Source: Nanobdellota archaeon (GTDB lineage: Archaea; Nanobdellota; Nanobdellia; Parvarchaeales; Parvarchaeaceae). From it: a DNA stretch of 34,973 nt. Shown piece by piece: positions 1 to 34,973 of this stretch. The notes under the pieces were generated by a model that made no database searches, was not told where the DNA came from, and saw nothing but the letters and a program-made list of their open reading frames with translations. Made by a program: the position numbers and the translations under genes. The stretch covers positions 1 to 34,973 of the forward strand of contig JAKBJF010000008.1 of assembly GCA_021836125.1 (NCBI GenBank), given 5' to 3'. The number at the start of each line of letters is the position of its first letter. The first letter of the stretch is position 1.

Positions 1-126
1 TATGGGTTTATCGGCAAGATAAGATTTACCCGAGCCACTTTGGCCGATTATACAGCCCCTTCCGGTCATTATTGTCTGTGCCGGAACGTTTTTGCCTTCT
101 GATACGTTTATGTTGACGCCACTCAT
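1..126 (-). CDS. P-loop ATPase, HerA/DUF87-like (5' part only)
   Basis: The reverse strand is open from an ATG at 126 to the first base of the window, giving 42 residues without a stop; the rest lies outside. Residues 28-35 read GQSGSGKS, a Walker A (P-loop) motif, preceded by MTGRGCII. A P-loop this close to the N-terminus after a short beta-rich lead is typical of the HerA/DUF87 group of archaeal ATPases, which are DNA translocases or related hexameric motors. That assignment rests on a short stretch, so another P-loop family is possible. A TATA-like TTTAATTTATG on the reverse strand lies about 25-30 bases before the ATG, which supports this start and a leaderless message. Confidence 0.7.
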   Translation of the reverse strand, partial: MSGVNINVSEGKNVPAQTIMTGRGCIIGQSGSGKSYLADKPI

Positions 127-386
127 AATAAAGAATGACGCACATAAATTAAACAGTATCTGAAGCGTTAAGAATGTACATCAAAGACACGGTTCCTTTC
201 TTTTGTATGAAATGAAAAAACGACCGACGCATTATCGCCTTTTCCCGTATAATTGCTTAAGTCTATTCATGTCCATATACATTGTTGAAGTTGGTAAGTG
301 CCATGGCCTGTTTATCCAACTGTCAAAGCGCAATATCGGACGACACTCACTCTAAATGCGGGCGAGATATATAATGTTACATTGTA

Positions 387-746
387 TTAAACTTCAAAGT
401 CTAAACTGTCCAGAACTTCCTTTAGAACCACTGCCTGATTGTGTTTATCATCCTTTGCTCCGAATAATAAGATTATCTTGCCTTTCTCCGTTTCCAGCCT
501 CTTTATTTCCCTTAATTTTTCGACAATATCTCTATTAGCTAGTTCTTTTTTGTACTTAACCCTAAATTCTTCCCATTTTTCGGCATCGTGTCCGAACCAT
601 TTCCTTAGTTCGGTGCTGGGCGCTATCTCCTTCATCCAGATATCTGCATTTACCTTCTCTTTTGTAAGTCCTCTCGGCCAGATCCTGTCCACTAATATGC
701 TAAATCCGCTTCCTCTCCTGCCATATACGCATTCGAGCACTATCAT
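387..746 (-). CDS. DUF488 family protein (YeaO-like)
   Basis: This is a 119-residue protein matching the whole length of the DUF488 family. Visible signatures are VDRIWPRGLTKE near residues 19-30, EIAPSTELRKWFGHD near 41-55 and LLFGAKDDKHNQAVVL near 93-108, which corresponds to the family's usual LLYGAKD..HN.A. The biochemical role of the family is not settled; no membrane segment or signal peptide is present, so it should be cytosolic. It stands alone and is divergent from the MFS gene. A reverse-strand TATA-like CTATTAAACT lies about 26 bases before the ATG, so the transcript is probably leaderless. An overlapping forward frame of similar length is its antisense shadow. Confidence 0.9.
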   Translation of the reverse strand: MIVLECVYGRRGSGFSILVDRIWPRGLTKEKVNADIWMKEIAPSTELRKWFGHDAEKWEEFRVKYKKELANRDIVEKLREIKRLETEKGKIILLFGAKDDKHNQAVVLKEVLDSLDFEV

Positions 747-819
747 GACACAAAAAATTATTCCGTAGTTTAATAGATTATGGTTAAGTTTTTATTCATA
801 TGTCGGTATAAAAGTCAAT

Positions 820-2241
820 ATGACTAGTATAAAGGACGCTTTAAAGAAAAACACCATACTTGCGATACTCGTCCTTGCTACTATGATGGTCGGCGTCGAC
901 AGCACCGTCGTTCTATTGGCTTTTCCTACCATAGTCGGCGAGCTCAATTCTAATTTTCTTACGATAATCTGGGTAATATTAGTCTATATGTTAGTCGTGA
1001 CTGTATGTACGACCCAGCTCGGCCGCATAGGTGACCTGTTTGGCAGGGCGAGGATATTCAATTTTGGTTTCCTCATATTTACGATAAGCTCTTTCGCATG
1101 CGGCCTTGCTCCTACGGACGTGTTCCTCATAGTTTCAAGGGCTTTTCAGGCCGTTGGTGGTGCGATGATGACTGCTAACAGCGGTGCGATAATAGCCGAT
1201 ACTTTCAAGCCTCAGGAACGGGGGCGTGCGTTCGGCTTCACTTCTTTGGGCTGGAACGTAGGTGCTATGCTGGGGATAGTGGTCGGCGGTGTGATAACAA
1301 CGTTTTTTGGATGGAGATATATCTTTTTCATAAATGTCCCCATAGGCGCGATAGCGTTAGCCCTCGGGCTGAAATACATAAAGGATAACCCTATAATCAA
1401 GAGTAAGATGGATCTCGTAGGTATGTTTGTTTTCGGAGCCGCGGTGCTCCTAATCTCATACGGTGCCGTAAACTCAATATCGGCATCTTTGTCTATTTAT
1501 GATATAGCTATGGTTTTCACTGGCGTACTGTTGATACCGTTTTTTATATTTTGGGAGTTGAGGTCAAAAAATCCGATGCTTGATCTAAGGCAGTTCAAAA
1601 ACCGCATCCTTCGTTCAAGTATTCTTGCTGCGTTTTTTATGAGTCTTGGGTATCTTGCGATAGCTTTTCTGATAATAATGTACATGCAGGGTGTACGCGG
1701 GCTCTCACCTCTGGATGCATCCCTTATTTTAGTACCTGGTTATGTACTTAGCGGGTTTCTTGCACCGTATATGGGCGGGTTGTCAGACAAACACGGCGCC
1801 AGAATAATAGCTACGCTAGGAATTTTGCTTATGTGCATTGCTATTCTTATATATCTGAATCTCACGGCAACGCTCTCTTACTATATTTATCTCATAATAG
1901 CGGCTTCCGTAGTGTCCGGCATCGGTTCGGCGATGTTCTTCCCTTCAAACAACCGGGCCGTCATGGCTAACGCGCAGGCGGGTTCTTATGGCGCTACCAA
2001 CGGTCTTTTAAGAACTGTCAGCTCTTTGGGTATAATGTTCAGCTTTGTGCTTGTGATATCCGTAGCTGCATATTCCATACCAAATGGCGCTGCGTTCCAG
2101 ATATTTGTTGGAACAAGCAAACTTATAGGCAATGTGTCGTCTGCTTTCATGTCCGGTGTTTATTCCGCACTGTATGTATCGCTCGCGATATTGATAATCG
2201 CGGGGATACTGTCGTTCACACGCGGAAAGGATGCGTACTGA
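820..2241 (+). CDS. MFS drug/solute exporter, DHA2 (14-TM) family
   Basis: The 473-residue protein is almost wholly hydrophobic, with about 14 predicted membrane helices, as in the DHA2 (EmrB/QacA) drug:proton antiporters. The first helix carries a buried Asp at residue 27 in GVDSTVVLLAFPTI, where DHA2 members have the conserved D. Motif A is seen at about 68-77 as GRIGDLFGRA, and the helix 5 antiporter motif appears as GIVVGGVITTFFGWR followed by FFINVPIGA. It probably exports a toxic compound or metabolite using the proton gradient; the substrate cannot be told. The start is supported by a TTTTTATT box at 789-796, about 27 bases upstream, which suggests a leaderless mRNA. It is monocistronic. 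Confidence 0.93.
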   Translation: MTSIKDALKKNTILAILVLATMMVGVDSTVVLLAFPTIVGELNSNFLTIIWVILVYMLVVTVCTTQLGRIGDLFGRARIFNFGFLIFTISSFACGLAPTDVFLIVSRAFQAVGGAMMTANSGAIIADTFKPQERGRAFGFTSLGWNVGAMLGIVVGGVITTFFGWRYIFFINVPIGAIALALGLKYIKDNPIIKSKMDLVGMFVFGAAVLLISYGAVNSISASLSIYDIAMVFTGVLLIPFFIFWELRSKNPMLDLRQFKNRILRSSILAAFFMSLGYLAIAFLIIMYMQGVRGLSPLDASLILVPGYVLSGFLAPYMGGLSDKHGARIIATLGILLMCIAILIYLNLTATLSYYIYLIIAASVVSGIGSAMFFPSNNRAVMANAQAGSYGATNGLLRTVSSLGIMFSFVLVISVAAYSIPNGAAFQIFVGTSKLIGNVSSAFMSGVYSALYVSLAILIIAGILSFTRGKDAY

Positions 2242-2550
2242 AAGATTTGAAACTCACTGGGATGTAAATCCTATAGATTTTATAAGGAGCTGCAAATCCA
2301 AATTATGTTTGTGCATAAGCTGACTTTTCCACCCACCAATGATTTATTTGATTATTTCCTGGAGACGAATTCGTTGTCATTTATGTAGAATCTCAACAAT
2401 TTGGATACTGTATCCACTTAGCGGTTCCGGTGTCCGTATAGGGACAGCACTAAGTCTGCTCCTCTTGGCGACTACGTTCAACTTCCAGTGATTTCCGTAG
2501 CGAAGAATACGAATGATAGGTAGTTTTCACCGTAATGGCTTTCAGTCGTC
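2242..2550. other. Gene-free stretch with palindromes and a hairpin
   Basis: No convincing coding frame is present in these 309 bases between the MFS gene and the unknown gene that ends at 2551. They contain a perfect 13-base palindrome GGATACTGTATCC at 2403-2415 and, directly after it, a 40-base hairpin at 2416-2455. The hairpin has an outer stem ACTTAG/CTAAGT, an inner stem TGTCC/GGACA and the loop GTATAG. Short frames on both strands are broken by stops. It may hold a small structured RNA or a transcription end region. Confidence 0.5.
2403..2455. repeat. Palindrome next to a two-stem hairpin
   Basis: GGATAC-T-GTATCC (2403-2415) is a perfect inverted repeat. It abuts a second inverted repeat: ACTTAG at 2416-2421 pairs with CTAAGT at 2450-2455, and TGTCC at 2431-2435 pairs with GGACA at 2442-2446. 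The internal loop is asymmetric. Function unknown; candidate RNA structure or protein-binding site. Confidence 0.5.
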
Positions 2551-2988
2551 TTAAAAGAGCGAGTTTATGTACTTCGTCAATATCCTAGCTACGGCTACAT
2601 TGCATACGGACATGTCATCATGCACATAATAACTCTTTTCGTTTAAAGGGATATGACCTAGTGATCTTCGTTCCGAACCGATCCCCTTTTCTGTCTGAAA
2701 ATATCTTGTGCTGTAGATAAACAGTGCGTCTGGATTGCCTCCTTTGCTGTACGCCGTCTCGTATCCAAGACTCATAGCGATGTTCTCGATGACCTCCTTC
2801 CCCAACCTCTCCTTGAAGTCCAGTCTTATATTATAATTATCACCGCTTTTATCGACTTTGATTCTCTTTACTCTGTTTGGTAGCCCATCGTTAAGGTTTT
2901 TCCAGAAGTTTTTGTCTTCCCAGAGGTGCCTATCAGACTGAAATTGATGGTCTGCTCCTAGATCCTTTAACAGGCGCTCTAAATCCAT
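2551..2988 (-). CDS. Hypothetical protein, 145 aa
   Basis: I do not recognise this protein. It is soluble, mixed in charge (many Lys, Arg, Asp, Glu), with no membrane segment or signal peptide and no clear motif. The C-terminal part, YYVHDDMSVCNVAVARILTKY, looks like a helix packed in a folded domain, and the overall composition is that of a real protein. The gene diverges from the unknown gene at 3042, and the 53-base spacer holds one near-symmetric TATA element centred at about 3016. That centre is 28 bases from this ATG, which supports the start. The shared promoter hints that the two unknown genes are expressed together. Confidence 0.65.
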   Translation of the reverse strand: MDLERLLKDLGADHQFQSDRHLWEDKNFWKNLNDGLPNRVKRIKVDKSGDNYNIRLDFKERLGKEVIENIAMSLGYETAYSKGGNPDALFIYSTRYFQTEKGIGSERRSLGHIPLNEKSYYVHDDMSVCNVAVARILTKYINSLF

Positions 2989-3009
2989 TATCTTTTCACG
3001 CGCGCTGTG

Positions 3010-3024
3010 CTTAAATATTATATC
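3010..3024. promoter_or_regulatory. Shared bidirectional TATA element
   Basis: CTTAAATATTATATCG reads as a TATA box on both strands. Its centre, near 3016, is about 26 bases before the ATG at 3042 (forward) and 28 bases before the ATG at 2988 (reverse). It is the only strong A/T box in the 53-base spacer, so both genes probably use it with leaderless transcripts. Confidence 0.6.
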
Positions 3025-3041
3025 GAAATCTATAACACGCT

Positions 3042-3572
3042 ATGAAACTTGCGAGGTCATTTTATGCAAGAGACATGCGTACGGTAGCAAGGGCTGCTTG
3101 CAGAGAAATTATGCAACGGCCTCATCTAAATAGTGTTTATTTAAGCAAGTTATGCTCTAATAGAGATATGCATGCTAGAAAAAACATAGAAAGGCTGTTT
3201 CAAAACAGGGACTGGCCTGAATTCACGGACAAGAGGATAAGTGAAGTCGTCGATCGTTTCTACAACCAGTTTGGAAACGCATATGCTGAAAGATTTGGTG
3301 AATCCCTTGGAAGATACTTTTCCTCGCAGCCTAGTGGTTTAAGGGAGCTACAGTCCAGAATAAAAGACCTTTCACTGATTTTTCTGACGTCTGGCTTCAC
3401 AGGGCCTAAACCAAAAGAAAAAATAAAACCTTCTTATGTGATTTACGCTAAAGCTAATGTTGTGCTTTCGCATATGGAACGAGCGCTCAGAAACAAAAAT
3501 TATGCGGATGTAGACTACAAGGAAGAACTTGACAGTATTATAGCTGAGCGCATTAATTATTTTTTCCGCTGA
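3042..3572 (+). CDS. Hypothetical protein, 176 aa
   Basis: I do not recognise this protein. It is 176 residues, basic and probably all-helical: MKLARSFYARDMRTVARAACREIM at the start, then further charged amphipathic helices with aromatic residues (VDRFYNQFGNAYAERFGESLGRYF). It has no membrane helix and no known catalytic motif. The high Arg/Lys content would fit a nucleic-acid or ribosome contact, but this is only a guess. The ATG lies 26 bases from the centre of the TATA element shared with the divergent unknown gene at 2551-2988. Its stop is 12 bases before the convergent ABM-domain gene. Confidence 0.7.
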   Translation: MKLARSFYARDMRTVARAACREIMQRPHLNSVYLSKLCSNRDMHARKNIERLFQNRDWPEFTDKRISEVVDRFYNQFGNAYAERFGESLGRYFSSQPSGLRELQSRIKDLSLIFLTSGFTGPKPKEKIKPSYVIYAKANVVLSHMERALRNKNYADVDYKEELDSIIAERINYFFR

Positions 3573-3583
3573 TTACAGAAGCA

Positions 3584-3880
3584 TCACAACTGCTTTGATT
3601 CGGTAAACATACGGTGCCTCGGAACGCCTTCTATTATCGATCTTCCAGCTTCAACAGTTTTTCTGTAAGCTTCACTCTTAATAAAATTCCTAAAGCCGTC
3701 GTTGTCTTTCCATTCCGTGTATAAAAGGTACTCGTTCTGCTTCTCTACGTCTTTGTAAAGTCTTGCATCTATGCATCCGAAACCCGAGTTTTTAATCGCA
3801 AGAACTGCTTCATTGAATCGCGACTCGAATTCCCGCTCGAAGCCGGGTTTTACAGTGTAATATAGTCCGATGTTTATCAT
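3584..3880 (-). CDS. ABM-domain (antibiotic biosynthesis monooxygenase type) protein
   Basis: This is a 98-residue single-domain protein of the dimeric ferredoxin-like ABM fold: MINIGLYYTVKPGFEREFESRF at the start, then NEYLLYTEWKDNDGFRNFIKSE, the usual S/TEW....F..f..S pattern. ABM proteins include heme-degrading monooxygenases and stand-alone partners of heme enzymes. The ATG at 3880 was chosen because the frame's upstream extension to 4003 lies inside the preceding gene, and this ATG is two bases after that gene's TAG, so translation is probably coupled. The preceding gene is a chlorite-dismutase-like heme enzyme. In haloarchaea these two domains form one protein, PitA, so this looks like the split form. 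Heme handling is inferred from context. Confidence 0.85.
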   Translation of the reverse strand: MINIGLYYTVKPGFEREFESRFNEAVLAIKNSGFGCIDARLYKDVEKQNEYLLYTEWKDNDGFRNFIKSEAYRKTVEAGRSIIEGVPRHRMFTESKQL

Positions 3881-3882
3881 AG

Positions 3883-4527
3883 CTAACCGATTCGTTTTAA
3901 ATATAAAAAGGACTCGTCTTCTATTCCTACAAGCACAGGTTTTTCGTTGGTTATCCATTTTCTCGATTCGGATTGCCTTAATTCTTCCACTACGTGCATC
4001 CAATGCGAAATCGATTCTACTTCGTATAGGACAAGAAATTCATCGTCTGATATACCGAAAGACTTAGTCGTATACGAAATTATTCCGTTGTTGTTAGTGC
4101 TCAGCCTGGCCATAGCTATATGTTCAGACATTATTTTGTTCCTTTTTTCCCTTGGTAGCAGATACCAATCGTTAGATTTTTTCATTGGATAAGCTACAAA
4201 GAATTTGTATTTGACGCTTTCGGAAGGCCCTTTTTTGCATATGGACATAAAACCGTATTCTACAGAAGCGCAATCGCCGAATAATTCTTCAACAAAGAGT
4301 TTAAATTTTAGTATCGTCTCTTCTTTTTTTGAACTTAACCAAAGTATCAAGTCTACATCATACCTGAGCGATGAATATGTCCTTAAAATCGTCCCATCCG
4401 CTTTTTCAATCTGTTTTATTTTATTCTGCAGCGTTAATAATCTGGAACGCCTGCTGATACTAGCTAGTTTCCACCACGCGGGCGTAAGCTTAATCCCAAA
4501 AACGTACATCATCACTTCGTCGTCCAT
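3883..4527 (-). CDS. chdC: Chlorite dismutase-like coproheme decarboxylase (HemQ/ChdC)
   Basis: The family converts coproheme to heme b by oxidative decarboxylation of two propionates, or more broadly binds heme. The key block AYPMKKSNDWYLLPREKR matches HemQ: Tyr113 corresponds to the catalytic Tyr145 and Lys117 to Lys149 of the staphylococcal enzyme. The likely proximal heme ligand is His136 in MSEHIAMA. Downstream, SFGISDDEFLVLYE and VEELRQSESRKW match the family's GLDD.E and LR..E.S blocks. The ATG at 4527 is preferred over an earlier one at 4575, because it follows the hemA TGA by one base and avoids a 47-base overlap. At 214 residues it is slightly short. True chlorite dismutase activity is less likely in a hemA operon. 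Confidence 0.88.
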   Translation of the reverse strand: MDDEVMMYVFGIKLTPAWWKLASISRRSRLLTLQNKIKQIEKADGTILRTYSSLRYDVDLILWLSSKKEETILKFKLFVEELFGDCASVEYGFMSICKKGPSESVKYKFFVAYPMKKSNDWYLLPREKRNKIMSEHIAMARLSTNNNGIISYTTKSFGISDDEFLVLYEVESISHWMHVVEELRQSESRKWITNEKPVLVGIEDESFLYLKRIG

Positions 4528-4528
4528 A

Positions 4529-5443
4529 TCATCGTATGTAAGCAATTTTATCAAGAAAGTGTGCGGTTTCAGCAAGGATTATTTTCTCAGCGGCGGAAAT
4601 ATTGGTTACGGTGACTGAAGACGCCGAGATCTCCTTTATCACATATTCCAAATCAATTACATTGTCGCCTGAAAATGCGATTGGAACCGATAAATCTATT
4701 ATGAGCCTTGGTCCGCTCAGACGCGTATAGTTTCCTCCCTTAATCGCAGAAATAACTATGTCACAGTTTCTTATTTTTGAGAGGTTGAAGTCTGAGTAAT
4801 TAAGTCCGAATAACTCAGCTAACGCAGCAGATTTCTTGGTGTTTCTGCTGAAGATAGTTGCGTTTATAGAGAGCCCTGTTTCTTTCATGTCGTAAAGAAC
4901 GCCCTTAATGACATTGCCGGAACCGACTATCGCTACTTTGTCGCCAGCCCTGTAACTGCTTGAAATATGAGAAGTCACCGCGCCGTATAATCCGCTATTG
5001 TCGCCTATATCTATCTCTCTTCTTATCTTTCTTCCCACCCTCAAAGCATTTTCGAATAAACAAATTAACTGTTTTGAACCGTCGGCTAATGCCCTATAAC
5101 TGTTTAACGCGCTTCTTATCTGACCGATAATCTCCTTTTCACCCAAAATAGCAGAGTCCATGCCAGAAGCTACCCTGAAAACGTGACTTACAACTTTATC
5201 ATCAAAAAGAATCTCTCCAACATTAGGTTTAGAGCGTTCATTCGTTCGTTTTACGTCTGAAAGGCAATGTTCGAGAGATTGTTTGCTGTCTGAATCGCAG
5301 TACAACTCTAGTCTATTGCATGTCTTCAGAAAAAATGGCCTTGCCGCGCCGTTAATCTTTTCGACTATCGGCTCCATATCATAATCATATAACCTGCCCA
5401 AGCGGATGTTTCTATAAGAATAAAGCAGTGCCCCGTAAACCAT
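4529..5443 (-). CDS. hemA: Glutamyl-tRNA reductase, short form
   Basis: HemA reduces glutamyl-tRNA to glutamate-1-semialdehyde, the first committed step of C5 tetrapyrrole (heme, siroheme) synthesis. The catalytic domain shows FLKTCNRLELYC with nucleophile Cys42, then GEKEIIGQIRSAL (101-113) and LFENALRVGRKIRREIDIG (129-147). The NADPH domain begins with VAIVGSGN (170-177). The protein is 304 residues against the usual 400 or so: the C-terminal dimerisation domain is missing and the stop is directly followed by chdC. The usual DLAVPRD motif is DLSVPIA here. It heads the hemA-chdC-ABM operon. A CATATAAAAAGC box at 5463-5474 is about 25 bases before the ATG. Confidence 0.9.
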   Translation of the reverse strand: MVYGALLYSYRNIRLGRLYDYDMEPIVEKINGAARPFFLKTCNRLELYCDSDSKQSLEHCLSDVKRTNERSKPNVGEILFDDKVVSHVFRVASGMDSAILGEKEIIGQIRSALNSYRALADGSKQLICLFENALRVGRKIRREIDIGDNSGLYGAVTSHISSSYRAGDKVAIVGSGNVIKGVLYDMKETGLSINATIFSRNTKKSAALAELFGLNYSDFNLSKIRNCDIVISAIKGGNYTRLSGPRLIIDLSVPIAFSGDNVIDLEYVIKEISASSVTVTNISAAEKIILAETAHFLDKIAYIR

Positions 5444-5462
5444 ATAGCACTATGAGAGAGAC

Positions 5463-5474
5463 CATATAAAAAGC
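5463..5474 (-). promoter_or_regulatory. TATA box of the hemA-chdC-ABM operon
   Basis: The reverse strand reads GCTTTTTATATG, a strong archaeal TATA element centred about 25 bases before the hemA ATG at 5443. The distance implies that transcription starts at or next to the start codon. Confidence 0.6.
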
Positions 5475-5521
5475 TTTATCTCAAAATGAAATCCTTTCCA
5501 CCGGAATTATGGGATGGCAGC

Positions 5522-6430
5522 TCATGATATGATTATAAGAATTACTCCTGCAATTATCAAAGCCAACCCGGCTATCAGAAGTGGATAATACAACGTTAAA
5601 AAGAAAATCGAGAATATCGCTATACCTACAATTTCTAAACTTACCAGAACATTCCAAAGATCAAGATACTTTTCCTTGAAACGGATTAGAAGTCTAAATG
5701 AAAATTCTTCTGATAACCCGCCCAAAAGCAGAAATCCAGCGACCAAAATAGACAGTAAAACCTCAAGCGACGTTAGACTAAATATCTCCCGAAAAGCTCC
5801 GGTTAACAATCCGTATACTCCGACGGTTAAAAACTCGAATACCCCCATTAACACGTCCGATTTCAGTATGTTATAACCCTTAAACACCATGGAAATGAGC
5901 AGTATATAGTATCCGGCTGTCCAAAAAACTGTCATCAAGGCTGTAAGCAGGATTATTGGCGCTGCAGCATAAAAATCGTATCCATACAGTCCAATAATCT
6001 GAAAGACCAGACCGGCGAATACTGCTATTGTGCCCAAAATTGCAAGCAGCTTAGGGTCTTGTTTTTTCGCCTTTGCGATGAAAAAAACGAAAGGTATGAC
6101 TGAAATATATGAAGCGGAAGCTACAAACGGATAATTCTGGTTCCCTATCAGCGCAAAGAATATTATGGTGCCCAGCCCAAAAAACATCCCTGCTAAAAGG
6201 GAGTACGTGAACAGGCGCTTATTTGATTTTCGTTTGCCCTCTTTTCTATATCCTTTGAACACGAAGACCAACGCCAAAGAAAGGACTGTAAGAGACGCTT
6301 CGAATATGATCAGGTAATCGAAGTAGTTAACTCGGTTCAATGACACGACGACATCACTTAATATAGACCACAATGCATAAGCTACAGAAGCGAACAGTGC
6401 AAGCGCCAGGCCTTTTACAAGTTTGTTCAT
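5522..6430 (-). CDS. EamA/DMT-superfamily-like transporter, about 10 TM
   Basis: The 302-residue protein is a chain of about ten hydrophobic helices with short loops, arranged as two five-helix halves, the layout of EamA drug/metabolite transporters. The first half starts LVKGLALALFASVAYALWSIL, with the small-residue/Trp pattern seen in the first EamA helix, and the fourth helix region holds ASASYISVIPFVFF, like the A..a.l..l.P.f motif. The basic loop YRKEGKRKSNKR probably faces the cytoplasm. The substrate is unknown. It stands alone, 78 bases upstream of the hemA start. The reverse strand has ACTTATTATAGC about 33 bases before the ATG. Assignment below superfamily level is not possible. Confidence 0.75.
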   Translation of the reverse strand: MNKLVKGLALALFASVAYALWSILSDVVVSLNRVNYFDYLIIFEASLTVLSLALVFVFKGYRKEGKRKSNKRLFTYSLLAGMFFGLGTIIFFALIGNQNYPFVASASYISVIPFVFFIAKAKKQDPKLLAILGTIAVFAGLVFQIIGLYGYDFYAAAPIILLTALMTVFWTAGYYILLISMVFKGYNILKSDVLMGVFEFLTVGVYGLLTGAFREIFSLTSLEVLLSILVAGFLLLGGLSEEFSFRLLIRFKEKYLDLWNVLVSLEIVGIAIFSIFFLTLYYPLLIAGLALIIAGVILIIIS

Positions 6431-6504
6431 ACCTAAGATAGGTTAGCAGTGAGCGCTATAATAAGTATGGCTATCTGAAAAACTGTCGTTGGGGTTACTT
6501 ATGA

Positions 6505-7020
6505 TTAGATATACGGGCCCAAGTTCTTCAATCTCTTTTCCAATGAACGATTTGCCTCTTCTAAAAGCTCTCGATCACGCCTTTCTTTCTCCTCTTCGGC
6601 CGCCCGCAGTCTGTCCGCTTTGGCCTTTTTCTTCGCTTCTTCATTGACGTTTTTTATGAGATTCTCTAGTTCGCCCTCCCATTTTCCTTCTGCGTAATGT
6701 CGCACCTCATAGGAAGGGTCGCTAGGAGCAGTACTCCAATAGTACACGTCTAGGACTTTTTCTCCATCGTATGTTATCTCCAGAGAATCCCCGCCGTACA
6801 TCGTATTCGGACCGTGGTCCTTTATATAAAAACCTAAACCATTGAACTCTGATGTTTCCTCTGTAAACCAGTTGTGCACGTCTCTGTAAGTAACCTTGCC
6901 AAGTTTACACAGAACCGTCGAACATCCATCTATCAGTTTAAGAAGTCTATTCTCCCTAAGAAGGGCTTTTTTTGCCATTTCGTTTCTATCCTTTTCTGTA
7001 AGTTCATCAAGTCTTGCCAT
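6505..7020 (-). CDS. Hypothetical protein with C-terminal coiled coil
   Basis: This 171-residue protein is not recognised. Residues 1-110 look globular (GLGFYIKDHGPNTMYGGDSLEITYDGEKVLDVYYWS). Residues from about 115 to 165 are a highly charged helix, rich in Lys, Glu, Arg and Ala, that should form a coiled coil. There is no signal peptide or membrane helix. The ATG at 7020 is chosen over the earlier ATG at 7053, because the reverse strand carries a clean Shine-Dalgarno GGAGGTG at 7026-7032, five bases before it, with an A/T-rich promoter further up. SD-led starts are the minority here and recur at 16162-18335. Its partner or role cannot be inferred. Confidence 0.8.
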   Translation of the reverse strand: MARLDELTEKDRNEMAKKALLRENRLLKLIDGCSTVLCKLGKVTYRDVHNWFTEETSEFNGLGFYIKDHGPNTMYGGDSLEITYDGEKVLDVYYWSTAPSDPSYEVRHYAEGKWEGELENLIKNVNEEAKKKAKADRLRAAEEEKERRDRELLEEANRSLEKRLKNLGPYI

Positions 7021-7025
7021 ATGCG

Positions 7026-7032
7026 CACCTCC
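7026..7032 (-). promoter_or_regulatory. Shine-Dalgarno site deciding the start at 7020
   Basis: Reverse-strand GGAGGTG lies five bases before the ATG at 7020. It favours this start over the in-frame ATG at 7053, which sits upstream of the site. Confidence 0.7.
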
Positions 7033-7258
7033 GCAATAATACTGTGAAAACAAGTCATATTTATTCTTTTAAGCGGTAGGGCTGAAAGTGATGCTGTACA
7101 ATAGTCTACTAAAAGCAAGCACATTTATTAAATGGGGACAACATTGGCTAGAACTGCGTCCAATTCAGGGACTTATGCATAAGCGTAGGAAGTTACTGTC
7201 TTATTCCACAAATATAATTACAGTGCTAACGGCTGATTTCCGATTATATGCAGGGTAT

Positions 7259-7843
7259 CTATTTCCAAATTTCTACAATAAGCAGGCTCCCTAGCCGTCT
7301 GATGCGTTTTTTTGCCCCTTTCAGATTTAAGCTTCCTGTCTCCTTTTCCGATAAAAAATGATCTTTTCCCAGAGAATATATCCCGTGCGCTTCGTCTTTA
7401 TTTCGTTCGTAAAGTATTATCTTCCCCTTGGAATTTAACTTTTTAAGTAGATATCTTAAAGACTCTTCTTTCTTCGCCCAGTGGTGAAACGAGAATGATG
7501 ATATAATTAGGTCGAACTTTACATTGAACGGTACGTGCGTGCTGTCGCCCAATGACGCTTTAATTCTGTCCTTAATATCTGGATTATCAAACTTTTTTCT
7601 CGCCATGCGCACCATCGCTTCAGAAGGATCTACATAGTAAAATCTTGCACTTCCTATAGTTCTCGCTAGCACTCTGATAAGATCGCCAGTGCCACCGCCG
7701 ACGTCGAGAATACAGCGTGCTTTTTGCTGCGCTATGTCGCGTGCTATTGTGAGATATGTACCTTTGAATAATGTGGCAGCAAAAAAAGCGTATACCCGAG
7801 AATCCAGTTTACCAAATCTTTCTTCACCATTTTTATAGTACAT
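7259..7843 (-). CDS. Class I SAM-dependent methyltransferase
   Basis: The Rossmann-type methyltransferase core is clear. Motif I ILDVGGGTGDL (about residues 45-55) binds S-adenosylmethionine, an acidic residue follows in FYYVDPSEAMVRMA, and post-motif IIISSFSFHHW resembles the UbiE/small-molecule group. The acceptor is unknown; quinone or other small-molecule methylation would fit but is not shown. Start choice is open. The frame extends to an ATG at 7918, but a TATA box (TTTATAAA, 7918-7925) lies on top of that codon. The ATG at 7843 has AAGGT six bases before it and an A/T box near 7867, so I prefer 7843 (194 residues). Confidence 0.82.
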   Translation of the reverse strand: MYYKNGEERFGKLDSRVYAFFAATLFKGTYLTIARDIAQQKARCILDVGGGTGDLIRVLARTIGSARFYYVDPSEAMVRMARKKFDNPDIKDRIKASLGDSTHVPFNVKFDLIISSFSFHHWAKKEESLRYLLKKLNSKGKIILYERNKDEAHGIYSLGKDHFLSEKETGSLNLKGAKKRIRRLGSLLIVEIWK

Positions 7844-8176
7844 ATAAGACCTTCGAATACGGTTAAAATTATGCAAGATATGATCCTGATTTGATAAAGA
7901 AGAATAAGCACTGCGCATTTATAAACCAGACACTATTACCGTTTGTTGTATTGTGTTATCTCTGTTTTCCGATTGTCTTTTTTGTTGTTGCAAGCGTTTT
8001 TTGGATAATTTTTATCCCGTATGTACATGGGGTAAGGCAGTTTTCCTCTGCACTCAGGTCTGTCTATTCTTATTTTAGGAGATACAAATATAGTGAAAGT
8101 AGCTGCGCAGTAAATATATCCATACATTGAATATCCTTACTTCAGAATTGTCTATCAGTAACTTTATCGCTGGTTA
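7844..8176. other. Gene-free or doubtful stretch
   Basis: The 333 bases between the methyltransferase and the DUF4382 gene hold a TATA-like CATTTATAAACC at 7916-7927 and one hydrophobic forward frame ending at 8130. That frame has no Shine-Dalgarno site. A leaderless TTG start at 7951 would be about 27 bases after the box and give a 59-residue one-helix protein, but the composition is that of T-rich DNA. I do not call it as a gene. Confidence 0.4.
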
Positions 8177-9313
8177 CTAACTTGCTATAACGTTAACGGT
8201 AGCACGTGCGCCTTGATTACCCTGTACGACCAATCTGTAAGTGGAATTGGTAACAAACTTTACCAGTACGTTGTTCTCTCCTAGAAGTATGGGGTTGGAG
8301 AACGTCAGTGTAACACTTTGTCCAGAACTTAAATTGTAGTTTGCATTTTCAAAATTGCTCTCTAATGAGGGGAGTGTAAGCGTTCCATTTTGATTAACTA
8401 GGAAATTGACTGTTCTGAATTCCGCTTGAGCCAAGCCTTCATATTCTACTTCTCTTTCAGATTCGTTTGAACTGTAACTTAAATTTCCGCGTGAACTGTT
8501 ATCGCCGGAGCTAAAATTGCCTGATTGGTCCCTTGAAACGATTCCTGGTGAATTTATTGAAAAGTGATCTGCAACCACTGACTGGTTTCCGAATACTGTG
8601 ACGTGCCTCAAAATAACGCTATTGTTCGAGTTGTCTGTTACGACGACAGATAGTTGTGTCGTATTTCCGACAGTTGACAGTACTGCGTTTGATAATGTTA
8701 TATTGAGCCTTGTTTGATTGAGCGCAAGTTCTTCTTCTCTATTTAAGTCGCGGCGATCTCCTGCTGCAGAGCCTCTCAAAGCCGAATTGCTGACCATTAC
8801 TGCTCTCAGTGATGGTACTAACATAAATCTTGTCGAGTTTCGTGTTAATATCGGCATAACTGTTGGAGAAAGCTGGAGCAAGATGTTAGTTGTGCCATTA
8901 ACGCCGTCATCGCGAAGAACAGATGCGGTAAGCTGATTGTTTGAAAGCGTAACAGGATAAACGGTATTGTTTATTTCAATAGTTGAAGAAGTAACATTGA
9001 ATCTTACAAGGTTTATATATGAACCGTTTTGCAGATACAGCGCCCCTAAAATCGAGCTTACGTTCAACATTGAAAGAAGATTTAAAGTGCCGCTTCCCGC
9101 GACGTTTACCCATCCGCTAGTATTACCTGATATCGTATGCACCATAAGAGAAGAATATGTTATACTGAGACCCTGAGTTCCTATCGGCACGTTCGCAGGG
9201 TCTGTAAGACTAATAAAGACGTTGTTTTGAGCAGGATGATACAGGAAGTACACGAGCAGACCTGCAACTACCAACACTATCGCGACGGTCACTATCAAAC
9301 CGGAATTTTTCAT
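8177..9313 (-). CDS. Membrane-anchored surface protein with DUF4382 domain
   Basis: A single N-terminal membrane helix (SGLIVTVAIVLVVAGLLVYFL) is followed by a 350-residue outside part rich in N-x-S/T sequons, fitting a glycosylated archaeal surface protein. Residues about 32-165 match the DUF4382 pattern: VFISLTDPANVPIGTQGLSITYSSLMVH, then GWVNVAGSGTLNLLSML and a strand carrying IRF-like YINLVRFNV. A Ser/Asn/Glu-rich linker at about 265-290 (SSGDNSSRGNLSYSSNESE) leads to a second beta domain that ends the protein. Its job is unknown; DUF4382 proteins are envelope-associated. A TTTATAAAC box lies about 33 bases before the ATG. It is divergent from the zinc-finger gene. Confidence 0.8.
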   Translation of the reverse strand: MKNSGLIVTVAIVLVVAGLLVYFLYHPAQNNVFISLTDPANVPIGTQGLSITYSSLMVHTISGNTSGWVNVAGSGTLNLLSMLNVSSILGALYLQNGSYINLVRFNVTSSTIEINNTVYPVTLSNNQLTASVLRDDGVNGTTNILLQLSPTVMPILTRNSTRFMLVPSLRAVMVSNSALRGSAAGDRRDLNREEELALNQTRLNITLSNAVLSTVGNTTQLSVVVTDNSNNSVILRHVTVFGNQSVVADHFSINSPGIVSRDQSGNFSSGDNSSRGNLSYSSNESEREVEYEGLAQAEFRTVNFLVNQNGTLTLPSLESNFENANYNLSSGQSVTLTFSNPILLGENNVLVKFVTNSTYRLVVQGNQGARATVNVIAS

Positions 9314-9428
9314 AGCTGTATAATACTGCTATTATATTGTTTGTTTATAAAGTTTTGTGTACAAAAATTTATCGCTGGCTAATTCTTATTATAGAGAACA
9401 CGTGAAATTTATACCGATTTTTAAAAAA

Positions 9429-9440
9429 GTTTTTATATTA
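9429..9440 (+). promoter_or_regulatory. TATA box deciding the zinc-finger gene start
   Basis: GTTTTTATATTA is centred about 25 bases before the ATG at 9459. An upstream in-frame start at 9357 would lie before the promoter, so the shorter 99-residue protein is preferred. Confidence 0.6.
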
Positions 9441-9458
9441 TTGGCTATTAAAATTGAT

Positions 9459-9758
9459 ATGGATTTGTTTGGACATAAACTGAAATGTAAGGTTTGTGGG
9501 GCGGGGTTTAAAACCCAGGCGGAGCTGGATGCTCATGCCAAGACTCACCAACCGCAAGCTGCAGAAGTTCCAGCAGTGTCTACCGGTACGCAGGTTCCTG
9601 CTACGCAGAATGCACCGCAGACACCAAGCGTCCCACCGGCAAAGGCACCGTCCGCCGCATTAAAATGCGAGAAATGCGGTGCTACTTTCAATACAACGGA
9701 AGAACTGGATGCTCATGCCAAGACGCATGCTGGACAGACGGGATCGCAATCTCCTTAA
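9459..9758 (+). CDS. Two-finger C2H2 zinc-finger protein
   Basis: This 99-residue protein carries two canonical C2H2 fingers, C-x2-C-x12-H-x3-H, at residues 10-30 (CKVCGAGFKTQAELDAHAKTH) and 70-90 (CEKCGATFNTTEELDAHAKTH). They are exactly 60 residues apart and joined by an Ala/Pro/Gln-rich flexible linker. Each finger binds one zinc; the protein could bind DNA, RNA or another protein. The fingers share a 20-base identical DNA run (9525-9544 and 9705-9724), so they arose by a rather recent internal duplication. The start at 9459 fits a TATA box 25 bases upstream. The gene stands alone between secreted-protein genes that run the other way; it may be a small regulator. Confidence 0.88.
   Translation: MDLFGHKLKCKVCGAGFKTQAELDAHAKTHQPQAAEVPAVSTGTQVPATQNAPQTPSVPPAKAPSAALKCEKCGATFNTTEELDAHAKTHAGQTGSQSP
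9525..9724 (+). repeat. Intragenic duplication of the zinc-finger module
   Basis: CTGGATGCTCATGCCAAGAC occurs at 9525-9544 and again at 9705-9724, 180 bases apart and in frame. It encodes the LDAHAKT end of each finger. Confidence 0.85.
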
Positions 9759-9885
9759 AAAATCGATAAGGGTTTTTGATTAAGGATTAAAAATATCTGT
9801 CAATGCTTTAAAATTTAATTTTTATTTTTGTATGATTGTGATTTACGCCATTATAAACCCAGTTTTATGCTGTAGTGTTTGAAAT

Positions 9886-11472
9886 TTATATCCCTCCCGA
9901 GGGTGCATCCGTTATACCGTTTGGATTTCTAACGTTCGTTATCGTGCCTACAATACTGTTTGAAGACGTAGATATTATGGATATGCTGTTCGAATTGTAA
10001 TCCGTAACATAAGCATATTCACCATTTGGATTTATTGCAACGGATTGCGGACTTGCGCCGACTGGTATCTGTGCTATTACCGTGTATGTCGATGTGTTTA
10101 TCACATATACGTTGTTCGAGTTCATGTTTACAACATATGCTTCAGTATTGTCGGGGGATATTGCAACACTATAAGGATATGTTCCTACGGATATATTTTT
10201 TATGACATTATAATTCGATAAATTTATTACTGATACTGTATTTGAGCCATCGTTCGTCACCAGCGCATACGCTCCATCCGATGCCACTGCAATGCTTGTC
10301 GGTGCGGAACCTACGCGTATAGAATGTATCTTGCTCAAAGTCAACGGGCTAACGACAGCTACGGAATCGTTGGTATTCTGCGCAACGAAAACCAGACCTG
10401 AAATCGGAGATATGGCGATGCCGTCTGGTGCGCCCCCTATTTTAGATGAGGATATAGTCGATAAATCCGAGGTGTTTATCGAATAAAGATAACCTCCACC
10501 ACCATAAGCGGTGTCATATGCGATTGTTCCGTTATAATTTATGGTAACCCCAAACTGGTTAGTGCCTATAGACAGGTTGGATATCACCTTGTTCAGGTTC
10601 GTGTCTATAACGGAAATAAATGCGTTACCGTGGCTCGTGACATAGACATAATGACCGCTCGGTGTTACAGCTATCCCGAACGGGTTGCTTGTTACGGTTA
10701 TGTTTCTTACGATAGTGTTGGTGTTCGTGTTTATAGCGGAAACTGTTGAAGAACCGCCGTTCGCTACAAACATATCGCGTATCGGTATAAAATCTACTAT
10801 TAGCGTATTGTTTATCAAAACACCTGAAGCGGCAGTGGGATAGTATACTACTCCGTTTATCGTGGTATTTTCTATAAGGAATTGTTCTCCACCGAGATTA
10901 AGAAAGGACAGGACGCCCCCGCCGGAACTTTTTCCCTGCCCATCATAACTTACAAACCAGACTGCTCCTGCAGGAAGGCCGTACTCCATAAATGTTATTT
11001 CGTTTACTGAAGTCGCCTTTCCGGAAATCGTTCCTGTTGCCTTATATTTTAGTAATCCTGACGATGTACTTTCTCCGTATAACACGGATATAACCGAACT
11101 ATAAAAGTTTCCCGTGGTACAACTGGTATTGTAGAAGACTAGATTAAAATTCTGACCCGGAGCAACGGTCGTATTTAGCTGAGTTGTGCTGCTCGTCGAT
11201 GTATATTGTGCACTTAGAATAGAAGCATTGAAAATTGTGACTGTAGTGCCTATAGAATTTCCCAGTTTTACAACCATTCCAACAGGGCTGCAGTACTGAG
11301 AAAGAAATGTGAAAGGCGCAAATCCCGTGGCGGCCTGAACAGAGGTGTTAACCGGTGAAAATATGCCCATAGTGTACAATATCGCAGCTACTAACACTAT
11401 TATCAGTATCGCCCAGCCGTAGGTCATCATGTACTCTAATGAGGATTGGGCCGTTCTATGATGTAAAAGCAT
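9886..11472 (-). CDS. Class III signal (pilin-type) protein with seven-bladed YVTN beta-propeller
   Basis: The N-terminus, residues 8-35, reads AQSSLEYMMTYGWAILIIVL, an archaeal class III prepilin signal followed by the hydrophobic pilin helix; a prepilin peptidase should cut near the Gln. Residues about 40-230 form a Thr/Ser-rich beta segment with G-x-x-W-F-V-S-Y-D-like strands. From about 233 to 528 there are seven YVTN/YncE-type blades, for example YVYVTSHGNAFISVID, YALVTNDGSNTVSVINL and AYVVNMNSNNVYVIN, which should close as a propeller. The product is probably a surface or pilus-linked adhesion or binding protein. A fusion of a pilin-type stalk to a propeller is notable. An AAGATATAAGG box lies about 30 bases upstream. 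Confidence 0.88.
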   Translation of the reverse strand: MLLHHRTAQSSLEYMMTYGWAILIIVLVAAILYTMGIFSPVNTSVQAATGFAPFTFLSQYCSPVGMVVKLGNSIGTTVTIFNASILSAQYTSTSSTTQLNTTVAPGQNFNLVFYNTSCTTGNFYSSVISVLYGESTSSGLLKYKATGTISGKATSVNEITFMEYGLPAGAVWFVSYDGQGKSSGGGVLSFLNLGGEQFLIENTTINGVVYYPTAASGVLINNTLIVDFIPIRDMFVANGGSSTVSAINTNTNTIVRNITVTSNPFGIAVTPSGHYVYVTSHGNAFISVIDTNLNKVISNLSIGTNQFGVTINYNGTIAYDTAYGGGGYLYSINTSDLSTISSSKIGGAPDGIAISPISGLVFVAQNTNDSVAVVSPLTLSKIHSIRVGSAPTSIAVASDGAYALVTNDGSNTVSVINLSNYNVIKNISVGTYPYSVAISPDNTEAYVVNMNSNNVYVINTSTYTVIAQIPVGASPQSVAINPNGEYAYVTDYNSNSISIISTSSNSIVGTITNVRNPNGITDAPSGGI

Positions 11473-11582
11473 ATGATTTATCTGCTCTTATTCCTTATAT
11501 CTTTGGAATCCCATTCGCGTATTGACTGCATTCTTTTACAAAAAGATGTAAAAATTTACACTTGGAATAAACTCGCGCGGCG

Positions 11583-12488
11583 CTACGTAATATTTATGTA
11601 TGCTGGCTTTGAAAGTAGTGCGCTTGTCGATAATGGCGCAAATGATATTGTCGTATCCTTCAAATTTTCTATGAATGTAGTGTTCACGAAACCGATTCCG
11701 GGCTCTATGAATTCTGACGTAATGTTGATACTTGAAAACATTGCCGTTCCAGAATAATCTGATATGCATACAGTATTTTTTATATGAACCGAATAAGTGT
11801 CATTCGATTGGTAGTGCTGGACGTAGTCACCGCTTACATTCATTAGAGAACACGTGTAACCCAGATAACTTTCCGTTTTAATAAATTTTGTGTTTATGTT
11901 GGAGTTGTTTATTTGCGCTCCCTGAACAACGTTAGCAAGGGACAGATTCTCTATTAAAGAATTAAGATAGGCAGTATACCCTGTGGATGAAAGCGAATAA
12001 TAAGGACAGTCTACAGAATTTACGCTCTTGTTTAAAACGCTACTGCATTTGACGTATCCGCTGTCATTAAGCAAGTAAAATGACCTAAGCACGTAGTGAT
12101 TAAACTGTCCAGATATATTGTTGATCTCCGTACCGAAAGAGGACGTTTTCAGGAGTCTTCCCGACTTGGAGAAAATTCCGGACGCAGACCCGTTTGTATA
12201 AACCTTGGTCAAATTCGGGCTGGTCGCATGAGACGAAATGGTTTTAATGCTAAAATTTGCGAGCAACGACATGTTGATATTACTGATGTTTGAAAGAAGT
12301 CCGTAGGATATGTTTAGCATCTGTTTCATGTTAGTGACTGCTGAAAACGACTGATTGCGAGCTTGATTGGTGTTTTGCGCTGTACTATTGGACTGCAGAG
12401 CATTAGACGGAGAATTAGGAAAAAGTAATATTACCCCAGCGATAACGACAATGACTACGACAATGACGACGATTAATAGACTGTTCAT
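11583..12488 (-). CDS. Membrane-anchored, glycosylation-rich surface protein
   Basis: I do not recognise a family. The first 23 residues (MNSLLIVVIVVVIVVIAGVILL) form a single membrane helix or uncleaved signal anchor. The remaining 275 residues are rich in Asn, Ser and Thr with many N-x-S/T sites (NIS, NMS, NFS, NLT, NLS), so the body is probably outside and glycosylated. Several cysteines (KCSS, DCPYYS, YTCSLM, NTVCIS) could form disulfides. The start is supported by AGTTTAAATCCG centred about 25 bases before the ATG. It lies upstream of, and in the same direction as, the pilin-propeller gene, 110 bases away, suggesting a shared envelope theme rather than one operon. Confidence 0.75.
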   Translation of the reverse strand: MNSLLIVVIVVVIVVIAGVILLFPNSPSNALQSNSTAQNTNQARNQSFSAVTNMKQMLNISYGLLSNISNINMSLLANFSIKTISSHATSPNLTKVYTNGSASGIFSKSGRLLKTSSFGTEINNISGQFNHYVLRSFYLLNDSGYVKCSSVLNKSVNSVDCPYYSLSSTGYTAYLNSLIENLSLANVVQGAQINNSNINTKFIKTESYLGYTCSLMNVSGDYVQHYQSNDTYSVHIKNTVCISDYSGTAMFSSINITSEFIEPGIGFVNTTFIENLKDTTISFAPLSTSALLSKPAYINIT

Positions 12489-12548
12489 ATTCTGATTAAA
12501 AACTGAACGGATTTAAACTTTTTTAGTTTTTGGAGTTTATGACACGTC

Positions 12549-13181
12549 CTATATAAAACCCAGCCATAACAACACTATCCCGATGAATTCGGAATAATAC
12601 AAAAAAGAGGGAAAACTAGCGATATAAAGCGTGCCTGCAACACTTACAACCACGACTCCAGTTATTATGGATAACAGTTTATTACTGTGCCTCTTTCTGT
12701 ATCCCATAGCCGCAACGACTATCAGAATAATCGCTGCTGGAAAGGTCGCTATCGAAGATGCTAGCGTTACGATCAGCGGTGGAGGACCTTCTACAACGTA
12801 ATTTAAGAGCATGTTTTTGATACCAGGCATGGCGACGGAATACAGGGTAAATACGGCTGATGCCGCAAAAAATATTGAATAGTAACGGACAAATTTTCTA
12901 TTCTTTAGAAGATATAACGAACCCAAAGCCAAAAATTCGACGAGTATCGCGACTATGAAAAGATATGCAGCCATTAGCGCATCTGAATATATACCAAATG
13001 CGAAGATTATTTCCAAAAGTGCGCCGATGGTAAAACACCATAATCCTAATGACCAAAAAAGATGACTTTTACTTTTGGTTTTTGCGTATTTTACAGTTAA
13101 CATTGCTGCGAGCAGCAACGAAAGAACGAAAATGATTATTGTAGATAGCTGTAGGAACCACTGAGATGATAATATGTCCAT
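12549..13181 (-). CDS. Seven-TM membrane protein of unknown function
   Basis: About seven helices span the whole protein: WFLQLSTIIIFVLSLLLAAM, LFWSLGLWCFTIGALLEIIF, AAYLFIVAILVEFLALGSLY, YSIFFAASAVFTLYSV, PPLIVTLASSIATFPAAIIL, LSIITGVVVVSVAGTLYIA and a last YYSEFIGIVLLWLGFI. I see no retinal-binding Lys in the last helix, so it is not a rhodopsin, and no transporter signature. The ATG at 13181 is preferred over an in-frame GTG at 13202, because a CATATAAATAG TATA box ends directly before that GTG and is about 28 bases from 13181. It is a single gene. Charged residues are mostly in the TM1-2 and TM3-4 loops. Confidence 0.75.
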   Translation of the reverse strand: MDILSSQWFLQLSTIIIFVLSLLLAAMLTVKYAKTKSKSHLFWSLGLWCFTIGALLEIIFAFGIYSDALMAAYLFIVAILVEFLALGSLYLLKNRKFVRYYSIFFAASAVFTLYSVAMPGIKNMLLNYVVEGPPPLIVTLASSIATFPAAIILIVVAAMGYRKRHSNKLLSIITGVVVVSVAGTLYIASFPSFLYYSEFIGIVLLWLGFI

Positions 13182-13238
13182 TTGATACTTAGTAATAATC
13201 ACTATTTATATGCGCGGCAGATGCAGCACGTAGTTAGC

Positions 13239-14087
13239 CTAAGAAAAAAACCCTTGCGGATTGATGTTTAAATATGAATGGCTTATTGCTGGGGCCTCAG
13301 GTATTATCTTATTTGCGAACCCATTTAAGCCGTTCGTGACATAAGTATAACCTTGTTTAAGTTTGTTAGTCATATACATGTAAGCACCGGTTGTTTCTTT
13401 CTTTACCGCGGCGATGGCACTGTCGACTCCATTTTGTATCCTTGTGCCGATGCCCTTGGCCCATGTCTTGACTTTTTCTGAATTTTTATATAGCCACAAT
13501 CCTGCCTTTACTCCCCCATAAACTGCAAGCGAAAGCAGGCCTAGCACATAGCCCGCAAGGAGTCCTGGTATGAATGATGGAGCGTTTACCAGATTTGCCA
13601 AGCCCCCGTACGCAGTGTGCTTGAAAGCATTTATTCTCCATCCCCAGTCTGCTTTTGGCAGAGGGTACACGGGTTTTCCTGCGGCTATTGACGCGGATGA
13701 ATAATCCATGCCTACGGCGTTTGCAGGACCAGTAATAAGATTCGCAAGGTTTTCCTTCTTAGATGCCTTAGGATTGTGAAGTGCTAAAGCACCGGCTCCA
13801 AAGTCGCCTGCCATAAGTCCCACTTGATACAATTGTGATGATATTGGAAATACGAATTGCAATAAATTCGGCATGTATTTTCCGAGCCATTTGCCCGCCT
13901 TGGTTGCGTAACCATCAATGCTTTTCGGATGGAGAGCATCAAATGCACCAAGGCCTATGCAGGAGAGAAGGAATTTCCCGGCTCTCTTTGCGCCACTCTT
14001 AAAGCCCTGATATAATGGCGTTTTTGTGGCCACGCTCACGGCCGGATTACGGGCTTTTGCAAGTATTGTCTCTATGTTGTTTTTCAT
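13239..14087 (-). CDS. Glycine-rich membrane-associated protein, unknown
   Basis: This 282-residue protein is not recognised. It has three or four moderately hydrophobic, glycine-rich segments: FLLSCIGLGAFDAL, LLQFVFPISSQLYQVGLMAG and FIPGLLAGYVLGLLSLAVYG. These are separated by basic stretches (KNNIETILAKARNP, KASKKENL), and the tail has amphipathic helices (RIQNGVDSAIAAVKKETTGAYMYMTNKLKQGYTY). The pattern resembles a membrane-associating or pore-like protein, but no family match is evident and no function is proposed. The ATG at 14087 follows an ACTATAAATAATT promoter box at 14122-14134. The upstream in-frame ATG at 14150 lies before that box and is unlikely. Confidence 0.68.
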   Translation of the reverse strand: MKNNIETILAKARNPAVSVATKTPLYQGFKSGAKRAGKFLLSCIGLGAFDALHPKSIDGYATKAGKWLGKYMPNLLQFVFPISSQLYQVGLMAGDFGAGALALHNPKASKKENLANLITGPANAVGMDYSSASIAAGKPVYPLPKADWGWRINAFKHTAYGGLANLVNAPSFIPGLLAGYVLGLLSLAVYGGVKAGLWLYKNSEKVKTWAKGIGTRIQNGVDSAIAAVKKETTGAYMYMTNKLKQGYTYVTNGLNGFANKIIPEAPAISHSYLNINPQGFFS

Positions 14088-14207
14088 AACGATATCTATA
14101 ATCTTAACTATGATGGGATTGACTATAAATAATTCAGTTTGCCCATGCAAAACGCGGATATCCGTTTTTGGAGGCTATAATTTCCGGTCGGTGAATTAAG
14201 AAATATG

Positions 14208-14288
14208 GGCTGATGATGTATTAAGAGTGTACTTCGACGATCGCTGCCTAAAAAGCGGCATGATGTTATGTGCATTAAAATACTGATA
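14208..14288 (+). ncRNA. Possible C/D-box-like small RNA (weak)
   Basis: Before the GH15 gene there are two ATGATGT elements (14213-14219 and 14260-14266) and a CTGA at 14283-14286, arranged as C, C-prime and D boxes would be. Between them GCTGC...GCGGC can pair. No clear D-prime box is seen and both C-type boxes deviate from RTGATGA, so this is a weak call. Confidence 0.2.
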
Positions 14289-14333
14289 TAATAAAATAGT
14301 TATAATCTGCGTACAACCATATGTTTTAGTGTT

Positions 14334-14340
14334 AAAGGAG
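14334..14340 (+). promoter_or_regulatory. Shine-Dalgarno site of the GH15 gene
   Basis: AAAGGAG lies five bases before the ATG at 14346. An A/T box, TAAAATAGTTATAAT, at about 14292-14306 could be its promoter, leaving a short leader. Confidence 0.65.
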
Positions 14341-14345
14341 ATACG

Positions 14346-16118
14346 ATGAAATCTATAAAGGAATTAAAAGAAACGGGAATGGTCAGCAATAACATAACAG
14401 CCGCACTTATAAACAGCGATGGCTCGGTTGAGTGGATGCCAATGCCTAGGTTCGATTCTTCACCAGTTTTCTGTTCAATCTTAGACGACAAAGTCGGTGG
14501 GAAATGCACCGTTGGCGTGGGAGATTTGAGGGGCAAACAGGAATATATAGCACCAAACATATTGAAGACTGTCTTTAAATCAAAAGATGCGGAAAGCAGC
14601 GTTACAGACTTTCTTATTCCAGTGAAACCGATGCTTATACGCGAGATAAAATCGGATGTGGAAATGAACGTAAACATATTGCCCACTTTCAATTATGGCA
14701 AATGTGCGGGGACTGCAGAAAAACGCGATAATTCTATAGTTTTCAGAAATCCGCAGGGGAAGGATTTTTTGGAGGTTATTTTTGATAGCCTCGAGGTAAA
14801 AAGCAAGAGTCTTTCAGAATTTACCGTAAATGGTTTTGGACAGATAAGACTTGAGTATTTTATTGACGAAGCACATAAAGAAAATGAAACTAAGGTAGCG
14901 CAATCCTCCTCGCCTTCACAAAGCCTTGACCACTCCCTTAAATATTGGGAAGGCATGCTTCCACCCGATGGAATAATGGGTCTCCCCGATGGACCTATAG
15001 AAATACCGCAGAACGTGTTGCTTCTTTACCAACGTTCACTTTCTGTTATGCTTGGGCTTATGTACAGTCCCTCTGGGAGCATCATAGCTGCGCCCACTAC
15101 ATCCTTGCCAGAGTCGATAGGCAAGCAATGGAATTGGGATTATAGGTACTCCTGGGTTAGAGATTCGTCCATGATGGCTGAAGCACTAATAAAATCCGGC
15201 ATGGTTGTGCATGGAAGGAGAATAATAGAATTCTTTTTAGGCTTGATAAACTATTCCGGAAAGCCCTTTATACCATTTTATGGTGTCGGCGGTACTAGGC
15301 CAGATCATGAAAGACAAATACCATGGCTCTCCGGGCTTATGAATTCAAAGCCGGTGCGTGTAGGCAATCATGCAGAAGAACAGATACAGCTGGACGCGGA
15401 AGGGGAATTCATGAATGCTCTTACGGCTTATTATAAAGCGACCAAAGACAAAGTTTTCATAAAAGTCAACTGGCGTGCTGTAGAACAAATAGCATCATGG
15501 ATAAACTCAAACTGGGAACTTGATGATAATGGGCCTTGGGAAGAGCCGTTCCGCCAGAACTTCACATATTCAAAGGTATTGATGTGGGTTGCCCTGGATT
15601 GTGCTGAGTATCTCGGTAACGAAATAGGCGTTGATGTCACTGAAATAAAATCAAACAAGGAGAAGATAAAAGCATGGATAATCGATAACTGTATAAAAAA
15701 AGGCGTAATCGTCAAGCATTCATTCACTGACGACATTGACGCCGCACTTCTGGTGCTTCCGCTGCATGGATTTATAGATGTCGATAGTGACGTTTTCAAG
15801 AAAACCCTCAAGAAGATAGAAACCGACCTCACAGACAAAGGATTGGTGTACAGGTATAAACTTCAAGAAAAGGACCGGCCAAACCACCCGTTCGTTCTGT
15901 GTTCCTCCTGGCTCAGCAGAGTGTATACTCTTTTAGGCAGACAAGAAGACGCATTAGCCGTCCTTGAAAAGATAGCTGATTCCTGCGGTCCATTAAAGCT
16001 TCTCGGCGAGAATATAGATTCAAAAAATTCAATGTTTCTCGGGAATTTTCCACAGGGGTTCGCGCATGCCGGAGTAGTTATGGCACTAAAAGACATATAC
16101 GATAAAGCAAACAAATGA
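14346..16118 (+). CDS. Glycoside hydrolase family 15 (glucoamylase or trehalase)
   Basis: GH15 enzymes release glucose by inverting hydrolysis from starch-like glucans or trehalose. The 590-residue length and two-part layout fit: an N-terminal beta domain (about 1-220) and an (alpha/alpha)6 barrel. Signatures are WNWDYRYSWVRDSSMMAEAL (family WDYRY.WvRDa), then PWEEPFRQNFTYSKVLMWVALD, where Glu399/Glu400 hold the general acid. Near the C-terminus LGENIDSKNSMFLGNFPQGFAHAG has Glu555 in the place of the catalytic base. There is no signal peptide, so it is cytosolic, acting on stored glycogen, maltodextrin or trehalose. Some Thermoplasmatales GH15 proteins are trehalases, so the substrate is open. 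A strong AAAGGAG precedes the start. Confidence 0.92.
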   Translation: MKSIKELKETGMVSNNITAALINSDGSVEWMPMPRFDSSPVFCSILDDKVGGKCTVGVGDLRGKQEYIAPNILKTVFKSKDAESSVTDFLIPVKPMLIREIKSDVEMNVNILPTFNYGKCAGTAEKRDNSIVFRNPQGKDFLEVIFDSLEVKSKSLSEFTVNGFGQIRLEYFIDEAHKENETKVAQSSSPSQSLDHSLKYWEGMLPPDGIMGLPDGPIEIPQNVLLLYQRSLSVMLGLMYSPSGSIIAAPTTSLPESIGKQWNWDYRYSWVRDSSMMAEALIKSGMVVHGRRIIEFFLGLINYSGKPFIPFYGVGGTRPDHERQIPWLSGLMNSKPVRVGNHAEEQIQLDAEGEFMNALTAYYKATKDKVFIKVNWRAVEQIASWINSNWELDDNGPWEEPFRQNFTYSKVLMWVALDCAEYLGNEIGVDVTEIKSNKEKIKAWIIDNCIKKGVIVKHSFTDDIDAALLVLPLHGFIDVDSDVFKKTLKKIETDLTDKGLVYRYKLQEKDRPNHPFVLCSSWLSRVYTLLGRQEDALAVLEKIADSCGPLKLLGENIDSKNSMFLGNFPQGFAHAGVVMALKDIYDKANK

Positions 16119-16161
16119 CTTCTAGTATTCCGCGTAAGCTACGCATCATAGTGACCAGTAT

Positions 16162-17232
16162 TCAAACAAAAATACAATAACTCTTGTCACTTTCTCCATA
16201 AAACCAGCTTTTTACAATGCTTTCGTTAATCCCTGGATTTTGCTTTGCCTGTAACCCTATCTTCGTGTTTCCCATCCTTATTTTAGTGGCCCCTATTTCT
16301 TCAAATATCTGTGCTATGCCAGTATCGCCTGCGACTACGTATTCTACCCCGAGTTTCCTTGCAATGCATACTGCTGTGAGGAGTCCTAGTTTTACTGCGC
16401 CGTAGCCGTCAATGTAATTCCACCTGTACAGATCATGTATATACTGCTGATTTTTATCCCGGTTTGCACCTTCTATTATATCTATGTAAAGGTAATACCT
16501 GCCGTGTTTGTCTTTGCCTAAGAAACACCTGCAGAAGGCTTTTGTAACATCCTCGTTCAACTTCCCTGCTGGCTTCTCACATTTAATGCCTAAACGGCCC
16601 ATAACATCTGTATAAAATATTTTAACCCCCGAATATACTTCCTTAAGCGTACGCAGTCTTCCATCTTTGGTACCTAACTTATCACAAAGAACTGAAAGCC
16701 AATTCTTCTGTTCTTCATGAACTGGTCCTTTGATGAATTTGCGTGGATAAACTTCATACACTATTGTGCCTCCGTTTAATTTGCAGTCCTCTGCCAGCAT
16801 TTGGCTGTACCGCTTCACCTGATTGCCATACCAGCATATATCACATGACTCTGCCATGTCCGCTATTTTCGTCCATTTGTCGCTCATGGGGTTAAAAAAG
16901 GCAGTCCTGTAATTGTTGTGCGTGGTGTTAAACAACACACCGTAAGCTTCTTCCTCTTTCTTTGAAAGATTCACATCGCTACTTATGGTCTTTTTGTATT
17001 TTTGCCGGGATACAATGCCTATGCGCTCTATTATATCGTCAAGTTTGCTTAGTTTCTGTCTTTTTTCACCGGAATTTGGTATTCTTATCTCTTTGGATTC
17101 TATCTTGCTCTTTACTGTTTGGGGATACTCAAGCAAATAGCGTGCCGCCAGCTCCAGTTCTTCCTCTTTTGGTACCTCGGCCAGTAAATCATACAAGCGC
17201 CCCTTCAAATGAACGTCTCTATTCTCTTCCAT
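16162..17232 (-). CDS. Hypothetical protein, possible GNAT-like C-terminal fold
   Basis: This 356-residue soluble protein is not recognised. The N-terminal 90 residues are charged helices; the middle has cysteines in SCDICWYGN and FCRCFLGKD. The C-terminal third, GYGAVKLGLLTAVCIARKLGVEYVVAGDTGIAQIFEEIGATKI, resembles the helix-strand layout after the CoA site of GNAT acyltransferases, but the R/Q-x-x-G-x-G/A loop is not clear, so this is only a hint. The ATG at 17232 is chosen because reverse-strand GAGGT sits 10 bases before it. The longer frame to 17292 would overlap the upstream small gene, whose stop is 22 bases before this start. The two probably form one operon. Confidence 0.72.
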   Translation of the reverse strand: MEENRDVHLKGRLYDLLAEVPKEEELELAARYLLEYPQTVKSKIESKEIRIPNSGEKRQKLSKLDDIIERIGIVSRQKYKKTISSDVNLSKKEEEAYGVLFNTTHNNYRTAFFNPMSDKWTKIADMAESCDICWYGNQVKRYSQMLAEDCKLNGGTIVYEVYPRKFIKGPVHEEQKNWLSVLCDKLGTKDGRLRTLKEVYSGVKIFYTDVMGRLGIKCEKPAGKLNEDVTKAFCRCFLGKDKHGRYYLYIDIIEGANRDKNQQYIHDLYRWNYIDGYGAVKLGLLTAVCIARKLGVEYVVAGDTGIAQIFEEIGATKIRMGNTKIGLQAKQNPGINESIVKSWFYGESDKSYCIFV

Positions 17233-17254
17233 AAAAAGCCAGACCTCTTGTTTT

Positions 17255-17515
17255 CTAGCTTCTAGACAAAGCAGAATATAGGTTAATTGCACCGATGGCG
17301 AGAAATGGCAGTGAAGCCGGGAATCCTACAATAAACGACATACCGCAGCAATAAACGACCAAAGCACCGCGCAGTATTCCGCACGTAGTGCTGTTTAATC
17401 CACACGCGACTTTGTTCTTTGACCTTGTGTAAAAGCTACTGCAATAATTGAGGAAACTGTCTTTTAAAGAAATCTCGTCTTCTCCAACGAAATCATCTAA
17501 ACTTCTACTTGCCAT
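17255..17515 (-). CDS. Small Cys-rich membrane protein, 86 aa
   Basis: No family is recognised. The N-terminal 35 residues are acidic and polar (SLDDFVGEDEISLKDSF). The C-terminal half holds one or two hydrophobic segments (GALVVYCCGMSFIVGFPASLPFLAIGAINLYSAL), with five cysteines in the protein. The ATG at 17515 has a clear Shine-Dalgarno GGAGGCG seven bases upstream (17523-17529), good evidence that this short frame is translated. It precedes the unknown gene at 16162-17232 by 22 bases, so the two are probably co-expressed. The layout (acidic N-terminus, hydrophobic C-terminus, strong SD) resembles the broken small gene at 17993-18335. Confidence 0.72.
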   Translation of the reverse strand: MASRSLDDFVGEDEISLKDSFLNYCSSFYTRSKNKVACGLNSTTCGILRGALVVYCCGMSFIVGFPASLPFLAIGAINLYSALSRS

Positions 17516-17992
17516 AAACCATCGCCTCCGAATGGGGAAGAATCGCCTATAGCCATTGCATAGCTATGGTATGGTTGAAGGACCGTAGCCCTTCCTATTT
17601 CGGCAAATTTTTCTTAGTTTAGTTCACCTTCACATGAATATATGGCAGTTCTAGTATATACGCTTTTATAGAGGACTACTTAATAATAATCAGATATTAA
17701 CAAAGGTTGCTGCGATGATGAATGCGTCTTCATACCAAGTAACTTGATATAACTTAAATTCTACGTTTATTCGCCGTAAACATGGGGCAATTACATGAAC
17801 TTAAAACCGCACTGCTGTGAGCGCAAGGAGAAGTGGAAGTCATGATCAATTTAGTATAAGAATAGGGAACAGTCCTATAAAGTTTATTGCAGCTTCGATA
17901 AGTATAGATATGGCTACGGAACTTCTTTCCTTACCGCATAAAATTATTGTTATACGGGCCCTCTTCCAGTAGATTCATCGGGCGATTCGCTT
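17516..17992. other. Intergenic stretch without a clear gene
   Basis: These 477 bases hold the SD and probable promoter of the 17515 gene, a small inverted repeat GAAGG-8-CCTTC at about 17576-17593, and no start-bearing frame that I trust. On the reverse strand 17846-17974 is an open 42-residue hydrophobic frame, in phase with the membrane segment ending at 17993 but separated from it by two stops and lacking a start codon. It might be decayed coding DNA. Confidence 0.4.
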
Positions 17993-18157
17993 TTAGCCTA
18001 CAAATAGCCTTGTCGCAGCAAGTGATATCAGTACGAGCCTAAGCGATTCCGGTTCTAACTCTGCTCGCTCTGCCAATACAAGCAGCACCACCGCAAATAC
18101 TATCCCAAAAAATGGCAAAAGAGGCATAGTTACTGTCCAAAATAGACTGGACAACAT
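17993..18157 (-). CDS. Possible membrane segment, +1 frame continuation of the 18335 gene
   Basis: The frame open from 18313 to 17993 has a coding-like hydrophobic end from Met at 18157: MLSSLFWTVTMPLLPFFGIV, then FAVVLLVLAERAELEPESLRLVLISLAATRLFVG. This gives two short membrane helices around an acidic loop. There is no Shine-Dalgarno site before 18157. The well-led upstream gene (ATG 18335) runs in a frame one base different and stops at 18183. The pieces joined would give a protein of about 110 residues, with a polar N-terminus and membrane C-terminus like the neighbour at 17255-17515. A frameshift, true or from sequencing error, is therefore possible. Low certainty. Confidence 0.35.
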   Translation of the reverse strand: MLSSLFWTVTMPLLPFFGIVFAVVLLVLAERAELEPESLRLVLISLAATRLFVG

Positions 18158-18182
18158 GCAAAACGAGCGGTTTTCGTGCAGA

Positions 18183-18335
18183 TTAGAAAGTCTGCTTGGG
18201 GTGATAAATTGGCTTTGCTGTTGAGAACATGCGCCCAAAAAGCCATTGACTTTGGTTCTCCGTAGTGCTTCTCTGCAGCACGCCGAATTCAACGCGGTTA
18301 TCCGCCAATTCATTTTCTACTACTTCACTTTCCAT
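18183..18335 (-). CDS. Small SD-led protein, 50 aa, perhaps frameshifted
   Basis: The ATG at 18335 is preceded by the best Shine-Dalgarno site in the window, reverse-strand AAAGGAGGTA ending six bases before it. The product starts MESEVVENELADNRVEFG and is polar and acidic, without a membrane helix, ending at a TAA at 18183. No family is recognised. Directly after, in the +1 frame, comes a hydrophobic stretch that looks coding (17993-18157), so this may be the first half of a gene broken by a frameshift. The promoter probably lies in the A/T-rich DNA at about 18420-18540. Its likeness in layout to the gene at 17255 suggests a family of small membrane proteins. Confidence 0.5.
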   Translation of the reverse strand: MESEVVENELADNRVEFGVLQRSTTENQSQWLFGRMFSTAKPIYHPKQTF

Positions 18336-18340
18336 TTCGT

Positions 18341-18350
18341 TACCTCCTTT
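18341..18350 (-). promoter_or_regulatory. Very strong Shine-Dalgarno site
   Basis: The reverse strand reads AAAGGAGGTA, near-perfect complementarity to a 16S rRNA 3' end, and is followed by ACGAA and the ATG at 18335. It makes translation of this small frame likely even though its product is unknown. Confidence 0.75.
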
Positions 18351-18675
18351 ATTTGCGGTAAAAAAGCAAAGAAATCCAAAATAAGTGTGAACTAAAGAGT
18401 AAAAACCCAACAAATTATCTTTTTTTGGCTCAAAAAGCTCAAGATAAATAGGAGTAGGTCTGCCACTTAAAAAACTTAGGATTTAAAACCCTCTCCATAA
18501 ACTATTATTATAAGCGTGTCTGTTTATAAGCTTTTTAATTAAAATATCTTAAAGTGGGGCAACATCGTAACTGCTTTGATCATAAGCACAGATGCCGAAG
18601 AATAAATGCGCGTTACGAACCTAAGTCTGCACTCGAAAGTTTTTTTAATTTCAGAATATACTAAGAGTGCTTGCG
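18351..18675. other. A/T-rich gene-free stretch
   Basis: I see no gene here. It separates the large CWB2-type protein gene from the small SD-led gene transcribed in the same direction. It has several TATA-like words (for example TTATTATAAGC and TTTATAAGC near 18503-18535) that could serve the 18335 gene. Confidence 0.4.
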
Positions 18676-20787
18676 TTAAGAATAGGTTGTTAACCCAGGG
18701 TACACTCTGCCCCATGCAGTATGATTTTCGGATACTCCGTCCTCCGTAGATCTAGAGTATTTAAGGAGTATGAAATAAGTTGTTTGCGGCGCCAACATGC
18801 AATTGACATTGAAAACGAAAGTCGTTGTTGTGTCAAGCGTAAGATTATACGGAAGCGTAGGCGACATCGCCGGGAAAACGGACAAAACAGATTTGTGATC
18901 TGCTGACCTCGAATTCGATTCAACTATCGGGACTGCGCTAGCCGAAGACGGAACGGAAATATTTGCGTATACCAATGATGCGTTTGTTATTAAGTATGAC
19001 TGTTCATTCACATCTGAAACGGGAAGAAAAAGCCCGGACGAATTGCATGTTCCATTTATAATCTTGAAATTTTCTAAGCCTATGACTCTGGCACTGCTAA
19101 GATTCTGGCTTGAATTAGTACGAACTGAGCCGACGGAACCAATACCGGGTATGTCTTCGTGTGTATCAAGACCGGACGAAGCAACGGACGATTTAAGTTC
19201 CGAAACTTTTTCCCTTATTAGCTCTGCCAAATTCGTAACGCATGTTGCGTTATTTTGCTGAGCGCACGATTTTAGCTCGCTTAGAAGATTGGATATAGAA
19301 CCAATTCGCCCGCTAATATTCAAACTTAAGTTACTGAAAAGTTTGCTTGAATTTATCTGTGTAAGGGTTGAATTTATAGAGCTTATTTCGGTGTCAATGC
19401 TCTGTTTCAAATGGTTTGTTTGCTCATTCTCTGTGCTGCGGGACACTTCCAAAGAGTCATTTTTCAAAGCTCCCTCTAGCATCGAGTCGTATAGTCCTGT
19501 GTGCAAAAGATTTATCGCTCTTATTATCAAGTGTGCTGCCGACGTGTAATTTCCGGAGGAAAAAGCCCCATTTGCGTCCTGTGTCAGACTGTAAGTCTTG
19601 TTTAGCATCGTGTAAAGCGATGGTATAATGGTATTGTTGTATTGCGTGATCTGCTGTAGGGTATTATTATAGGTGATTATTTCTTCAAAAGTCTTATTTA
19701 TCATCTGGCCGATTATGTTTGGATTTATGGTGACGTTAAACAAAGGTTTATAGTATCTTGCGCTTTCGTGCATATCATCTCTAAATTTGGACAGTACGTC
19801 CAGATTAAGGCCAAGACCTCTGCCTTCGCTTGTGGATGCCACTATGCCATTATTCATAAGATATTGATTTATCTGAGTGACTATCGACGGCTCGCCTACA
19901 ACGCGAACCAAAGAAAAGTTTCCTGATTTTATAGTGGCTATAATACCGGGCATCTGCGCGGAAACATTGTAAACCATCGCAAAGCTGGAATTAAGTGCCG
20001 GCATAGAGCCAAGTACCATCGAATTGTTCCAGTCGTTGTTTGCTTCACCTACTATGAGGAACCTTTGTGAAGTTCTTGGGTTCAATTGACTTATATTATC
20101 CAATGTAGATGAGAAATTACCCGTGACTTGTGTGACGTTGAAACCCGTAAGATTACCCAACTGAGCACGATTTAGTGGTTTGGGACCAACGTAAGTGACG
20201 TTTGTTATACCTGCCTGTTGAAGATAACTTATCACATAAGCGGGAACATATGAGAAATATGTTGGGAAAAATAGGCACTTATTTCTTGCAGAGCGGATAG
20301 AAGCATACTCATGATAAGGAAAATTCATGTTGGGGCTCTCGTTGTAATAAGAAAAAACTGCGCATTTGAAAGCGCTGTTTGGCGCTATGTATTGCGTCAA
20401 TTCCAGTGCAGTCTGCACGGCCGTCACGCCCCATATCCTAGTAACATTCAGGCCTGCACTTTCTAGTATTGTAAGAGAAGAGTTTGAGATTACGGCTGGT
20501 CCGCCTAGCAGTATAACGTATTTTATGCCCTGCGCTGAAAGGTTCTGTGCAAACGAGGAAGTAATGGTTGTACCATTAATCGCGATCACCTGTATACCCG
20601 CAAGATCTGCAAGAGGATACGCCGAAAAAGTATCTATATCATTTATTCCGGTCGTTATTATAACTGTCTGATTGACGTTCTGCGTGAACCGATAATTTGA
20701 TCCCGACGAAGCATGAGACAGTCCTATGCTGAACAGCACAATGGAAATCAGGCATATCGAAAGTACAACGTTACTTATCAGCTTCAT
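18676..20787 (-). CDS. Large secreted surface protein with three CWB2-like repeats
   Basis: A cleavable signal peptide (ISNVVLSICLISIVLFSIGLSHASS) starts this 703-residue protein. Residues about 40-135 match cell-wall-binding repeat 2: TGINDIDTFSAYPLADLAGIQVIAIN, then YVILLGGPAVISNSSL and RIWGVTAVQTALELTQYI. Weaker copies follow at about 140-220 (ITNVTYVGPKPLNRAQL) and 240-325 (RFLIVGEANNDW, VRVVGEPSIVTQINQYL); three repeats is the usual CWB2 number. Residues 340-530 are helical and probably coiled coil, and a beta domain ends the protein. Many N-x-S/T sites suggest glycosylation. There is no C-terminal membrane anchor, so it may bind the S-layer or glycan coat through the repeats. A TATA-like AATATTTAAATAGC lies about 30 bases upstream. 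Confidence 0.82.
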   Translation of the reverse strand: MKLISNVVLSICLISIVLFSIGLSHASSGSNYRFTQNVNQTVIITTGINDIDTFSAYPLADLAGIQVIAINGTTITSSFAQNLSAQGIKYVILLGGPAVISNSSLTILESAGLNVTRIWGVTAVQTALELTQYIAPNSAFKCAVFSYYNESPNMNFPYHEYASIRSARNKCLFFPTYFSYVPAYVISYLQQAGITNVTYVGPKPLNRAQLGNLTGFNVTQVTGNFSSTLDNISQLNPRTSQRFLIVGEANNDWNNSMVLGSMPALNSSFAMVYNVSAQMPGIIATIKSGNFSLVRVVGEPSIVTQINQYLMNNGIVASTSEGRGLGLNLDVLSKFRDDMHESARYYKPLFNVTINPNIIGQMINKTFEEIITYNNTLQQITQYNNTIIPSLYTMLNKTYSLTQDANGAFSSGNYTSAAHLIIRAINLLHTGLYDSMLEGALKNDSLEVSRSTENEQTNHLKQSIDTEISSINSTLTQINSSKLFSNLSLNISGRIGSISNLLSELKSCAQQNNATCVTNLAELIREKVSELKSSVASSGLDTHEDIPGIGSVGSVRTNSSQNLSSARVIGLENFKIINGTCNSSGLFLPVSDVNEQSYLITNASLVYANISVPSSASAVPIVESNSRSADHKSVLSVFPAMSPTLPYNLTLDTTTTFVFNVNCMLAPQTTYFILLKYSRSTEDGVSENHTAWGRVYPGLTTYS

Positions 20788-20848
20788 AACCTACAATAAT
20801 CAAATTAATGCTATTTAAATATTACCGGATGGTCAACACGCAAAAACC

Positions 20849-22033
20849 TCATAAAAAAAACTTGCGGCGCTTCATCGTCATCCTTATGAACTTTGGTTTA
20901 AAAAAAATCGGGAAGAACAAAGACATTATAAGCGTCGCAAAGAGTATTACTGAATAGAAATTAAGCGTTATCACCCCTGCTGCAAGGGCAACGCTGCCGA
21001 TTATAATCCCGACGGCCCCTCTCCCGCCCAATATTGACATAGAACTTACTGGAGAAAGCTTATAGAAAACGCCTCTTCCGAAGTGTTTGATAAGCAAGGT
21101 ACTCAGCCCGCCGCTCATAACTATGATGATTAACATCATTACTACGTATGTAGGATTCGGTAGGGTTGCGGTAGCACCAGCTATGCTAAAGAACAAAGGT
21201 ATAAAAAAACTATTGTCTATTCTTCTGAAGGTTCTGATCAATTTTCTAAATAAGGACTTTCCTATTATTAATTCTTCTACAAGCATGCCTGCAAAGAAAG
21301 CACCTAAGACAAAAGTTATGCCTACCAACTCTAAGAAAGAAGCTATTATCAGGCCGAGAAGTATGACAATTGCGAATATCGACGTCTCGCCGTTGCGTAA
21401 CCTGCTTACATAATTGAAAAATCCGCTTATTTTGTGAGAGTATATCCTCAATATCTTCGCTATAAGGAGCATAATAGCTATAAAAACGGATACCGTGATG
21501 ATCAGGCCCAAAAAACCGTACAAATCCAGGGAGTTAGATATTGCAGCGAGTATTATAAATGCGAGTATGTCTGAAATGACGACGCTGGACAGTATCCTGT
21601 CTCCGTCTTCAGTACCGAGCATTTTTTTGCGTATTAGAAGCACAGAAACTATAGATATCGAAGGAACTGCAACTGCGATAGAAACTATTACTGCCTGATT
21701 AATGCTAAGAGAAAAGAAAGCGTAGAGTACGACTGCAATCGCAAGCATCGGGATGATAAAACTTGCCAATGACAGTATTATGCTCTTGTTCGGGTGCGAT
21801 GTAAAGCTCTTTGTAGTGATTTCAAGTCCTAATAAAAGTATTAGAAAGAAAAGGGATATGTCCTGTATGCCGATTAATGAACTGTTTATGGTTATAAGCC
21901 CCATAATTGTTGGCCCTAATATTACCCCACTCAGTATCGGACCGACTATGTCGGGTAGGCCGAACTTATCAAATATCTGCCCGAGTATAACGCCTGAAGC
22001 AAGAAGTATTAATATCGAGATTATTATTTCCAT
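20849..22033 (-). CDS. CPA2-family cation/proton antiporter (KefB/NapA type)
   Basis: The 394-residue protein has about 12-13 helices throughout. The N-terminus, SGVILGQIFDKFGLPDIVGPILSGVILGP, is the signature of monovalent cation:proton antiporter-2 proteins, and LFFLILLLGLEI follows as expected. The ion-site helix reads SSVVISDILAF with Asp155. The usual DD or ND pair of NapA/NhaA-type carriers is SD here, which may point to electroneutral exchange, though that is inference. There is no C-terminal TrkA-N domain, so it is not a full KefB/C potassium channel-like system. It probably handles Na+ or K+ against H+ for pH balance. The FKBP gene ends 14 bases upstream in the same direction. Confidence 0.9.
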   Translation of the reverse strand: MEIIISILILLASGVILGQIFDKFGLPDIVGPILSGVILGPTIMGLITINSSLIGIQDISLFFLILLLGLEITTKSFTSHPNKSIILSLASFIIPMLAIAVVLYAFFSLSINQAVIVSIAVAVPSISIVSVLLIRKKMLGTEDGDRILSSVVISDILAFIILAAISNSLDLYGFLGLIITVSVFIAIMLLIAKILRIYSHKISGFFNYVSRLRNGETSIFAIVILLGLIIASFLELVGITFVLGAFFAGMLVEELIIGKSLFRKLIRTFRRIDNSFFIPLFFSIAGATATLPNPTYVVMMLIIIVMSGGLSTLLIKHFGRGVFYKLSPVSSMSILGGRGAVGIIIGSVALAAGVITLNFYSVILFATLIMSLFFPIFFKPKFIRMTMKRRKFFL

Positions 22034-22047
22034 TTTACTTTAATGGA

Positions 22048-22584
22048 TTATTTATTGATGCTAAGAACTTTTATCTCGAAAACTAGTGTTTGGCCTGCAA
22101 GTGGAGAATTGAAATTTATTATTACTTTAGTCGCATTCACCGCTGTGACTGTTCCATATTGCTGCGTGACGGAGGCGACGGTTTCGCCGACCTTAACCGA
22201 CTGGTTTCCAAATACGGATCTGTTAACTATTATTATAAGATTAGGATTAATATCACCATACGCTTCGGCTGGTGGAACTGTAACGTTCTTTGTCTGGTCG
22301 ACTTTCATACCCAATACGGCGTTATCGAAACCAGGTATTGTACTGTTTGAACCGGCTATGAAACTGAATGGCTGACCTCCAAAATTTGATTGAAATACCG
22401 TACCGTTTGTGAAACTCAGCGTGTAGTAGACGCTTACATTATCGCCGGCGGCTACCATCGTCATAGGCGAACTATAGCTACTTAACAACAAGTAATAAGT
22501 CAATCCTCCTGCTGCCAAAACGACGATGGCTATTACCGCGTATATCGCCTTAAATCTGAACTTATTCTGTTTTGTCTCAGCCAT
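22048..22584 (-). CDS. Membrane-anchored FKBP-type peptidyl-prolyl isomerase (SlyD-like)
   Basis: One N-terminal helix (IYAVIAIVVLAAGGLTYYLLL) anchors a 135-residue outside domain. FKBP features are visible: GDNVSVYYTLSFTNGTVFQSN, FSFIAGSNSTIPGFDNAVLGM and VTVPPAEAYGD. After this comes an insert in the flap, as in SlyD and archaeal FKBP17, and the closing FNSPLAGQTLVFEIKVLSI (family FNHPLAGk.L.F.v.v). It should speed proline isomerisation and chaperone folding of exported proteins, fitting the many secreted proteins nearby. The SlyD metal-binding His-rich tail is absent. The His of the usual NHPLAG is Ser here. It lies 14 bases before the antiporter gene and may share its transcript. Confidence 0.92.
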   Translation of the reverse strand: MAETKQNKFRFKAIYAVIAIVVLAAGGLTYYLLLSSYSSPMTMVAAGDNVSVYYTLSFTNGTVFQSNFGGQPFSFIAGSNSTIPGFDNAVLGMKVDQTKNVTVPPAEAYGDINPNLIIIVNRSVFGNQSVKVGETVASVTQQYGTVTAVNATKVIINFNSPLAGQTLVFEIKVLSINK

Positions 22585-22659
22585 ATGAATTTATGATTAT
22601 GAACATGAGAGTATATTAACTTTTGCATGAGAGCGCACATAATTACTTAGAATGGTTTT

Positions 22660-23220
22660 TTACTTGTTTAAAAGGTTACCAGAGAACAAAACTGCCCATA
22701 ACAGCGTCGGATAAACTATCAGGCGTTCAATGCCGCCGTGTCCTAAGCCCAAATTAATACCGACTGCGAAGAGCACGAGAGATACTATGTCTATTACGCC
22801 AAGAATCAGTGACGGATATTTTATTATATTTTTTTCTGTCAATCCAAAATACATGGCGGATAGCCCTGCGAAAAGGAATGTTATCAGAGCGAACAATAAG
22901 TGTATTGCACCGTAGTTTTCGTTGAATATCCCGACGCCGACAGCGCCGATACCGGTAAGGAATATCAATAACGGAAAAAGCTCGGTTCTTAGTCCTTTCT
23001 GCAGGAAAAACGACCCTAAGATAATAAGTGCACCGAGAAATATTACGGATGAATTGAATATGAGCGCAGAACTTCCTACACCAAGATCACTTATCGTGTT
23101 ATTTGCTACGCTGTAACCTGGATAAACGGCTTCTGCTATTACAAGCGAAATGATGAAATATATTGCTCCTGTCCCTATCAAAAGCCCTGCCAACATTAAG
23201 CTTCTGTCAGCTTTTTTCAT
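22660..23220 (-). CDS. DUF998 family membrane protein
   Basis: This 186-residue protein has six membrane helices and the DUF998 pattern: an early YPGYSVANNTISDLGVG loop (family ys...n.iSdLg), then FNSSVIFLGALIILG, GIGAVGVGIFNENYGAIHLLFALITFLFAGLSAM and a last pair ending LLWAVLFSGNLL. The conserved Asn/Ser/Asp loop between helices 1 and 2 and the His in the fourth helix are present. The function of the family is unknown. Reverse-strand TTTATAAATTTAAAGG sits about 25-30 bases before the ATG, giving a leaderless start. It is followed by the FKBP gene in the same direction after 75 bases, which include that gene's own TATA-like box. Confidence 0.85.
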   Translation of the reverse strand: MKKADRSLMLAGLLIGTGAIYFIISLVIAEAVYPGYSVANNTISDLGVGSSALIFNSSVIFLGALIILGSFFLQKGLRTELFPLLIFLTGIGAVGVGIFNENYGAIHLLFALITFLFAGLSAMYFGLTEKNIIKYPSLILGVIDIVSLVLFAVGINLGLGHGGIERLIVYPTLLWAVLFSGNLLNK

Positions 23221-23413
23221 ATTGTTTCTATATACCTTTAAATTTATAAATGCGAACCGGCTGCTCAGAAGTTATAAACAATTAAATACTACCGGTTCCG
23301 GTGATCCGTCGTTCTATTCGCCGGGCTGCGCTGTACTATTTCCATTGAGGTATACGGCGGTGGCATTTCATATGATACTTAAAGTATAAAATGCTGGAAA
23401 AAGAGAAAAATAT

Positions 23414-23821
23414 ATGCATAAGGACATAATCAAACGACTTATAGAGGAAGATCCGTTCCTTAAGAACGTGGGCATAAAAGTAATGTCCGTTTCTAAGGGT
23501 AGATGCAAAATAGCAGTGGAATTTAAGGAAGAGCTGACAAGGACCGGCGGCATTATGAATGGAGGTGCAATAGCTACTCTTGCAGATGCCACGGGGGGAT
23601 GCGCGGTGCTAACGCAGAATGAGGGAAGAAATCAGGTCACCGTTGATTTAAGTATTTCTTTTCTGAACCCTATTGAAAATGGCCCTGTCATCGCAGAAGG
23701 ACACGTTACAAGGACTGGAAAAAGATTATCGTTCGCGTATATAGAGATATTCGACGGAAAGGGCAAACTGTGTGCGACTGCGCACGGGACTTGGTTCTTT
23801 ATCGGCGGACTTAATCAATAA
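23414..23821 (+). CDS. PaaI-family hotdog acyl-CoA thioesterase
   Basis: The 135-residue single hotdog domain contains GGIMNGGAIATLADATGGCAV (45-65), the PaaI/4HBT helix region that binds the acyl-CoA, with the catalytic-type Asp58. The usual HGG is NGG here (Asn49), a change at a position often used to hold the thioester oxygen. The following VTVDLSISFLNPIENGPVIAEGHV is standard. It probably hydrolyses acyl-CoA to release CoA, useful beside a beta-oxidation operon. The ATG has a CTTAAAGTATAAAATG box about 31 bases before it. Its last 7 bases overlap the end of the convergent acyl-CoA dehydrogenase gene. Confidence 0.9.
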   Translation: MHKDIIKRLIEEDPFLKNVGIKVMSVSKGRCKIAVEFKEELTRTGGIMNGGAIATLADATGGCAVLTQNEGRNQVTVDLSISFLNPIENGPVIAEGHVTRTGKRLSFAYIEIFDGKGKLCATAHGTWFFIGGLNQ

Positions 23822-24927
23822 ACTGCACTTTTATCCCCAAAATCGATTTTTGAGAGATTTATCATGTCGTTAAAATGATTTCCAGTAAATACTGCTAGCG
23901 CCATCGAATCCCTGTAAAACCTCTCTATCTTAAAATCTTCTATATACCCATACCCTCCGTGCACCTGGAGTGCAAGAGACGACGCATTTAATACCATCTC
24001 GACTGCTTTAAGTTTTGCACGAAGCGCGTTCTTGAGGTCTTCCGGTGATGTCGAATTATAGAGGTCGTTTTCCATCCTATCAATCTCGGAAATATAACTT
24101 TCCAGTGAAAACGCAATCGGCTGAAAGGATATAAGTTCGGACCCGAACGTTTTTCTTGTCTTTGCATAGTCGATGGCAGCGCTTACAGCTGCTTTTGCGA
24201 TACCTATAGCAATTGCGGCTACTTCATAAGACGCATTGTTGTATGTCTTTCGTATCAAGTCAAGGCCATTCGTTGTCGAAAGAAAAACTGCGTCTTTCAT
24301 CGGAGAATCGAGGACAACCTTTGAAAACCGGATTCCTCTAAAGCCGAGGTGCGGATTGTCTGCGACGACAGACACTCCTTTATTTAAAAGTAAAATACCG
24401 TCTTCGGATCCTTTTTTTACGGCTGCAATAAAGAAGTCAGCGCCCGGGTTTAGCACGTAATCTTGTTTGCCTTTTATTTTTAACGCACTGTTATCTCCCT
24501 TTACGGAGAGATTTTCATCGATTTCTAACTGCGGCGCCGCAATCGAGTTCTTTAGCACATCCTCGAACAAAACCGCCGCGGTGGCTTTATTAGCGGCGAC
24601 TTTTTCAAGTATCTCCCTGCAAATGGTCTTGTCCAAATTCTTAATCAAGAGCTCTGAAAATATCGAATTGTTCAGAAATATCCAAAAAGCTACGGAAGGC
24701 GAGTAACCCGCGAACTCCTGCAGCATCAAGGCGTAACTTTTCTTATCCAGTCCGGAACCTCCGCAGTCCTGCGGTATATAAGCTCCCAAAAAACCGTTTT
24801 CAGCGAGCTTCTGCTTTATATCATCGCTTATACCCTTCCTTTCTATGTCAAGAGCGGATTTTACGAGATATTTCTCACAGAAGTCCTTGACTGTGTTTCT
24901 TAAAACTTCCTGTTCCTCTGTTAACAT
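23815..24927 (-). CDS. Acyl-CoA dehydrogenase paralogue lacking the usual catalytic Glu
   Basis: The acyl-CoA dehydrogenase fold is complete over 370 residues: an N-terminal helical domain with EFAGYSPSVAFW, a weakly conserved middle beta domain and a C-terminal FAD domain with ARTRKTFG-type YAKTRKTFGSELISFQPIAF and QVHGGYGYIEDFKIERFYRDS. The catalytic loop, normally YEGT, reads AVFTGN, so Thr348 stands where the base Glu376 of medium-chain dehydrogenase should be. The alternative base position used by isovaleryl-CoA dehydrogenase is Ala232. Glu235, one helical turn on, might substitute. It may be inactive, regulatory or have a changed reaction. It is the last gene of the operon, 9 bases after the other dehydrogenase. 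Confidence 0.9.
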   Translation of the reverse strand: MLTEEQEVLRNTVKDFCEKYLVKSALDIERKGISDDIKQKLAENGFLGAYIPQDCGGSGLDKKSYALMLQEFAGYSPSVAFWIFLNNSIFSELLIKNLDKTICREILEKVAANKATAAVLFEDVLKNSIAAPQLEIDENLSVKGDNSALKIKGKQDYVLNPGADFFIAAVKKGSEDGILLLNKGVSVVADNPHLGFRGIRFSKVVLDSPMKDAVFLSTTNGLDLIRKTYNNASYEVAAIAIGIAKAAVSAAIDYAKTRKTFGSELISFQPIAFSLESYISEIDRMENDLYNSTSPEDLKNALRAKLKAVEMVLNASSLALQVHGGYGYIEDFKIERFYRDSMALAVFTGNHFNDMINLSKIDFGDKSAVY

Positions 24928-24936
24928 ATTTGTCCC

Positions 24937-26055
24937 TTATTTTTTCATCAACATTCTTGATATGACAAGTTTTTCTATCTCGCTGGTGCCCTCCCATATC
25001 TCTGTTATCTTTGAGTCTCTGTAAAATCTTTCCATGTCGGTGGCTATGCCGTCGAGACCCATGAACAACATCACGGAGCGGGTGGCTTTTGCTGCGACTG
25101 ACGCAGAATAGTACTTTGCCATACTCGTTATTACTGGATCAGGTTCAAACTTGAAAAGTTTATCCGCAGCCATGTACATCAACATCCTTGCGGCTTCTAT
25201 TTCAGTTGCTGTTTCGGAAAGAAGAAACTGGGCGCTTTCATAATCTGCCATCGGCGACCCTCTGCTTTTTAACGCCGCTAAATAAGCTTTTAGCCTGTCG
25301 AGAGCCCCTTCTGCGGTGCCCAAGGCCTGAGCTGCAACGTATATTCTGCTTATGTTGAAGAAAGACATAACGTAATAGAATCCCTTCCCCTCTTCGCCGA
25401 TTATATTTTCTTGAGGTATTTCTATATTGTCAAATTTAAGTTCCGCTGTGCTCGTAGCTCTCATACCGAGCTTACCAGTTATTTTTGTTGACGAAAATCC
25501 TTTCATTTCGGATTCGACTATCGCCATGCTTAGTCCGTGATGTCTTTTCTCGGGTGAATCCGGTTCCGCGGATCTTGCTAGAACATAAAAATGATTGGCT
25601 ATGGTGCCGTTCGTTATGAACATTTTCCCTCCGTTCAGTATCCACTTACCGTCCTTCTTATACAACTTTGTGGATATTCCTGCTACATCGCTTCCAGCTA
25701 TCGGCTCTGTCACCGCAAAACCACTTATCTTTTCGCCCTTTAACACTGGCTCCAGATACTTTTTTTTCTGATAATCTGAGCCGTAGAGCATTATCACCTC
25801 AGAACCGAAACCGGGAACCAAAGCCGACATCCCCACTCCCGGATCTACGCGACAGAACTCTTCCATCGAAACCAACATACCCCATGGGTTGCCCACGTCG
25901 ATGAACCCCGCGTTATACGCCTTCTTTCTTATATCGTCCGGATAAGTTTCTGTAGCGTCGCACGTCAAAGTCAATTCCTGTGTGAACTCCTTGACGGCAA
26001 AATCCCTCGCCTTTTTCCTTATATCTTCAATTTCTTTCGGCAAAGAAAAATCCAT
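24937..26055 (-). CDS. Acyl-CoA dehydrogenase (catalytic)
   Basis: This FAD enzyme makes trans-2-enoyl-CoA from acyl-CoA and hands electrons to ETF. The 372 residues show all family blocks: GFAVTEPIAGSDVAGISTKLYKK (substrate/FAD loop), ITNGTIANHF, GKLGMRATSTAELKFDNIEIP, AAQALGTAEGALDRLKAYL and, near the end, YRDSKITEIWEGTSEI with Glu355 as the catalytic base of the short/medium-chain type. The ATG at 26055 was chosen because it follows the thiolase TAA by one base; a TTG five codons earlier would overlap the thiolase gene. It sits between thiolase and a second, altered dehydrogenase, so together with that gene it probably supplies the first beta-oxidation step. Confidence 0.96.
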   Translation of the reverse strand: MDFSLPKEIEDIRKKARDFAVKEFTQELTLTCDATETYPDDIRKKAYNAGFIDVGNPWGMLVSMEEFCRVDPGVGMSALVPGFGSEVIMLYGSDYQKKKYLEPVLKGEKISGFAVTEPIAGSDVAGISTKLYKKDGKWILNGGKMFITNGTIANHFYVLARSAEPDSPEKRHHGLSMAIVESEMKGFSSTKITGKLGMRATSTAELKFDNIEIPQENIIGEEGKGFYYVMSFFNISRIYVAAQALGTAEGALDRLKAYLAALKSRGSPMADYESAQFLLSETATEIEAARMLMYMAADKLFKFEPDPVITSMAKYYSASVAAKATRSVMLFMGLDGIATDMERFYRDSKITEIWEGTSEIEKLVISRMLMKK

Positions 26056-26056
26056 T

Positions 26057-27238
26057 TTAAGTCTTTTCAAGGACTATCGAAAATCCCTGGCCCCCTCCTA
26101 CGCACAGTGTCGCTACTCCAAGCTTCTTTTTATTGTCGTTAAGTATCCTTGAGAGAGTTCCAACGAGCCTTGCGCCGCTTGCGCCCAAAGGATGTCCTAT
26201 CGATATGGCGCCGCCGTGTACGTTTACTAAATCCGGTTTGATGCCGAGCTCCTTAATAGCATACAGTGCGACTACGGCAAAAGCTTCGTTTATCTCCCAG
26301 TAATCGATGTCATCGACTTTTAATCCTGCTTTTTCGAGCGCTTTTTTGCTGGCGGGCACCGGGCCTTTTCCCATAACTTCAGGATCTACTCCTGCCCAAC
26401 CCATAGAGCGTATCTTGGCCAATGGTTTGAATCCGTATTTCTTTATTCCGTTTTCCGACATTAACATTACGAGTGATGCGCCAGCATTAAGAGGTGAAGA
26501 ATTTCCAACGGTTATGACGCCGCCTTGCTTAAAAGCCGGAGGCAGCCCCTTTATCTGTTCAAGAGTTGTATCGGACCGGATGCTCTGATCATTTTCTATA
26601 GTGGTTTTTTGCCCGTTATATTCTACATCTATAGGGAGTATCTCTTCCTTAAACCAGCCATCCTTCTGCGCTTTGGATGAAAGTATATGACTTCGAAGGG
26701 AAAACTCATCCATAGAATCTTTTGTTATTCCACTCTCCTCTGCGAGTCTTTCCGCGGTCAACCCCATATTATAACCTATATTCATCTTGTACTTTGCATA
26801 TTCCGGCCTAACTAGAAGTTTATAACTCGGCAAAATGAAAGGGTTATCATTTATCGGCACATGCGTCATATGTTCCATGCCACCGGCCAACACTATGTCG
26901 GAATTTCCCGTCATTATCTCCATTGCGCCTGTTGCTATTGACATCATTGATGATGAACATGCTCTGTCCATTCCGACTCCTGGAACGGTTGTAGGCAGGC
27001 CTGCCAGCAGTACTGGATGTCTACCTCCATAAAGCCAGTTTTCGCCCGACTGAAATGCACAACCAGTTATGACGTCGCCTATCTCATTGGCGTCGATTGG
27101 TTTTCTCCTCAATAATTCTTTTATAAGCATCGCCAAAGCGTCGTCCATCCTTATGGAATTGAAAACGTCCCTTTCCGGTTCCTTTGGCCTTGACCTAGAG
27201 AACGCAGTTCTTGCATAGTCCACTATATACGCTTCCAT
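26057..27238 (-). CDS. Acetyl-CoA acetyltransferase / 3-ketoacyl-CoA thiolase
   Basis: The 393-residue thiolase has the full catalytic set: nucleophile Cys94 in DRACSSSM, Asn317 in NEAF, His349 in [10 protein letters not shown] and Cys379 in LCVGGGQG, at the same spacing as in classical biosynthetic and degradative thiolases. It cleaves 3-ketoacyl-CoA with CoA to acetyl-CoA and a shorter acyl-CoA; placement between the dehydrogenase/hydratase and acyl-CoA dehydrogenase genes argues for the degradative direction. It is cytosolic. The ATG follows the TGA of the upstream fusion gene by one base with AGGTG overlapping that stop, so translation is coupled. Confidence 0.96.
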
Positions 27239-27239
27239 G

Positions 27240-29210
27240 TCACCTGCCTTTGAATTCCGGCTTCTTTTTCTGCATAAAGGATGATAAGCCTTCTCTTAAG
27301 TCTTCCGTATTGAAAATTATGCCGCTGGCTATCGATTCTAAATCGAGACCGGCTTCTAAGGATATCTCAACGCTCTTATTCACGAGAGTTTTTCCAAGCG
27401 CGGCTGCTATCGGTGCTGAATTGATTGATATTTCCTTAGCGTACTGCATGGCGTTAGACACAATGTCAGAGTCGAATATCTTTGATATTAATCCGAAATC
27501 TGATGCTTCCTTTCCCGTTATTCTCTCACTTGTCAATACCAAACGGGATGCATACGAACCGCCTATAAGTTTGGCAATTCTCTGAGAACCGCCCCATGCA
27601 GGAATCAAACCATGCGTGACTTCAGGGAAACCCATCACCACCGAACTGGTCGCCACTCTCAAGTCGCATGCGAGTGAAAGCTCAAAACCACCGCCAAGTG
27701 CGTAACCCTCCATGACTGCGATCGTTATCTTTGGTATTTCGGACAGTTTCTTGAATGTATTCTGTCCTTTTTTGGAGAATGCTATGAACTGAGCGTCGTT
27801 GGCGAAGTAACTCGAAAGATCTGCGCCTGCGGAAAGGATCCCTCCCTCGCCCATTACCAACAAAACGTTTACGGATTGATCGCTCCACAGGCTTGCGATT
27901 GCCCTATCAAGCTCATCCAAAACGTCTAAGTTTATTAGATTTAGTTTTGGTCTGTTTATTAATAGTCTGGCGACTTTCTCGTTTCTTTCGATAGTCACAT
28001 ACTTGAAGCCAGATTGTTTTTCTCCTGACGGAGTCTCGGATTCCTTATGCAGCCCGCCATCGATAGCATAAAGCATCTTGCCTTGTGATATACTAACCGA
28101 TGGCTTGAAAACATCACAGTCGAATCTCTTCGCGAGCTCGTCCAATTTTTCCTTAACTTCAGAATTTGTTAGGCTTTTAGCAACTGATATCGGTCCAAAC
28201 GGCCTATTCATGCCTAACTTTACCGCCGTCTCTATCTCATCAGGAGTTGCGATATTCTCTTCTAGCAGCTTTACCGCTTCGTTTATCTCGACTGAGAATA
28301 GATCCATAAGAGACAATTTGTCGGTAGGGTTGGCTGAAGTCAGTATCGCAGGCCTGCCCTTGGTCCAATCATAAAAACCTGCGCCGCTTTTCTTGCCAAG
28401 AAGTTTTCTGCTTACCATATCAGAGTAAACCTTCACTTTTCCGTAGTCCGGCGATATCTCTTTCGCATAATAATCCAGTGAGTCTTTGACTATGTCCACG
28501 CCTACGAAATCTATCAGCTCATACGGGCCCATAACCATGCCCTGGCCTTTAGCAAAAGCATCGACCTCCTCTGGTTTTGCGATACCTTTGTCTATTATCA
28601 GCCCGAAAAGCAGGAGATCGGCCGCATTTATCCTGTTTACTATGAAACCAGGAGTATCTTTCTTAACGCTTACCGGCGTCTTTCCTGTACGCTTTATAAG
28701 TTCAGACGCTATTTCGAAGGTCTTATCGTTTGTCTTTTCTCCTCTGACCACTTCTACGAGTTTCATAATAACGGCTGGATTGAAAAAATGGGTTCCTATC
28801 GCTCTTTCTGGATGTTTCATCGCGGACGCTATCTGAGTTATGCGGATGTTCGACGTGTTCGAGCTTATTACTGTATCGTCCTTTATGAAATTTTCGGCTT
28901 GTGTAAATATTTTACTCTTAAGGTCAAGATTCTCTGGGACGGCCTCAACTACAAAATCGACGTCTTTAAGACCGGACTGCATGTCAGTGAATGTCTTCAT
29001 TCTTGCGTAAGATTCTTTCGCCTGTTGGTCGGTCATCTTGCCTTTCTCCGCAAGTTTATTGATGCTCTGTAAAACGTTTGACATCGCGGAATCAAGTGTG
29101 GTCTGTTTTAAATCTATGAGGTTTACATAAAATCCAGATATTGCAAAAACCTCGGCTATACCGTGACCCATCTCGCCGGCACCTATTACGGCTATTTTTT
29201 TTATGTCCAT
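27240..29210 (-). CDS. 3-hydroxyacyl-CoA dehydrogenase / enoyl-CoA hydratase fusion
   Basis: This 656-residue protein carries out the two middle steps of beta-oxidation. The N-terminal half (1-380) is the NAD-dependent dehydrogenase: GAGEMG at 10-15, and catalytic His141 and Glu153 in GTHFFNPAVIMKLVEVV. The C-terminal half (about 402-656) is a crotonase: oxyanion-hole block SAGADLSSYF, then YALGGGFELSLACDLR with Glu510 and GFPEVTHGLIPAWGG with Glu530, the two catalytic glutamates 20 residues apart. The order dehydrogenase then hydratase is the archaeal one, opposite to bacterial FadB. No trifunctional isomerase part is seen. The start is three bases after the SCP2 stop, in one operon. Confidence 0.95.
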   Translation of the reverse strand: MDIKKIAVIGAGEMGHGIAEVFAISGFYVNLIDLKQTTLDSAMSNVLQSINKLAEKGKMTDQQAKESYARMKTFTDMQSGLKDVDFVVEAVPENLDLKSKIFTQAENFIKDDTVISSNTSNIRITQIASAMKHPERAIGTHFFNPAVIMKLVEVVRGEKTNDKTFEIASELIKRTGKTPVSVKKDTPGFIVNRINAADLLLFGLIIDKGIAKPEEVDAFAKGQGMVMGPYELIDFVGVDIVKDSLDYYAKEISPDYGKVKVYSDMVSRKLLGKKSGAGFYDWTKGRPAILTSANPTDKLSLMDLFSVEINEAVKLLEENIATPDEIETAVKLGMNRPFGPISVAKSLTNSEVKEKLDELAKRFDCDVFKPSVSISQGKMLYAIDGGLHKESETPSGEKQSGFKYVTIERNEKVARLLINRPKLNLINLDVLDELDRAIASLWSDQSVNVLLVMGEGGILSAGADLSSYFANDAQFIAFSKKGQNTFKKLSEIPKITIAVMEGYALGGGFELSLACDLRVATSSVVMGFPEVTHGLIPAWGGSQRIAKLIGGSYASRLVLTSERITGKEASDFGLISKIFDSDIVSNAMQYAKEISINSAPIAAALGKTLVNKSVEISLEAGLDLESIASGIIFNTEDLREGLSSFMQKKKPEFKGR

Positions 29211-29213
29211 TGT

Positions 29214-29552
29214 TCACTGGGCGCGCTTAAGTAATGAAACCAGCTTTTGTGCGGAAGATAGATCGCCTGAAACTTTAAGTTTCCTGAACAAGAATGCCTT
29301 CATACTGTCTAATTTTCCTGTGAAAACGTCCCCGAATGTCGCGTCATCTGCGGTAAAAACGTTCTTAGCATCCTGTATTTCACCGTCGTTTAACGCTATA
29401 GAGCCGTCTGCATTAAATTCTAAGTAGTATGGCTGCGAATCCGAAGGTTTGAACTGAAATTTGGTAGCGCTCCATGCTTTCCCATCGTTCTTAAGTTCGT
29501 CCATTGAATTAAATTTGTCAACAATGCCCTTTAACGCGTCTTTCGATGTCAT
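29214..29552 (-). CDS. SCP2 sterol/acyl-carrier domain protein
   Basis: The 112-residue protein is a single SCP2 domain: a charged N-terminal helix, strands with KFQFKPSDSQPYYLEFNADGSIAL, then the VFTADDATFGDVFTGKLDSMKAFLFRKLKVSGDL block (family i....e.d...l..G......af..Gk..i.Gd). SCP2 domains hold fatty acids or acyl-CoA in a hydrophobic tunnel. As the first gene of the beta-oxidation operon it probably carries acyl chains to the enzymes; its place here is unusual and informative. The ATG is 28 bases from a TATA element (29572-29588), itself next to a palindrome. The fusion gene starts three bases after its stop. Confidence 0.93.
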   Translation of the reverse strand: MTSKDALKGIVDKFNSMDELKNDGKAWSATKFQFKPSDSQPYYLEFNADGSIALNDGEIQDAKNVFTADDATFGDVFTGKLDSMKAFLFRKLKVSGDLSSAQKLVSLLKRAQ

Positions 29553-29571
29553 AACTATAATTAAAGTTGCG

Positions 29572-29588
29572 TATTAATAAATATATCG
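29572..29588 (-). promoter_or_regulatory. TATA box of the SCP2-led beta-oxidation operon
   Basis: Reverse-strand CGATATATTTATTAATA is centred about 28 bases before the SCP2 ATG at 29552, so the five-gene operon probably starts here with a leaderless first gene. The palindrome at 29590-29603 abuts its upstream side, where the BRE would lie. Confidence 0.6.
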
Positions 29589-29589
29589 T

Positions 29590-29603
29590 CGCAAAAAATT
29601 GCG
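29590..29603. promoter_or_regulatory. Candidate operator palindrome
   Basis: CGCAA-AAAA-TTGCG is a perfect inverted repeat with 5-base arms, directly upstream of the operon TATA box. A bound regulator here would block or recruit TBP/TFB. No regulator gene is adjacent, so this is inferred from position only. Confidence 0.4.
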
Positions 29604-29655
29604 GGTTGATTCTGCGGCTATTACTTAATCAAGAGTTTAAGTAGGCTGTCACATG

Positions 29656-29668
29656 CGGAAAATTTCCG
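29656..29668. repeat. Second palindrome in the same spacer
   Basis: CGGAAA-A-TTTCCG is a perfect 13-base inverted repeat lying between the end of the acyl-CoA ligase gene (29679) and the SCP2 promoter. Its CG.AA..TT.CG shape recalls the palindrome at 29590-29603. It could be a second operator site or part of a transcription end. Confidence 0.4.
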
Positions 29669-29678
29669 TTATCTGGAA

Positions 29679-31298
29679 TTATTTACTTTCTGGTTTGCTA
29701 TATTCTTCTCTTAGCTCTTTTTTATCGACTTTGCCAGTGCTTGTCTTCGGCATCGAATCAACGAATATTACTCTGTCCGGTATCCACCATTTCTGAATTC
29801 TGTCAATACCGATAAATTTCTGAAGGTGATCAAGCACGTCCTTTTCTGTGAGTTCACCTTTTTTGACTATAAGGGCTATCGGTCTTTCTCCCCACTTCTC
29901 ATTTGGTACGCCTATGACGGCGACTTCGCCGACGTTTGGGTGCCTGCTTATTACATCCTCGATGATTATAGTAGGTATAAACTCGCCGCCGCTTTTTACG
30001 GCGTCTTTCTCCCTGTCAACTATGTGCAGGTATCCGTATTCATCTATCACTCCTAAGTCACCGGTATGCAGCCAACCACCATCCCACAGTGCTGCGGTAT
30101 TTTCCGGGTCATTATAATATCCTTGTGTGAACCACGGCGCCCTTGCTATTACTTCGCCTATGCTTTTACCGTCATGAGGAACTTCCTTTTTCTCTTTGTC
30201 TATGACTTTTACATCAACCATCGGTATCGGCAACCCTGCACTCAATAAGAGTCCAAATTTCTTTTCATCGTCCAATTTATTGGCCTTATCATTCAACGAA
30301 GCTATCGATATGACTGGACCAGTCTCAGACATTCCATAGCCGCCGAGAGTCAATATCCCGAACTGCTTGGCTCTCAATGCAAGTCCTTCCGGGAGGGCAG
30401 ATCCGCCTATTATCACTTTCCAGTTTTTCAAGTACTCTTTATATTCCTCTATTTTAGGCGAGTTAAGTATCATATAAAGAATAGAAGGCACCATCGCAGA
30501 AAATGTTACTCCTTCGTTCTTTATCAGTTCCAGAAAAACGTTTACATCATATCTTCCCGCTAAGATGTATTTATTGCCGGATATAAGACCAGCGTAGGGC
30601 ATTCCCCACTGATGAACGTGAAACAACGGTACAGCAGTCATAAAAACGTCCTTATCCGAAAGGTTAAGCGGCGGCGCTTTCACAGCGTTCGAAACAGACA
30701 AAGTGTGAAGGACAAGATCCCGGTGGGTAAATGTGACTCCCTTCGGCATGCCTGTAGTACCCGAGGTATAAAATACTGTAGCGGTCGAATTCTCGTCTAC
30801 ATCTGGAAGCTCGTAGTCCGGCTTCTTTATAAGTTCATCATAATTATATGAGGGGCCTAGTGAGGTTTCTATCTTGCCGTGATCTTCTCTATAAACTATC
30901 CATCCTTTGACAAAATCAAAAAGCTCCTTGTTCTTTTCTATTAGCGGCACGAACTCATCGCGGACTATAACATATTTATCACCGGCATTCTGCATCGTGT
31001 AATATATCAGTTCTGGCGGGTATCTTATATTTACGGTATGCAGGACAGCGCCCATCATAGGTACGGAAAAATATGCTTCCATGTATCTGTTCGTATCCCA
31101 GTCTAAAACCGACACGATGTCCCCGGCCTTTACGCCTATCTCTTTTAAGCCTGCTGAAAGTCCCTTAGTCCTTTCAAAGAATTTCTTAAATGTGTACCTT
31201 TCCTTATCCGCGTATAATATTTCTCTATCGGCAAACCTGTCTGCCGTATTTATAAAAAGGTTTTTAAGATTGAGTTTGCGTCCTGGCCTCTCATCCAT
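29679..31298 (-). CDS. Fatty-acid--CoA ligase (AMP-forming)
   Basis: This ANL-family enzyme activates a fatty acid through an acyl-adenylate to acyl-CoA. Over 539 residues it shows the P-loop YTSGTTGMPKG (177-187), GGYGMSETGPVIS, WLHTGDLGVIDEYGYLHIVDREKD with the hinge, GGEFIPTIIIEDVI and the C-terminal MPKTSTGKVDKKEL with catalytic Lys523. The sequence style is that of medium/long-chain acyl-CoA synthetases; chain length cannot be read off. There is no membrane helix. A TATA-like box (CATATTATAAAAAG at 31315-31328 as read on the forward strand) is about 25 bases from the ATG. The gene is divergent from etfB and upstream of the SCP2-led operon, which has its own promoter. Confidence 0.95.
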   Translation of the reverse strand: MDERPGRKLNLKNLFINTADRFADREILYADKERYTFKKFFERTKGLSAGLKEIGVKAGDIVSVLDWDTNRYMEAYFSVPMMGAVLHTVNIRYPPELIYYTMQNAGDKYVIVRDEFVPLIEKNKELFDFVKGWIVYREDHGKIETSLGPSYNYDELIKKPDYELPDVDENSTATVFYTSGTTGMPKGVTFTHRDLVLHTLSVSNAVKAPPLNLSDKDVFMTAVPLFHVHQWGMPYAGLISGNKYILAGRYDVNVFLELIKNEGVTFSAMVPSILYMILNSPKIEEYKEYLKNWKVIIGGSALPEGLALRAKQFGILTLGGYGMSETGPVISIASLNDKANKLDDEKKFGLLLSAGLPIPMVDVKVIDKEKKEVPHDGKSIGEVIARAPWFTQGYYNDPENTAALWDGGWLHTGDLGVIDEYGYLHIVDREKDAVKSGGEFIPTIIIEDVISRHPNVGEVAVIGVPNEKWGERPIALIVKKGELTEKDVLDHLQKFIGIDRIQKWWIPDRVIFVDSMPKTSTGKVDKKELREEYSKPESK

Positions 31299-31372
31299 AC
31301 TTGGTTATGTATATCATATTATAAAAAGATTGATGGTATCATAAAGATATAATCAAACTATTGGGTATTACG
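31299..31372. promoter_or_regulatory. Divergent promoter region, acyl-CoA ligase and etfBA
   Basis: Two TATA elements lie in this 74-base spacer: CATATTATAAAAAG (31315-31328), about 25 bases before the ligase ATG on the reverse strand, and CATAAAGATATAATC (31340-31354), about 27 bases before the etfB ATG at 31373. Close divergence suggests joint control of activation and electron transfer. The operon palindromes are not repeated here. Confidence 0.6.
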
Positions 31373-32113
31373 ATGGGTTACAACATAATTGTGTGCATAA
31401 AGCAGATAGCTAACGATATAGAGATAGATCCTCAGACTAGAGAGCCGGTGTTTTCTGACACAAAATATAGGTTGGAAGACCTGAGCAGAAACGCGGTAGA
31501 AGAGGCAGTAAAAATAAAGGAAAAATACGGCGGCAAAGTAACTGGGATACTATTCGGCACCGAACAGTCAACCGTCGTAATGAAAGAAGCCATGGCTATG
31601 GGCGCGGATGAGGGTATAATAGTGAAGGGCTTTAAGGAAAATTCTCCCGATTTTACCGCAAAGGTTCTTGCAGAAAGGATAAAACGAATACAGTACGATA
31701 TTATAATTATCGGGTATGCATCAGCAGACAGTTATACAGCACAGGTGCCAGGTGCACTTTCGATTCTTCTCGGCATACCACTTTTAGGTAGCGCAATAAA
31801 AACCGAAATAGCCGATAATAAAGTAAGGATAACTAGAGAATCGGACGATTTCGACATAGTCGAATCCGCTAACATGCCATTGCTTGTATCGGTTACGCAG
31901 GAAGCAAACGAGCCGAGGTTGCCGTTATTAATACAAGTAATGGCGGCGGCAAAGAAACCTATGTCGATAGAGGAGACGGCACTTAAATATGATGGTATCG
32001 ACAAAATCATTGGAAATAAGGCCCCTGAGAGCGGAAGAAAACATATCATATATGAAGATGAGGGGAAAGGAATAGAAGAGATAGTCAAAATTATAAAGGG
32101 TGAAATTTCATGA
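31373..32113 (+). CDS. etfB: Electron transfer flavoprotein, beta subunit
   Basis: EtfB with EtfA forms the soluble FAD/AMP heterodimer that collects electrons from acyl-CoA dehydrogenases. The 246 residues contain NIIVCIKQIANDIEIDPQT at the start, EEAVKIKEKYGGKVTGILFG and the AMP-binding signature VTQEANEPRLPLLIQVMAAAKKP (about 185-207), as in the ETF-beta family. The ATG at 31373 is preferred over a TTG at 31361, because the TATA box centre is 27 bases before it. Its stop overlaps the start of etfA by four bases (ATGA), so the subunits are made together. No electron-bifurcating partner genes are seen, so ordinary, non-bifurcating ETF is likely. Confidence 0.95.
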   Translation: MGYNIIVCIKQIANDIEIDPQTREPVFSDTKYRLEDLSRNAVEEAVKIKEKYGGKVTGILFGTEQSTVVMKEAMAMGADEGIIVKGFKENSPDFTAKVLAERIKRIQYDIIIIGYASADSYTAQVPGALSILLGIPLLGSAIKTEIADNKVRITRESDDFDIVESANMPLLVSVTQEANEPRLPLLIQVMAAAKKPMSIEETALKYDGIDKIIGNKAPESGRKHIIYEDEGKGIEEIVKIIKGEIS

Positions 32114-33003
32114 AAGCTCTATTGTTCTCCGACAGGCCACTGGTAACCGCCCAGATGTCATCATTGCTGTGTGATTATTTTGAGATTGGTTTTATGGCAT
32201 ATTCAAAGGACTACGAAAGTCTCAAGGACTTTGGTGCAAAGGAAATAATCGTTATAAACGGAGAATACTCGCCTGCAGAGAGTTTAGCACGCGAGATAGT
32301 TTCGTACATGAAAGAATATGACTATATATTCATAGGCGCAACTGTTCTCGGCCGTGAAGTAGGAGCAATGGCTGCGGCAATATCAGGCGCAGAAATGAAA
32401 TCCGAAATAATAGAGTTCGGAATAAAAGATGGAAAAACCACGACGAAAAGACTTTATTACGGAGGCAAAACGGTATTAGAAGAAGAATCAAACGCAAAGG
32501 TATTCACCGTATCACAGGGTTTGAAGGAAACTAAAAAGATTGAATCTTCCCCAAAAAAAAATGAAATTGAACTAAAAACAAAATCTTCTGTAGAACTTGG
32601 AGAAAAAATACAGAAAGCTACTACCTCTACAGACATAACCAAAGCGGATATAATAGTAAGTATAGGACGCGGTCTGAGCAAGAAAGAGGATTTATCTATA
32701 ATAACCGATTTCGCTAGTGTAATGCACGCTGAGCTTGCTGGTTCCAGACCCATCTGCGCTGACTACCATTGGCTAGAAGAAGAAAGACAAGTAGGCCTAT
32801 CCGGTAAAAAAGTAAATCCAAAACTTTACATAGCGATAGGCATATCCGGACAGATACAGCACATTGCTGGCATGCGCGGTTCCAAAACAGTGATAGCGAT
32901 AAATAAGGATAAGAGTGCGCCTATATTTTCTGAATGCGATTACGGCATCGTCGGCGACCTTTATAATATTGTTCCAAAGCTTACGAAAATCCTTAGGGGC
33001 TGA
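32110..33003 (+). CDS. etfA: Electron transfer flavoprotein, alpha subunit
   Basis: The 297-residue protein ends with the ETF-alpha FAD domain: IVSIGRGLSKKEDLSII, SRPICADYHWLEEERQVGLSGKKVNPKLYIAIGISG and QIQHIAGMRGSKTVIAINKDKSAPIFSECDYGIVGDL, where the family has GISGAIQH..G......AIN.D..APIF..aDygivgD. The N-terminal part pairs with EtfB. It holds the redox FAD. It overlaps etfB by four bases. Its stop is one base from the end of the convergent etfD-like gene (33005), so the ETF and its likely membrane acceptor are physical neighbours. Confidence 0.95.
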   Translation: MKALLFSDRPLVTAQMSSLLCDYFEIGFMAYSKDYESLKDFGAKEIIVINGEYSPAESLAREIVSYMKEYDYIFIGATVLGREVGAMAAAISGAEMKSEIIEFGIKDGKTTTKRLYYGGKTVLEEESNAKVFTVSQGLKETKKIESSPKKNEIELKTKSSVELGEKIQKATTSTDITKADIIVSIGRGLSKKEDLSIITDFASVMHAELAGSRPICADYHWLEEERQVGLSGKKVNPKLYIAIGISGQIQHIAGMRGSKTVIAINKDKSAPIFSECDYGIVGDLYNIVPKLTKILRG

Positions 33004-33004
33004 C

Positions 33005-34837
33005 TTAGTTGCCTTTCTTTTCTAATGATGCCAGCAAAACTTCGGATATATCTGTCACTTTTTCGTCTTTTCCTTGCACGCTCACGGCATCGCTTAGCAT
33101 ATTGTTGCAGAACGGGCACATTGTCACCACGTTCTTAGCACCGGTATCGGAAAGCTGGTCCGATCTCTCATGGCTTATCCTTTTCTTTTCCGGCACTTTG
33201 TACCAGTAATTCGCACCGCCGGCCCCGCAACAAAATGTTTCCTTTCCATGATTCTGCGGTTCTGAAACCTTTCCTGCAGATTTTAGGAGCGACCTTTGTG
33301 GCTGTATAACATCATTGTATCTTGATAGATAACACGGATCGTGTATTGCGAATTCTTCGCCAGTATTTTTGAATTTTAGTTTTCCGCTGTCATGCAATTC
33401 GTTAAGCAGCTCTACCTCATGGTAAACTTTCACATCATTCATCCACGGATCTAGTTTTCTGTAGTCGTTTGAAAACACATTACATCCGTGCGGGCACACA
33501 AGAAGCATTTTTTTAACGTTGTATTTCTTGAAAAGACCTATGTTTTTAAATGCAAAGTCCTGGAATAGCGCCTCCTCTCCAGCCCTTCTCGCAGGGTCTC
33601 CGCAACAGCTTTCTTCCCCGCCAAGTATGGCTACCTTGTCAAGTTCGCCGGCTTCCTTCAAAAGGGACAACATTGCAAGCACACTTTGTTTTGTCTTTGG
33701 GTCAAAGCTTGCCATACATCCTAGCCATAACAAGTATTCGAACGGTTTGCTGTCCCCGGCCCGCATTACACCGGTATCAAGGAGCCACTTGTTCCTGTCA
33801 GCATTCGACGATCCGAGGGAGTTTCTTTCCTGATATAGATTAGTTAGAAGCGCCGATTTATCTTTGTCCAGTTTGTTATTTTCGACCAGGTTTCTCCTTA
33901 GGTCATATATAACATCAAGATGTTTTACTTCTACCGGACAACTATTAACGCATGCTCCGCAAGTAGTGCATGACCACAATTCTTCTTCGTTTATTACATC
34001 AAGAGGGTTTGCATTTGGATTACCAGCGTTTTTTTGCAATGCCAGTTTCCTGATGAGCACGCGAGGAGAAAGCGGCCTTCCTGCAGCTGTGGCTGGACAT
34101 GACGACTCACATGCGCCTATCTCTACGCATGAATCCAACGAAGCCATTTCTAGACTGTTAAATTCGCTCAGCTTCCCGACGCCCATCTTTACGTTTTGCA
34201 TGTCTGAGCCGGAGCTCTGTAGCTCGCTGATGTTAAATGGCACGCGCATTTCAGAGATAGGTCTATCGAAATTGTTTAAGATATTCAAAGATGGTCTTAT
34301 GTAATAAAAGGCGACTATCAAGTTCCTTATCGTCGCTATTATGTTGCTTATGTAATCCAGATTCGGCATCCATTCTAGTAAAAGTTGTATTATAGTTAGG
34401 ATTATAACGGAAGCCAAAGAAATTTGCAGCACTTCGGATTTAGAAGAAAACTCCTTGTTGGTTTTTAGCTCCTCCTCCGTTCTTTTGCTTCTGACAATAT
34501 GCACCGCTTTCCATCCCAGAGTTATGGCTAGCCCTACCAAAAAAGGTGTGGAGATTACAAGCAGCACATACCTCACAATATATAATGAAGCAAAAAAGCC
34601 GGTTATTGATACTAAAAGTGACAGTAAAAGACCTCCAGCTATAACTGCGTCCATCCTACCTGCAGCTGAGCCCTTCAAGAATCTCAAAACTTCAAAACGC
34701 ACAAGATTGACTGCCCTTTTCACGCCGAATTTTAACTTCAGCTTTATTGACTGTATGACAAATGAGATTGAGATTATGATTATGCTCGATATAACGACGT
34801 AATAACTAATCGGTTGCAGAAGCGAATACGGGTTCAT
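33005..34837 (-). CDS. Membrane Fe-S oxidoreductase, ETF:quinone oxidoreductase type (EtfD-like)
   Basis: This 610-residue protein probably passes electrons from ETF to membrane quinone, as EtfD does in actinobacteria. The N-terminal 200 residues hold five or six helices. Then come two ferredoxin motifs: CVEIGACESSCP at 237-248, where the second Cys is Ile240, and a complete CTTCGACVNSCP. Two CCG (HdrB-like) domains follow, with CCGDPARRAGEE...CPHGC and HDPCYLSRYN...CCGAGG...CPFC. The C-x2-I-x2-C-x3-CP form is typical of [3Fe-4S] sites. The ATG at 34837 is chosen over 34888, because TTATAAAT centred near 34865 is 28 bases before it. It is convergent with etfA, one base apart. Confidence 0.9.
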   Translation of the reverse strand: MNPYSLLQPISYYVVISSIIIISISFVIQSIKLKLKFGVKRAVNLVRFEVLRFLKGSAAGRMDAVIAGGLLLSLLVSITGFFASLYIVRYVLLVISTPFLVGLAITLGWKAVHIVRSKRTEEELKTNKEFSSKSEVLQISLASVIILTIIQLLLEWMPNLDYISNIIATIRNLIVAFYYIRPSLNILNNFDRPISEMRVPFNISELQSSGSDMQNVKMGVGKLSEFNSLEMASLDSCVEIGACESSCPATAAGRPLSPRVLIRKLALQKNAGNPNANPLDVINEEELWSCTTCGACVNSCPVEVKHLDVIYDLRRNLVENNKLDKDKSALLTNLYQERNSLGSSNADRNKWLLDTGVMRAGDSKPFEYLLWLGCMASFDPKTKQSVLAMLSLLKEAGELDKVAILGGEESCCGDPARRAGEEALFQDFAFKNIGLFKKYNVKKMLLVCPHGCNVFSNDYRKLDPWMNDVKVYHEVELLNELHDSGKLKFKNTGEEFAIHDPCYLSRYNDVIQPQRSLLKSAGKVSEPQNHGKETFCCGAGGANYWYKVPEKKRISHERSDQLSDTGAKNVVTMCPFCNNMLSDAVSVQGKDEKVTDISEVLLASLEKKGN

Positions 34838-34973
34838 TAGAGAAATATAAAATTCGTAATATTTATAATGCGATACCTTAATAGACACAGTTTTTTATGC
34901 CCCTTTCGCGAAATTGTATACAGTAAAGTAGAATACCAGTGCAGAAAATCCTAGAAGGGCTCAGCTGCAGGTA
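34657..34973. repeat. 20-base inverted repeat ending at the window end
   Basis: The sequence at 34657-34676 (TACCTGCAGCTGAGCCCTTC), inside the etfD-like gene, occurs again as its exact reverse complement at 34954-34973, the last 20 bases of the window. The match stops inward of 34954 and cannot be followed past the end. The arms are 277 bases apart. It may be a fold-back chimera at a contig end or a real inverted repeat. Confidence 0.8.

Follow-up and report, generated by a model that had tools for sequence, protein, structure and literature searches.

We lean towards the reading that the archaeon studied here has a front-truncated heme pathway of the coproporphyrin-dependent type that runs on imported coproporphyrin III, and that a three-gene operon in the analysed stretch of DNA holds the last enzyme of this pathway. 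The operon encodes a short glutamyl-tRNA reductase (HemA), a coproheme decarboxylase (ChdC) and a stand-alone ABM-domain protein. A ferrochelatase (HemH) is encoded on another contig of the same genome, and HemB, HemC and HemE, expected between HemA and HemH, are missing from nearly all genomes of the genus. All functions discussed here were assigned from sequence.

A compact operon of hemA, chdC and abm

The window, that is, the whole stretch of 34,973 nucleotides that was analysed, corresponds to contig 33 in an assembly of 800 kb with 66% completeness. The source, a tiny archaeon of acid mines, is treated here as a member of Candidatus Parvarchaeota, an ARMAN-type DPANN lineage; given the background on this group, it is probably host-dependent. 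Positions 3584-5443 hold three intact, co-directional genes on the minus strand, with two TATA-like elements.

hemA, 4529..5443, minus strand: 304 aa, PF05201 (7e-26), predicted glutamyl-tRNA reductase without the C-terminal dimerisation domain
chdC/hemQ, 3883..4527, minus strand: 214 aa, Chlor_dismutase PF06778 (2.5e-34), predicted coproheme decarboxylase
abm, 3584..3880, minus strand: 98 aa, ABM PF03992 (2.5e-14), stand-alone, candidate heme acceptor or ChdC partner
TATA-like box TTTTTATA, 5465..5472, minus strand: 29 nt upstream of the hemA start, consensus match only
second copy of the TATA-like 8-mer TTTTTATA, 3902..3909, minus strand: 29 nt upstream of the abm start, within the 3' end of chdC, consensus match only

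The coordinates (5443-4529, 4527-3883 and 3880-3584) leave spacers of 1 and 2 bases and bear out the three-gene operon described in the first-pass annotation. The spacing of the TATA-like box before hemA suggests a leaderless archaeal transcript starting at hemA. Because the second copy lies 29 nt before abm, this gene may also be transcribed alone, from an internal promoter of its own. A scan for sigma-70 promoters and terminators gave counts at chance level. The next gene downstream of abm (3042-3572) is convergent to the operon, and a DMT-like transporter gene upstream (5522-6430) was rejected as part of the pathway, since it was seen next to hemA in this species alone. Elsewhere, the window contains a cluster for fatty-acid beta-oxidation and ETF (23815-34888), in which an Fe-S oxidoreductase (33005-34888) has an N-terminal part that looks membrane-anchored, and a region (8180-20787) with several large proteins, of which those of 378, 270, 217 and 703 aa were tested and had no Pfam match; the last of these starts with a signal-like segment.

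The hemA product matches GlutR_N (PF05201, 7e-26) and NAD(P)-binding models, and the GlutR dimerisation domain (PF00745) was absent in the Pfam comparison, in agreement with its earlier description as a short HemA. Its best NCBIfam model is glutamyl-tRNA reductase (NF000752, 1.3e-48), but at 166 bits vs a cut-off of 381. T41, C42, R44, E46, H87, G101, E102 and Q108 are invariant in seven genus members, and the active-site residues Cys42 and His87 are thus kept.

The decarboxylase has the residues and fold of ChdC

The solved protein closest to the window ChdC is Thermoplasma TA0507 (3DTZ), followed by actinobacterial coproheme decarboxylases. Its AlphaFold2 model (pLDDT 89.8) superposed with a TM score of 0.86 on 3DTZ and of about 0.8-0.86 on ChdCs. 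When Corynebacterium diphtheriae ChdC (CdChdC) was mapped onto it, after removing a 2-residue offset of the PDB chain record that was inferred from the position of W183Y there, Y135 corresponded to Y113, R139 to K117, W143 to W121, H158 to H136, T172 to T153 and R208 to R189. We take H158 of CdChdC to be the proximal His. Y113, K117, W121, H136 and T153 are invariant in 21 archaeal ChdC homologues, and the R189 position is Arg in 18 and His in 3 of them. The three residues that had been singled out earlier, Tyr113, Lys117 and His136, match the catalytic Tyr, the propionate-binding Lys/Arg and the presumed proximal His.

The roles of Y135, R139, R208 and W143 in CdChdC have been described (PMC9953210). 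At the position of the catalytic Tyr of ChdCs, chlorite dismutases carry Ile (PMC7611857); the presence of Tyr113 therefore marks the window protein as ChdC-type and not a chlorite dismutase. The actinobacterial distal His118 had no counterpart in the window ChdC in a profile alignment, and since this residue is specific to actinobacterial ChdC (PMC9953210), it would be dispensable for the wider family.

The pathway ends are present and the middle is missing

A gene for HemH was found on another contig of the same genome (C12:7141-7998, 4e-62), so its tetrapyrrole genes extend beyond hemA and the refuting condition that the first-pass annotation had named on this point did not arise. The genus HemH profile scored 236 bits against the Listeria coproporphyrin ferrochelatase and 132 against human ferrochelatase, and His172 and Glu248, which presumably form the catalytic pair of the family, are invariant. 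We classify this protein as a coproporphyrin-type ferrochelatase (CpfC). On the same strand, 98 bases downstream of hemH, lies an AhbD-like radical SAM/SPASM gene (G000:C12:8106-9200, L029) that matches TIGR04053 over its cut-off (464 bits); as a candidate anaerobic coproheme decarboxylase it was rejected, as it scores below the AhbD cut-off and does not track HemH (p 0.36).

ChdC was searched for in genome contigs with an alignment-based scan, which matched, and with a single-sequence scan, which gave nothing. It occurs in 15 of 27 genus genomes and was seen in none of the other genera sampled from the class; ferrochelatase occurs in 12/28, our genome included. The two co-occur (11/4/1/11; Fisher p 0.0014, which is only indicative among related genomes), and ChdC stands without ferrochelatase in four genus genomes, one of them 98% complete (G004). 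Together with the coproporphyrin-type ferrochelatase in the same genome and the intact catalytic residues, this co-occurrence argues for the coproporphyrin-type last step that the first-pass annotation had suggested; the same evidence likewise upholds its link of the ChdC-ABM pair to heme supply. Less well supported is the use of hemA as the tie, given that the intervening enzymes HemB, HemC and HemE are missing.

HemB was found in none of the 28 genus genomes, including ones 90-100% complete; HemC and HemE were each found in one of 28, the same genome (G006), and CgoX in none over the TIGR00562 cut-off. G006 carries HemC-HemD, HemE and HemH beside ChdC and ABM, and its ferrochelatase belongs to a different clade. 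Since the HemC and HemE models matched G006 at 7e-83 and 5e-100, their sensitivity is good and genus versions are recognisable. A universal gene would escape detection in all 15 ChdC-positive genomes through incompleteness alone with a probability of about 2e-13, so incompleteness cannot explain the absence of HemB. Half of the genus (14/28) encodes cytochrome bd subunit I, a predicted user of heme; CydA showed no co-distribution with ChdC (Fisher p 0.45), and our 66%-complete genome yielded no match to it.

HemA is present in 11 of the 28 genomes. It co-occurs with HemH (9/10, Fisher p 0.0008) and with ChdC (Fisher p 0.014), both p values being only indicative among related genomes, and directly adjoins HemH in several of them. 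A NUDIX gene was seen near hemA in one locus (L034). The dN/dS ratios in close pairs were 0.02-0.17 for all four genes and about 0.15 for HemA, so HemA is not a decaying relic. A HemL candidate on contig C27 of our genome was rejected: it scores better as a GntE-type transaminase (487 vs 414 bits for HemL), has two aldehyde dehydrogenase genes as neighbours and a distribution that does not follow that of ChdC. HemA is under purifying selection, yet its retention without HemL or HemB is not explained by a salvage pathway.

The ABM protein is a constant neighbour of ChdC in the genus

In each of the 16 ChdC loci of the genus, an ABM gene lies directly beside chdC. The two genes are convergent and overlap at their ends in one set of genomes, where ChdC stands beside FtsZ and NUDIX genes; at L031 (2084-3239) and similar loci, the NUDIX gene directly precedes chdC next to ftsZ, and a pirin gene follows. 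HemH, HemA, ChdC and ABM form a single run in genome G021 (L037). The coupling of the pair behind hemA, as described earlier, therefore holds in the window but is a minority arrangement elsewhere in the genus. The adjacency of ChdC and ABM survives rearrangement, which favours a functional link above chance. In Thermoplasmata, Sulfolobales and Micrarchaeota loci, ABM was not found beside ChdC. One genome (G009; C24 and C12, L030 and L044) has two different ChdC-ABM pairs, possibly from a strain mixture or a duplication.

The AlphaFold2 model of the window ABM (pLDDT 85.6) has LsrG and SnoaB as its nearest folds. Trp57 is invariant, and the Asn and His positions of the IsdG-type Asn/Trp/His triad look different, as judged by eye only. 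All 17 genus ABMs matched NF007124 (PRK09565, "heme-binding protein"), of which the window copy covers the last ~90 positions; the family also matched the heme-degrading HmuQ model. From its name, length and description, we take NF007124 to be the model of haloarchaeal PitA. It matched only 1 of 16 genus ChdCs (E 0.007), and in a tree of modest support without PitA sequences the genus ChdC groups with the stand-alone ChdCs of Micrarchaeota and Thermoplasmata. On plasmids, a search for PitA returned bacterial ChdC only, with no ABM match. The label "split PitA" fits only in part: the ABM protein resembles the PitA ABM domain, the model matches speak against the same for the ChdC, and descent of the pair from PitA by splitting is at most a candidate origin.

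PitA and the window pair share a ChdC and an ABM side by side, the window ABM being most like the ABM part of PRK09565. PitA is, however, a fusion with a His-rich linker and a 200-aa ABM domain, whereas the window has separate genes with a 2-base spacer, no His-rich linker and a single ABM of 98 aa; besides PitA, haloarchaea possess the Ahb route. For PitA, heme was found bound to the purified ABM domain, a proposed acceptor of heme from the ChdC part of the protein; cells deleted for pitA showed poor growth in air, which heme restored (PMC5746218). By analogy, it is plausible that the window ABM is a heme-accepting partner of ChdC.

Coproporphyrin-route genes in other archaea

Of the ChdC carriers outside the genus, 21 archaeal genomes were compared: ferrochelatase is present in 12 of them, 10 of the 11 Thermoplasmata among these, and in none of the Sulfolobales tested. 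HemE adjoins HemH in the five intact Thermoplasmata loci inspected (L123, L124, L126-L128), and with one Crenarchaeota MAG (L121) such pairs are seen in ChdC carriers outside haloarchaea. In one of the ten ferrochelatase-positive Thermoplasmata, Thermogymnomonas acidicola, hemH has in-frame stops (G115:C4:45260-46041) and chdC is split over two frames (L113, 9950-10601), through decay of the route or assembly errors. A Micrarchaeota MAG holds ChdC, HemH, HemE, HemD and HemC in one stretch (L078, 9980-14163), a nearly complete coproporphyrin route in a second DPANN-type lineage. The occurrence of HemE-HemH and ChdC in Thermoplasmata and Micrarchaeota means that genes of this route are present in acidophile communities, and Thermoplasmata could be suppliers of coproporphyrin. 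Thermoplasmata are known hosts of ARMAN-type archaea, as reported for Mia14, and no complete heme gene set was reported for Cuniculiplasma itself (PMC5498576). An origin of the genus ferrochelatase in Thermoplasmata was unsupported by the tree, in which the Thermoplasmata ferrochelatases form a separate clade.

Discussion

According to the salvage pathway that we prefer, the cell would lack tetrapyrrole ring synthesis by any known route and would import coproporphyrin III, or else coproheme, from the surrounding community. CpfC would insert iron into coproporphyrin III, ChdC would decarboxylate propionates 2 and 4 via Tyr113 and H2O2 to yield heme b, and ABM, which probably receives the ChdC product, would bind the heme once released or protect it, a role already proposed for the corresponding domain of PitA. 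The absence of CgoX would be expected here, because imported porphyrin is already oxidised. No porphyrin transporter for the import was identified. HemA is a point against a pure salvage route, in which it would be useless, and non-homologous proteins may replace HemB, HemC and HemE. The four genus genomes with ChdC and no ferrochelatase, and the lack of tracking between CydA and ChdC, also count against this pathway.

HemA would find a use if the pathway were divided between two archaeal cells, the symbiont contributing an unregulated truncated HemA together with CpfC, ChdC and ABM as heme carrier, and a Thermoplasmata host performing the middle and returning coproporphyrin. We regard this as quite unlikely, and give the same low credence to its more detailed form, in which glutamate-1-semialdehyde or ALA made by HemA leaks to the host and is turned into coproporphyrin by the middle enzymes there. 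The kept active site of HemA, its purifying selection, its co-occurrence with HemH (as a direct neighbour in several genomes) and the absence of HemB everywhere would all fit, and in Gram-positive bacteria loss of GtrR/HemA control raises porphyrin intermediates (PMC10991733); but HemL was not found, the HemL-like gene being better placed as a GntE-type transaminase that does not track ChdC, and no exporter is known. That the complete pathway is present and was missed, either in the gaps of genomes such as ours (66% complete) or as divergent genes, is very improbable: G006 does keep HemC-HemD, HemE and HemH beside ChdC and ABM, but it is also the only genome where HemC and HemE were seen, so the models can detect genus versions, and HemB was seen in none of the 28, some of which are 90-100% complete.

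Another reading separates ChdC and ABM from synthesis altogether and assigns them to heme repair, peroxide handling or heme sensing, with heme itself imported. It is unlikely in our view, even though ChdC occurs without ferrochelatase in Sulfolobales, a Desulfurococcaceae genome and four genus members, and although the ABM family has matches to heme-degrading HmuQ models as well. The full catalytic set of ChdC, with the Tyr and the propionate-binding residues, speaks for decarboxylation, as do the co-occurrence and the one four-gene run with a coproporphyrin-type ferrochelatase, and coproheme in Sulfolobales could come from the siroheme route. The absence of CgoX over cut-off in all 28 genomes might instead be read as a sign that ABM is a cofactor-free oxidase that replaces it and converts coproporphyrinogen to coproporphyrin, since SnoaB and other cofactor-free monooxygenases that act on easily oxidised substrates are among its nearest folds. 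We hold the probability of this to be small: the closest curated models are heme-binding or heme-degrading, the PitA ABM domain was purified with heme (PMC5746218), and an imported porphyrin would already be oxidised.

To judge by family, fold and catalytic residues, the salvage pathway ends in the same two enzymes (CpfC and ChdC) as the coproporphyrin-dependent pathway of Firmicutes and Actinobacteria, the genus ferrochelatase being nearest to the coproporphyrin type; it differs in that HemB, HemC, HemE and CgoX are lacking in nearly all members, HemA is truncated and ABM is a neighbour. Thermoplasmata, which provide the closest solved ChdC homologue and also carry HemE-HemH, differ from the genus in having no ABM adjoining ChdC, a full-length HemA and ferrochelatases of a separate clade. 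In Staphylococcus aureus, CpfC and ChdC have a partner of the ABM fold, IsdG, which interacts with both according to the account of Videira 2018 given in PMC10991733; IsdG degrades heme, whereas its catalytic residues were judged, by inspection only, to be lost from the window ABM.

The protein families, ChdC in archaea and the haloarchaeal coproporphyrin route are already known. The first-pass annotation contrasted a coproporphyrin-type step with the siroheme route expected in an archaeon; such a step is supported here but is not itself new, being known from haloarchaea (PMC5746218, PMC11459464). A survey lists genes of the route in haloarchaea and one Hydrothermarchaeota genome (PMC11459464), partial heme genes in DPANN are listed in PMC8407392, and heme pathways are mentioned for some Micrarchaeota (PMC12892359). 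In a search of openly accessible literature, we found no report of Parvarchaeota that keep the CpfC-ChdC end of the pathway while lacking its front. Genes of the coproporphyrin route are now seen in Thermoplasmata, Micrarchaeota and Parvarchaeota, beyond the groups of that survey.

The heme supply of heme-using DPANN archaea has puzzled earlier work: the ARMAN archaeon Mia14 encodes a cytochrome bd although heme genes were not found in it, and its heme was suggested to be exogenous or made by a pathway not yet known (PMC5498576). Mia14 and the present genus are alike as acidophilic DPANN archaea related to heme users and without a complete heme pathway, but Mia14, a member of Micrarchaeota, has no heme genes at all, whereas in the Parvarchaeota genus the terminal two steps remain. 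The genus thereby offers a concrete alternative to the earlier suggestions: with ring synthesis missing and iron insertion and coproheme decarboxylation kept, the traded molecule would be coproporphyrin and not heme. Between bacteria, coproporphyrin is already known to act as a growth factor (Bhuiyan 2016, as cited in PMC11139205), and it could serve as one for the cultivation of these archaea.
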